Origin: Polytrichum commune
Lineage: Eukaryota; Streptophyta; Polytrichopsida; Polytrichales; Polytrichaceae
DNA length: 64,000 bases
Assembly: GCA_950295325.1 (NCBI GenBank)
Contig: OX485805.1
Span: forward strand, 25,285,501-25,349,500
Direction of reading: 5' to 3'
Position numbers and translations under genes: made by a program. Of the stretch, positions 1 through 64,000 are shown one piece after another. The notes beneath the pieces were generated by a model. The model was not told the DNA's origin and ran no database searches. It saw nothing but the letters and a program-made list of their open reading frames with translations. Position 1 is the stretch's first letter. Every line of letters begins with the position of its first letter.

Positions 1-2
1 GT

Positions 3-2384
3 CATGGTTCTACAAAAACGGGCCATAAGAGCAGATTCTCCAGCCACCTCTCGCAAGAAGTTTGGGAGTTCATCATAACCCACTTGCGCTTGGGTTTGTC
101 TATCCCACAAATAATGGCCAAACACAGGAAACACTTCTTGGAGGTATGTGAAAGAGGGGAGGAACTAACCCGGGACCTATTCATATGTGACCAAGACATT
201 CATAACGTCGCTGGTCGCCTTGCAATAGAAACCTACAAACGCGACAACAATGACGCCAAATCTGTGCGCATGTGGGTGCAAGAACATCCCCACCTCGTCT
301 TCTACTACAAAGAGTCGGGCATACATGTGCGTGGAGCAATAACACGTGATAACATTCCATTCACAATAGGAATCCAGACATCTTGGCAACAAGATATGAT
401 GCTCAAGCACGGGCACAAAAAGGCAGTGTCCATTGATGCAACGTTCGCAACCAATGAGAACAAGGTTTGTTGTCTTTGTGGTCCCTAACTGGGCATGTTA
501 CAGAGCATGGAAGACCATGTGTTCTGCCGGGATGGATGTTACAAAAGTGTACATTGTAACTTGCATGGTTCTGCCAAAATCTAATGTTATTTTGCTGGGG
601 TTATTGTTGCAGTTTTCATTGTATACCTTGATGGTTTTCGATGACTGGTTAAACGGAGTGCCCGTCGCGTACATCATTACCTCTAGTTCAAAGCAACCTG
701 ATCTTGAACCATGGATGAGGGCGCTCGCGAATAAAATGTTGTCGGTGCAAGAAGATTGGATGCCGAATGCATTCATTACAGATTGTGCACAGGCAGAGAT
801 TGGAGGGTTGCAGAGTGTATGACCTGGAGTGAAAGTGTTTTTGTGCCTCTGGCATGTCCGTTGTGCCTGGTTGAAACAAGCTGTAGCAAAAATTAAAGAC
901 CATGCGGTCCGGGCTGGTGTGCTGAAGGGATTGGGCCGTATTATGTACGACACTAAGTGCCCTGAGGGAGATGAGATGGGGCCTTGGGCTATTCGCCAAT
1001 TGAATGCTCTTATGGAAAGTTTTCCCATTGTGAGCAGTTTTTGGGCTTACTTTGACAAACAATGGGCAGACAAGACCCATATGTGGGTCGTGGGGCATCG
1101 TAACCTACCATATGCTGGGCAAGATACAAATGCAGCAATTGAAAGTTACCACTCCAACCTTAAAGCCACTTTGCGTGCCTCAAAAGGGAGAGCCCATGGA
1201 CGTCGTTTAGACTGGGTCATATACGAGTTGACAGAGGAGATTCTATCCCATTATTGGTACCAAGCTATGAGGAAACAACATGGGTTTGTCCCCAACTTTC
1301 AAACAAGAGCAGTTTGTGATTAACGCAGTGTTGAAAGCGAGAGAAATTCCTGATTCTTGTGTTACTCTACCCATTGCGGATGACGGACCAACGTTGGTGA
1401 CATCCAAGAGCAACGCTGCAAAATTGTCACGGGGGGTGCACTTCATTGTCAAGTTGAACACCACGTGCGATAAAACAAAATCTACTTTTTACATAAAGCA
1501 TCACCAAAATGGTTCAAAAGTTTATGATTTTTTTTTCACGAGTAGATATACATAGTATCTATTACATAGTAAAAATTGGTAACCAAATTTGATGATTTGT
1601 TTTTTTTATAAAACATACCGTTTCTAACTAGAATGACGCAACATTGAACTAAACAAATTACTACAAAAAATGAAGATGACTAAAAATTTCAAAAAAATAT
1701 ACAAAAGATATTATCAATGCTTATGTGTATGTAGAAAAAATATCATAATTTTAAAAATTATCTATGGCATGTAATATAGGGTAGCAAACTTTTATCGCAC
1801 GTGGTTATGAAATGTAAGGGGGTGTGATCCCCCCGTGAAAATTGTACTCTGTGTACAACCCAGACTGCGAGTGGGGATGTTGTGATTGCTTGTGGGCACT
1901 GAAGGGGAACATATGTAAACACCAGATTAAGGTCCTCATGATGCTGCATCCTAGCCTTGCAGAAGGTACAATTACACGTTACTGTGGATCCCTTGCAGGC
2001 ACAAAGGAGGGAGGTCGTGGCAACATGTTGGATCCTGTTGAGCATTACCCCAATGAATCCTATGATACTGGAGCGCCCAGCTCCACCCCTACGGTCATGC
2101 GAGCACGTGGCAGCCAATGTCCGACACCATCCGGGGAGGACATGGAAAACCATGTCCGTAACCTCGCAGCAGAGTTTGTGGAGGCTGCCACAGGGGATAC
2201 ATTCTTGTTGAAGCACCTCCTCGCGGACTTCCACGTCGTCCGAGGTAAACAACAAACATTGTTGGCTCAAATAAGGCATGGTGTGGTGGAGCCATCCCAA
2301 GCAGATGTTCATTTCCGGGCCAACGACAACGGCAGTAACATGTCCCTCAAACGTAGAAAGGACTTTTTGGAACGCCGTTGGTAG
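3..2384 (+). pseudogene. MULE (MuDR/FAR1-like) transposase with SWIM zinc finger, 5'-truncated by window edge
   Basis: A Mutator-like transposase catalyses cut-and-paste DNA transposition in the nucleus. The frame is open from base 3, so the start lies outside the window. Exon 1 (3-464) ends at the first catalytic Asp region (SIDATFATNENK, Asp codon 435-437). A GT-AG intron (465-612) joins in frame to FSLYTLMVFDDW. The second Asp is in FITDCAQAEI (781-783), followed by the CLWHVRCAW Cys/His motif, and the catalytic Glu is in NAAIESYH (1141-1143). An in-frame TGA (820-822) and a one-base frame change near 1300 break the gene. The frame resumes at 1306-1420, then after an AT-rich intron-like stretch (about 1430-1840) a SWIM finger follows (CxC then GNICKH, 1866-1925). 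The C-terminus ends LERRW. Family assignment is secure; inactivity is inferred from the stop and frameshift. Confidence 0.85.
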
Positions 2385-2581
2385 ATTTGTACTGCCGGTC
2401 AAACCTGTCTTTGACTCAAGGTATGTTACAAGGAACTCTGCATGTTACAACAGTTCACATATGCGGCCTGAGCGTGCGACGTTTGCCATTTAAAGGGTGC
2501 ACTAGCCTTTCACTTCGACACTTGCAACCAAACGATATTCATTCACACGGTTTTTGTTCCTCCTGCCTCCTTTCTCTCACC

Positions 2582-2944
2582 ATGCCGCGCTTTGATGTCA
2601 ACCGAGTTCGGGCGGCTGTCTGGAAGTGGCTTTGCAGATGCCCAGATGCCATTGGACCAGTTGTAGACATTTCCGGCGATGATGAATTCTTCACGCCTCC
2701 AACAAGTCCTGTGCCCACCGCCGGAGAGCATGACGTACGGAGCAATTGTGCTTCGAGCATCATAGCACCAGGGGACGCGCAACGGCTGCTATCGCCAGCC
2801 CAGACGCGGAGAATTCGGCGACGGCATGCGGAGGTCGTGTGTCAGCTCAGAACTCCACCTCCAGTTGTTGCCCCCCGCCCACAATCACCGTTAAAAGCAT
2901 ACCAGCGACCGATAATGGTGTACAGGCCAAGCTCGGCACCGTAG
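2582..2944 (+). CDS. small hypothetical basic/proline-rich protein (120 aa)
   Basis: I do not recognise the product. ATG at 2582 starts MPRFDVNRVRAAVWKW; the frame is open further upstream but only this ATG follows a promoter-like context (ATTTAAAG near 2489 and a pyrimidine-rich leader). The middle has an acidic patch (ISGDDEF) and the C-terminal half is rich in Pro and Arg. It begins about 200 bp after the MULE pseudogene on the same strand, so it may be an accessory ORF of the same element. Its leader has a CATTCA...CACGGTTTTT pattern also seen before the kinase-like gene at 36.6 kb. It could be a chance ORF. Confidence 0.35.
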   Translation: MPRFDVNRVRAAVWKWLCRCPDAIGPVVDISGDDEFFTPPTSPVPTAGEHDVRSNCASSIIAPGDAQRLLSPAQTRRIRRRHAEVVCQLRTPPPVVAPRPQSPLKAYQRPIMVYRPSSAP

Positions 2945-3361
2945 TAGGGTGGACAATCCAGTTTGTTGCCGTCTTTTTCTTTTTGAATGAAAGTAGAAGC
3001 CATCAATGGGCACTTTTGCATTTGTCACAAATGTTACGGTTGTAACCAATAGTAAGTGATGTGCGGTGCTTGCACAACATTTCTGACGTTGTTTATGACT
3101 GGGTGGTACATGTTTTATAAACTTCATGCATTCATCACACTCATTCAAGCATTCATGCATTCATGCATTCGGAGCACTTCTTTCTTTGCAACTATGTGAG
3201 CAGAATATGGCCATGTTAAATCATGTCACGAGGGTGAAGCAAATTACCTGGGCTGGCAAGAACGTATCTGATGTCAAGGTCCTCCCTATGTTGTAACTAG
3301 CGGTCGTAACATGCAAGAGGGCGCACAGGTGCTGCGGGATGATCACGAATCACCCAAGCAT

Positions 3362-4162
3362 TCAGCCAGGCCTGCTTGTCATGGAAGGCCATGTCCTGAA
3401 CTGCCCTAAACTGGGTGGACTGGCGCCAGAAATGCAACTCTCTGCCCACCAATCAGGCGTTGGATGCTTCAAATCCAACCAAGCAGCATCTAACTCCGCA
3501 AGCCACTGTTGTTTCGATTCCACTTGCATGGCGCCTGCGAACACAAGGAAACCTTCCTCTTTCAAGTACCTGGTACCCAAATGCCATCCACGCCATCCAT
3601 CTCCGGCATCTTCTTTTGCCAGCTTCAACCATGTCGTAACGTTGCCGAGGGTTCCTCCACTAAAAGGGTGCGATATGATGGGGGGCAGTAGACTGTGATA
3701 TTTAAGAAAACAACGCAAAAAAAGGACTGACCATGGTACAGGGTGAACCCTTTGAACATGTGATTGTTCCAGGAGCTCAGAATGCACGTTCATCCCTTCT
3801 ACAACTGAGTGATACAAAGGGTATGCTCGTCTAAAACTGGAGCAAAGGGGATTAGCCACAAACGACAAATAAAAAGGGTGCCAACCCCATGTGGCCTCAA
3901 GCAAACTGGGGTAATGCTCGTCGTCCCACTGTTTCATGGTTGTTGCAATGGCTGCGTTCACCTTTGACTGGCGGTCCTCGTCCCATTGCTTGCGCTGCTT
4001 CATCACGTTACGCATGAGAACCATGTGTTGGATGTAGTTCAGTAGAGCATCGACCTCAGCCGCAAGTGCAGGTTCATCGCCTACCTTGCTCATTGTGGCA
4101 ACAACAGTCTCCGTCATTGATGGTTTTACGTCCGACCTGGCCTGTAACATCACCCATTGCAC
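3362..4162 (-). CDS. hypothetical protein, possible 3' exon of the C2HC-finger gene upstream
   Basis: A 266-codon open frame on the minus strand that I cannot assign. It is rich in Trp and charged residues (KQWDEDRQSK, WGWHPFYLSFVANPL, WRGWHLGTRYL), which argues for real coding sequence. A good acceptor (gttacag, just before ARSDVKPS) lies near 4142, so it is probably an exon of the gene at 4314-5795; a donor such as CAG|GTGCAA near 4340 would join them. A GT...AG pair inside it is only 39 bp apart and keeps frame, too short for an intron, so I treat that stretch as coding. Function unknown; possibly transposon cargo. Confidence 0.45.
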   Translation of the reverse strand: MQWVMLQARSDVKPSMTETVVATMSKVGDEPALAAEVDALLNYIQHMVLMRNVMKQRKQWDEDRQSKVNAAIATTMKQWDDEHYPSLLEATWGWHPFYLSFVANPLCSSFRRAYPLYHSVVEGMNVHSELLEQSHVQRVHPVPWSVLFLRCFLKYHSLLPPIISHPFSGGTLGNVTTWLKLAKEDAGDGWRGWHLGTRYLKEEGFLVFAGAMQVESKQQWLAELDAAWLDLKHPTPDWWAESCISGASPPSLGQFRTWPSMTSRPG

Positions 4163-4313
4163 ATGTTACGAGACAAGAACCCTGCGTGAATTAATGTTAC
4201 AGAGATTGAATAGAAGGCTCATTAACGAGGCATGCTGATTGCACTTAAGAGTGACCACAACGTCACATGTTACAGCAGGGAATTAAAAACCTGAATGGCA
4301 AAGAAAACACAAT

Positions 4314-5795
4314 TCATTCATGGAAAACCAGAGGTTGCACCTGATGCGAAGGTATGTAGAACCTCCCATACGCTGCGCACAACCTGTCCATGAATGTTGG
4401 GTCGTTCCTCCAATTGTCAACCTCTTGCTGGAAATCAGGGAATGAGCTGCACTCCAAGTCAAACTTCAACAAACCACACTGCAACAAATGAAACAGACCT
4501 GGGGGTTGTATTGGAGGCCTCAAAGGAGGTTTGGGCATGTCCATCTTGACGTTGGCACGCGCTGCACTTGCAGCCTTGAGATAGAAGGTCTGGCGATCCT
4601 TTCGGAGCCTTCCAGAAACATCATGCTCACCGCTTGAGTTTTTGTTACGAGGGACAGACATCTCGTTACGGGGGACAGGCGTAACAGATGGCATTGGGGC
4701 GGCAAGTGGTACATGTGGAACGGGAGTCGGAGGAGCCTGAATTGCAACCCTCTCTGGTGAGGGGCTGCGAGTCTGGATGGGCGTCACAAAAAGTTGCTGG
4801 GGAGGCGGCCCTGGCGAGGGACGTGACGTTCGTGGTGGTTTCGGTCTTTGCCTCTCAGCACCACCACTTCGGCGGGAAGGCTCCACGTTAGGTTTCTTGT
4901 GCACACGCCCGAACTGCCGAGGAGAGTGGTAAACGCCATGGCCTTCCTCCATTTGTGCATGAGATCGCTTCCTGGGTTGTGGAATGGGCGGGTCAGTGTC
5001 GTCGTTGCCGTCATCTTCGAGGTCAACGAATTCTGGTGCTGCGGCTGGTGCCCTAGCTGGTGCCGTACGTGGCTTCGGAGGTCGTTCAGGTCTATGCTTG
5101 CACTGCGCACTCCCTCCTCATGTGTCTGGGCAAGGTGTCAATCTGTCAAGAGTCGGCTCCATGAACCGCCGCACTTGCACTCTTGCTCCAGCGGGGGGGA
5201 AAGTGGGGTCCTGTAGCTCGGGGTTGAGCTCTAGCCAAATGGTGTTGTCCTGCAAACTGTCCCATACATTACCGTCACCTCGTTGCAGCGCTAGTTTGAG
5301 GTCCTTACCCTACTTGGCTGTCTTCAAATTCGGATACACGGGAAGCTCCCATCGTGAGCCAGCGGAGTCCAGTGGTCCACACGGGCAGCCCACCACCCGG
5401 TGATCCGTCAAGCGCAGCTTACTCGGAAAAGAGTGCCTGCAATAAACGCACAACCAGTCATCCCTCGCCTTCTGCACATCCATCTTTCGATTGCGAGTAC
5501 ACTCCAATTTCAGTTCGATGTAGACGCGCCTCTTGACACACTGCTCCACCCATCCAGAGTAATCTCTGTTCACATAGTACACGACTTCGTCTTCTGCACC
5601 CAAAGGCGTGTGTGCAGCAGAATCCATATTCTGCAAGACACAATGCAAATCAATAGCAAGGAATAGCGCAATTTCAGGCGGGAGCGTGAATGAGGGGGGG
5701 TGGATTTTCGAAGCTCGGGGAGCGACCCTAAACATGCAAGGTGCTGGGTTTTTGCATCCCTCCATGGGAGGGTTCGGACCAACAGCCATGGCCAC
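4314..5795 (-). pseudogene. C2HC-finger / proline-rich protein gene with two in-frame stops
   Basis: One minus-strand frame of 494 codons is open except for TAG (5310-5312) and TGA (5118-5120). Both sides of each stop read as sensible protein in the same frame, so these are point lesions, not gene ends. The N-terminal part has a putative zinc-binding motif CVYCRHSFPSKLRLTDH followed by VVGCP, spacing like a C2H2/C2HC finger. The middle is acidic then basic (VDLEDDGNDDTD, PQPRKRSH), followed by a long Pro/Arg/Ser-rich segment. The C-terminal part (FLECSSFPDFQQEV-like, WRNDPTFMDRL) looks folded. It is convergent with the MULE pseudogene. Function unknown; nucleic-acid binding is a guess from the finger. 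Alternative starts are possible. Confidence 0.55.
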
Positions 5796-6179
5796 AGGTT
5801 AAGCCAGAAGGAGCATCAACAAACACTTGCCTGCACTCTAACTATTCTGCACCTAAAACTCCAAAGAGAGGACGACCCAGGCCACCAAAGCAGGGAATGA
5901 CCCTAAGCATGCATGTGAATGCCGGAGACGGTCCCACCCTAAACCCCGAAAACCCAACAGGACCCAAAGGATGCATCTGAATGCCTTGGACAGTTGAATT
6001 TGTTGTCATTCTGTCACCCCCGATCCTCAGTTGTTGAAAATTCAGTGTGAAGCAGCAATTTCCGGCCTTCACAACCCTAGTACGCACGGCAGGATCAAAC
6101 ACGTCTCTACTGGACCAACAGAGGAACCAACAGAGGAACTAGAAGACATCACAGACAACGCTCAAGCATACACAACACC
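5796..6179. other. gene-less stretch, probable 5' flank of the minus-strand C2HC gene
   Basis: No coding frame or RNA gene is supported. It lies directly upstream of the C2HC gene start and ends where the 190-bp tandem repeat begins. Confidence 0.4.
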
Positions 6180-7260
6180 GACGCCCTCGCAAACATGTCA
6201 ATGGCAGAAAAACGGCCACCCAGAAAAAAGAGTGAACCCACAAGTAACCTGCAATATCGGATGTTTCCGGCGAACGCCCTGGCAGACATGTACCAGGCCA
6301 GAGAAGCGGCCAGCCACAACAAGAGTGAACCCACAGAAAGCGACCAATTTCCCACGCGTGCCCCCTCAGACCTGAACCCGGCCTAATCTAACCACAAAAA
6401 CGTAGTGCGAAGACGAACCATGCGACCTACTTCGGTACATTTAACCCAAAAATCGTAGTGCGAAGACGAACCAAGCGACCTACTTCGATACAACGCTGAA
6501 GCATACACAAAGCAGACGCCCTGGCAGACATGTAGTAGGGCAGAGAAGCGGCCAGCCAGAAACAAGAGTGAACCCTAAAAAAACGACCAATTTCCGACGC
6601 TAGCATGTGAAGACCTGAACCCCAACTAATCTAACGAAAACAACGTACTGCGTAGACGAACCAAGCGACCTAAACAGATACAACGGTGAAGCAAACACAA
6701 CGCCGACTGACTGGCAAACATGTAGCAGGGCAGAAAAGAGGCCAGCCATAAACAAGAGTGAACCCCCAAAAAAATGTTCATTTCCGAGAAGTGCACGTGA
6801 ACACCTTGAACCCCAACTAATCTAACAAAAAAAATGTTGTTCCTAGACGAACCAAGCGACCTACACACATACAACGCTGAAGCCTGCACAAAGCCGACGC
6901 CGTGGCAGAGATGTAGTAGGGCAGAAAAGCGGCCAGCCACAAAGAAGAGTGAACCCACAAAAAACAAACAATTTCCGACGCATGCCCCCTCAGACCTGAA
7001 CCCCACCTAATCTTACCAAAAAAACGTAGTGCGTACCTAAACCAAGCGACCTAAAAAGATACAACGCTGAAGCATACAGAACGCCGACTAAGTGGCAGAC
7101 ATGTAGTAGGGCAGAAAAGAGGCCGGCCAGAATCAAGAGTGAACCCCAAAAAAATGTTCATTTCCGAGAAGTGCACATGAACACCCTGAATCCCAACTAA
7201 TCTAACCAAAAAAATGTAGTTCCTAGACAAACAAAGCGACCTACACAGATACAACGCTCA
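6180..7260. repeat. tandem repeat, about 190-bp unit, five to six diverged copies
   Basis: The landmark gccagcca (or gccggcca) recurs at 6309, 6551, 6741, 6932 and 7122, giving spacings of 242, 190, 191 and 190 bp. Each copy also has aagagtgaaccc, cattt/aatttccgac, and accaagcgacctac. The first spacing is longer because an internal block of about 52 bp (gtagtgcgaagacgaacc...gcgacctac) is itself duplicated near 6400-6500. A shorter related piece lies at about 6205-6245. Such arrays near transposon genes are often subterminal or promoter repeats; that role here is inference. Confidence 0.8.
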
Positions 7261-8560
7261 AGCACTCATGTGAATGCCACAAACGCGACGACTCAGAAAG
7301 ACGAATGAAAAAAGAAAACCCGGAAGATCCGCTGTGAAGACCAGTGTTACAGATGACCTCCACATTACCACAAAAGCACCCTAAACCGTAAATATACCAA
7401 GCCGAAAATTGCAATGCCTGGAGCCAGGAAGGGATTCCATTCACAAACAATGCCTAAGCATGCATCCAAATGGCAAAATTGCTGCCACACACAAACAACA
7501 CCCAACAAAGAATTGCAGCCAAAAGATAGGAAAAAATGACATGTTACAGTACTTACAGATCATACACGGCGTACGCCCCTTGTAACCTACGTTTCTAGAC
7601 GTCCTCCTCGTTCGGCGCTCATCGCTTTGCAGCAGAATGGCGGACGGAGCTTCTCCTGATAGCAAGGAACACCTGCAACATCACCAATGAAGACAACATC
7701 AACAAATATTATTGGCCAATCACAATTTACCTCTGTAACATGACTGCCATGATCAGTGTGGCTGATAATGGAAGTACCCTCAGTGCATCCTAAACCTCAT
7801 TACCAGATCTTGCGCGTCAGTCTTCACCGCATCATTGTCCTAACCTTCTTGCTAAACTATCACTTCATACAAGGCACTCCAGTGCGCCGCAAAACCCGGA
7901 CTAAGCAGCAATTGAGTAGGTTACAATCAATCAGAAGTGATGGTTGATTGGGTCCATTGAAGCGAAATATGAGAAATGATGTGATTTACCTTCATTGTAC
8001 CCATCGTCCTACAAAAGGAACACTCATAAACTGCGATCTCGGCCGTAAACATTGCATTCCATCATTGCTACAACGTCATCACCACCCTAAAAACACTCCA
8101 TAGCACGAGCAATCACAACTGTCCAGGTTACAAAGAATCATAATGGCTGCTTGAATGAGGTTTTGAAAAGCAGGGTATGGAGAGCGCACTCCCCGAGGGC
8201 GCTTAGGTTACCGCCATGGATGGATGGATGGCGGGTGATGTCCATGGTCGTCATGGTATGGCCATGGCATGGCATGTGGTGCGAGGACCCTATTACCTCG
8301 GGGGGCGGGCGGACGGCAACGGATCTGGACCTGCGACGTGGCGGACAACCTGGAGGTGGGCCACGCGGATGCCAGGGTGGCGCTCCATCCCGGGCCGGGG
8401 CGGGTCCGGCAACACGCAGGCAGGCAGGTCACTCTGAACGGTGACCACCCTCCTTATTCCGCTCTGACGCCACTCTGCAGCGCCTCGATGCAATGGGCTG
8501 CAGTAAATACCTTTGGGCTCGGTAATGTTAGGGTTGCTCCTACTTGAACAAAGAAATCAG
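7261..8560. other. gene-less stretch with a GC-rich patch
   Basis: I see no supported gene. A GC-rich patch (about 8160-8480) contains a short GGAT microsatellite (around 8218-8230) and catgg-rich sequence; the overlapping open frames there on both strands have low-complexity translations and no recognisable motif. Confidence 0.4.
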
Positions 8561-9066
8561 ATCTCCTCGACCAAGATCTTTGTAAATTGATTTTATGAAA
8601 TTGATTTTTAAAGCCCAAGCAACCATAAAGTTTATGGGACTAGAAGATTCTCGTGCTCGTTAGATAGTTATTACATGGCCCTCCAATTAGATTATAACAT
8701 TACTAAGCAACTAGATGATGGTCTCTTTCCAAAGAAAGAGGCTCCAACTAAAAAACTATGATAGATTTAGTTGCTTGCTGAAAATTCTACAATACATAAC
8801 TTAAGTGCTCCTCATAAATGGAGAATCTTTGTAAATTGAAGAAGAATTATGAATTTTCTTGCATGGCCCGGTGAACACAACCAAGAAGCTGAGTAAAGGC
8901 ATGATTGACTATTGAGTCTAGAATGAACATCATATTTTGACCATGCAATCCAATCTCTATTAAATACGTCTCTTGTTGGGATCCATTCTTGAAGACAAAA
9001 TTTACCACATATCATTTAAATACACTCTAAACTTTGTATACCATGCTTGTGGCAATTAAAAAGCAC
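8561..9066. other. AT-rich spacer, nothing recognised
   Basis: No open frame with plausible composition, no RNA gene and no repeat was recognised by eye. Confidence 0.4.
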
Positions 9067-9895
9067 GGTGTCGTGATGTGTGCCGGTTATCAGAGGTTCT
9101 ACAAGTTTAGAAGGGGTGGATGTCGTGATGTGTGCCAGTTAAGGGTCGAAACTTGGCAATTAGATGAGTTGGTAGAGTTTTCATATATTAGTAACATGAT
9201 GTTAGTATAGTCATATTCTAGTTTGTAGTAGTTGAAGACCGGTCATAATTTAATGACCAGGTAGGATAAAGTTAGGTTTAGGGTGGATTAGGGTTAAGCG
9301 GTGGCTGCGGTGGCTGAGCCTTAGCCGTAAAAGGGGTCTTTGTACCCTAATCTCAAATGCTTTCTATTGGCCAAGGGGTCCAAAGGAAGGGTATTTAAGA
9401 GAGGGAAGTTGGGGTGATTAACATTCTTATTCTTATATTTCTTATTCTTCTTGGAGGTGTTCGGGTTTTGGTGCTTGGAGAGTGGAAGTTTCTTGAGAGT
9501 TAGAGAGTTAGACTTCTTTAGAGTTAGAGAATTGAAACTTCTTGAGAGTTTGAGAGTTTCTTTTAGTGTTTTTTAAGCACTAGGGAGCTTGAGGGTGATG
9601 AGGTGACTAGAAGATGTGTGGAGAGAAGCTTGAGGCATAGTTGTATTTCTACACTTGGTTTAATAAAATAGCATATTTTGAAACTTGGTTAACTTGGTTT
9701 ATGCATGATTAGATTATAAACTTGATGTGAGAATTTAGAGAGATGTTTGGTGAGGTACTTCTTGCGTAAAGCATGAAATGTTAGTTTCGAAAGATACTTG
9801 ATAGTGGATGATGATTCGTTTAGAAGAAAAACACTATGAAACCTCCAACAACCTACCACGTCAAGAAACTTTGTGTTTTCCAGGCATCTCACAAC
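9067..9895 (+). mobile_element. possible solo LTR (Copia/Gypsy-like), approximate ends
   Basis: The stretch starts with TGTCGTGATGTGTGCC, a TG-start typical of plant LTRs, and contains an ordered promoter and polyadenylation layout: a TATA-like ggtatttaagag near 9385, a T-rich transcription-start-like region, repeated gagagttagag motifs, then ttaataaaat near 9660. It ends in a ...ctcacaaca-type CA end near 9893. A 20-bp start motif is duplicated at 9121. I found no primer-binding site, internal gag-pol or clear 5-bp target duplication, so the call is tentative and the right end is uncertain. Confidence 0.35.
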
Positions 9896-11652
9896 AAATT
9901 ACATGACAATGAGATCTTAAGGAGTTATATAGTGTTAATATGAATACATGATAAAAGAGAACTAGTGTAGCATGTGACATTATGGAATAACACAAAGTCA
10001 ACATTGGAATAATGACATTAATTACAATGGTGACGATGTGATGCGTCCGAGCGTGTAATTTGAAGTCTTTGGTGGTTTATTTTAATATCAAAAGCCGTGA
10101 TATATGAAAGGAAATGTGACTTGTGGGGGTCATTGGCAAAAATCGTAAAAACAACATGTGATAAAAAAATAGGGTCTTATATATTCATTGTATATTAAAT
10201 TTACAAAAACGTACATATAGTATTGGGGATTTAAAAAAGTAAAATATGTATTCATGTAAAATATAATCACATATTATAGCTTCTTTTATCTAGTCAATAC
10301 ATTTATAATAATGTGGAAACAATTACTAGGGATAGCATGTCTACAGTAGGGCATGTGCTATTGGATGAAAAGAAATAAATTTCTATTGAAAAAACTTAGA
10401 TGGATGACTTCGCACGTTGGTTTGCTTGAACGTTATGGGACCAACGTATCCAATGTGGAGTTAATGTTCTCTACCTACGTGGTGGGAGGGAAATTATAGT
10501 GCATTGTTTGAATTGCAATCTTCTTTCCAATTGTCTTTGGCAGTATAAGTAAAATAGGGTATTTTTAAATGATTTCCCCCAAAATTTATAAATATTGATA
10601 GGGTGTATTAAAATACAAGCATTAATCTTATTTTGAAAATAACCATACCTTATAATCTTTTTTGCAAGGTAAATACCCCCCCAATCCCCCCCCCCCCTCC
10701 CGCCCCCACTAAATAGGTCATGAGCGCATGTGCATGCATTTATATGAGAGGGATTGACCCCCTTAGAAATGTGACAATAAGGAATGAGATTCAAATTGAG
10801 AACATATGATCCCTAGGGTTTTAGGATGTAAGAGAAGAGTGACATTAAGGAGGTTGATATTATGGTATTTAGAGTGTACATGTGTATTATTAGGACAAGT
10901 AACTAAAATAAGCACATCTACCTCAAAGCGCTAATGAGCATGCATGTTTATATTAGATTATTGCATGCCGAGGGGGTGAACTCTTCATACCATGTCCGGA
11001 CTAATGTGAGTGCATTAGTGTGCATAGTATAAGATATTGTTTTTAGCTAGTGTGTACATCTCAAAAAAATCTATTAATTTTATGCAAGGGTAGATATGCA
11101 AAAGGGGACCTAAGACTTAGCGAATTTTTTGATAATACATGTGTTAGTTCCATCCATTGCACGTTTCATCCTTTGTTTTCATATGGTCATAGTCCTCAAT
11201 GACTACCATGTCTCTTCTTGTTAGGGTTTGCATAACCAAGGTTCTAGGTTTTTACAAAGTAGAGCCTCTTGGAGCTCTCATGGGATTCCTTTAGTTTTTC
11301 CCTCGAGATTGTGGCTAAGTTATTGAGCTCTTAACTTTGATTGTTTGATACCATCGTTGAGTTACATGCTATGGCTTAAAAACAATCAGTGTCTTTCTCA
11401 TTGAAAAGGGAAAGTGAATTTTATATGTGTTGGTGACACTATAAACACAACAAAACTTCACACAATAAGACATATAATATATGGTTATGGCTATTGACAC
11501 GATAACACGTACTCTTATAAAAATTTAACCAGTGCATGAAGTGCTCAAATTGCGTGAAACATGGACAATTGCAGTTCGCATCCAATCCGATATCGTTTAT
11601 CTTAAGAAGTTATCGACATTTGATACGATAGGTGTTTCATTACTTCTCAATC
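9896..11652. other. AT-rich spacer with a poly-C tract
   Basis: No gene recognised. A run of cytosines (10,676-10,710, with short interruptions) is the only notable structure. Confidence 0.4.
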
Positions 11653-12006
11653 CACTAGCTACACTAAATTTTGTAATGAGTTTCATGTGGTATTTTATGT
11701 CACTTGTGGTAACTTAGCTAATGACACTTTTTACGAATAAGTTTACAAGTACATGCGATACCAACTTATTTTTATGCAATGTATAACTTACAAAATTTGG
11801 TATATTCATCATCCTAATGTTTTTGTAATGAAGTATTATAACAAATGATTGCAAGTGGCAATTTTTATAACAATTTGTAATTTTTTTACACATAACGACA
11901 AATAATTTTAGGTGTGCATTTCCTTTTTTTGGGGGGGGGGGTATACGATTAGTATTGAGCAAGACAAATAGAATTGGTGACACTAAATACGTTATTTAGT
12001 GTAGGA
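11653..12006 (-). mobile_element. CACTA-type MITE
   Basis: The left end reads CACTAGCTACACTAAAT and the right end reads ...TTATTTAGTGTAG, so the termini are related inverted repeats with the CACTA-type start. Internal sequence resembles, in the opposite orientation, the element at 59,308-59,717 (shared ATTTTATGT, gtttacaagta, ttttgtaatgaa). It contains a G homopolymer at about 11,931-11,940. It has no coding capacity, so it would depend on a CACTA transposase elsewhere. Ends are accurate to a few bases. Confidence 0.55.
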
Positions 12007-14110
12007 CAATAAGGGGGTCCAATTCGCACTCCACTTTAACACGAAGTGCTTTCATGTCAACATCTAGAAGGTGGTATTGACACATGTGCTACTTAGTAGA
12101 GCAAATTCGAGTAAATTGGGCACCCATCTTAGTCGATAAGTAAGGGAGAAGAAGGCTTGCAAATAAGAATGAAAATATCTATTTATGTATATATTAAGAC
12201 TTATATTTCTTAACTCACAAATATTAAGATAGAATACAAAGATCAAAGATCATACAAATTACAAACAAAATAATCTTAGTTTTTTTGCAAAGAGCTCAAA
12301 TCATCTAGTGGGTAGTGTTAGGTAATTCCAAACTTCTGATGAGCTTGGAAATAAGCAAGCAAATTTTGAAAATGTGAACACTGGTGCTTGAGAAGATGTT
12401 ATTTGTCGTTTTGAAATGTAGGTGATTGTATACTAAAAGAACGTGGACATGATGTGTCCAAGCATTTGGCATCATAGTGGAGATATTAAAGCGGGTGTGC
12501 GCCAACAATTTATCCCAGCATTGGCCAAAAAGTCCAAAATTAATTTATATAAATATTAATTTAATGTTTTAGTGAAGCCTTGGTCCATGCATCTTTGGCA
12601 ACCATCAACTAAGATGTGGTGGTAGTAGTAGCCAATGTGCTAGATGCCAACTGCAATCGTTACGGATGGAAGTTTGGTCAATGCAGGTGAGCAAACTGCT
12701 TTGAGTAGTCCCAACTCTCCAAGTATATTCTAATTGAACAAGTTGAAGAAACTAAGGAACCAATCAACATTGCCAATGCTTTCCCCCAATGTCGTTGATA
12801 TTATTGTAGTAATAAAATTGACAAACATATTTTAAATAGGTGCCTTCTAATGTTGTGTTCTTTATGATTAATTATTTTGACATCTATAACCTATTATTTG
12901 AGAAATGGAGAGCCAACCACCATAAAATATAGCTTAAAATGATAGCCAAACCAAGTATGACAAACCCATGAGGGTGATAGGGGATGGATGGATTATGTCA
13001 AGTTGATACATAAGTTGATAACTTACTTTTGAGCAATGTTACCTTCTAGGAACATAACATTCTTCATTTGGGGGCTATATTTGATGGGACCAACACCTAG
13101 CCCACCAAATGCTTCCTTCAACCAAACGATATTCGAATATTGACCAATTTTCAAATTATATCTGTAATGGGGAGGACTTAATTGTAAAGCCATTCCCATC
13201 AATGCACAATATCCAAAAAAGGTTAATAATACCATGAACTATTGACCAAATGAATAGTAGCATGTCGGATTATGGCTAGGTTGAGAATTGGCCACTATTG
13301 CATTTGATGAAACTAGAATTATACATCTTTGCATGTTATGAAATAAGACAACTTGTCACATAAGATTGAAGATTTAGTTGTCTTCCCTTTTACTAGGGAC
13401 TTTGTGAGTTACAACCCATCAACTATCATTCCCAATTGGTCCAAACAATTCTCCTTGACCCAAAGTATTCCATATTACAACACCTCTCACTACACTAATA
13501 TCGTGTTTGGTGTCATATGGTAATTTATGTCAATGTGGTAATTTCATTACCTTCTAGCTGTGTGCACATGTGATGTGAGCGGAATTGATGATGAAGGACT
13601 TACTTTGGGATCCATGAGGTGCCATTTTCAAATCCCCTTCACTACCATTTCTACCATGCTAGCACCCTACGCTCCTACTATGTACGTACTTGAGAAATAT
13701 TGAAGGTCTCATGAAAAGTGTAAAATGAAACATGAATCCCCTTGGCTTGTAAAATTTCAAACGTTTTACCAACACTCGCACACTTGATGATCTACAATCA
13801 AGTAATGGAACCATCTAAGTAGTGCAAAAACGAACATGGTTGTTGCGACACAACCCTGACCACAAAGTTTTGCACCGATTGTGTCAATAGTGCCAATCCA
13901 TCCAACAATTATGGGAATGACCAAAACATGTCAATTGTAGCTCAAATAGTACCGTCTTTCAGGCCCAAAGATCCCAGTAGCACTTGTAGGAAAATGTGGT
14001 CTCGGAACACACTTGCCATTTGACATGGACGGTCATTGTGACATGACCTCAATTACAGGTGTCAAGTCCAATTTACACATATCATAAGCTAGACTTGTTC
14101 ATTATTCAAT
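12007..14110. other. AT-rich spacer, nothing recognised
   Basis: Only short, low-complexity frames are present; no gene, RNA or repeat boundary could be supported. Confidence 0.4.
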
Positions 14111-14111
14111 A

Positions 14112-14290
14112 TTGAATCATCATCATTATTATTATTCTATTCTATTTGAACACAAGGGGATGCTTGACCACTTGGCTAGTTTTCCATCAAGTAGAGAGAC
14201 GATTACCGGAAATCGAACTGCCAACCACTCCGTTCGGTTTGGGTACCTCTCCACTACCATATGGTAGTTTAGGGTCATCTCGGACCATGA
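14112..14290 (-). mobile_element. tRNA-derived SINE-like sequence
   Basis: On the minus strand a box-A-like TAGTGGAGAGG is followed, at tRNA-like spacing, by a box-B-like CAGTTCGATTTCC (near 14,207-14,220), the internal RNA polymerase III promoter arrangement. The 3' end carries a simple tail of ATA/ATG triplets (14,112-14,150). A full tRNA cloverleaf cannot be drawn, which favours a SINE head over a functional tRNA. Confidence 0.4.
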
Positions 14291-14854
14291 TAAAGTGGAT
14301 TCGACACATCTAAATGGCATCATACAACTGGATCTGACATGGCAGGCATGCATCTTTTTAATGAAAGTGAAACAACAACTTGTAATTGCTGAGACTAATT
14401 AACATTTTGTCACAATATAACAAATATGTTGAACTCTGGGCTACTTGTGCTGGTTCTGGAATTGGTCTGTAAGCCAAAGGACAACATGAATACCTTTGGA
14501 CAAATATGTACATACTTGGGCCTTTTTCCGCTTTGAGTTCGGTGATTACTTCAGTCTGAAGAGAACGAAAAATTTCTTGTTTTACTATATATACAGACAT
14601 ATTGAAGTGAGAATTTTAGCACCCTCTACCTTGGTTAAATGGTAGTGAGCAATTGATAATGCATATTGACATGTTAGCTTCTACTGTAAAGAAAGAGCTC
14701 GAATGCATCTAAGGACAAGTCACAATAGATTTTTTTTCTTCCCGAAGGTAGAAAGTTAACTATATTAAGATGTGGATATTTGTACGACAGGTCCCCTATC
14801 TGACATATGTGCCTTAGTACCTACTAATTTGGTGGGTGGTCCTGGAGTAAGGCT
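14291..14854. other. 3' flank of TNL copy 1, nothing recognised
   Basis: No supported gene. An 80-codon minus frame at 14,358-14,600 has no recognisable motif. Confidence 0.35.
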
Positions 14855-16084
14855 TCAAATATTTTCCACGTCTTGCATTCCAAAACCTTTGCCAAGAAGG
14901 TAGCCAACTACAGAGGGGAAATGAAGGTCTTTCTCCTCCCATCCCCACTCCTTCCATGTTTGCCAACCTTTGGAAGGGAAATAGTATTCGGAAAGATTAT
15001 GCATTATCTTATGTCTCTTAAAGTCCAACCCGTATGAGCTAGGAGACATGACGTATGCACCAAACACCAATACTGGTTCCAACGCCTGCAATCCTTCAAG
15101 CATATGAATGTCCTCCTCATGTAACTCTACTCTAGTATATCTTAGGTCCAACATCTTTAGGTTTGTCAGTTTACTCATGTCTGACAACCGACATAGCGAT
15201 TCACAGCCCTGCAAATTGATATCTGTCAGTGCACGTAAATCTCCAAGGCCTTGCAAACTAGTCAGTTGTTTGTTCCAACATGCGTTGATAACTTCTAATT
15301 GCTCCAATCCACTAAGGTTCAGTATCTTTGTTATGCCCAAGTGATAAATGTTCAACTCACGAAGACACTGAAGCCCAGTAAGACTAGGAAGCTTGGACAA
15401 TCGTTGGCATAAAATTAGACTTAATGATTTCAAACCAACCAAGCCGTCCAGTCCTGGAACTTCATCTATATCCAACGTATGACATTCCAGTGTATGAAGG
15501 CGCTTCACAGCAGTAAGACTCGGTAGCTTCGAAAGTTTCCGATTCTCTATCAAGACCAATGACAGTAAACCAACCAGGCGGTCTAGTCCACAAACTTCAA
15601 CCAATTTCCCGCACCCACGTATATTGAGCGATTGTAGGTTGTTGGGCCCTAATCTCACAATATCCAACGCCACAATCTGGACAAGCTCCACTTCTTGCAG
15701 AGATGTACAGCTCCTCAAATCCAAGTCTGAAGTGAGAACATACCTGAGCTTGAGCGATACCAAGTTGGTGCACAAAGCAAGGACGTCCCGCTCAAACACA
15801 ACACTACCAATTACTACCAGAACTTCAAGTGCTGCTGGTAGTTGTCCTACACAAAATCTACGATTGCCATATTCACAAACCATCTCGAGATAAGTCATGG
15901 ATTTCAGCCCTTCCAAGCCCTCAATTGAAAACTTCGATGCAGAAATTCTCAAATCTATTTTCACAGTTAAGCTTCTCAACCGAATGAGGTCTTTCAAATT
16001 CAAAACTTCAGGTAATTTGAACCAAAATTCTAGCTTCAAGACCACAAGGTTCGTGCAATATTTCCATTCGATTGTCGTGAGATT
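14855..16084 (-). other. LRR-coding stretch of TNL copy 1 downstream of the stop
   Basis: After the TAG the same reading frame runs open to 14,855. The repeats follow LxxLxxLxL spacing (for example LRSLTVKIDL, LKSLSLILCQRLSKLPSLTGL, LREL) and end in a Trp-rich tail (GWQTWKEWGWEEKDL). The sequence from about 14,855 to 15,094 has no counterpart in copy 2, so this copy preserves the ancestral 3' end. Confidence 0.85.
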
Positions 16085-19000
16085 CTAAATCCCAGATTCC
16101 TTCATATATTCAAAAGTCTTTGAAATATAAACTCGTGTCAACTTCTTCCAACTATTCCTTGGCTCCTCCTCCAACTCTGTAGGAAATGCATCCCTAGCAT
16201 AAACCCACCTCCGCTCCTCCATGTCCAAGGCCATTAATTTCCCTTGTGCTTCCAATGATGAAAACTCATGATACAGATCATGTATGCTCACTTCCCCAGA
16301 GCTCATCTGAGCATGCTCCAACAAGGCACTATCCACCAGGTGTCGCAACTGCAATTCCATCACAAAAGAATCACAATTCAATCCATCAGACATGGGCATC
16401 AAATTCCCATATAAACCCTCCAAATCATTGAATCCAAAATCTCTAGAAACTTCTTGTTCTCATGCTTAACCATATTCACACTTTCATCATAGTTCAACCT
16501 GTATCCCCAACAACTATAGTGTTTAACAAACATAAGCATGTGCATTGTGCAATTTGCATGTTCTCCAAGGATTGCTCGTCAATCTCGAAGGAGTTGTCAA
16601 TTAGTACAAAAAATTAAAACTTATAGTAAGATCTTAAGATAAAGTAGGATAAATTAAGAATTTATTATATTGATATTCATGTTTGGACTTGAGGCATCAA
16701 AGAGGGGAATTCATTGCATACCCAATTTTCAATCACTTCTTTCTCCTTTTTGTGAACAAGACACAACCACTCCATCATATCCACCTTGAAGTTCCAAGTA
16801 CTTGAAGGGGAAAACATAGCTAAATCCATAAATAACTCTTGCTCCCCTTTAGGCAATCGGTCGAAATTGCTTCTAAGAATAATAAACAAAGGATTTATTG
16901 GTTCCTGCAAGTAACTCCTTTTTTTGAGTTTTTGTAAGTCCTTCATCCACATGGAAGGTTCTTTACCTCCATATTGTAGAAAAACACCCAAGGCTTTCAA
17001 TGATAATGGATGATAATGCGAACCTCGACCTTCACCCTTGCCAAAGTAACAACTTTTGATACACTCCTCAATAGCATCTACATCTTCCCTATTTTCAAAC
17101 TTTTTTCCATTTGTTGCATGGTTCAAAAACATCTTTATTGCATCATCCTTGTCAAGTTCAGGCATCTCAAAACATGCATTTCCATCCACGTTAAGACTTA
17201 TGAGAGTCTTTCTAAATCGGGATGTTATAATCACCCAACTTCCCTCAACAAAAGGTGCTCGAAGAAACAATTTCCCTTGTTGCAATGAGTCAAAATCATC
17301 CCAAACGTTGTCTATAGTTAAGAAGTTTTTTTTCTTCCAAATCTCGAATTTCAAAAGGACATCTTCACACTGCAAATACACCCAAATCATGAGTGGAAGG
17401 CACAATTAAAGGCATTGGGTCTCAAAGCATTGTACATCTTCTCCTAGAATAAAAATAGATCTCAATAGAATACTAAGAACATTAAATGCACAAAACAACA
17501 TCAAGTGAAACATTGGGAGTTGCATCCTAAGTTGCCTTCATTTGCATATAATCTTAGGTAAGCAATACTTGTCTTACTAACTCATGAAACTCACAAGCTT
17601 AACATTGGATTCATGAAAATGTTTTTGACTTTAAAGAACAAATACCTTGTCCTCCCCCACTTCTTGAACAACCTCTCCACTTGTATTTGTCAATGTGGTC
17701 AATACCTTCTTCACTAACTCATGTTTACTTTGCTTTCCCAATTCCACGTGGCACACCTTCCCATCAAATTCTCCATCCATTTCGTTACACATCATCTTGC
17801 AAATTTGAGTCTTGCCCATTCCGCCCACACCATACAAGCCAATCACACGAATGCCTGGAATCTTGGTGGAATTTGGAGTGTTTCCAAAATGGTCTCGTAT
17901 AACCTATGGAAGTCACATCATAATTAATGTCCAACAAATTAGAAATCCATGTTAGTTCAAAGGGCTTAAACTAGAAGTATTTTAGTGACATTAAGTTATT
18001 GTGCTCACAGTGGAAAGAAACAACAAATGCAATTCATAGAAAATTTAGTTAGTGGTTCCAAAACTTGGTATTTATCATATTATATTGAACAAACATATTC
18101 TTGTTGAAGACCAACATCATAATTAAAGATCACGAACTAGGTTCCAATATTATTGCAAAGTCAAGAGTGATTGATTCAAATTATAGCATTGAGACATCAT
18201 ACATCATCCACTCATCGGAAGGTCAACTTACAAATTAAAATCTTTGAAATAACATTTTCTAACTAATCCCAAAAAATTAGTGTTCCAAGTGAAAAAGAGG
18301 ACATGCATGGAATGATTGAGAAAATTATGCATCCATTTATTATATGTTTTGTGTTGATAGCCGCTTTTAGTTCATCTTATTTAAGTGAATCACATGAATT
18401 TTGAACTTATAATCATTATAGCTTGAATTTGGAACTTACATGTACATGAATACTTGAGGTCTAACTAACAAATTATGACTATAATGGATCAACCAAGGGT
18501 CAACCTTTAAAAATATCATCAACAATCTTACCTGACACAATTTTGAGCGCCCTTGAACATGTGATTCATCGTATTTAATGTCTGATGGAATAGCCTTGCA
18601 AATATTTGAAACAATTTCTTTTCGATAAGCAACAACTTCTTTTGAGTGTCGGTCATACACCAAACCATTGAAAGCACCAAACCACTTCAAAGATTCTTGC
18701 CATTCACCCAATTTGATTCGGTCATCAGCTTTGGCTATCGTCTCCCATTTCTTGAACCATTTCTTTTGTCTACGACTATCGGAAAATTCATCCACATTGA
18801 GCCCAAAAAATAGAGGAAGAATCTTCAAAGTTTTATCTTTCTTATATGCTTGCATAAAGCCATTGAGCTCAATCATTGGCCACTTTGATGTAAAGTACTC
18901 CTCAGAAACCACCACCACCATCATTTTGCATTGTGCTATAGCGGCTTTGATAAGATTTGGAAACCTCTCTCCCTTGGGCAAGCTCGAAGGTCGTTTATCA

Positions 19001-19200
19001 AAAAATGGAAAGCGATGGCGTCCCTCTAGGTCCACACACAATTGCTCTACAAATTCCTGCTTTTGAGCTCCACTATGGCTCAAGAATATTTTATGTTGAC
19101 GGAGCAATATTGGGTCCTCATACTTGAGATTAATGGACCTGTGTTGGCAAGTGAAAGGCATTTCAAAATTCACAAGGTGAAAAATACATTGAAGCCACAT
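14855..19200 (-). pseudogene. TIR-NB-ARC-LRR (TNL) immune receptor, copy 1, with in-frame stop before the LRR
   Basis: TNLs are intracellular plant immune receptors; the TIR domain cleaves NAD+. Four exons with GT-AG, phase-0 introns fit: 19,200-18,532 (TIR), 17,903-17,646 (P-loop), 17,369-16,722 (rest of NB-ARC) and 16,348-14,855. The TIR spans residues about 36-205 (IFLSHSG, PFFDKRPSSLPKGERFP) and keeps the candidate catalytic Glu in SKWPMIEL (residue 111). NB-ARC shows GVGGMGKT, kinase-2 FLTIDNVWDD, RNBS-B GSWVIITSRF, a GLPL-like HYHPLSLKALG and an MHD-like SIHDLYHEF. A TAG at 16,087-16,085 then interrupts exon 4; the same frame continues through about ten LRRs to a natural-looking C-terminus (about 1,020 codons if uninterrupted). 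The predicted product is 612 residues of TIR-NB-ARC. It may be a pseudogene or a truncated TN protein. Paralogous to the gene at 52.2-56.2 kb. Confidence 0.92.
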
Positions 19201-21354
19201 AAGGACAAATACATGACAATATAATGAAAGAATAGAAAAATACGAAAATTGCTTCTCAATCCTACAATCAACTTGATGGATTTACTTGTTTATCTTCCTG
19301 CTTTTGTTAGATGTAGCCATCTTCAAACTGAATGATTATTACAAAAGTGGTGTAAAAACCTAAAAACCAACCATGTCAATTGGTAAATGATTAGAGTACA
19401 ATCTCCTACATAGACCAAACAACACAACTCTACAACTATGCATCATAAACAAATGAAGTATATTTAAGATATACATTTTCAACAAGTTTCGATTGATCAT
19501 GTCACATAGTTTTGCAAGCCTCAAAGCTTAACAAGACGGCTTGCACAACCATTCAAACATTGCAAACTTTGCTTGCTCTAATGTGTAGAGATTGCAAGGT
19601 AGGTTGCCCAAAACCGAAAGGGTAGAGAGAGATGGGGTCCCCTCTGTACCACTCTACCCAAGAGTGAATCAAAATAGACCAATATTTTTCAAAGACAACC
19701 GTCCCCTGCAATTAGGCACACTTCAGAACCATGCGGCAGATAAAACTTCACACTCACTATTGACAACTTCAAGAACATTTCAAATATGGAATCAAACTGC
19801 AGGCATACCAAGATACACTCAAAGCATAAGCTAATGCAGTTTGGGAATGTTTGGAGCCGCTGAGACAAGCACATGATATTCATGCAGTTTAAGGGGTACC
19901 TGGGCTCTCGATAAAGGTTGTTCTAAGTCCTCATCAAAGGTCTTGAGAGAACTGAGAACAACCTGCGAAAGGAGAACATGAACGACTCCTCTGCTATTGA
20001 GATTTGATTTTTCTTTTACTGCGCAAGAAGGTTGTGACGAAATTTGTGATTGGGATGTGCAGCTCCCACACCATAGCCGTGTCTGTAAATTCAAACTTTT
20101 AGTACTTGCCCTTTCACAAGGTACAACAAATGAAGTGTTACGCCGATCTCCACAGCCGGAGCTGATGGTAGATATATATTAGTGAAATAGGTTGTAAGGA
20201 TAGAGTTCCAAACAAACAGAACACAATCTGCTCTTGTTTGTCGGGAGCCCTAGGTTGATCGAGACTACATCATCAACACTCGTACCCCTTCACGGAACAC
20301 GTATTTGGTTGTGCCTGTCTTCCCATCTCAAGCTTTTAAGTTGACACTTACATGCTTAAGAAATGGAAATTGATTGTGCACATAAGAATGATAACCAAGA
20401 ACTTGGAATTTAACACACTAACATTGATTAACATCCCTCGCATATCAACCTTGTAGTACACTATTACTATTAGCCAAGCACAAAAAATAAACTCTCGGTA
20501 CAGGACTTCGTGCACTCACACTTCCGGTCGGTATTTCTCAGCGCTTACCAATGAGAACTTGTCACATTTGTTCCAACATGTATACATGACACAACACAGA
20601 CCAATACTTTGAAGTCTTCCCTAGTCTCAGTTGTCTGGACATATTCCTTTTCCGACTATGGCAACTCTAGTCACCCATGACACTTAAATGCTTAAGAAAT
20701 AAATGATGGTTGTGCATATAAGATCGATAACCAAATACTAATCTTGTGGAACCCGGAATTAAAGAGACTCACCTTGCTTACAAATCAAATTCTGTGCAAA
20801 TTTATGAAGGAAGTTAGACATCAATGCCCCAACGAGTGTTGATGGCTACATAAATCACCCAACTTGGCCCATTGATTAACATCCCTCGCATCCCAACCTC
20901 CTAATACAATATGTACATATATCAAGTTAGACCAAGCCGTCGTAGTTTTGAGCCTTTAAGATATGAATGACAATGGTGATTTGTGCAAGCTACACATGAT
21001 TGAACAATTCTAAGGAATATGTCAACATAAACTATAAATATCATGACAGAAAGTTGAGGTCGGCCTAGGGGATGCTATGAATGAGAAAGGGTTCACTCTA
21101 GGTTTAGCTTGTCTGTAAATCGGCTTGTGCACTCATAGAATAGTCGGTTGGTGTAATAACATGTCTTGTGCCAAATCTAAAAGAATTAGTCTCTATACTC
21201 TATATCTATACTCCATATCCAATGTACATCTCTCACATCCCAACCTCCTAGTACACTATGTACATTGGACTAGGTACACTAAGGGCATTTCTTAATCGTA
21301 GAACCTAGGAACCATGGATTGCATGAGTAATACCTAATAAAATGAGCTTCTATT
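19201..21354. promoter_or_regulatory. 5' flank of TNL copy 1 (putative promoter region), otherwise gene-less
   Basis: No coding sequence is supported here. The region is conserved with the flank of TNL copy 2, which shows only that it was duplicated with the gene. I did not find a convincing TATA box. Confidence 0.3.
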
Positions 21355-21570
21355 CACTACAATAAATAATGTATTTACTGTCACCAACTTCACTTGGTAA
21401 CTGACAGTATGTGCAACACTGTAAATCTATAACTCCTGAAAATAACTTACGAGGAGTGACAAATAATGTTGCGTCAACATTTAGTGTTGGTGACACTATA
21501 CCGCAATGTTACAATTAGTGTCAAGCAAGACAACTAGAATTAGTGACACTACATATCATATTTAGTGTAG
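21355..21570 (+). mobile_element. CACTA-type MITE inside duplicon A
   Basis: The left end CACTACAATAAATAATG...TGTCACCAA and the right end (reverse complement CTACACTAAATATGATATGTAGTGTCAC) are imperfect inverted repeats of about 30 bp. It is flanked on the left by the same sequence (gagcttctatt) as the MITE at 59,308, so this insertion predates the duplication. It is non-coding and about half the length of its partner, so it has an internal deletion. Confidence 0.6.
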
Positions 21571-22554
21571 TTCTACAAGGTGCCATGCATGTTCATGAAT
21601 AATGATATTGATATTGAGCTTGAAGGAGAGAAAGCCACTTGTCCAATGCCTAGCAATACATTAATATTTGAGATGTCGTGATTGACATAACCTGTTATTT
21701 CTCTTCCCAAGGCATTGGCCAATTTTTAACATTACTCCCCTTACCTCCCCCCTTACTACCTCCATGCCGCCTTTGATTGTGTTTTCCTTTTCCTTCTCCT
21801 ACACTCTCCCATCTCCCACCCCATTGACGATGTCATCATGTGGGGCCAAGTGGGGTGGTTGGAAGGTTTCATTTGGTTCTATACCCATGCAACTTGACTA
21901 GTATTATGATTTTGATACCAATTTTGTTAGCTTACAATACCGGTATTGATGTTATTTGTTGATTACTTGCATTCATAAGTATACCAGTGCCACACTAATA
22001 CGAACGCACCATTAGTGTGATTGTGTGCCCTTTGTATTGTTCTAAACATAATGTGCAGTTTGCATAATTTATTATCGTGCATCAACATGTGTTAGGTCTA
22101 GGTAAAATGAACCTTATACGATACATATCTTAAATCAAAACAATTATGTTTTGAATGATGTGTGGTTGGTTATCAATCTTATAAAACACACCATAAACAC
22201 ACGCATTCAAAAATGGGATTGTATGCTAAATGTTGATTAACTATCATAAGTTAAATAGGTGGCATAATTAAGGAAAACTAAATGAGCACTTAACAAGAAG
22301 CAAGTTCTTCACTTTGACTTAGAATAAAATATGCATATGACCTCCATTTTCATATAAAGAAAAAAATTTGACTTGAGTGTTTTGAGTCTTCAAGGGCTTA
22401 TGTGAGAGCATTGAAGGTGTTCAGACTCCAAGAGCATCAAATAGATATTATTGTGGATGCGGTTTGGATTCACTAATCGTCACATAATTAACAACCAATA
22501 TGAGATGTGGACAAGTCATATAATCATCTCATAGGTTTAAAACCTCATAACAAA
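21571..22554. other. AT-rich spacer, nothing recognised
   Basis: No gene or RNA recognised; only short frames without motifs. Confidence 0.35.
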
Positions 22555-22976
22555 TCCAAATCATCCATAACATTACGCAAGGTCCTTTACTTGTTGCATT
22601 GGCCCAACAAATCAGCACATAAAATTTGGGTACAAGCAACTAGGATGTTGGAATTTGTAGCCGGCCAGACTAAAGTTGAGTCTCCCTACACTACACTACT
22701 CAAAAATAGGAAAAACAACATATAGAGGGTTTTGAATAATATCATAACTCCTAGAATTGAACAAGTCCAAATCATCCATAACATTACGCAAGGTCCTTAA
22801 TTGTTGCATTGGCCCAACAAATCGGCACATAAAATTTGGGTACAAGTAACTAGGATGTTGGAATTTGTAGCCGGCCAGACTAAAGTTGAGTCTCCCTACA
22901 ATACACTACTCAAAAATAGGAAAAGAACATATAGAGGGTTTTGAATAATATCATAACTCCTAGAATTGAACAAGTC
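22555..22976. repeat. tandem duplication, 211-bp unit, two copies
   Basis: tccaaatcatccataacattacg starts at 22,555 and again at 22,766; the two units stay nearly identical through gtagccggccagactaaag and end at the same point. The few differences (for example acttgttgc against aattgttgc) suggest a recent event. Confidence 0.9.
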
Positions 22977-23725
22977 ATACACCATAGGCTCATAGCATGT
23001 TGGCCAAAAAATAATTCAAAAAGTCAAGCCCAATGTTTTTTGAAATGAATGAGTCAAATTGCCTAAAGGGAAGGAAAATAATCATTAAGAAAGTCAAAAT
23101 ATTAGTAAATTTCTCAACACTCCATGCTTTCTCGATTTTATGAATGGGAGGGAGCATATGATGGATTTATCTCTGCCTCTTAGCTAAGTGTGTAAATTTC
23201 TAAACATGAGCACACAACAATAGAAAACATTGCTCACAACCTTAATGAGCACACTAAGTGAACTTAACCCAAACCCTAAAGGTCAACATCACGTACTTAA
23301 CCACCATGAATGAATGCATAGTTACAATACATCCTATGGTAGTTTAAGCAAGTCGTAGCTTAATTCTCGGAGAAGTGAGCTAATCGGGAAAGGAAGAGGG
23401 GGAGGACAATAATACAACAATTCAAAATGAAAACCATTTAAGACCCATTTGTCTTAGCTACCCAATCAACAATAGTTGGTCAAGTTGATGTGAATGTCAC
23501 CTCGGCAATATTTTATTCTAGATCACATTTCTCAAGTACCTAGTGTAAGTATGTGGTTTGCAATCATCCAAGCTTACTTAGAAGATGTGCAATATAGCCA
23601 TAAAGAGTCAAGATGGGTACAATAGTAAAGAGCCTATAATTCACTACAACTAAATTGAGAGATGATTGAGATTCTTGAACTAGTTTACATCATGTTTTAG
23701 CATTAGCGCTAGACACTCAACTATC
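22918..23725. repeat. dispersed duplicated block, copy A (partner 48,765-49,585, direct)
   Basis: Shared landmarks in order: agagggttttgaata, aattcaaaaa.tcaagccca, ctaaacatga.cacacaacaa, gcaagtcgtagcttaattctc, gaatgtcacctcggcaat, and tcatgttttagcatta. The block is non-coding. Its position relative to the TNL duplicons differs (outside A here, between the hAT element and duplicon B there), so it is a separate duplication or a dispersed repeat. Confidence 0.85.
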
Positions 23726-24034
23726 TTGGATTGGTAGAAGGAGATTTGCAATTTCATTTTTTTCAAGAATTGAGTGAACGAAATGTGGCCTCTTGTAGTG
23801 AATGTGGTGACGTCATAGTCCTTTGGAGGCTCCAAACTTTAGGATTTACTTACTTAGTTCATGGGTTTTATGTATGATGAATGAGGGATATGCCCGTACA
23901 CAATAACCTTGTCTCTTCGTAATCATGTGCATGGGTGTAATAGACAGGGATAGACATAAGATTGTTGGGATATTAATTTATATACAACGGGACAGGACGG
24001 GATGGGTCCAAGCTAGTTGGAACTCCGAACTAAG

Positions 24035-24712
24035 TAACTTAGATGGACATAAAACGCGGGCCATTATTTTTTTGTAATATTAATATAGGGGCTGAAGATA
24101 AGGATCCTAGAAGGTATGTTTAGTATGGTATGTAAATGGGTTTAGGACTCACGGGGATGGATGATAATTGTCTCTCAAAAAATGGATGAAAGGGAACGCG
24201 CCGTCGTTGGGGTCGTCTTCCCCACGCCCGTTTGCAGACGGCTAGGGTTTCAATTTGCTTTGCGTTTTCATCTGTTGTGTTTTAAAGGTGCGTTTTCAGA
24301 GTTGGGTTTGGGTTTAGGTGCGTGTGCACCTTGTTTGGTGTGTTGATCTGCATCTACTGGGGCGGTTTACATTCGAGTTATGGCAATCCAAATCAAGATG
24401 TGGACCATGGAGGGGGAATTTGTTGTGCCGCAATATTTCAACAAAGTCAAAGTATTGGAGGAGGAAATATACGCCTCCCTTAGGGTTTGTTAAGTAAATT
24501 AGCTTTTATTACTTAAAAGGAATATAAAGTACAAAAAATTACACTGACTTGGACAATATAAGTAATGGAAGGGTGCAAACAAATTGGCCATTTTTGAAAT
24601 TTAAGTAATTATAGGGAGGCTTTAATTCAGCCCTTGAAGATAAATAGCCCCAAAACAAAAAACCCCCAGCCGCATGTGGTGCACAAAAATGCCTTAGAGT
24701 GATCTACCCGTG
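24035..24712 (+). mobile_element. diverged copy of the CACGGGTAG MITE family carrying an insert
   Basis: Sequence from taagtaacttagatgg to ttagtatgg (24,035-24,128) and from ttagcttttattactt to the terminus GATCTACCCGTG (24,500-24,712) matches the intact element at 60,652-61,214. The left terminus is missing. Between the two matching parts a different sequence of about 360 bp (24,129-24,490) replaces the normal interior, including a short exon-like frame. Confidence 0.75.
24380..24493 (+). pseudogene. short exon-like gene fragment captured inside a MITE
   Basis: A 37-codon frame starts MAIQIKMWTMEGEFVVPQYF and ends in TAA where the MITE sequence resumes. Its composition (hydrophobic/acidic alternation, LEEEIYASLR) looks like a real exon, not AT-rich noise. 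I do not recognise the parent gene. It lies in the non-homologous interior of the MITE copy, which fits gene-fragment capture, but chance coding is possible for so short a frame. Confidence 0.35.
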
Positions 24713-24894
24713 CAACAATGATCAACAATTTATCTATAGCAAGAGTTGAACATGAAATAACCCATCAACCGGATGATGGCCATGGATTTACTCTTCTATC
24801 ATACCTAGGTCTTAAAACCTCATATTAGATTTGAGGCCACAACATGATAAAAGAGTAACCTAACATACCATACTATATACAAAAATGAAATCCA
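24713..24894. other. spacer between the MITE and the 3' end of a minus-strand gene
   Basis: No supported feature. Confidence 0.3.
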
Positions 24895-26301
24895 TCAACT
24901 ATTAGAGTCAAAATCAGCAATATCATCTTCACCTTCAAGAGGAAAACGCCCGGAAAGGTATCTCAGTGGATGTGAAAACAACCATCTAAGGTTTGTCTCA
25001 AACACCATACATGCCATGAACGGATACCTGCATTTCGGCTCGCCCACCAGCCATTCTCTCTGCCTTCAACCCTCGTTCTCCTCATCCAGAAGCATCCGAA
25101 ACCAGGTTCACAACATTTCTCAAGAATAAACTCGTAAATTGAGCAGCATTTTTTTATGGTGGAGCCAGCCAATGATTCAAAAGGACAAAGACAAACAAAA
25201 GTGGGCAAGATAGTGGCAGACGTCCAAGCTGTACATGTGCGAATGCGTATGACGTCCGAAATAGGGGACACTGCACCAACCAACACAAAGCATGACGTTA
25301 CTTCAAACTGAATAGTCAAACAAATTCGCCAAACAATATTCCACGAAATCCAATTTATTGTGTTATGCAAAATCTAAGCTACCACACAAACAAACTGGAG
25401 ATATATGAAACATATGAAAAAGGACCTTGTAACTTCACATACCAAATATTTTTTCCGTCTCCAATTTCACCAGTCCTTGCTTGATCAACAATATATACTC
25501 CATTCCTCGCGCTGCCATTGATATGTGGTTGTCACCATCGCCCTCGTTCAATGCTGCCCCACCCATCTCCGACATCGCGTCTTCGTGGACGACATCTGCT
25601 GCGAGCAGGACGTCCCTGATCATCTGAGCAGCATCCCTTTCGCCATCGCCGATGCGAGCACCCCAGTGCAGCCGTGCGAGTGGGTCCATCCTTCCATTTG
25701 CCGTCTCCCACTCCTCGTCGGAGCTGCCCTGCTCCTGGTCCTGCCACAAAGGTCGCACAAAGTTGTGAATGTGGTGCATGCAGCTATCACCCGATCCCAA
25801 TTGCCAACATGATTGCACCACTTTCAAAATTTTTGGCATTCGCATACTTCCAACTCAGCAGTCCATGTCTGGAACTCATCTGGAAATGACTGATAATGTC
25901 AGACTGTACTTGGGGTTGCAGCCGTCGCAAGGGGTGCCTTCCATAGTCCCGAAGGCGCTTCGCGTGCGTGGTCCTGAGTAGCGGCCTCCCAAACAAGCAC
26001 AACGTGCACGGACATTTGCTTCTGGACTGGCCCGTATGCTGCAGGAGTTCGGTTTCTCTGCGCCACATTTTGGCGTCCCTCAATTGTATTCTGAGAGCAT
26101 TTGTTGTGGGCGGTCTCCCCTCCGCGATCCCACGGTCCATGTGCACGTTATGCGCCTCCCAAGCTTGACGGAATGTTGGTTTTCGTGGCTTTCCTGTCCA
26201 CCTTAGTACCACCTCTACCTGCCCTTTTTTTTATTAGGGCGGTAAGCTATCAGTCCAACTGCACCCAACAGAGCCCACCCATAGCTCAGGAAGCTAGCCA
26301 T
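24895..26301 (-). CDS. multi-exon hypothetical gene with CPCTLC motif (possibly transposon-derived)
   Basis: Candidate exons on the minus strand: about 26,301-25,848, then 25,783-25,435 after a 64-bp GT-AG intron that keeps frame (LLSW to CMHHIHNF), and probably a last exon 25,027-24,895 ending in an acidic tail (EGEDDIADFDSNS). The phase between the last two exons is not resolved, so an exon may be missing. The proposed ATG (26,301) gives a hydrophobic N-terminus followed by RPNKKK, but an A-run of eight bases must lose or gain a base to join the main frame. The segment SRSKCPCTLCLFGRPLL...DYGRHP resembles the Cys-rich N-terminal region of CACTA (Tnp2-type) proteins; this is a weak by-eye resemblance. 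Function unknown. Confidence 0.42.
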
Positions 26302-28049
26302 CCAACCCTTGTGGGTCCAACCCTTGTATGTCTAGGCGCAAGAATAGGAATGCTTGAGCAAAGCGAACACCGATAACAAGGCGGGGACAAAACTCGAGCG
26401 CACAGACGTCGTGGATCACCTGTGCAGAAGGGGTTTAGGGTTTGCGAAGCTCACAGCAAGCACCTCGATTGGGCAGGTCTACAGGCTTTGGGCACGGGCC
26501 CGACGGTTTGGGTGAAGGCGAACGGGCCAAACGCGACCACGGCCGTTACGTTGTGTTTTTATCGTACACCTGTCCGCACGTTGCGACATTCGTTGCAACA
26601 ACAAGCCAGACACACAACCACATTTTCATCCATCAACCCTCCCCTCAAAGGCACAATATGCCAATAAACACCACATGATTTATGATGGTGCAATAACGAT
26701 ATGTGATGATATTTTGTGTTTTTTATTTTATTTTATTTTATTTTATTTTGCATGGACAATGCATCTTGCGCCATATTTATTGCTTTGGGAGGCCCAATTA
26801 TCCAACCTAATTTAATTTTCTCTTTCTTGTTTCTATCTTGTGAGAGAACAATATGGATGACAAGTGGCCTAGGTTTTTTCCAGTTAAATGCATGCAGTGT
26901 AATTGAATATATCCCATACATTCACATGTAATGAGGTTGTTAACCAAATTAATGTTTCCGTGTGATAGGTGCCAGTGCAATACAACTATTCAAATATGTG
27001 CCTTTAAGGTTTTGAGAAATGTTTTATAAAGTATAAAGTATCAAAATTTTGTGTTAGTAACTGCCTTCATTATACAAGAACTACGAAAATAAAAACCTTT
27101 TTTCCCACATACCGGGTAGTCCATGTTTAAAAACTAATCACTTAGTCAAGTTCAATTGTGGTGGACATTACTAAATCAATCACTTAATTTAATCAAACAT
27201 CTATATTTAAGTGCTATATATGGTTAGGCGTGATTCCAATAACATACATCAAATTATATAATTTTTCGGAGCATGCGTTTTATTCTATCTTCATTATTCC
27301 ACTTTGGTCATCTTATGAACACTTCCACCAATCTATCATGACAATGACAAAGACAATTTCAAATGATAATTCCCAAAAATTATAAGCTCAATGTTAACGA
27401 GAAATTTGCAACGTTTTTTAACTCCAAATTAATTACATGTCTCTTTAATGGTTTCACTTCCATAATGAGTTCCCAATCAATTGCTTATTTGCCAAATGGA
27501 AGTGCACATATATTGGGTTTTAGACCTTGAAGGTGAAGTGCGGTCAATATGGGATTTGTAGACGAGCGGCCTTCAAGAATGCGCCTATTTGCTTCCATAT
27601 AAGGCATTGTTTTTTATGTCAAGCCCTCATTGTATTAGTGCCGTAAGTATTAAATTAGACTAGGATTATTTAGGACTACTAAAGTTTGGTATTTTTGAGA
27701 CCCTTGAGACTTGGACACGACGACGTTAGCGAGTATCTAAAGTGGTTCATATCGTCCACCTAGATGAATGAACTCTAACTAATGGGAGCGTAAATGGCTG
27801 TTTACATAAGCAAAAAATTGCTTGGTGACGATATAACCCAAATGTGAACATGATTGCACCATAATAGTACGGAATGTGAGCCTACCTAGAAGAAATATTA
27901 ATATTAATATATATATATATCTATAGCATCATATTGTGAGCATTAAAATTCCATCCAGATTTTCAGTTTGTGGGTTTGGGGAGTCCCATTTGCCCAACCA
28001 TGCCAATGCACATGGTTATGTCATATTCTTCTAATTCTGGACACGTGGA
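26302..28049. other. AT-rich spacer with a TTTTA microsatellite
   Basis: No gene supported. A (TTTTA)n run lies near 26,722-26,749. The stretch 27,465-27,600 (ccttgaaggtgaagtgc..tcaatatggg) is related to 34,295-34,420, so it is part of a low-copy repeat. Confidence 0.4.
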
Positions 28050-28054
28050 CGGGC

Positions 28055-28300
28055 AAAAAATAAAATAAAAAATAAACTTTATTTATAATACATGTCTAGC
28101 TCAAAGCGAACACTTGTCCCAAGAAGAAGGGATAGGGCCGGTTGGTTTATTACCAACTTTCCTGCCTATGATAATAATCACTAGCAACACCAAGTCATGT
28201 ATACCATTACAACGCTCAAACGGACATGACGGGAATCGAACCCGGACCGTTTAATGATAGCACAAACGTTCCAACCAACCTTGGAACCATGACTTGGTGT
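28055..28300 (-). mobile_element. tRNA-derived SINE-like sequence with perfect box B
   Basis: On the minus strand the head has a D-arm-like stem (GTTCC...GGAAC) and a T-arm-like CCGGGTTCGATTCCCG containing a perfect GGTTCGATTCC box B (about 28,230-28,242). The anticodon arm cannot be folded with a seven-base loop and there is no good acceptor stem, so a functional tRNA is unlikely. A non-tRNA body of about 120 bp and an A/T-rich tail (ataaataaag then T/A runs, 28,055-28,085) follow, as in plant SINEs. No target duplication was found. Confidence 0.5.
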
Positions 28301-29972
28301 CCTCAATCAAAAGCCAACACCTATATATATACACAAGACCAATCAACACCACTAAGGTTACTAGCACCTATCCCTAGTCACTAAAGTGTCTATTCCCGAG
28401 AGGGGAGAGTAGCCTCGATACAATGGCGCTTTGTCCTGTGGGCTTTGGCTCATTGTCCAGTGTTGAATCTTGTGGCCGCAAAATTGATATTTTTTCTATG
28501 GCTGGGGGCCCCAAGTGCTACATTTGGGACCCCAATATGTCCCAACTGGGACCCTTTTTAACCCTTGAGCTAACATTTTTTATTTTGCCAAACACTGTCT
28601 TTTGACTTTTTGAAATATTGAAGCGTTAATTCCACAGTTGTTATTAATCAACGGCTAGAGTTCAACCGGGCAGCAGCTACGGCGGGGCAATCGCCGTTCG
28701 GGCCCCAGTGGATGTCAATCGTCACAGTTTGGAGGGGCCGTGGGCACCCCCTAGGCCCAACCCAATATTTCGGATCGCATGCCTTCCTGTATTATAGCCA
28801 TAATGCACCTGCGTCCACATGTCGACCTAAAACGGCATGTTTTGCACACGATCATTACTGACGACTGCCACGCCGCCACCTTCGATCTTCCACCAGATCG
28901 TTCAATCCCCCGGAGAGTAGGTCCAAACCTTCCGTCGCAAACATGAATCGAAGGACCTGCAGATGGTAGGAGGTGTAGGGCTTGGCAAGAAGGTGAGGCA
29001 TTCCACATGTGAGCATACCCAATCCGCAATGGTCTGTGTACTGGGCGATCATGGATGTTGTGAAGTTTGAGGTTTTGCGATTCTTCGTTGTGTGCTACAG
29101 TAGGCTGAATGGCGTGGATGTACATGGATGGTGGTTGGTACTCGTGTCAGGTGGTCTCCGCCAGGGGCTTATGATGTTGTCGGAAACTTGGGTGCGCCAT
29201 CTGTATCTGACCAATTTCCTGCGTGAATCTTGGCTGTACAGGGAGAAAATTGACTCGCGGACAGAGGACATTTGATCGGACAAGCACATTCTTCTGGAAT
29301 ATAAGAGTCTGATTCGGCGATGGAGCGGGACCCTACCCAAAGATCCCCTTCTGGATTGTCTCCTTCCATGAAGGCACGCAAAGAATGCAACATTCATGAC
29401 CCCCTGATCCTAAACTGACAATCTCGTGCAGCATTGTCTGACAATTGCCATGTTCATGTGCAGGGAAAGGGGCGCATGCGGCCTCCTGCATCCCTAAACA
29501 CAACACCCACACGCATTGGGAGACCCTCACAAGCAAGCGAACTCAACTCCTTGCTTAAATGTATTGTTAGTTTTGTATTCTATGGCGACGATGTTGCAAT
29601 ATCGTGTATGCCCTGCTGTGGACATTGTGGGGTGCGCTGCAGCATGCAACACCATGCTGGTACAATTTGTGTGGCCCGAAGTGGAATCGTGGACAGCAAC
29701 CCGGACAAGGTAATGTTGTTGATGTTGTCAATGTCGATGGCCACACATTGAAAGTCGCGTGATGTGGACAATGTTAGTAGTGGACAATGCTAGTATTGAA
29801 CGTTGACATCGCAGGCAACAACTTCCAGTAGAGAAGAATATGGATGCAACACGCAAACTAGGCGGCCGAACATCCAGAATGCAGGCGGGGATAATGTGTA
29901 TATGGACTCATCAAACCCACGCCCGGGCCGACGAGGACAGAGGGCGGAAATGGCAGCCCACAGCTAATAGCA
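28301..29972. other. stretch without recognised genes
   Basis: Several frames of 60-125 codons exist on both strands, but none shows a motif or consistent splice structure. The GC content rises from about 28.4 kb, so degraded transposon coding sequence belonging to the gene at 30 kb is possible. Confidence 0.35.
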
Positions 29973-32900
29973 TTGAGGCGTGACGAACCCCTGCCCAAGG
30001 GATATTCATATGCAATTCGTGACGGTCCGAGCATCACCCGCCCTGACCCGAGTGGTGTACCCTCTCCAGTGGACAACACTATTGCCTCGCCCCCTGCGAG
30101 GGTTGTGGTGCACCTCACAGACGATGTGGCAGATGAAGGCAAGAGCCACCCGACATCAAAGAAAATCCAACAAAGAATGTAAACAAGAAGGCCCAATCTG
30201 CATTTGCAATGGAAATGAAAGAGTCTTTGGCCACTGGAAGGCCAGTGACGCTCAAGATTGGAGAGGGTCACAATGACCTCAAGGCAAGATGGCATGCTGC
30301 GGCCAAAGAAACTGCATACAAGATGCTGGACCTGCGAAAGGAGAGGTGGAAGGACTACTCACTCTTCGAGAAAGGCAGGGTGCACAAGGAGCTAAATTTT
30401 GTATACCAATTCGACCCCCCTATCGACCCGAGGAAGGTGGACAAGTATTTGGCAGGTCACCTGCGAACATCTAGGGGCGTCTGGAAAGCCCACTGGCTCA
30501 AGTACGGCGACAATCTTAGGCACCCCAATTGTCCCCCAGAGGCATGGGCGACCCTCATAAAATGGTGGTGCACGGAGGCGTGCAGGGAGGAAGCACGGAA
30601 GATGGCGGGTCGCAGGTCGCTGGTGCAGAACGCGAGCAAGGCGGGCTGAAATTCCGTGATTGATCGGATGGACGAGGAGGTAAGACACACAACCATGCTC
30701 AATGTAGGCTTCATATTTGCTTGCATATTGTATGCAAAGAAGAAATGCACATAGGCAAATACTGGGGGTCTGGGCAATGTTGCAACCGATTAGCGACAAC
30801 TAGATTCCACGAAGTTGGCAACCACCATAGTATTTGCCGACTTGGCAACACGATAGAAGAACAAGCTGAATAAATTAACTGGCGGACGATGCGTTTTATT
30901 TTTGCACTGCAGTCCGCAAGCGGTCGGAGGGCCCTGCCATCAGAGGAGGCTGAGGAATGTTCTTCCTATGGCACAGAGGAGTCAGGGGACGACATGTTCC
31001 TTGCACCAGCAGAAACTGAAATCGCAGTGAATTCCCCCGACGCATTGAGATCTTTAAACACTTCTATTGCGGCGATGGATGTAGTCCAGGCAACAATTGT
31101 TGAAAAATTGGCGACAATTGGGAGGGCAATAGGCACGGTTCAGTTCGACATGTCGTGGATGCACGACGATGTCCGAGGGGTGCAAAATGCCATGCAGAAG
31201 CTCGCCAAGAATGTGTCCGAGATGAGGGGTGCACACATTGAGGTGGAGCGGCTGCTGGAGCAAATGTCGGGCAGAACAACTTTGAGGACGTCACGAATGG
31301 AGACTTTGAGCGCAGAGGACTGCGGCGACGCAAATGCAGCGAGCCCAATCCATGTCAGCCAATTACACAGCGATGACAATGAGGAAACCCAAAATCTGGT
31401 ATACTCAGATGATGTTGTCTCCATTCAGGAAACCCAACTGTACGACAACACTGCAGAATTCGCATTGAATGTCCAGAGTTCCAGAGCTGCAGCGGGGGGA
31501 GCAGACTAGTTCCATGAAACGGACATGAGCAGCGGATCATGCTTGCCTCCGTGTGCCCAGACACGAACCAGCATGTACGTGAACGACCAATATGACGAGT
31601 CACAACAATGCGAATATACATGTCCCAGTGGCAACACACCCACCCCAGCGGCATTGGGGTCATTGTGGGCACAATTCACAACAGCTGTGCGTGACTTACC
31701 GGCACCGACCGGGGTTGGAGTGGGTATGTCGCAAGGGTGGGTGGGTGCAAAGAGAGCGCGTGTGGGATCGGGAGTAACGCCTGAGCAGCCAGTAGCTGTG
31801 CCGATGGCACAGACGACGAATGAGGCCGCCACGTTCAACCTAAACTTGCCCCCCGAAAAGCACGTTACGACAGATGGGGGGCGGGGCAAGGGGGGGGGGG
31901 GAGGCAATGCCTCAGGACCTTGGAACACCGAGCAGGGGGGGCGGCCGCGGTGCAGGAGGAGGGAGGGGCCGGGGCAGACGGCCCCCTCCGGTGCAGCCAC
32001 ACTACCACGCCGCAGTGAGTTCTCAACCCTAAACTCCCATGCATTCCACCCCATAAGCGGAACGTCTTGGTGGACGCCATGAAACCCATTCCATGTATGT
32101 TGAGCATGCCATGCACACATTTGGTAGTGCAAGGTTGAAAGTACTCCATGTGCTGGCAAATGTTGGCACGCAATTCATTGCATGCTTCCAGTTTTTGCAC
32201 ACTGAGTACGCTCGCGCTCACTCGGGGGAGGGGGGGCGCCCATCCTCCAGGTGCTTGCATCCTGCATGCGTGGGCATCAATTCAACAATATGGAAAGGCC
32301 CCACAGCACATAACTCTTGTCCTTAGCATGCCCTCAACTATGGGCGCGCCACAAAGGGCGGCGTGGAATTTGCAGGGGGTGGAGGTATGGCGCACTAGCT
32401 TGCTAGGGTACAACACTGCCTCGGAGCTGGTGCCATTCGGAGGTGTGCACCGCGCATAATGCCTCACGGGAAATCGCTGTGCAGAGACGACAAACTTATG
32501 TTGGCAAAGTAGAGAACATTTGTTACATCCATGTGTGGCACTATTTGACATTGCAGGGAGCATGCAACGCTGGGATAGCCAACATAGTTGCAACCACATG
32601 CACAGGGAGTAGGGAATTGTTTGTCAATGCTTGGTGCACATGGTTCACGTGCAATTTTCCTTTTGTTGCAGGGCCCTATTGCAGAGGGAGCGGAGTGTTG
32701 GATACTACATCCAGGGTGTGGACCAAGGCCGGTTGCGGAAGGAATTGCGGGGAGTGCACCCGTGGGACTCACGTCTGGAAGCAACGGAGACCGTAGCTGC
32801 TTGATGTCATTGTGTGAGGGTGGGGTCCAATACGTGAAAGTGACAGGCGTGTACAAGAAAAATGTGTTGTTGATGTACACCGACGACAATCCAACACTTC

Positions 32901-33025
32901 AATACTTGGACCAAGTGGTGACACCGCCCGCTCCAAGTGACACCACCATCAAATGGTCAGTACGATATTTAGAGAAAAAATCTGTTGTTTGCACAAAAGC
33001 CTCCATCCCACACAAGCAATGCTAG
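29973..33025 (+). pseudogene. CACTA (En/Spm)-associated, PF03004-like transposon protein, multi-exon and degraded
   Basis: The best part is 30,209-30,679: ELNFVYQFDPPIDP, VDKYLAGHLRTSRGVWKAHWLKYG, and CPPEAWATLIKWW...EEARKMAGRRSLV follow the pattern I know from the plant Transposase_24/Ptta family (by eye only). An upstream piece (29,973-30,182) is out of frame with it. A strong donor (GAG|GTAAGA, 30,679/30,680) and acceptor (tgcactgcag, ending 30,912) join in phase to a coiled-coil exon from 30,913. In-frame stops occur at 30,647 (TGA) and 31,507 (TAG), with sensible protein on both sides. A good donor (CGCA|GTGAGT) lies near 32,014, and a last exon is likely between 32,671 and 33,025 (VQYVKVTGVYKKNVLLMYTD), but its acceptor is ambiguous. 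The accessory protein is presumably nuclear. Confidence 0.5.
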
Positions 33026-34538
33026 TAGTGGGCAATACAATTGGCCTTTTTGCTGAACACGGCAAATAATTTTGGCTAACAATGTAGATCTTGTGAAATA
33101 CCCAAACAACCAAATTTTGTTGTCATCCATTTTTATGTGGAGCGTGATTCATGTTGCATGAAGCTTCATTAACCCACACAAAGCTCTACGGCACATGCAA
33201 ACAGAGGATGACCGGCGTCTCATGTGCCACAGCACTGTGGCCCCGAATACGCCAAGCCGCTGCAAGGAGGGGGGATAGCGTGCGGATACATGCCGGGGTA
33301 GCAATCTTCCCCACGGCAGCCAAACAATAGGCGAATATAGACTGATATATAAAAATTATGGCCAGCGGTAGGCACCGTAGTTGCACACAGAGGTTGTATG
33401 TACATGAACTGCCGTATATCGGTGCAAATTGTAAGCGTTTATACTATGAATATATTTTCGGTTTGCAATGAGCTCGCCAATACAGGGTGCGTACCGCAAA
33501 CGTCGGGTGCGTACAATTTTCATCAGTATTCCACAATTCAATTGGGTTGTATTTTAGATTATGGCGTATTTTGGTATATGTGGACACATATACAAATCCT
33601 CTCTCGCCAAAAGCAACATCTGCCACGGGGGTGGCTGTCATCAGCAATACTGACTGTGGCTGACATTATGACACACCACACAGCTCTGACACCATTAATG
33701 CTCCACACAAATATAGGCTGCCTATATATGTTGCACCCCCCCAATTTCCAAAGCAGGACACAAGTTTTACACTCCAAAGTGGCCTTAAACCAATACATGT
33801 TTTTTTACACCAAGCGTTTAAAATAAAGGACTGGTCCAAGAAGACATCGTTTTGACAGTCACTGAGACATCCTGCGCAGCCCATAACACGTGTCGTGGTT
33901 CATGGCAGTAGTCAGATCCCTGTCCTTCCGGTGTGGGAAAGGACCCCCATTCCTAGTAGTGTACGCATGTATCTCCTCTGCTCTTCTCAAGACTCCTTTG
34001 CAAATTTACTTGCTGAAGGAGGTCCTCCTATCACTAAATCTTGTCACAATAACAGGAGAACCATGATAAACCAATCAAGTGTGATTGAATGTAAATTAAG
34101 TCTAATTCATCCTGATTAAGTTTAATCAAGCCCAATTAAATCAGAAAGCATGCTTACCAAATTAATTAAGCCTAATTGATTATAAAATGTACCTGTTGGG
34201 ATTAACCGTGATCTATTGGAATTAACTCCAGTAATATTTTGACTTCCAAGTTACTTACATGCTTTATTGGCGGTTTGCCTTTGAAAAATGAAATCCCAGT
34301 CAATTGCTTATTTACTCAATGAAGGTGAACATGAATATTGGATTTTGGACCTTGAAGGTGAAGTGCACTCAATATGGGTTTTGTTGGAATAGTGGCCTCC
34401 AAGAATGCAAGGGCAATGGTTTTTTTGAAGTTGGATGGGCGGGCAACAATTTTCGGTCGGGTCCAAAAGATTTGGATTTTTTGGACGGGCGATTGCCCGT
34501 GCCCGAATCCACCTCCCCTGAAAAGTTCGTGGGGGGGA
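33026..34538. other. AT-rich spacer left of the MITE/hAT complex
   Basis: No supported gene. The interval 34,295-34,420 is related to 27,465-27,600 (shared attgcttattt, ccttgaaggtgaagtgc, caatatggg). Confidence 0.4.
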
Positions 34539-35031
34539 ACTTAAGGCACGGGTAGATCACTCTAAGGCATTTTTGTGCACCACGTGCGGCTGGGGTTTTT
34601 TTGTTTTGGGGCTATTTACCTTCAAGGGTTGAATTAAAGCCTCCCTATAATTACTTAAATTTCAAAAATGGCCCATTTATTTGCACCCTTCCATTACTTA
34701 TATTGTCCAAGTCACTGCAATTTTTTGTACTCTATATTCCTTTTAAGTAATAAAAGCTAATCTACTTCCTAACGCAATTGACGAGTGTTGAGGGAAAACA
34801 TGGAAACAAAGAAAGGTGCAAACAATATTACCATTGCAAACAGAGTTATGAAGAAAACACATAGGAGATCATAGCAAACATACTAAACATGCCTTCTAGG
34901 ATCCTTATCTTCAACCCCTATATTAAGTTTACAAAAAAGTAATGGCCCACATTTTATGTCCATCTAACTTACTTATAATGAGATTGTCTACATTTAATGG
35001 CCCCTTCATTATTTGGAATTCCTTTATAATT

Positions 35032-35039
35032 TTTAATTC
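35032..35039. repeat. target-site duplication, left copy (tttaattc)
   Basis: Eight bases identical to 46,551-46,558. The uninterrupted MITE at 60.7 kb has one copy of the corresponding sequence (tttatttc on the same strand sense), as expected for an empty site. Eight-base duplications are a hallmark of hAT insertion. Confidence 0.95.
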
Positions 35040-35120
35040 CAGGGTTGTCTATCGCGACGTCATGACGGTGTCGTGCCGTCATGTCAGGTCGTGTCGTGAC
35101 GGACCCCTCCGTCACGACAC
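35040..35120 (+). repeat. left terminal inverted repeat and subterminal hairpins
   Basis: CAGGGTTGTCTAT (35,040-35,052) is followed by two hairpins: CATGACGG/CCGTCATG (35,061-35,068 and 35,076-35,083) and a perfect 12-bp pair GTGTCGTGACGG/CCGTCACGACAC (35,091-35,102 and 35,109-35,120, 6-nt loop). The motif TCGTGACGG recurs at the right end, as expected for subterminal transposase-binding sites. Confidence 0.9.
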
Positions 35121-35324
35121 AATAGGGTCCACGTAGGGTCAACATAGGGGGAATGGACTAGGGTGGGTAAAATACTTACCTTCTTGCCAAGGTGGCGTCC
35201 TATGTGGCAGAAAACGCCGACGTGGATGTGCATATTTCCCTTGCCAAGTAAACCATTTTGCCATTGTGTTTAGGGTTCTGTTAAAATCAAAGTAGAAAAA
35301 TATGACTAAGGAAGGTGTGGGGCG

Positions 35325-35832
35325 GACGGTGGGGCGGACGGGAGAGGGGGGTGGTGCGGACGGCGGAGGGGGGTGGTGCGGACGGACGGGGGGTGGAGCG
35401 GACGGGGGAGGGGGGTGGAGCGGACGGGGGTGGGGCGGACGGAGGGGGGTGGAGTGGACGGGGGTGGGGCGGACGGGGGAGGGGGGTGGAGCGGACGGGG
35501 GTGGGGCGGACGGAGGGGGTGGAGCGGACGGGGGTGGGGCGGACGGAGGGGGGTGGAGCGGACGGAGGGGGGTGGAGCGGACGGGGGAGGGGGGTGGAGC
35601 GGACGGGGGAGGGGGTGGAGCGGACGGGGGTGGGGCGGACGGACGGGGGTGGAGCGGACGACGGAGGGGGGTGGAGCGGACGACGGAGGGGGGTGGAGCG
35701 GACGGGGGAGGGGGTGGAGCGGACGGGGGAGGGGGGTGGAGCGGACAGGGGTGGGGCGGAAGGGGGTTGGGAACGGGGGGGAGAACGCTGGAGCGGACGG
35801 GGGAACGCGGGGGCGGACGGGGGGGACGCGGA
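35325..35832 (+). repeat. G-rich tandem array (unit close to ggagcggacgggggagg)
   Basis: About 20-bp units of gcggacggggg(a/t)gggg repeat for about 500 bp with variable G runs. The many runs of four to six G favour G-quadruplex formation. Long open frames here in several phases are artefacts of the repeat. Confidence 0.92.
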
Positions 35833-36345
35833 GGGCTCCGTCCGCCCCAAGTTCCCTCACGTCCGCCCCACGTTCCCCCGCCGTGCGTTCACGTTCCCAC
35901 ACGTTTCCTAACGTCCGCACCCGTTCCCTACCGCGTTCCCTCCCGTCCGTGCCCGTTCCCCCCCAGTCCGCACCCGTTCCCTTCCCGTCCACCCACGTTC
36001 CCTCCCGTCCGCCCCACGTTCCCTCCCGTCCGCCCCATGTTCCCTCCCGTCCGCGCTACATTCCCCTCCCGTCCGCCCACGTTCCCCTCCCGTCCGCCCA
36101 CGTTCCCTCCCGTCCGCCCCATGTTCCCTCCCGTCCGCCCCATGTTCCCTCCTGTCCGCGCTACGTTCCACTCCCGTCCGCCCGCGTTCCCCTCCAGTCC
36201 GCCCCACGTTCCCCTCCCGTCCGCCCCATGTTCCCGTACGTTCCCTCCCGTCCGCGCTCCGTTCCCTTCCGTCCGCCCGTGTTCCCCTACGTCCGCCCCC
36301 TCGTTCCCTCCGTCCGCCCCCGCGTTCCCACGTTCCCCATACGTC
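35833..36345 (-). repeat. C-rich tandem array, inverted relative to the preceding array (unit close to cgttccctcccgtccgcccc)
   Basis: About 20-bp units of gttccctcccgtccgcccca, whose reverse complement contains the same gcggacggg core as the array to its left. Together they form an imperfect inverted array of about 1 kb directly upstream of the TATA box of the kinase-like gene. Confidence 0.92.
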
Positions 36346-36405
36346 CTTTTCGTGCCCCATGTCAAATCCGACCGGGATCCCATAATGATTGTGCTCCCCT
36401 TTGCC

Positions 36406-36413
36406 TATATAAA
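36406..36413 (+). promoter_or_regulatory. TATA box of the kinase-like gene
   Basis: TATATAAA in a conventional context (gcctatataaagccg), just right of the C-rich array and about 230 bp before the chosen ATG. The intervening leader has two acattcactcactc-type repeats. Confidence 0.7.
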
Positions 36414-36638
36414 GCCGTGGGGTTTTAGTTCCCCTCACTTTCCTCTCCTCCCACCACAAAGGGACCCGAGACCTTGTTGCCGTCCCAAGGACAGCGGCAC
36501 CGTGCGGGTCTCAGGGGGTTTGGGAGGGCAGGGCAAATTGTGGGGGAACCCTCGCAATTTTTTTTCCAGATTCACGCACTCATTTCTACATTCACTCACT
36601 CCTTTTTACATTCACTCACTCACGCGGTTTTTTTCACG

Positions 36639-38514
36639 ATGGAGGGGGAGGACATTGCTCCTTACCAAGACGAGGATACGAGGCTGCACCGTGCTTGGCT
36701 CCAAAGCACTCCACTTGCGCATACTGGAGAGGGTACGGGAAGCGAGGCCGGAAGTGGAAGCACTGCAGCACGTCCCCCACGTCCAGATCCTTTTCGGTTT
36801 GACGAAGAGTTCTTTGCAGTTGGCCATTCAGGAGGCAACCAAACACGTGGAAGCCGTGGGAGTCGGGGAAACAGTGGACATAGAGGGAGAACAGGAAGGG
36901 GACCAAGCTCAGGCAGTTCCACCGATATAAATGCAGCCACTCATGGAGAGTCCGTGCCACCACGATCTCCGACACGGTGGACATCAAGACCGGAGAGCCC
37001 TGCACGTGATGTACCTCAGGGTTCGGAGCATGGTGAAAGACGGGGACAAAAACGCCCAGCAATTTCGGAAGGGACGGAGGAGGGGTCCGGGGTTTCAGGT
37101 TCGCAATCGAGGAAAAGGAAAAATAGAGGCAAACGCGACCCGCGGATCGATGAGGCTCGAAACCATTGTAGGGTCGTGCTGTTGGAGTGGTTTAGAAATA
37201 ACAGCATGGTTTATTTGGAAAAAAAATACCTCAATGATGGTACAAAGGGGTTGGATTTGGTGAGGAACGATTTGATTCTTATTCTCACGGAAGCCACGGC
37301 TGGAGCGGAGTTTGAAGATGCTAGGGGCATGAGCGATTGGGGCACCTGGATTGAACAACAAGCCGTGGAAGCAATCTACAATCCAACAATGGCATATGAT
37401 GCTGTGCATCCTAGCGAGGGAAGTAGTAGTGGCAGGAAGTCCGAGCTGTACATGAAGCTAGAGAATTGGAAAAGAGGCGTAATAGCAGCAAAAGGAACAT
37501 CCGCCCGCAACCTTCCCATTTTTATTGACAGGCAGATGGCAGACAACATTGCCACTCAGGGCCCGCAGGGTGTCATATGGTTGCCTAGGAATGCGGAGAT
37601 CAAAGCCTTGGATAAGGAAATCTTCCAAGGGACCTTTGGAGTGGTGCGGAGAGTCGCAATTCATGGAGCATCATTCATCCCTAGCTGGATAGAGTGGGCT
37701 GGGAAGACCATGAAGGCCACGAATAGTTTGGAGAATCGAAAGGAACGTTCAGTTGAAGCATTGGCGTGTCCAGTAGATCATCCTGGGGTAATCAAGCTAC
37801 AATACCTCAATATGAAAACATACGAATCCTATTCGATGTGGTGGAATGGAGGCTCCTTGAAAAACATGAGGATCTATGACTTCAGCGTTCCGGAAACCCA
37901 CGAGCGCACAATCCTTCACATGCCTGGGGCAGACTTTGAAGCACGGAAACGGTTGGTTGTATATCGAAGGCATCGAGCTTATTTGGCATGGGCTCTAATG
38001 TGCATTGTGGATGTAGTGCACAAGCATGACGTGTTGCACAATGACCTTAATCCCAACAATGTCATGTTGCATTTCCCACAAGACCGTGAGAACACGGTTT
38101 ACATTGGTGTGTGTGATTGGGGCATGGCATCCTGGGGAGGTGAAGACGCACCCTCCAACTATGGAAAAGATTCAGTGGATGAGATGAACAAGCACAAAGC
38201 AAAATACAACTGTGCTGGTCCATAATTATTCCATGTACGAGGGCAGCGTGGAACATCCACCTCTCCGGTGAGGATGGCTCGGAAACATAGGCACACGTTT
38301 CTATCGGAGTCCTTCTCAGTGGGTGCTTTGGCAAAGAAGATTTATGCCAGGGATGCGACTTCCCCCTTGTTTCAGCTAAACAGTGATCCAAATGGCTTGA
38401 ATATGCGGTTTGAGTTAGCATTGGATTCATTGACGAAGACCAATCCAGCGGAAAGGTCAACCATCACACACGTAGTGAACATTTTGAAGTCCCCTCCATA
38501 CAACATGGCTACGC
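36639..38514 (+). pseudogene. protein-kinase-like cargo gene of the hAT element, stop near the APE position
   Basis: ATG at 36,639 follows a TATA box and leader. Residues 1-165 are low-complexity (Gly/Ser/Arg) with a KRKNRGKR nuclear-signal-like cluster at 159-166. Residues 175-300 form an unassigned folded region. A kinase-like domain follows: glycine-loop GTFGVV (331-336), candidate Lys in WAGKTMK (356/359), catalytic-loop HNDLNPNN with Asp469 and Asn474 (HRD changed to HND), and DWG (493-495) in place of DFG. At 38,223-38,225 a TAA follows CAGP; the frame then continues with LFHVRG and a C-lobe-like stretch (SFSVGALAKKIYARD, NPAERSTITHVVNIL) to about 38,510. The stop sits where the APE glutamate is expected. 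So this is a recently broken kinase gene, or a truncated protein. Targets unknown. Confidence 0.78.
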
Positions 38515-38640
38515 GGGGGGCGGACGTAGGGGAACGAGTGCGGACGGGGGCGGGAACGGGTGCGGACTGGGAGGGGAACGGGCGCGGACGGGAGGGAACG
38601 GGTGCGAACAGGGTGGGAACGGGGAGCGGATGGAGGGGTA
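38515..38640 (+). repeat. short G-rich array between the kinase and RING genes
   Basis: Six or so degenerate units of ggaacgggtgcggacggg, the same core as the two large arrays. It starts at the end of the kinase frame, which therefore runs on into repeat-encoded residues. Confidence 0.85.
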
Positions 38641-39113
38641 TACAAGTGGAAGGGACCACTTACATACCCCACTCCACTCCTTGTGGGCGCCCGGACGACC
38701 CTCCTCTACTACAGAGTGCGGGGTTTAGCGGGGTGCTCGGAGGAGTTAAGGATCCCTTTTTTGGGATCCTTTTATACTTTTTTTACTGACCTGTTTGTGG
38801 GTGTGATCCACGTGGACCCGTTCCCTTGTGACGTGGCATATTGCTTTTTTGGCATATTCCTTGTGACGCGCCCAGTCAACTGGCCTCTGCGTGAGCGCTG
38901 GTAGCGGGGTGCTCGAAGGGTATGCTGAATTTTTGTAGTTTAATTTTTAACGACATTTTTGAACTAATTCCACAGCAACACTATTTTGAAGTGTATGCTT
39001 GGATGTTTTGTAGCACTATTATGAAGTGCAATTAGTAATTTAAAAATTAGAGTTCTAGATTAGAATTAGAAACTACAATTTGGGTGGATCCGGCAAGTGA
39101 AGGATTTCCAGAC
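38641..39113 (+). promoter_or_regulatory. upstream region of the RING gene, with a perfect hairpin
   Basis: GGATCCC-TTTTTT-GGGATCC (38,750-38,769) is a perfect 7-bp stem with 6-nt loop. It is followed by an AT-rich stretch with ttttatac. A CACGTG palindrome lies in gatccacgtggacc near 38,808. The motif agcggggtgctcg occurs twice (about 38,728 and 38,904). A terminator for the kinase gene and a promoter for the RING gene would be expected here; neither is proven. Confidence 0.45.
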
Positions 39114-41417
39114 ATGGCAAGTGGAGGATCTAGAGACATGGCAAGTGCAAGTGGAGGATCTGGAGACATGGCAAGTGGGGGATCAGGTTGTCACAGATCA
39201 CATGTACGCAAGGCCGCTGGGTTGGAGTGGGATGTTTATGATGACAACACTCAAAAAGCCAGGGCAGGTTGGGAGAATGTACCACAACCGTGGTCAGTGA
39301 AGACTGCAATGCAGTACGTGGGTTTCCCTCACTTTGATCGGTTGTGGCCAAGACCTTGTCACGAGCGACACTGCAAGGCCATCAGTGCGAGTTATATGCA
39401 GCTTGATGACGTGGAGGCAAAATGGAGATTCCTAACGATACTTAGAAGTATCTCCAATTTGGATAGATGGCCCAAGAGTGCAATTCCAAAGTCGGTGGCG
39501 TGTATGATGTATGCGGAGCACGTGTTGCGAGTTAGGGTGGATTGGTCAAGTTTGGCTACCCTGCATGGTCAAAAATTTGGGGGTATCGGAATTGCATTCA
39601 CTAAATGCACAGTTCCAGATATTCCATACACTCCCGTTCCGGAGTGGTTCAGGAGGAATCCTCGACTAGTGGACGAGCCTGGGGCCCCAATTCCAGAGGG
39701 TCGGGAACCAAAAAAACCACGTAATCGTAAACGACCAGCCAATGACGTGCAGATGGCCATCGAGGAGGCGTTTGAGCATATGGATGAGGGCATGGAGGCA
39801 AATGTCGAGGTCAACAACCTGATCAACGACGTGGTTAACGAGGTCCTAGACGAGGTAAACCTTGGTGAACATGGAGTGGACCCGACGGAGAGCAGAATGG
39901 AGGAATTGCGTAAGCAACATTCGTTGGAAATTCGTGAGTATAAAACGATGATTTTCGAGTTGGAAAATCGAGTTGCAACACTTACGATGGGGGAGGCTAG
40001 CAGTTCAAGTAGTACACCAATTAACCTTCAGTCTTTGGAAGCAGAGAGGGACGCAGCTTTACAGGAGGCCAAGATTGCAAAGTCACAAGCTCTGGAGGTA
40101 TGTATGAGGAATGAAGTAATGCGAGGAAAGATGGAGGCTTTGCAAAAGGAGGTGGTGGACATGCAACAACAACTTCAAGTGGTCAATGAAGTGGTTGTTG
40201 ATCACGAAGCCAAGATTGGCGGACTGGAGGAGCAGAATGCAAGGTTGAAGAAATTCCTGTTGGATGCGATTGTGGAGCGCAAAAATATGAGGACAAGCAC
40301 ATTGCTTGCTATGGCCAAGGCTCATCAATTTGAAGCTGAGTTTGAGAGCATCCAGAAAGAATGGAACCGCAATCAGAGAATGCGGAATATGATGCTCACG
40401 TCATGGCTAGAAGATGAGCAGATGTACCCTAGTAGGTGGGATAGGGATAATGAGTGGACATTGCCAAGCGGGAGCATCGATTGGCGTCAAGTGACCGACC
40501 CAGATCACCATTGGGATGTGACCCAAGTGCATGAATATCCATTCCGCATGAGGGGTGAGTTGTTATGGCCAAATCCACATACAATGGTCTTCGACGGAAC
40601 CGCATGTGCGATTTGCCAATGTCCATTTGACCCAGAGGGATGCTATCAAGTTGGATCATGTGGGGTCCAATTTCATCCACAATGTCTAATAGGGAATATG
40701 ATCAAGAAACGCCAATGTCCTCATTGCAGATCACCCTTCCACCCTCGTTTGTACCTCCAATTTGGCCTTCGGGATTACATGCCTAACGACTGGGTATTAA
40801 AGCCATGGGACTTTCCCTTCGATCTTCAAGAGTTTGATGGAGAGAATGTTGAGTGGAGTTGGTTATACAATTGTGCCAAGGTTGAGCTATGGCACGAGAA
40901 CAGAGATGGCGACTGGACACGGAATGTACGTCAAATTTTGTATGTTGCAGACGAGTTGTATTCCAACAAGCCCCCCGATCATGGCTTGAAAAGATTTTTG
41001 TACCAAACTCTTGAATGGCATTGGGATTCAACCAACAGACAATTAAAGAGAGGCATTCATCCTCCTTGGTACAATGCAGCAGGTCTCGAATCAGTATCGG
41101 AGCATGATTTGGAAGAAGATGTAGATGACATGCCTACGGAACGGGATCCGAGATATGAATTGCAGTTAGAGGTGGGGTACCACAAGAACAGGCTGTAATT
41201 GGCTGCAATTGATGCACTCTTGCATAGAGTTGCGGATGATGTGGTATTGAGATGGCTAAATGGTGGGCCTAGACCACGTAATGCCGTTCCATTGTCTCCT
41301 GGTAGTCGTCCATACCTCACCCGTGGAACAACGCGAAGCATGGAAGCGGGGGAATCATCACGAGCACGACGAGGATCTACTTCAGCTAGAATAGACCTCG
41401 ATTCAGATTCGGATTAG
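39114..41417 (+). pseudogene. RING-finger / coiled-coil cargo gene of the hAT element, late in-frame stop
   Basis: RING proteins are typically E3 ubiquitin ligases. The first ATG in the frame is 39,114; the frame is open slightly further upstream, so a 5' exon is possible. Numbering from this ATG: a short DMASGGSG repeat (1-25), an unassigned folded region (36-180, KWRFLTILRSISNLDRWPKS), a basic patch (KKPRNRKRP), a coiled coil at about 258-428, and a RING at 498-538 (CAIC, then CGVQFHPQC, then CPHC). A C-terminal region of about 150 residues rich in Trp follows. TAA at 41,196-41,198 interrupts the frame, which then stays open for 72 codons and ends in an acidic tail (DLDSDSD). The product lacking this tail (694 residues) might still fold. 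Role in transposition or host regulation unknown. Confidence 0.78.
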
Positions 41418-42287
41418 GCATTTTTGTACCATGTTTAGGAAGTTGTATAGGAACGGATGAAGACTTTGGACACAATGAACATATTTCATGTTCAAAGTAT
41501 ATGTAATATAAAGAGGATTTACCGACAAGTTGTCATTTCTAAGATCGTGTAAAAGATAACATATGGATGCCACATGTTTTAATGTTATTTGAAACATTTA
41601 AAAACTTACTTGAATATTAGTAATTCATATGATAGTCTAACCAAAAGTACTATTGACTACATAGTCAATATTGAATACCACATAAAGATATAATTATATA
41701 AAACGGATAGAAAGGTCCTCAAAAAGAGGATGTCACCAACGAAGCATGTACAATCGAGCAATAGGGGATTGCAATATTTATAAAAGCATATTCTTTAAGA
41801 AGCTCAATAAATAAACATAAAACTCCATTCACAGTAAGAATTATACAAAATAGTAATTAATAAAGGCATAACATGTTATTGGAGATTAATTGCAATGCTA
41901 AGTTGACAACCATATTGTATTTTCAAAATTTTAAAAAACATGCAATAAATAATTTTATTACTATAATAAAATGTTACAACTTCGAAGGTAACGTTCGCTT
42001 TGTGGTCTAAATGTCTTACCGAAGGCCCTAAGGTTGTAACTTGTATCAATTTTGACGTAAGTAATAAATTATGGAAGTACGTGGGAGCACCGAAATACCA
42101 CATTTGTGCAAAACCATTACGTTCGAATCCGTACTGTGGGATCATTTGCTTCGACACATCTTGGGTTCTCTTCAGACTCGTCTGTGCTGCAATCATCATC
42201 CGTTTGGGGAGTCGCGCTCCGAAGATGCAACTCTTGGTCACGTTGTGAGAAAATTATCTTCTAGGTCGGCCGGGAGCCCTCTGCATC
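41418..42287. other. convergent intergenic region inside the hAT element
   Basis: An AT-rich stretch between the 3' ends of the RING gene (plus) and the transposase (minus). Both strands contain AATAAA-like polyadenylation motifs. A block of higher complexity at 42,000-42,250 has an 82-codon plus frame without recognisable motif. Confidence 0.45.
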
Positions 42288-45200
42288 CTATATGCCATTT
42301 TCATCTAGATGTGGTCTACCCTCATCTTCATTGTAGTCTTCAGCAGTAAACGGAAGCGATCTTCCCTGATACCTCTTCCTAGTACGTTTGACACCTCTCG
42401 TAGTTCTCTGACGCCCTCCACCCGTACCACGACTTGAGTGCACTTCATCTCTACTTCCATCTATAAAAGCATCCCCCGTTGTACTTCCGCCTCCAACTCC
42501 AAGGCCACATGTTCCATTGGATTGACTGTGTGGAAGTGAAACTGATGCGGATGGAATTGCAATTGGTATGTTCTCAACAACATGTCGACGAACAGAATGA
42601 CGACGTGGCGCCTCTGTAGTAACATTTCTTAAAACATTGTGTATAGCAACCAAAGTAGCACCCACCGCAGTTGCACGTAAAACACCCAATCTAGAAGTAT
42701 TGGCAATACTTCGAGTGAGAGGACGACGTTGACCTTGTGCATGCACTTGCACCGTAGAGGTTGATGCAGTTCTTTGAAGAGCACGGAATCGAGTTGTAGG
42801 TATTTCAGGAACATTGGGTGTTTGATCTTCTATACGATGGTTGGATATGAGGGAGGCGTCCATGGATTCAGAATGTACTCGGGCTGGAAATGGATCCTGT
42901 TGAACGTGCGTTGGCTCATTTGCGGGTAGTACATTGTCACCTTCACCAAAAGAAAGATAATCGCTCCGAGGTTGCAAGGAATCTACTTCAATTCCTACAT
43001 TCTCACTTGCCCCCATAGCAACATTATGGGCAGGGCGAAACCCTTGTCCAATGTGGAGAGTTTCAAAAGGCGGTCCTCCAATAGACCCCTCATGATCGTC
43101 ATGCATTCCGTCGTTATGTTGGGGGACATCCGGTTCATCAAAATCAAACACCCCAAGGTTTCCATCACTACCATTGCCATCCTCATCTTCTGAATCATGA
43201 TTCTCGGAATCGAGGTCATCCAAATCAAAGTCGATGTCATCAACATTGTTGTCAACATCATTTCCGGCACTATCATTTGGATCCACGTCATCTTCGTTGT
43301 CATCTTCTTCGTCAAGGTCATCGTCAGAATGGACCTCATTCAATTCGTACCATTGCGCAGGTCTTGGGCCCCTCCGATGTCGAATGAGCCTACTATTGGT
43401 ATATATGTAGACGAGGTCCTCGGCACGACTATGCTTCAAGCGATTGCGACTCTTGTTGTGAACATATGAGTACATGCTCCAATTGCGTTCACATGCGGAT
43501 GCGGAACATACTTGTGCAAGGATACGTCTTGCTATTGTTTGGAGGGCTTTAGCTCCACCTCCCATTGCATCCCACCATTCATGGAGAGGTGCGGCATGCA
43601 CGCTCGGGTCAGTAGAATCAGCAAAAGGCCCTCGATTTTCAAGGAAATCTTGGTACTGGTGGAGGATTTGGACATAAGTGTCCTCATCTTGAGCAAGCCT
43701 GCGAAGAACTCGATTTAGGATTGTCCTCGAATTCTCATCCTCATGGAGTGGGGCCCAACCACGTAGAAGCGGATTTAACATCGCTCCAGCCCAATGTAGA
43801 TCATTCAACATCAACCTCCATCTATTTTCAAACGTTAGCATAGCATTTGCAGCAAGCTCAGGGCTTAAGCGAAATGGAGGTTTACTGAATCCACGAATAT
43901 GGGTTTGTAAATCATGCATGACCCTCCAAGCCATTCCCATTGCAGGCGCCTTGCCATCAAATACACGAAGAGCTTTAACAACCGGGATCACCACATACAA
44001 GAAATTTTCGCACGTGTTCCAGAATCCATCAGAACGTATAAAGCTTCGCACAGCAGAGCCCTTCATGTAAGAGGTGCGAGATCTCCTCCTCATATCACGC
44101 ATTAGAGTAGGCCAATCCTCATCAACCACCATTCTTTCCAAAGCATTGCGTACTTGAAGAAGACGATCTATCATGATGAAGTTCGTTGCAAAACGGGTCT
44201 CTACAGGTAGGCGGAGTGAGAGATTTGGTGACAACCTCTGGAATATAGCTTGAGAAGCATGATGGTTTTTGATAAAAACACAAATATGGCGCGCCTTTTT
44301 TACCAACTTTTTCACCCATTCCTCCTTCCCCCAATCTTCTAAGAGGAGATCTAGGCAATGCGCAGCACATCCTTGAAAATATAGATCGGGATTTGCTTGA
44401 ATCAAGTCGCGAGCAGCGGAGGCCATAACTGGGGCATTGTCGGTGCAAATCTGGACCACATTATGTCGACCAACCTTTTCCACAAATGGTTGAATTTGAG
44501 CAGCAACGTATACATGATCCTTGTGATTTCCCGTGGTATCAATGGTACCCAAGAAAACATCTCCCTTTGTGCCGCATTGGAGAATGTTTAGGAGAGGTCG
44601 GTTTTGCACGTTGTCCCATCCATCACAACATATTGTAACACCGTATTTTTCAACGGAATTCCCCATCTTCTCCTTCACTTGCCTATCTAGGTCAACCTTT
44701 TTATCAGTTAACAACTTCGTACGGATGGCATTGTACGATGGTGGTGTGTAGGCTGGCATTCGATGACGGGCAGTTTCACGCACAGCATGAACAAATGCAG
44801 GATGTCTCACAATGTTGAAAGGAATGTTAGCTTCATAAAAAGCCGTTGCCCATGCTCTATCAAGGAGTTGTTTTGTTGACACATTGAACCCCTCCGTTAT
44901 GTTGAGTTGACGTAGTTCACGAGGAGGTGTGCCATATATCACAACATCAGAATGTTGAGTGGATTGGGACATAAGCAAAGGCTCTGTTTCACTAATTACG
45001 GAGTCCGCTATAATAGGCTCCAGAGGTACAATATCTAGCACCGGAGAGTCCTCATTTACAATGCCTACATGTAAGGGCACAATGCTCAATGTTCAAACAA
45101 GACCCTAATATGCGGGGGTACCATCCTACATGTGGAAACATCACAAGTACCCCCTACAGGAGGTCTATAACCAAGGTGGGCCAACATTCTATTTCCTCGG

Positions 45201-45310
45201 TAAGATATGACGAACGGGCAAAACCTACATTTAACCTGCCTTTGTGATTTACCGGGAACCATCCCCTTATCCTCGTACCAATGATCCCATGCATCATTTC
45301 GGCGTGGCAT
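42288..45310 (-). CDS. hAT transposase (BED finger, DUF659, hAT dimerisation domain)
   Basis: Cut-and-paste transposase acting in the nucleus on the element's terminal repeats. An exon starting after a GCAG acceptor (45,325) has ATG at 45,310 and encodes a BED-type finger (VKCRFCPF, MLAHLGY, GTCDVSTC). The main frame (45,089-42,288, 933 codons) shows a DUF659 region with catalytic Asp156 (CCDGWDN) and Asp217 (CTDNAP), C241xxH244 (GCAAHC), and the C-terminal hAT domain with Glu534 (SACERNWS). An acidic stretch (about 585-665) and a basic C-terminal tail follow. The BED exon and main frame overlap by 4 bp in different phases near 45,086-45,089, so either a small intron (an acceptor tgtag lies near 45,077) or a one-base lesion joins them. 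No premature stop interrupts the catalytic frame. Confidence 0.92.
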
Positions 45311-45540
45311 GACTTCAACAAAACCTGCAAATAAAAACAAGTTAAAGCAAGTAACTTTGATCGCATACTAGGTCCTGTTCAAGAGTGCCACAAGGGCAAC
45401 CCTAATTCACAGTCACTAGATTGGACAAAGTATCCTCTGCATTCGGGTCTCACGCATTCAATCCTCACTCCTCAAAGGAGATTCAAAAGACTTGAGACAC
45501 ACTATGTCAGTGGAGGCAAAAATGGCACCTTGAACCCTCA

Positions 45541-45548
45541 ATTTATAG
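45541..45548 (-). promoter_or_regulatory. TATA box of the hAT transposase gene
   Basis: CTATAAAT on the minus strand, about 230 bp upstream of the transposase ATG and directly beside the right G-rich array. The intervening leader contains an intron ending at 45,325. The array-TATA-leader order mirrors that of the kinase-like gene. Confidence 0.6.
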
Positions 45549-45557
45549 TATTCGAAT

Positions 45558-46320
45558 CGGACTGGGGAGCGGACGGAAGGGGGGGGGGACCGGACGAGGG
45601 AGCGGACGGACGGGGGGGAGCGGACGAGGGAGCGGACGGACGGGGGGGGGGAGCGGACGGGGGGGGAGCGGACGGGGGAGCGGAAGGGGGAGCGGACGGA
45701 CGGGGGGGAGCGGACGGGGGGGCGGACGGGGAAGCGGACGGAGGGGGGGGGGGGGAGCGGACAAGGGAGCGGACAGGGGGGGGGGGGGAGCGGACAAGGG
45801 AGCGGACAGGGGGGCGGACGGAGGGGGGGGGGAGCGGACAAGGGAGCGGACGGGGGGGAGCGGACGGGGGAGCGGAAGGGGGAGCGGACGGACGGGGGGG
45901 GGGGAGCGGACGGGGAAGCGGACAGAGGGGGGGAGCGGACGGGGAAGCGGACAGAGGGGGGGAGCGGACGGGGAAGCGGACAGAGGGGGGGAGCGGACGG
46001 GGGGGGCGGACGGGGGAGCGGAAAGGGGAGCGGACTGACGGGGGGGGAGCGGACGGGGGGGCGGACGGGGAAGCGGACGGAGGGGGGGGGAGTGGACGGG
46101 GGGGGGGGGGGGGCGGACGGGGGAGCGGACGGGGGTGGGGCGGACGGAGGGGGGTGGAGCGGACGGGGGAGGGGGGGGCGGACGGGGGAGCGGACGGACG
46201 GGGGGGGAGGGGGCGGACGGGAGAGGGGGGAGCGGACGGGGTTGGGAACGGGAGCGGACGGGGGGGAACGGTGGCGAATGGGGATTGTGAACGGGAGCGG
46301 ACGGGGGGGCGGACGGGCTC
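45558..46320 (+). repeat. G-rich tandem array near the right end (unit close to ggggagcggacggg)
   Basis: Units of 14-20 bp with core gagcggacgggg repeat for about 760 bp with G runs of up to about 14. The core is the same as in the left arrays. Open frames across it on both strands are repeat artefacts. Run lengths may be inaccurate in an assembly. Confidence 0.92.
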
Positions 46321-46472
46321 TAGTAAATTTTTCCCCACTTTACCTTTACTTTGCTGACATGTCATCACACGTGGACATTGTAAATCCTACGTGTCAGAAA
46401 TGGGTTAATGTAATTACACAAAAAAATCGGTAAAATTCAAGTCCGTCAGGATAAAGACAGCATCCGGCATAA

Positions 46473-46550
46473 TGTCGTGACGGATACGTGTCGTGACGGC
46501 ACGACATTATGTCGGGATTACCCTCCGTCACGACACAATAGACAACCCTG
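46473..46550 (-). repeat. right terminal inverted repeat and subterminal motifs
   Basis: ATAGACAACCCTG (46,538-46,550) is the reverse complement of the left terminus. Inside it, TGTCGTGACGG occurs at 46,473-46,483 and 46,488-46,499, and CCGTCACGACAC at 46,525-46,536, making an inverted pair like the one at the left end. Confidence 0.92.
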
Positions 46551-46558
46551 TTTAATTC
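46551..46558. repeat. target-site duplication, right copy (tttaattc)
   Basis: Identical to 35,032-35,039; beyond it the MITE sequence resumes (aaatgattttaatcc), matching the uninterrupted copy at 60.7 kb. Confidence 0.95.
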
Positions 46559-46635
46559 AAATGATTTTAATCCTCTCTATATTATGCCGCACGTCGTTTT
46601 TAAAATGCACTAAGTGATCTACCCGTGACTTAAGG

Positions 46636-48764
46636 TCCTCCAAGAGAGAGACCCAGCTTGACCAAATCCAATTGGGAGAAACATGCCAACATTGAAAGAA
46701 AACACCTATAATTAGGTTACTTCCAAAGAGTATCCTCCGAGCTATTTCCGCACTTTCAAACTTGGCGGGGTCGTATAATTTTTTTCTCCTCCTTATCAAC
46801 CAAATAAATTGGGTAGGTGGGCAACCAAGCAACACACCAGGTGACTTGTGGGGAAACTTGCCATAAGTACTAGGACAGGTGGTCAGCCTCACCCAAGCCC
46901 ATTGTCATCAAATGAACGCACCTCATCGGTGGAGTGATGTTATGTGACTTGAATCTACTTCTAAATTGATAAGGAAATTCAAGGTTTATTCTAGTGTTGG
47001 TCAGGTATATAGGTGAATGCAAGGTATCAACAATCAACGTCAATAAGAGTATCAAATTTGTAATACCCATCAAAGATTGATACTTGGTGGGTATGTCAAG
47101 GTGAGAGAATCTTTGTATACCCGAGATGCTATTTGGGTCAATACCATTCTAAACCATGTTGATACTATGGTGATTTTTCTTAGGTGTAAAGATTCTTCCA
47201 TGGTATACAGACCCTATTGATATTAGAAACAAAAATATCGTCAAATACCCATACCCTACTGGTATCAAAAACAGTGGAATCCCCTATTATAGATACTCAA
47301 ATATTATTAAGAAAGACAATACGAGACCAACATTGCTCTATTTGACAAATTTGCATATGTAGATACATGTCATGTGAGCATCATAAGTTCCCGTATATGA
47401 TAGTGAACCCAAATCCCTGGCACTAGAATATCCGACTTTAAAGCAAACAATGGGTCTTGAAAGGTGCATTTAATGATACAAATGTACATGTGCTATGAAG
47501 AGCTAGACCTATTTATAGAAGGTTGTGCATGCCTCCTGATCGGCATCATGGCATCTTTGAGAGGGATATTGTTCTCTTTTTTAATTACTATATCATGGAA
47601 ATTATAGTTTCCACCCTAAAGCTAACTTATTTCTTCAATTGGAGGAACTCAAAGAAGTTGTCAACAACAAAAGTAATCAATAAGTAGCAACTAGAGTGGT
47701 GCTTGCATGACAAGTCCCTGCAAAGACCAATCTAATTAACATGGCACACTATTTTGATGCAACACCAAATTAGATGTTTTGTGTAGCTTTCATCAAACGA
47801 AGGTAAGACCCCAAACTTCATTCATATGCCAACCTCTGGATATAAACGATTAAATTGGTAACAAATGTTGAACTTGATTCCACATCATATTGCATTATTG
47901 CAACTCCCTCATGGAGCCCCAAATCGCAAGATACAATCAATAAAGTCGAACCTACATGGCTCACACAAAAATTAACTGCAAGGCACAAGATGTGAAATCT
48001 GACTTCTGACATCTATCAAGAGCAAAATGTAGTTAGAAATAAAAAAGCAGGGGATATGGAATGAGAAATGCGGAGCCTAGGGAGCCGAATAAGAGGAGCA
48101 AGGTGAAGATTTCACAGTACTTTGTGGTTGATGAGGAGCAAAACCAACATTGTATACCATGCTCATAAATATGGGGCTTCAAATGAGCACCAAGGTGAAG
48201 GCATTTCCAATGATCGGTGAGAGCCGACCGCTACTTACAGATGAACCAGTTGCGTTTGAGAAATAACTGGTTGAAGTTCAAGGCTCCAGGAATACTATGG
48301 ATCGTTTTAAGGGAATCTATAATGGAATGTACCTCGAATTAACACAAGAACAATTGAAAGATCACAACATGTAACCAGTTGGACTTGGAAACAATGGGAT
48401 CTTGATCAATTGTGCCCAAAAATCTCCCCAGACGCTGGGCATTGCAAATCCAAGTGCATGGTGAGTGTGCGTGTAAAGACCGGCAGAAGAATCCGCTGCA
48501 ATTTAGTGATCACTTTGACTCCACCTTCGTCTACCCTTGGAATGTCCTTCTCTTGAAGCTATTCATAGTTTTAGGTTCAATCCTGCAAAGCAAGCACCAA
48601 TGCATAATGTGGTCAATGTTATTCACTCTATTTTGAATGACAAACGTCCCTGGAATTTTAATAGCTCGAGCATCATAATTTGATGCACTCATGGCATGGC
48701 ACGGTACCCAAAACTACAATAAATATCTTAGTGTGGCCCACACTCTTTATCATCAACACAAACA
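46636..48764. other. AT-rich spacer right of the MITE/hAT complex
   Basis: No gene, RNA or repeat structure recognised. Confidence 0.4.
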
Positions 48765-49585
48765 AGAAAGAACACATAGAGGGTTTTGAATACTAACATG
48801 ACTCCTAGAATTAAACAAGTCGTACACCATAGCCTGATAGGAGGTTGGGCGAAAAATAATTCAAAAAATCAAGCCCAATTTTTTTTGAAATTAATAAGTC
48901 AAATGGCCTAAATGGAAGGAAAATAATCATTTAAAAAAAAGTCAAAGTATTAGGAAATTTCTCAACACTCGATACTTTCTCAATTTTATCAATGGGATGA
49001 ACCATATGATTGATTTATCTCTGTCTCTTAGCCAAGTTTGTAAATTTCTAAACATGATCACACAACAATATAATACATTGCTCACAACCTTAATTAGCAC
49101 ACTAAAAAGACTTAACCTCAACCCTAAAGGTTAACATCACGAACTTAACTGCAATGAATGAACGCATAAGTTACTATACATCCTACAATAGTTTAAGCAA
49201 GTCGTAGCTTAATTCTCAAAGAAGTGAGCTAATTGGGAGAGGAAGAGGGGGATGACAATAATAGAACAATTCAAAATGAAAACCAATTTAGACCCATCCA
49301 CTTGAGCTACCCAATTAACAATAGTTGGTCAAGTTGATGTGAATGTCACCTCGGCAATAATTTATTCTAGATCACATTTCTCAAGTACCTAGTGTAAGGA
49401 TGTCGTTTGCAGTCATCCAAGCTTACTAGAAGATGTGCAATTATAATGTGCAATATAACCATAAAGAGTTAAGATTGGTACAATAGTGAAGAGCTTGTAA
49501 TGCACTACAATTAAATTGAGAGATGGTTGAGATTCTTGAACTATTTTACATCATGTTTTAGCATTAACTCTAGATACTCAATTAA
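48765..49585. repeat. dispersed duplicated block, copy B (partner 22,918-23,725)
   Basis: Collinear with copy A through the landmarks listed for that copy, with scattered substitutions and small indels such as an added ttataatgtgcaa near 49,440. Non-coding. Confidence 0.85.
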
Positions 49586-49913
49586 TAGAAGTGGCAAGGT
49601 TGAACCTTCATACCCCCCAGGAAGTCCACCAGAAGCCCAATGAGTTGACAACCTGTACAGAAAGCAAGCAAAGCTCTTATTGGTATATCTGCTAAATCTC
49701 TCCAAGGGAGTTACTGGAATTTTTGTATTATATGTGATTTGAATCTGACTAGCATTAATGTCAAATCACATATCATTCAAATCATATTCAGGACGCAGGA
49801 TTTGAATCTGATTAATATTGGCTGGCTCAATTTAGCGTTGGTGTAACATGAGGCAGGGTTTAATCTGATTACAAACCTCAAATTTAGCGCTGGCTGGCTT
49901 GATCCCACATGAC

Positions 49914-50990
49914 TTAAAAACGTCGAATGAATTCTTCAAAAATATAAATCCATTTGGAGCTATCCTCCACATTGTTGAAGAGTCCAGGGAGCGTCAGGAT
50001 AAGTTCTGGTTCATTTGTATACGATGTTGTTACTCTTCCAAATAACCAATCACCTCTATTGTGTGAATTGCAATCACTCTCCAGTTGTTTCCGTTTCCTC
50101 CATAGTGCTAGAAGATGAAGCAGGAGAAGTCCAAACTCTTTGTCCATGGCTTGAGGTTGGAAATAAAGCACGGTCCATAGCCTGTAACCATATCCTTCAC
50201 TCTGGGGATAAAGACATCATCTTCAACTGGACTTTTGGTATGCAGATTGATCGCTAACGAGGTTAATGTTGACTTCAGTAGAGTATGAAAAATGGCTAGA
50301 GATGTGTCCAATTTCTGAGGTATCCTATGAACTATCAATCTCTTCACAGGGGGCCACTTGTCCGCTGTCACCACCAAGCCCAGATTCACCTCCGTGGAAT
50401 GCCATAGCCCAGGCCCAATATCTAGAACACCCAGCTTTTTGCACTTGTGTAGTTGAGCCTTTCAGAACTCCCAACCATTTTCCATCTTCACCAAGAGCCA
50501 TGCAGGGAATATCAAGGAAGACTTTCTCTACATTCCGACTCGTCCTGATTATTTTGACGACTGTATCAAAAGTAGAGGCTCCGTAGAGCACCTCCTGCAA
50601 ACTACAAATATTCTTCAGCTCCAACCTCATCATTTCTGGAACTTCTAAGTTGAATGCAATGAACTGCAAGCTGGGAGCATTGAGGCTCAATTTTTGGGGC
50701 ACTGCATCTTCAGCTGCAACTTCACAAGATTAGGTCAACAGATGGTCACATCCTTGGTCATGCTTGATAGGCCTCGGCACAGAACCTTCATGCATCGCAT
50801 TGTTAAGCTTGTCATCAAAGGCATTTCTTGCAGGTCTTGTGTACCAATGAACATATTCCTCAGATCTAAGGTCTTCAATAATTTGTCTGTCAACAACAGA
50901 TTTACAAAGGACAACAACAGTCAATTTTTCAACTAAATGACACGATGGTCTACTGATGACGTACCAACGATCCTGCCAACATGACACCGT
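49914..50990 (-). pseudogene. degraded LRR-like (F-box/LRR-type) gene relic
   Basis: Minus-strand pieces read as leucine-rich repeats: LLKTLDLRNMFIG, LVKLQLKMQCP, LSLNAPSLQFIAFNLEVPEMMRLELKNICSLQEV and LTSLAINLHTKSP. The pattern of alternating LxLxN and SLQ/SLT strands recalls the LRR part of plant F-box/LRR proteins, without an F-box in view. The frame is broken by a TGA at 50,735-50,737 (protein continues in the same frame), a one-base change in an A run near 50,700, and further frame changes near 50,390 and 50,150. It ends with KWIYIFEEFIRRF before a stop at 49,914. Another LRR protein class is possible. Confidence 0.42.
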
Positions 50991-52074
50991 CTAACTAGCT
51001 AATTATCATTACAAGTGGGATATTACAACGGTAATCTCAAATGTCTTTTGATCTTATTTGCAGAAAGAGTCACTCATAATTCTATGAGAGTAGTTTCAAA
51101 ATATGTGTCCTTAGCATGATGGCATGCTGTCCGAAGTCCACCATGCACAGATGGTGTAAAGTATCTTTCGCAAAAAGTATTTATTGCCTCATATGCAATG
51201 GATTACTCAACCAATGGTCTGTCTTTCTCCTCTCACCCTCTTAAACATAGTTTAATTGTAGTCTTGGTTCAATTTCAATGCGGAGTTGGACCAAAAAGCG
51301 TTTATCCTTTAGAAAATTTACAAATTAATTCGTAGGACCTAAATGTTAGGAAAAGCTTAGAGATGCAATAGGGTAGGTATAATGACATTTTAGGATGGAA
51401 GGATACATCTTTAATCGTAGATTTGATGTATTCAACATGTTTCCTAGTTCATTAAAGTATGACAAAATTGGAATTTGTAGGCCTAGTCGGCAACATCGTG
51501 CGTACTACATTGGTGGATGCACTATCCTATAGTGATGGAAAAAAAAATTCACCTTTTAGTGGATGAAAAATGTAGATGACGGGTTTTTGTTGCTTCCCAT
51601 GTGCTTCCACACTCCTCAGGCTTGGTGTTTTGAGGGTTTGCACATATGTTTGTTGCTTTCATGGTTGCGTGCTTTGAGGATTAGGCGCAATAATTTCTTC
51701 AAGGTTGCTTCAAGGTTCAAGGGTGCTTGGTGCTCTCCTTTGATTTGTCCAAGTTTTTTTTAATTTTTAATTTTTAATATATACATATTATTAAAATTAT
51801 AAATCGCTCTTGGATTCCACACCTACATGGCAATTGCACCACTACAATTATCCACATTTTAACATAACTAACTTTCTCCCTATCGGAAGGGAAAAAAAAA
51901 CTTATATTGTGACTTGTTTGTTAGTGTTAGAGGAGAAAGTTGATTTGGGTAACACTTGATGATGCTACAAACATCAACAAATATTTTATTCCTCTCTGTA
52001 TTTACAGAATAATAGTTGTACATCATATTGTCATCCATCCATTGAAAAAACCCTTATTCTGATACAACGAAGCA
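50991..52074. other. spacer between the LRR relic and duplicon B
   Basis: No supported feature. A T-rich/AATTTTT low-complexity run lies at about 51,758-51,790. Confidence 0.35.
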
Positions 52075-52238
52075 TATGAATGTCCTCCTCATGTAACTCT
52101 ACTATAGTATATCTGAGGTCAATTATCTTTCGGTTTGTCAGTTTACTCATGTCTAACAACTGACATAGCTATTCACAACGCCAAAAAATGATAGTATTCA
52201 CTGCATGTAAATCTCCAAGGCCTTGCAAACTAGTCAGT

Positions 52239-55200
52239 TCATTGTTTCCAGAGGCGTCGACAACTTCTAATTGCTCCAGATCCACTGAGGTTTGGTATCT
52301 CTGTTATGCCCAAGCCAGGAATTTTCACCTCACGAAGATACTGAAGCCCAGTAACACTAGGAAGCTTTGACAATCGTCGGCAACCACTTAAACTTAATGA
52401 TTTCAAACCAACCAAGCCCTCCAATCCTGGAACTTCATCTATATCCAAAGAAATACATTTCAATGTATGAAGGCGCTTCAGAGCAGTAAGACTCGGCAAC
52501 TTCGAAAGTTTCCGATTCTCTATCAAGACCAATGATAGTAAGCTAACCAGGCGGTCTAGTCCACAAACTTCAACCAATCTCCAACACCAACTTATAATGA
52601 GCGATTTTAGGTTGGGCCCTAATCTCACAATTACCAACGCCTCAATGCTGGTAAGCTCTACCTTTTGCAGAGATGTACAGCCCTTCAAATCCAAGTCTGA
52701 AGTGTAAACTTTCCTGAGCTTGAGCGATACCAAGTTGGTGCACAAAGCAAGGACATGCCGCTCAAACACAACAGCAGCATGCACTTCCAGAACTTTAAGT
52801 GCTGCTGGTAGTTGTCCTACAGAAGCTCCACGCTCCCCACGGCCACAAACCATCTTGAAATAAGTCAAGGTTTTTAGCCCTTCCAAGCCCTCAATTGAAA
52901 ACTTCGATGCAGAAATTCCAACTTCTGTTTTCACAGTTAAGCTTCTCAACCGAATGAGGTCTTTGAAATTCAAAACTCCAGATAATTCGTACTCAAAATC
53001 TAGCTTCAAGACCACAAGGTTGGTGCAATATTTCCATTCCATCATCCTTAAACTCATAATCCCGGATTTCTTCATAATTCCATAAGTCTCCGAAATACAA
53101 ACTCGTGTCAACTTCTTCCAACTACTCCTTGACTCCTCCTCGAGCTGTGTAGGAAGTGCATCCGTAGCATACACCCACCTCCGCTCCTCCATGTCCGAGG
53201 CCATTAATTTCCCTTCCGCTTCCAATGTTGCAAACTCACGATGCAGATTATGTATGCTCACTTCCCCAGAGCTCATCTCGGCCTGCTCCAACAAGGCACT
53301 ATCCACCAGATGCCGCAACTACAATTCCATCACAAAACAATCACATTTCAATCCATCAAACACGGGCATCAAATTTCCATGTAAACCCTCCAAATCATTG
53401 AATCCAAAATCTCTCAAAACTTCCTATTCTCATAACTTCCTATTCTCATGCTTAACCATATTCATACTTCCATTATAGTTCAACCTATCTCTCCAATGAT
53501 TATGATGTTTGACAAACGTAAGCCTTTGAATTGTGCATTTTGTATGTTCTACAAGGATTGCTCGTCAATCTTGAAGGAGCTGCAATCCAAGAAATATTCT
53601 ATTAATAAGTACAAAACAATTGAAACTTCTATTAAGATCTTAAGATAAATTAAGATCTTCTTATATTTATATTCTTGTTTGGACTTGAGGAAACAAAGAG
53701 GGGGATTGACTGCATACCCATTCTTCAATCACTTTCTCCTCCTTATTGTGAACAAGACTCAACCACTCCATCAAATCCTGCTTGCAGTCGTAAGTACTTG
53801 ATGGGGAAAACATTGTTAAATCCATAAATAACTCTTGCTCCCTTTTAGGCAATCGGTCCAAATTGCTTCTAAGAATAATAAACAAAGGATTTACTGGTTC
53901 TTGCGAATTGCTGGATTCTTTGAGTTTTTGTAAGTCCTTCATCCACACCGAAGGTTCTTTACCTCCATATTGTAGAAAAGCACCCAAGGCTTTCAATGAT
54001 AATGGATGATAATGCGAACCTCGACCTTCACCCTTGCCAAAGTAGCAACTTTTGATACACTCCTCAATAGCATCTACATCTTCCGTATTTTCAAACGTTT
54101 TTCCATTTGCTGCATGGTACAAAAACAACTTTCTTGCATCATCCTTGTCAAGTTCAGGCATCTCAAAACATGCACTTTCATCTATGTTAAGACTTTCGAG
54201 AGTCTTTTTAAAGCGGGATGTTATAATCACCCAACTTCCCTCAACAAAAGGTGCTCGAAGAAACAATTTCCCTTGCTCCAATGATTCAAAATCATCCCAA
54301 ACGTTGTCTATGGTTAGGAAGGATTTTTGCTTCCAAATCTCAAATTTCAAAAGGACGTCTTCACACTGCAAATACACCCAAATCATGAGTGGAAGGCACA
54401 ATAAAAGCCTTTGGGGTCCAACACATTGTACATCTTCTCCTAGAACAAAAATAGATTGGAATAGTATATTTAGAGCATTAAATGGACAAAAGAATATCAA
54501 GTGAAACATTGGGAGTTGCTTTGCGACTTTTTTGACAACATGGTGGAATTCAATACTCTAATTTTTCTATTTAGTCCTTGTCAACATCTCATTCAAGAAA
54601 TTAGCATCCTAAGTTGCCTTCATTTGCATGTAATCTTGAGGTAAGCAGTAGTCGTCTTACTAACTCATGAAGCTCACATGCTTCATATTGAATTCATGAA
54701 AATGTTTATGACTTTAAAGAACAAATACCTTGTCCTCCCCCACTTCTTGAACAACCTCCGCACTTGTATTTGTCAATGTGGTCAATACCTTCTTCACTAA
54801 CTGGTGTTTACTTTGCTTTCCCAATTCCACATGGCACACCTTCCCATCAAATTCTCCATCCATTTCGTTACACATCATCTTGCAGATTTGAGTCTTTCCC
54901 ATTCCGCCCACACCATACAAGCCAATCACACGTACGCCTGGAATCTTGGTGGAATTTGGAGTGTTTCCAAAATGGTCTCGTATAACCTATTCAAGTCACA
55001 TCATAATGTCCACCAAATTAGAACTCCATGTTAGTTTGAAGGGCTTAAACTAGAATTATTTTAATGACATTGAGTCATTCTGCTCAGAACGGAAAGAAAC
55101 AACCTTGCGTTTATACAAAATATAGTTATAGTTCCAGATTTTAGTATTAATGATATTATATTGAACAAACAAATTCTTCTTGAAGACCGACATAATGATT

Positions 55201-56228
55201 AAAGATCGCGAATTTGGTTTCAATATTGTTGCAAAGTCAAGAGTGCAAGAGTGATTGATCCAAATTGTAGCATTGAGACACCATACATCATGCTTTCATC
55301 CAAAGGTTAGCATACAAATTACAATCTTTAAAATAACATTTTCAAACCAATCCCACAAAATTAATGTTTTAAGTGAAATAGATTACATGCATGGAATGAT
55401 TGAGAAAATTATGCATCAATTTATTTATGATTGAGAAAACAATGCATCGTAGCTTAAATTTGGAACGTACATGTACATTTATAGTTCCAGTCTAACTAAC
55501 AAATTATGGAAAACATGGATCAACCAAGAATTAACCTTCAAGAATATCATCAATTATATTACCTGGCATAATTTTGAGCGCCCTTGAACATGCGATTCAT
55601 CATATTGAATGTCTGATGGAATAGACTTGCAGATATTTGACACAATCTCATTTCGATAAGCAACAACTTCTTTTGAGTGTCGGTCATACACCAAACCATT
55701 GAAAGCACCAAACAACTTCATAGATTCTTTCCATTCACCCAATTTGATTCGGTCATCAGCTTTGGCCATCGTCTCCCACTCCTTGAACCATATCTTTTGT
55801 GTACAATTATCAGAAAATTCTTCCACATTGAGCCCAAAAAAAAGAGGAAGAATCTTCAAACTTGGATCTTTTTTAGTTGCTTGCATGAAGCCATTGAGTT
55901 CAATCATTGGCCACTTTGATGAAAAGTACTCCTTAGAAACCACCACCACCATCATTTTGCAACGTGCTACAGCAACTTTGATAAGATTTGGAAACCTTTC
56001 TCCCTTCGGCAAGCTCGAAGGTCGTTTGTCAAAAAATGGAAAGCGATGGCGGCTCTCTAGGTCCACACACAATTGCTCTACAAATTCCTTTTGAACTCCA
56101 CTATGGCTCAAGAATATGTTATGATGTTGGAGCAATATTGGGTCCTCATGCTTGAGATGAATTGACCTGTGTTGGCAAGCGAAAGGCATTTCAAAATTTT
56201 CAAGGTGCAAAATACATTGAAGCCACAT
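52239..56228 (-). pseudogene. TIR-NB-ARC-LRR (TNL) immune receptor, copy 2, frameshifted and 3'-truncated
   Basis: Same four-exon structure as copy 1: 56,228-55,563 (TIR, 222 codons), 54,986-54,729, 54,365-53,718 and 53,318-52,239; exons 2 and 3 have identical lengths (258 and 648 bp) in both copies. The TIR keeps SKWPMIEL (Glu110); NB-ARC keeps GVGGMGKT and FLTIDNVWDD. The winged-helix MHD-like motif reads SIHNLHREF, so the Asp present in copy 1 (SIHD) is Asn here. The position of the copy-1 stop is open (Met codon). An extra base near 52,279 shifts the LRR frame, giving a short novel tail and a stop at 52,239 (predicted 883 residues). LRR homology continues out of frame to about 52,075, where the duplicon ends. 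It may still encode a TIR-NB-ARC protein with a shortened LRR. Confidence 0.9.
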
Positions 56229-58835
56229 AAGGACAAATACACGACAATATATTGAATGAATAGGAAAATAGGAAAACTCCTTCTCAATCCTACAACCAAC
56301 TTGATGGATTTACCTGTCGACCTTCCCTCTTTTGATAAATGTAGCCATCTTCCGAGTGAATGTTTATTCAAAAAGTGGTGTAAAAACCTGAAAATCAACC
56401 ATGTCAATTGGCAGATCATCATACTACAATCTCCTACATAGTCTAGACAACGCAATTCTACAAATGTGCACCATAAACAAATAAACTATATTTTAGAGAC
56501 ATGTTTTCAACAAGTTTGGAGTGACCATGTCACAAAGTCTTGCAAGGATCAAAGCTTAACAAAACGGCTTGCACAACCATTCAAACATTGCAAACTGTGC
56601 TTGTTCTAGTGCATAGAGTTTGCAAGGTAGGTCGCTCAGAACCTAAAAGGCAGAGAGAGATGGGGTCCCCTCTGTACCACTCATCCCAAACGTGTATCAA
56701 AAGAAACCATACCAATATCAAAGGCAACCAACCATCCCCTGCAATTAGTCACACTTCAGAACCATGCAGCAGACTAAACTTCACACTCACTCTTCACAGC
56801 TTCAAGAAAATTTCAGATGTAGAGAACTGAGAACAACCTGTGAAAGGAGAACAGGAACGACTCCTCTGCTCTTCGAATTTGATTTCTTTTACTGCGCAAG
56901 AAGGTTGCCACAAAATTTGTGATTGGGATGTGTAGCTCCACACCATAGCCGTGTCTGTAAAATCAAACTTTCAGTACTTGCCCTTTCACAAGTTACAACA
57001 AATGAAGTGTTACACCGATCTCCATAGCCGGAGCTGATGGGAGATATATATTAGTGAAATAGGTTGTAAGGATAGAGTTTCAAACAAACAGAACACACTC
57101 CGCTCCTGTTTGTGGGGGACCCTAGGTTAATCGAGACTAGATCATCAGAACTCGTACCCCTCCCTGGTGCCAAAAAGGTTCAACCAAAATAAAAGCAACA
57201 CAGGGGATCCACGTTATGAGAAAAAGTAAGTGCAACCCGACCACATGGCTCAAGTGCAGACTTATGCATAATGCCTGCCAAGTGCAAAAGAAAACTCCTC
57301 TGGAAGAAGGTCTTCCTCTTATAAACGTTTGCAGACAGCGTTGTGGTGACTAACGCATTTATTTGTGGCTGCCTTCCCATCTCAAGATTCTAAGTTAACA
57401 AGTTTCACAGTGACGAACCTACTTGCAAGTCATTTTCTCCTACTCGCTACAGGCAATGGTCCACATGTTGGTTGAGATTCACCTGCAAGTGCCACTTCCT
57501 CCCGCTTGTTCGCATAATTAAAATAAACTAGTGACAAATTAGAAGATTGCTCCACTTCTCGTGCCCCTAACCAAGAAAATACCACTTGGAAGGTTTTTAT
57601 TTTCTTGATGATTTTTTAAACGGGGACACTAGAAGCAAGGGTAAAACAACCTTTCGTCAAAGGAACCCCACGAACGAAGCCCCACTAGGCAGGTGACGGG
57701 GCTATTCGCCACAACACTTAGATGCTTCATAATGGAATGCAATCATCAACTAGGTCAATCTCAAATCAGCCAATAATCACCCATAACACTTAGATGCTTG
57801 AGAAATGAAAGGTGATTGTGCATATAAGAACGATAACCAAGTACTACTCTTGTGAAACCTGGAATTTAAGCAACTCACCTTGCTTACAAATCAAATATGG
57901 TGCAGATTCATGAAGAGAGTTGGAGATCAAAGCCCCCACAAGTGTCGACGGCTGCCAAAATCACCCAACTTGGCCCATAGATTAACATCCCTTGCATCCC
58001 AACCTCGCAGTATACTATTACTATTAGCCAAGCACAAAAGTTAAACTACCGGTACAGGACTTTGTGCACTCACACTTGCAGTTGGTATTTCTGATTGCTT
58101 ACAAATGAGAACTTGTCACATCTAGTCTAACCTGTATACATGACACAACACATACCAATACTTTCAAGTCTTCCCTAGTCTCAGTTGTCTAGACAGATCT
58201 CATTTCCGACTATGGCCACTCTAGTCACCCATGAAACTTAGATGCTTGAGAAATGAAAGGTGGTTGTGTATTTAACATCAATAACCAAGTACTACTCTTG
58301 TGGAACCTCGAATTTAATACTCACCTTGCTAACAAATCAAATCCGGTGCAGATTTATGAAGGGAGTCAGACATCGAAGCCCCCACCATTATTGATGGCTA
58401 CATAATTAATTTGGCCCTTCAATTCACATCCCTCGCATCCCAACCTCCTAATACAATATGTACATATATCAAGTTAGACCAAGCCGTGGTAGCTTTGAGC
58501 CTTTAAGATATGAATGACAATGGTGATTTGTGCAAGCTACACATGGTCGAACAATTGTTTGGATTATGTCAAGATAAACTATAAATATCACGAGAGAAAG
58601 ATGAGGTCGGCCTAGGGGATGCTATGAATGAGAGAGGGTTCACTCTAGGTTTAGCTTGTCTGTAAATCGACTTGTGCACTATCATAGAATAATCAGTCGG
58701 TGTATTAACGTGTTTTGTGCCAAGTCTAAGAGAATTAGTCCCTATACTCTATTTCTATACTCCATATCCAATGTACAGTGGGGTGACACCGAAATTGGCA
58801 CCTTGTGCAATTCCAAGGATAGTGCCCACATTGTT
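56229..58835. promoter_or_regulatory. 5' flank of TNL copy 2, otherwise gene-less
   Basis: Conserved with the flank of copy 1 (19.2-21.3 kb) apart from insertions. No coding sequence is supported. A direct repeat of cttagatgcttgagaaatgaaagg occurs at about 57,788 and 58,238. Confidence 0.3.
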
Positions 58836-59275
58836 GCCAACTTTGACACCCTCCCGAGCGCTGGAAAATTGTTACTTATACATGAAATTTTAGACACAAA
58901 ATCATTGTTGTGTTGAGAACATGTGTACCAAATTTCAAAGCTAGAAAATTGATTTAGAAAAAGATATTCAAGATTTACTAACAAGGGGTAGCTGTAAGAA
59001 ATGTTTCACAGCTGCCAACTTTGACACCCTCCCAAGGATTGAAGAATTTTTTTTTTCACATGGAATTTTTGGAGTAGGAACATCTTTATGTTGTTTACAC
59101 ATGGGAAAAAAATTCAAGTCCAAAAGACCCACCAAAAAAATGATATTCCAAATCTACCAACAGGTGTAGTTGTGAGAAACAAAGGGAAGAATCGTTTCAC
59201 AACTTCCAACTTTGACAGCCTCCCTAGGGCTGAGAATCTGTTATTTCAATATGAAATTTTTGTCAAGTGGATTGG
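58836..59275. repeat. tandem repeat, unit 178-191 bp, about 2.4 copies
   Basis: ccaactttgaca(c/g)cctccc starts at 58,837, 59,015 and 59,206; each unit continues with gaattttt/gaaattttt, tagaaaattg or ccaaaa, and a gtgagaaa...gtttcaca end. It is absent from duplicon A, so it arose after, or was lost following, the duplication. Confidence 0.75.
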
Positions 59276-59307
59276 ATGAGTGACACCTAATAAAAGGAGC
59301 TTCTATT

Positions 59308-59717
59308 CACTACACTAAATAATGTATTTATTGTCACCAATTTTATTTTTCTTGCTTGACACTCAATGTAAACCCCCCTATAGAGTTGACCATCACTCGA
59401 TGTGAACCTAACATTATTTGTCATTCCTTGTAAAAACATTTGGACATGAGAAGTTTACAATGTTTCATTTCTTGTCACTTACTAAGTCATTTTTCATCCA
59501 AATATGAATCATCCATGACAGTATTTCATTACAAAACTGGTAGGATGAATAATGTATGCCAAACTTCATTTCAATAATTGGCAACTGGATGAACTTAAAG
59601 TAACTTGGGGTGACAATACTTGTAAACTTGTTCATACCAAGTGTCACTAGAAAATTTACCACAACAACATAAAATATCATATGACACTAATAACAATATT
59701 TAGTGTAATCGTAGTAG
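59308..59717 (+). mobile_element. CACTA-type MITE inside duplicon B
   Basis: Left end CACTACACTAAATAATG and right end ...ATATTTAGTGTAATCGTAG form imperfect inverted termini. It occupies the same flanking sequence as the MITE at 21,355 but is about twice as long, so copy A has lost its interior. It is related to the inverted element at 11,653-12,006. Confidence 0.62.
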
Positions 59718-60643
59718 AGCATATTGAAGTCAGAGGTTTGGGCATTTCTTGAGCAATTCTATCCTTATTTTCAAGTTTAGTCACTTCTTCATACATCCTC
59801 TTGTTCAGAGGTCAATCGATTACCCTAAATATTTGTGTATCTTTCAATACCTAGGAGGGTGGGTGAGACCATCCCTCAAGGAAAATATTTTTCCAACTAT
59901 CTTCCCAAATTTGGTACTTTCCCATATAGGTTTGCCTCCTACCACTTAAAATTTATCACCTCAACCATGAATCTAGTAAGGTGATATTTCCCGCTAGTAT
60001 GTTCCTAATCCTCTTTACAATTAGGTAAAATGTTGTGCTAAATATATGAATTCTACATGTTCAAGCTCAAAAACGTGTGCAAGACAATATCAATGGAGCT
60101 TCAAAAGTCTACCTTAAATCCATAGGCGTTGTATTCTTAATTTTCTTGTAGAATACATAAGCAACATACACATAATGTTTTAAAGAAAGATGAGATACAA
60201 AACTTAAGAGTGCTACCAAATGTGTGAAGGTCTGCCTCACATGTGCCCATGGCACCAACCAAATCCACAAAGAGGGTTAAGAACGTACACGAGGTAAATA
60301 TTAGCAGGACCCAATTGTTATCTATGTCACACAATCATGTACAATATAAACATCCATTTTGTATCACCAAATACACATATTGCCATTGAGTATTCCACCT
60401 GTTGTTTAGCCATTTGAACCACGTGAGACTGAGGTTTATAGCAGGTTACACACTCCTTCCACCTTTACTAGTACTCACTACTTAACCTAGTAATCTCAAG
60501 GGTTACTTAGGGTAAACAACCGTTGTTGCTTAAACTATGAGGGAAGAGTCTCATGGTTTCTCCTGGAACGGGCATCACAAGAATTATAAGACTCTTGAAG
60601 ACTATTACCTCCTCCCAAATGTGAACACCTTGAACATGTTTGG
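59718..60643. other. AT-rich spacer, nothing recognised
   Basis: No gene, RNA or repeat structure recognised. Confidence 0.35.
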
Positions 60644-60651
60644 ACAAGCCA

Positions 60652-61214
60652 CACGGGTAGATCACTTAGTGCATTTTAAAAACGACGTGCGGCATAATAT
60701 AGAGAGGATTAAAATCATTTGAAATAAAATTTATAAAGGAATTCCAAATAATGAAGGGGCCATTAAATGTAGATAATCCCATTATAAGTAAGTTAGATGG
60801 ACATAAAATGTGGGCCATTACTTTTTTGTAAAATTAATATAGGGGTTGAAGATAAGGATCCTAGAAGGTATGTTTAGTATGTTTGCTATGGTCTCCTATG
60901 TGTTTTCTTCATAACTCTGTTTGCAATGGTAATATTGTTTGCACCCTTCTTTGTTTCCATGTTTTCCCTCAACACTCGTCAATTGCATTAGGAAGTAGAT
61001 TAGCTTTTATTACTTAAAAGGAATATAGAGTACAAAAAATTGCAGTGATTTGGACAATATAAGTAATGGAAGGGTGCAAACAAATGGGCCATTTTTGAAA
61101 TTTAAGTAATTATAGGGAGGCTTTAATTCAACCCTTGAAGGTAAATAGCCCCAAAACAAAAAAACCCCCAGCCGCACGTGGTGCACAAAAATGTCTTAGA
61201 GTGATCTACCCGTG
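60652..61214 (+). mobile_element. intact CACGGGTAG-family MITE (563 bp)
   Basis: Termini CACGGGTAGATCACT and AGTGATCTACCCGTG are perfect 15-bp inverted repeats, flanked by 8-bp target duplications acaagcca (60,644-60,651 and 61,215-61,222). The interior has no coding capacity. The second inverted segment ACGTGCGGC (or ACGTGCGGCTGGGG) occurs near both ends. Eight-base duplication fits hAT or P superfamilies; the CACGG start does not match the YARNG hAT consensus exactly, so the superfamily is open. Confidence 0.92.
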
Positions 61215-61342
61215 ACAAGCCAATGTCATGCATGTGTCTCCCCAAGAGTAAGCCCATGGATTTTCACAGGATTGGGTTGGAAATATCTAGTACCTTGATA
61301 CCCTAGCTATGATTGTGTGGGTTATATATAGTGGTAAAGTGC

Positions 61343-63408
61343 CACGGGTAGTTCACATAGTGCATTTTAAAAACGACGTGCGGCAGAATATAGGGAGGAT
61401 GAAATTTGTTTGACATAAAAGTTATAATAGAATTCCAAATAATGAAGGTCCATGAAAAGTAGACAATCGCATTACAAGTAAGGTAGATAGGAATAAAATG
61501 TGGGCCATTTCTTTGTTGTAAAAGTAATGTAGGGGCAGAAAATAAGGATCCTAGGATGCATGTTTAGTAGGATCAATTTTGTACACATGTCTCACAAGGG
61601 ATGGATGAAAAATGGCTTATCATTCGCCCAAAAACGAATGAAATTGTAAGCCTAACCCTAACTCTCTTCCCGACTTCTCTCCGTGGCCTCTCAATTCATG
61701 TGGCTTCTCATTTTTCAGCAACACATCGTCATCTCCAACATGTATGTCCACTCCCACCACTGCTTCTTCATTGCACCTTCGAAGTTTTGTCGACGTCCAT
61801 GCACCTTCGCAGTTTCTTATGAGATTAAAGTGTATGTTGACCTTAAGATCTAAAACAATACACAAAGTGGAGTGTTTCATGACAAAAACATTTGGAAATG
61901 CTAAAATGTTTTTGATTTCAATCAAATTTTAGTATAATCTCATCACTTTTGTTACTTAGCTAGATTGTTATTTGGTTGCAGGGATTCGGGGTATTGGTTC
62001 AACTTACTCATATGTTTCATGGCCAGTTTTATGATTAATGTGGCATCTAGCTACGCCACCCTGGAGGTAAGGGGATTGGCTTTGACTTGTATCGGTAGAT
62101 CATTAGAAAAATGAAGAAAATTGACATTCTCCTCAACTAGCAAAACATTTGGTGGATTATGAGACTTATTTTCAAAAATTTGTATGGACTTTTGAGATGA
62201 AATTCATAGTAGAAAAAATGTTGGTGGACTAATGCAAATTGGACTAGAAAAACAATCACATAACTTTCCATTATTGATATGTACCTCTTTACTTTTCAAA
62301 GATACTAGAAATATCCTCAACATGACTTTGGTCAAGAGTTGGTTGATTTGCATACAAGCCCTCCCATGTTCGGTAAGTTTTCAATGCATGCTTGGAGCTT
62401 GTGTGGAGGTTTGAACAAAAAAACATTCTATATCAGTTCACTGAGGGTCACACATTTTGGCATGCCAAGAGGTGCTAGTATGAGTTTGGCCCTCCATGAA
62501 CCAAATCAGGTTCCTCTTCATTCAAATGCAAGCACTACCTTGAGCACAAACCACAAGTGAAAGAAGGGGCATTCAACGACTGTTGTTAAGTTGGAAATGC
62601 TACTAAAATATTGAACATAATAGATGTTGATTCATGGTGGGTGGGTAGGGTGCAGGCTATGCGGCGGCACAATGAGAAACAATTTGGGGTACTAAGGCAG
62701 GCGGTTGATCTCCTTGCCCAAACGGAGGAATCATGCAGGAGAAATCCTAACAATCCCCACATCAAAGTAATGTTGCAGTATTATAGAGAACATCCTGGCC
62801 ATAACAAGTTTGAGTATGATCACACGGATAGCACATGGATTGATGTAGATTGCGTTATATCTATTGTAACCATGAGCTACAATTCTACAAATGAAGTCTA
62901 CATTCTGGATACGAATGATTGAAAGGAGCTATCCAAGTTTGTGACAGAACGAAGTATATAGGGTTCATGATCAAGCCCAACTCATCTTCGAGTGTTTCAC
63001 ACTATGTAAGTTTATACACTATGTTTTTGGTCTTCACTAGTATGTAACTTGACTGCGAATGAAGGACTTTTACGGAGCAGATGTTGTGTTTGTGAACACA
63101 GGCTCACTCTTGTTGTGTTTCCATCCTAAGCCTTCTCATTTTATTTCCATCTTAAATTTTTGCAATGGTATGTATTCTTTCTACCTTTTTTGTTGCCATG
63201 CTTTTTCCCACCACTTTTGCATTGCATACACTTATAAATTAACTTTTTTAAAGTTAAAATGAATGTAGAATGCAAATAAAATGCAATGACATGGGCATAA
63301 TAAGTAATGGTAGGGTGCGAAAACAAATAATCCATTTAGAAATTAGATAATTATAAGGAGCTTCTAGTTCGTGCCTTGGAGAAAAGAAAAAGAAAAAATA
63401 ACACCCGT
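61343..63408 (+). mobile_element. long gene-carrying relative of the CACGGGTAG MITE family
   Basis: The left part (CACGGGTAGTTCACATAGTGC...ggatcctagga, 61,343-61,565) matches the left half of the intact MITE, and 63,255-63,365 (gcaatgacatgggcataataagtaatgg..agggtgcg) matches the right half. The intervening 1.7 kb has no counterpart in the MITE and contains an ORF-like gene relic. The right terminus is degenerate (possibly cacccgtg at 63,401-63,408) and I found no matching target duplication, so the end is approximate. Confidence 0.6.
62611..62961 (+). pseudogene. captured gene fragment of unknown function with in-frame stop
   Basis: The frame reads VDSWWVGRVQAMRR, KQFGVLRQAVDLL, KVMLQYYREHPG, and YDHTDSTWIDVDCVISIVTM; this is clearly protein-like and not AT-rich noise. 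A TGA (62,920-62,922) is followed in the same frame by KELSKFVTERSI and a second stop at 62,959-62,961, so the first stop is probably a lesion. I cannot name the family. Its position inside an expanded MITE-like element suggests capture of a host exon. Confidence 0.45.
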
Positions 63409-63534
63409 GTTTTTACACCGGCGTGACTGCGAGCCCGTTGGCCACCTACTGATCACGGGTTCCGTGATGCAGTATATGGTTTTATGCCTCCGTTAGGAGG
63501 TGGGCTCTGGTGGTTTCCACATAATCCGTTCTAA
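63409..63534. other. short spacer beside the retroelement relic
   Basis: GC-richer than the flank; probably 3' untranslated sequence of the minus-strand retroelement. It contains a cacgggttccgtg imperfect palindrome. Confidence 0.3.
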
Positions 63535-64000
63535 TTAGGGTGGGGGGACGGGTGCTTGTTTGTTGTCTAGTTTCCTTTTATTTAGTACCAAGTACGTGAG
63601 GTATTTGATGGCGTTTTGGTGGATGTCTTTCATAAGTTTTTTGATGTTGGATTTGGGGATTTTTAAGTCCGTTAGCTTTTGGATGGAGTGTTCATGTATG
63701 GCCCCTCGTACTCCGGCAGTAATTGTTATGATGGGGTTAGTTCTCCATCCATTGTTGTGGATAGCGTGATTTAGCGGGTCGTATTTAGTGTGCTTTTGTG
63801 CAATGGCTTGTTCAGGGAATCTATCGTGACAGTATGTGAATTCTATAAATTGCACAGTATGGGTGGGTGATGGTGATATGGGTAAGATGGTATGGTTCGG
63901 GGCACCTATCATGCATAGAATGTCTGGTTTAAGTTTAGCTAGGCATTGACATGCCGTTTGGGGGCATATGCATTGTAGTAACCATTCTGGTATTGTTTGT
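63535..64000 (-). CDS. C-terminus of a retrotransposon (reverse-transcriptase) ORF, cut by window end
   Basis: The minus frame is open from the window end to a stop at 63,535. Recognisable features are a Cys-rich linker (TIPEWLLQCICPQTACQCLA, then KPDIL), and a conserved terminal domain: KHTKYDPLNHAIHNNGW, ITAGVRGAIHEHS, and a helical end (LMKDIHQNAIKYLTYLVLNKRKLD). From memory, this arrangement (KYxxL...GW...GxRG...) closes the pol ORF of some LINE-like elements; the reverse-transcriptase core itself is outside the window. No lesion is seen in the visible part. The element's 3' end would be near 63.4 kb. Confidence 0.55.
   Translation of the reverse strand, partial: QTIPEWLLQCICPQTACQCLAKLKPDILCMIGAPNHTILPISPSPTHTVQFIEFTYCHDRFPEQAIAQKHTKYDPLNHAIHNNGWRTNPIITITAGVRGAIHEHSIQKLTDLKIPKSNIKKLMKDIHQNAIKYLTYLVLNKRKLDNKQAPVPPP

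Follow-up and report, generated by a model that had tools for sequence, protein, structure and literature searches.

A stretch of 64,000 nucleotides of Polytrichum commune (contig OX485805.1; hereafter the window) contains a damaged copy of a three-gene hAT element, which occupies positions 35040–46550 (11,511 bp) and very probably represents a lineage of autonomous transposons. Besides the transposase, the element encodes a protein-kinase-like protein and a RING/coiled-coil protein. About a hundred related copies are present in the same genome and the three genes show similar selection, which supports the kinase and RING genes as long-standing parts of the element rather than accidental passengers. 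An earlier note on this DNA had suggested such long-term membership, and copy number, linkage and similar purifying selection now speak for it.

The element is bounded by a perfect pair of 13-bp terminal inverted repeats, CAGGGTTGTCTAT at 35040–35052 (forward strand) and its perfect reverse complement at 46538–46550 (reverse strand). A perfect 8-bp target duplication, TTTAATTC, flanks it on the left (35032–35039) and on the right (46551–46558). Subterminal hairpins are located at 35055–35119 on the left and at 46488–46536 on the right, with DNA-folding z scores of −4.80 and −5.35, respectively; at both ends none of 200 shuffles was equally stable. Termini, duplication and hairpins had all been proposed in the earlier note and are borne out. 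The length of 11.5 kb given there applies to the window copy and not to the full-length form, which measures 15.7–16.3 kb in the whole copies read (about 16 kb); the window copy has lost 4.8 kb through an internal deletion.

The transposase gene (42120–45310, reverse strand) carries a frameshift near 45084–45092 and two stops within the longer matched piece, and has 1065 codons in the copy C7. Its product passes the Pfam cut-off for DUF659 (E = 1.9e-35) as well as for Dimer_Tnp_hAT (E = 3.2e-10); a zf-BED match (E = 0.018) falls below it. An N-terminal BED-type zinc finger is usual in the hAT superfamily but not universal. The catalytic residues are D157, D218, C242–H245 and E535 in a 934-aa frame; the residues are those named previously (D156, D217, CxxH and E534), with each D and E numbered one higher. 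Thus, the 8-bp duplication, short inverted repeats, D/D/CxxH/E residues and C-terminal dimerisation domain of hAT elements are all present. A PDB search with the single transposase sequence gave no match. The DUF659/Dimer_Tnp_hAT transposase does not fit the Mutator-like elements (MuDR and VANDAL), and a MULE transposase is absent from its Pfam matches.

The two further long genes lie on the strand opposite to the transposase, as had been claimed. The kinase-like gene (36639–38225, forward strand) ends at a TAA codon (38223–38225) after 528 codons, compared with 635 in C7, which reads through this position. The remaining reading frame (38226–38511, forward strand) ends at the junction of the 4.8-kb deletion. 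Four residues, K356, D469, N474 and D493, are invariant in seven rows that include a relative of only 23% identity, so that the catalytic Lys, the HxD Asp, the Asn and the DxG Asp are all accounted for. The protein resembles eukaryotic protein kinases in its glycine loop, catalytic lysine and HxD and DxG aspartates and differs from them in having HND for HRD and DWG for DFG. The match to Pfam Pkinase (E = 2.6e-6, 27.5 bits) is below the curated cut-off of 31.7. A PDB search with the single kinase sequence found nothing at E = 0.01, and the best match of a profile search had an E of 2.2e-4. Structure prediction from a seven-row alignment gave a mean pLDDT of 31.9 and a pTM of 0.22, too low to indicate a fold. 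A search of IMG/VR with the kinase alignment returned 14 stretches that fit a pattern, none of which was confirmed.

The RING/coiled-coil gene (39114–41198, forward strand) ends at a TAA codon (41196–41198) after 694 codons, 73 codons short of the 767 in C7; a C7-like frame would reach 41417. Its product combines a RING-like finger with a long helical stretch. The finger matches the profile of RING-H2 ligases such as RNF38 (E = 3.2e-5) but differs from them at the fourth zinc ligand, where H is replaced by A in six and by V in one of the seven copies compared, leaving fewer than the eight zinc ligands of a RING-H2 finger. Since this ligand is missing, activity as a working ubiquitin ligase is doubtful; the finger might instead be of C4HC3 type, with the preceding cysteine as a ligand. 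The predicted structure (three-row alignment) has a mean pLDDT of 35.2, again too low to be informative. The gene is frequently broken among family copies: of the matches listed, 19 of 67 RING rows are free of stops, compared with 51 of 83 kinase rows and 36 of 49 transposase rows. In the window itself, damage extends to all three genes, with a stop in kinase, a stop in RING and a frameshift in transposase. The cargo genes had been described as full-length-looking; both end early, the kinase gene beside the deletion.

Most of the copies read show the same promoter-like layout at every gene, an array of GCGGAC type followed by a TATA box. In the window, an array at 35318–36330, which turns from GCGGAC into GTCCGC/CGTTCC units, precedes the kinase gene and its TATA box (TATATAAA, 36406–36413, forward strand). 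A remnant GCGGAC/GGAACG array (38515–38640) lies upstream of the RING gene, where the window copy has no TATA match. The transposase gene has a TATA box at 45541–45548 (reverse strand; CTATAAAT) and a GCGGAC array that lies between its promoter and the right end (45560–46320). Arrays of this type also occupy the subterminal zones and, in the A and B types of the element, accompany the genes together with the TATA boxes regardless of place or strand. They may be binding sites for one element-coded protein that would regulate all three genes together.

In the same genome, family-level core matches occupy no fewer than 105 places for the transposase, 110 for the kinase and 100 for RING. The core lists were obtained by dropping 17 of 122 transposase rows (one second piece of a split gene and 16 distant rows at ≤45%), 27 of 137 kinase rows (four second pieces, 23 distant at ≤51%) and 27 of 127 RING rows (seven second pieces, 20 distant at ≤57%). 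Within 25 kb of the 105 transposase places there are at least 93 with RING, at least 86 with kinase and at least 79 with both; 26 lack one or both partners and only five lack both, while 15 of the 110 kinase places have neither partner. These linkage counts are lower bounds, because the transposase at C1:22160061, counted as lonely, has an adjoining RING gene in the long-query RING search. The long-query searches scored 82 of 229 kinase, 64 of 255 RING and 49 of 283 transposase candidates, and the kinase core query 150 of 178. The earlier note would have taken its view as refuted if the cargo genes had proved to be single-copy in the host; this check did not refute it, as each of the three genes is present in many copies and the three are linked.

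The most constant linkage is the convergent RING–transposase pair, in which a plus-strand RING gene lies left of the transposase (85 of 105 places). The gene order, which had been expected to be the same throughout, falls into three main arrangements: between subfamilies that are 71–82% identical the kinase differs in place or strand, and the three-gene set is kept. A plus-strand kinase on the right side was recorded in one row (C3:30037991); this kinase probably belongs to a neighbouring element.

The ends recur in the same way. A 27-base pattern of the left end, in which two positions may be C or T and no mismatch is allowed, has 227 matches in the genome, compared with none for the reversed control, and the 46-base right end with up to three mismatches has 468, again with none in the control. 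As anticipated, several elements share these ends and the three genes: all five elements read whole have both, with four perfect target duplications and one of 7/8. A further 13 elements, chosen because both ends were listed with genes between them and therefore not a random sample, were checked by reading 40 bases per end; 12 have perfect duplications, and 11 contain the three genes as placed from the search lists. Overall, 16 of 18 duplications are perfect, one is 7/8 and one shows no match.

Between divergent subfamilies, dN/dS is 0.50 (95% limits 0.37–0.68) for kinase, 0.46 (0.36–0.60) for RING and 0.54 (0.43–0.70) for transposase. The three genes are thus under similar purifying selection, and a ratio near 0.5 is moderate constraint. 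Within subfamilies the ratios are near or over 1 for kinase (L022–D80, 0.98; L024–L025, 1.45), 0.71 for RING (D80–L026) and 0.84 (D80–L028), 1.25 (C7–C2) and 5.6 (C7–window, from few changes) for transposase. Values compatible with 1 were also obtained for the RING finger taken together with the region C-terminal to it (0.65; 0.35–1.32) and for the transposase core between C7 and L029 (0.84; 0.51–1.51). An ORF of about 165–207 codons in the spacer (L001:6562–7185) is present in four of the five elements read (C7, C2, B93 and D80). Its dN/dS is 0.84–1.03 in five divergent pairs (165 codons; lowest limit 0.44, highest 2.40) and 0.65 (0.13–9) in the C7–C2 pair, two of the four copies contain stops, and in C7 the 3′ end is in a different frame from the others. 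It was rejected as a fourth working gene on the divergent-pair ratios, the stops and the frame change, and seems to be a captured scrap that looks neutral. The stronger constraint on kinase and RING than on this ORF is suggestive only, because the limits of the control overlap those of both genes.

A working element of this kind would be cut and pasted by its transposase, with the kinase and the RING protein acting in trans to enable or sustain transposition. Their target could be the transposase or else a host factor of silencing or repair, which the kinase would phosphorylate and the RING protein would scaffold or ubiquitinate. A host factor appears slightly more likely than the transposase as the target, because a RING and kinase pair looks like counter-defence more than simple dosage control. 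We tentatively, with somewhat less than even confidence, propose that the accessory genes act against checkpoints of silencing or repair in the host, in the manner of VANC in VANDAL. In the part of PMC6446971 available to us, MuDR and VANDAL/Hiun of the Mutator superfamily are autonomous plant DNA transposons with ORFs besides the transposase (mudrB, vanB and vanC), of which VANC is anti-silencing. These systems differ in having a transposase of another superfamily, and that part of the source names no kinase; it also lists a C3HC4 RING finger for a Phytophthora MULE, apparently to state its type of zinc finger and not as a separate gene. A sequence-specific protein that acts on its own family would be well served by arrays of one motif before the genes, and the family appears to have been active recently, with protein copies up to 98–99% identical among the matches listed.

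Alternatively, the accessory genes may regulate their own transposase, with activation by phosphorylation and turnover by ubiquitin setting the copy number and no host target involved. This is a genuine possibility, although we lean against it: the genes share one element, one kind of promoter array and similar selection, and the convergent RING–transposase pair is the most constant linkage, but Ac of maize (4.6 kb) manages with a single transcript of 3.8 kb and a single putative transposase of 807 aa (PMC3260210), so a working hAT does not need extra genes. According to the same paper, Ac/Ds shares with the present family the hAT transposase, short inverted ends, 8-bp duplications, subterminal repeats and many short non-autonomous relatives; the present family differs in its length of about 16 kb, its three genes and promoter-like sequence for each.

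A single uptake of two host genes by a hAT, followed by their copying as neutral passengers, is improbable. Acquisition of host sequence is known from Mutator-like elements (available part of PMC6446971), and the neutral-looking spacer ORF, its overlapping limits and the frequent breakage of the RING gene fit such an origin. However, kinase and RING have ratios like that of the transposase, with upper limits of 0.68 and 0.60, and the pairwise values already suggest constraint on internal branches. Moreover, the three-gene set outlasts inversion and relocation of the kinase, and most of the copies read provide every gene with a promoter-like array and a TATA box of its own. The 150 of 178 candidates scored in the genome included no single-copy host kinase of high identity: family rows with complete cores (≥86%) are followed by a fragment at 51% and then by rows at 31–45%.

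Linkage in distant relatives also argues against passengers. Three decayed loci, L009, L011 and L015, retain an older, pairwise gene linkage, with at most two of the three genes found at each. No convincing inverted repeat with duplication was found at the ends of these relatives; L015 has a weak end candidate (10/14, 7/8) and L009 contains a family-type end core inside the locus. The nearest other kinase relatives with open frames of at least 200 residues (nine of nine distant rows, with 150 of 178 candidates scored) are members of a second multi-gene repeat family that is unrelated to the first; each of its 11 kinase places has, at a distance of 1.5–1.9 kb, a partner ORF whose relatives are very numerous. 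As kinase relatives sit in this second family, mobile elements of the genome may share and trade signalling enzymes.

That the genes are carried because they benefit the plant is very unlikely; plant immunity often involves kinases and RING proteins, but many of the copies have degenerated once inserted, as those of any transposon do, with premature stops in many rows. Coincidental termini and gene grouping, for which nothing was found to speak, can practically be dismissed given the 227 left ends against none in the control, the perfect duplications in 16 of 18 elements and the RING gene no more than 16 kb away at 91 transposase places, where 0.8 would be expected by chance.

ToxhAT, by its name of hAT type, is 14 kb long and carries another gene (PMC12506042); it differs in being fungal and in being known for one effector gene, ToxA, rather than for an accessory set that persists across subfamilies. 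Nothing relevant on a kinase or RING gene in hAT elements was found in a literature search of partly accessible sources. To our knowledge, the well-studied hATs, Ac among them, have one transposase gene each.

If the proposed reading is correct, the family would be a natural DNA transposon with a signalling toolkit, in which a kinase and a RING-like protein are under selection and each gene has an array-type promoter; it would be akin to MuDR and VANDAL in its accessory genes but biochemically of another kind. More broadly, and as a tentative suggestion that may well not hold, it could belong to an old class of equipped hATs, hosted by plants of this lineage, with a fixed kinase and RING-like toolkit for counter-defence or host-cell control and a single array-based circuit. 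It would thereby become testable whether a transposon acts by phosphorylation or ubiquitination on its own transposase or on the silencing machinery, with one genome supplying about a hundred copies as well as numerous short derivatives.

The element spans positions 35040–46550 of the window (11,511 bp). The matching 13-bp inverted termini and the perfect 8-bp target duplication reported in the earlier note were borne out, with perfect inverted ends and TTTAATTC on either side, and the subterminal hairpins proposed for both ends also held, the folding of each zone beating 200 of 200 shuffles. The transposase contains DUF659 and a hAT dimerisation domain, both above Pfam cut-offs, and has the D, D, CxxH and E residues assigned to it, the D and E numbers having each been given one too low. 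The element has the defining hAT features tested. The two long genes described on the opposite strand to the transposase, kinase-like and RING-like, were confirmed there, but are not full-length-looking as had been claimed: the kinase and the RING gene each have a stop in this copy, the transposase has a frameshift and stops, and 4.8 kb between kinase and RING is missing. Two similar immune-receptor-like sets flank the element on the minus strand, one at 14855–19281 (TIR, NB-ARC and LRR by Pfam) and one at 52239–56309 (TIR and LRR by Pfam, with an NB-ARC-like stretch by eye only); these domains are indicative of a land plant.

In the 408-Mb assembly (64 contigs, with matches almost all on seven large contigs), there are 227 mismatch-free occurrences of the 27-base left-end pattern (reversed control, 0) and 468 of the 46-base right end at up to three mismatches (control, 0). 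Five elements were read whole: the window copy, C7, C2, B93 (C1:21.9 Mb) and D80 (C1:46.4 Mb). Every one of them holds the three genes between these ends, and the 8-bp duplication is perfect in four (7/8 in D80). Both ends were also read in 13 further elements, which were picked for having both ends in the match lists with genes between and are not a random sample; the duplication is perfect in 12 and absent at C3:38.0 Mb. By gene places taken from the search lists, 11 of the 13 carry all three genes, while among the matches listed the C3:13.8 Mb element has no RING match and the C1:72.7 Mb element no transposase-core match. The several elements with the same termini and genes that the earlier note suggested seeking are thus present. 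Full copies measure 15.7–16.3 kb (D80, 14.6 kb end to end), and in C7 the kinase, RING and transposase frames are open over 635, 767 and 1065 codons, respectively.

Four pairs of ends, known from end positions alone, are spaced by 740–1,033 bp (C1:42257020–42257759, C3:5056663–5057433, C2:6612055–6612870 and C1:65096522–65097554) and resemble short derivatives of the element. The 31.7-kb element at C2:66794681–66826366 has a perfect duplication and probably contains a nested insertion, since its kinase and RING genes are 22 kb apart. At C1:21867927–21967593, three B-type copies lie ∼51 and 34 kb apart; because they share the same identities and stop numbers, insertion probably preceded a duplication of the region.

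Family-level places were counted with short core queries (80–83 residues), leaving out distant rows and second pieces of split genes, and number at least 110 for the kinase, 105 for the transposase and 100 for the RING gene. Within 25 kb of the 105 transposase places there are, as lower bounds, RING partners at 93, kinase partners at 86 and both at 79, and five places have neither; RING partners within 16 kb number 91, against 0.8 by chance. Fifteen of the 110 kinase places have neither partner within 25 kb. The two accessory genes are stable parts of the hAT element. The constant gene order that the earlier note looked for does not hold: with places oriented so that the transposase is on the minus strand, 85 of the 105 have a plus-strand RING gene to its left, and among these 85 the kinase is left/plus in 35, left/minus in 26, right/minus in nine and right/plus in one (probably the kinase of a neighbouring element), with none within 16 kb in 14. 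The kinase was therefore inverted or relocated at least twice while the three-gene set persisted.

The kinase has a glycine loop, lysine, HND and DWG motifs, and Lys356, Asp469, Asn474 and Asp493 are invariant in all seven aligned rows, including one 23% identical relative. Its Pfam Pkinase match (E = 2.6e-6) is below the curated cut-off, and in a profile search the best match to a solved kinase has E = 2.2e-4. The RING finger matches RNF38 (E = 3.2e-5), with the fourth zinc ligand replaced by Ala or Val in all seven copies compared. Structure prediction gave no usable model for either protein, probably owing to shallow alignments; a long stretch of the RING protein was modelled as helix at low confidence.

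For C7 against distant-subfamily copies, dN/dS is 0.50 for the kinase (95% interval 0.37–0.68; kinase domain alone, 0.45, 0.28–0.77), 0.46 (0.36–0.60) for RING and 0.54 (0.43–0.70) for the transposase, although a value of 1 is not excluded in some sub-regions, including the transposase core in C7–L029 and the RING finger taken together with the stretch C-terminal to it. The matched stretch is free of stops in the kinase and transposase partners (L022 and L028), and the RING partner (L026) is broken by a single frameshift and a single stop. Within subfamilies dN/dS is ∼1 or higher (kinase L022–D80, 0.98, and L024–L025, 1.45; transposase C7–C2, 1.25), as would be expected if copies drift after insertion; such drift also raises the between-subfamily values. 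By hand count among the matches listed, 51/83 kinase rows, 19/67 RING rows and 36/49 transposase rows are free of stops over the matched part, making RING the most often broken gene.

As a control, a captured ORF of ∼165–207 codons (L001:6562–7185) in the spacer of full-length copies is present in C7, C2, B93 and D80, four of the five copies read, and was deleted from the window copy. It has no Pfam match, is interrupted by stops in two of the four copies and looks neutral (dN/dS 0.84–1.03 in five divergent pairs). In those pairs the limits reach from 0.44 to 2.40 at the extremes and overlap with the kinase and RING intervals, which makes the control suggestive and not decisive. A 135-bp module (L001:7420–7555, with matches in L003 and L005) recurs at several places within elements and is 95–99% identical across subfamilies, versus a gene-region DNA difference of ∼7–18%, suggesting that elements exchange parts.

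Arrays of GCGGAC or GTCCGC units stand at every gene in the four A- and B-type copies read, and in 11 of the 12 the last exact unit is no more than ∼90 bp from a TATA box, at any gene position or orientation; the window copy has no TATA match for its RING gene. In D80 exact hexamers are few (one or two per gene) and farther off, and related degenerate G/C-rich repeats, judged by eye, precede the TATA boxes. Arrays between ends and genes also serve as subterminal repeats, and one element-coded protein may bind them all.

Outside the family, sequence was taken from ten distant loci, three of which were extended. L009, picked for its kinase, also carries this transposase; L011, picked for its transposase, also carries the kinase, and in both the two genes are divergent, a further arrangement. 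In L015, picked for side-by-side matches, RING and transposase are convergent as in the family. The other seven have only one of the three genes within the fetched stretch. Longer pieces in L009, L011 and L015 are ∼24–44% identical, and at least pairwise association therefore long predates the family as it now stands. A related kinase, 21–23% identical with the same catalytic residues, is carried by another multi-gene repeat family that is unrelated to this one (L013, C6:9376500–9384000). At all 11 places matching this kinase at 88% or more, a partner ORF lies 1.5–1.9 kb away; it contains the motif IWDGNHRFKAW, has no Pfam match, gave 150 matches among the best 150 of 1012 candidates and is presumably ParB-like.

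A literature search, with most subscription literature and Repbase outside it, found no hAT element with a kinase and RING, which is no proof of novelty. In the available text of the sources, the closest parallels are MuDR and VANDAL, for their extra ORFs (PMC6446971), and Ac is described with a single transcript and a single transposase (PMC3260210). As to role, the accessory genes may regulate the element itself or may act on the host; the odds are similar, with counter-host action slightly ahead.
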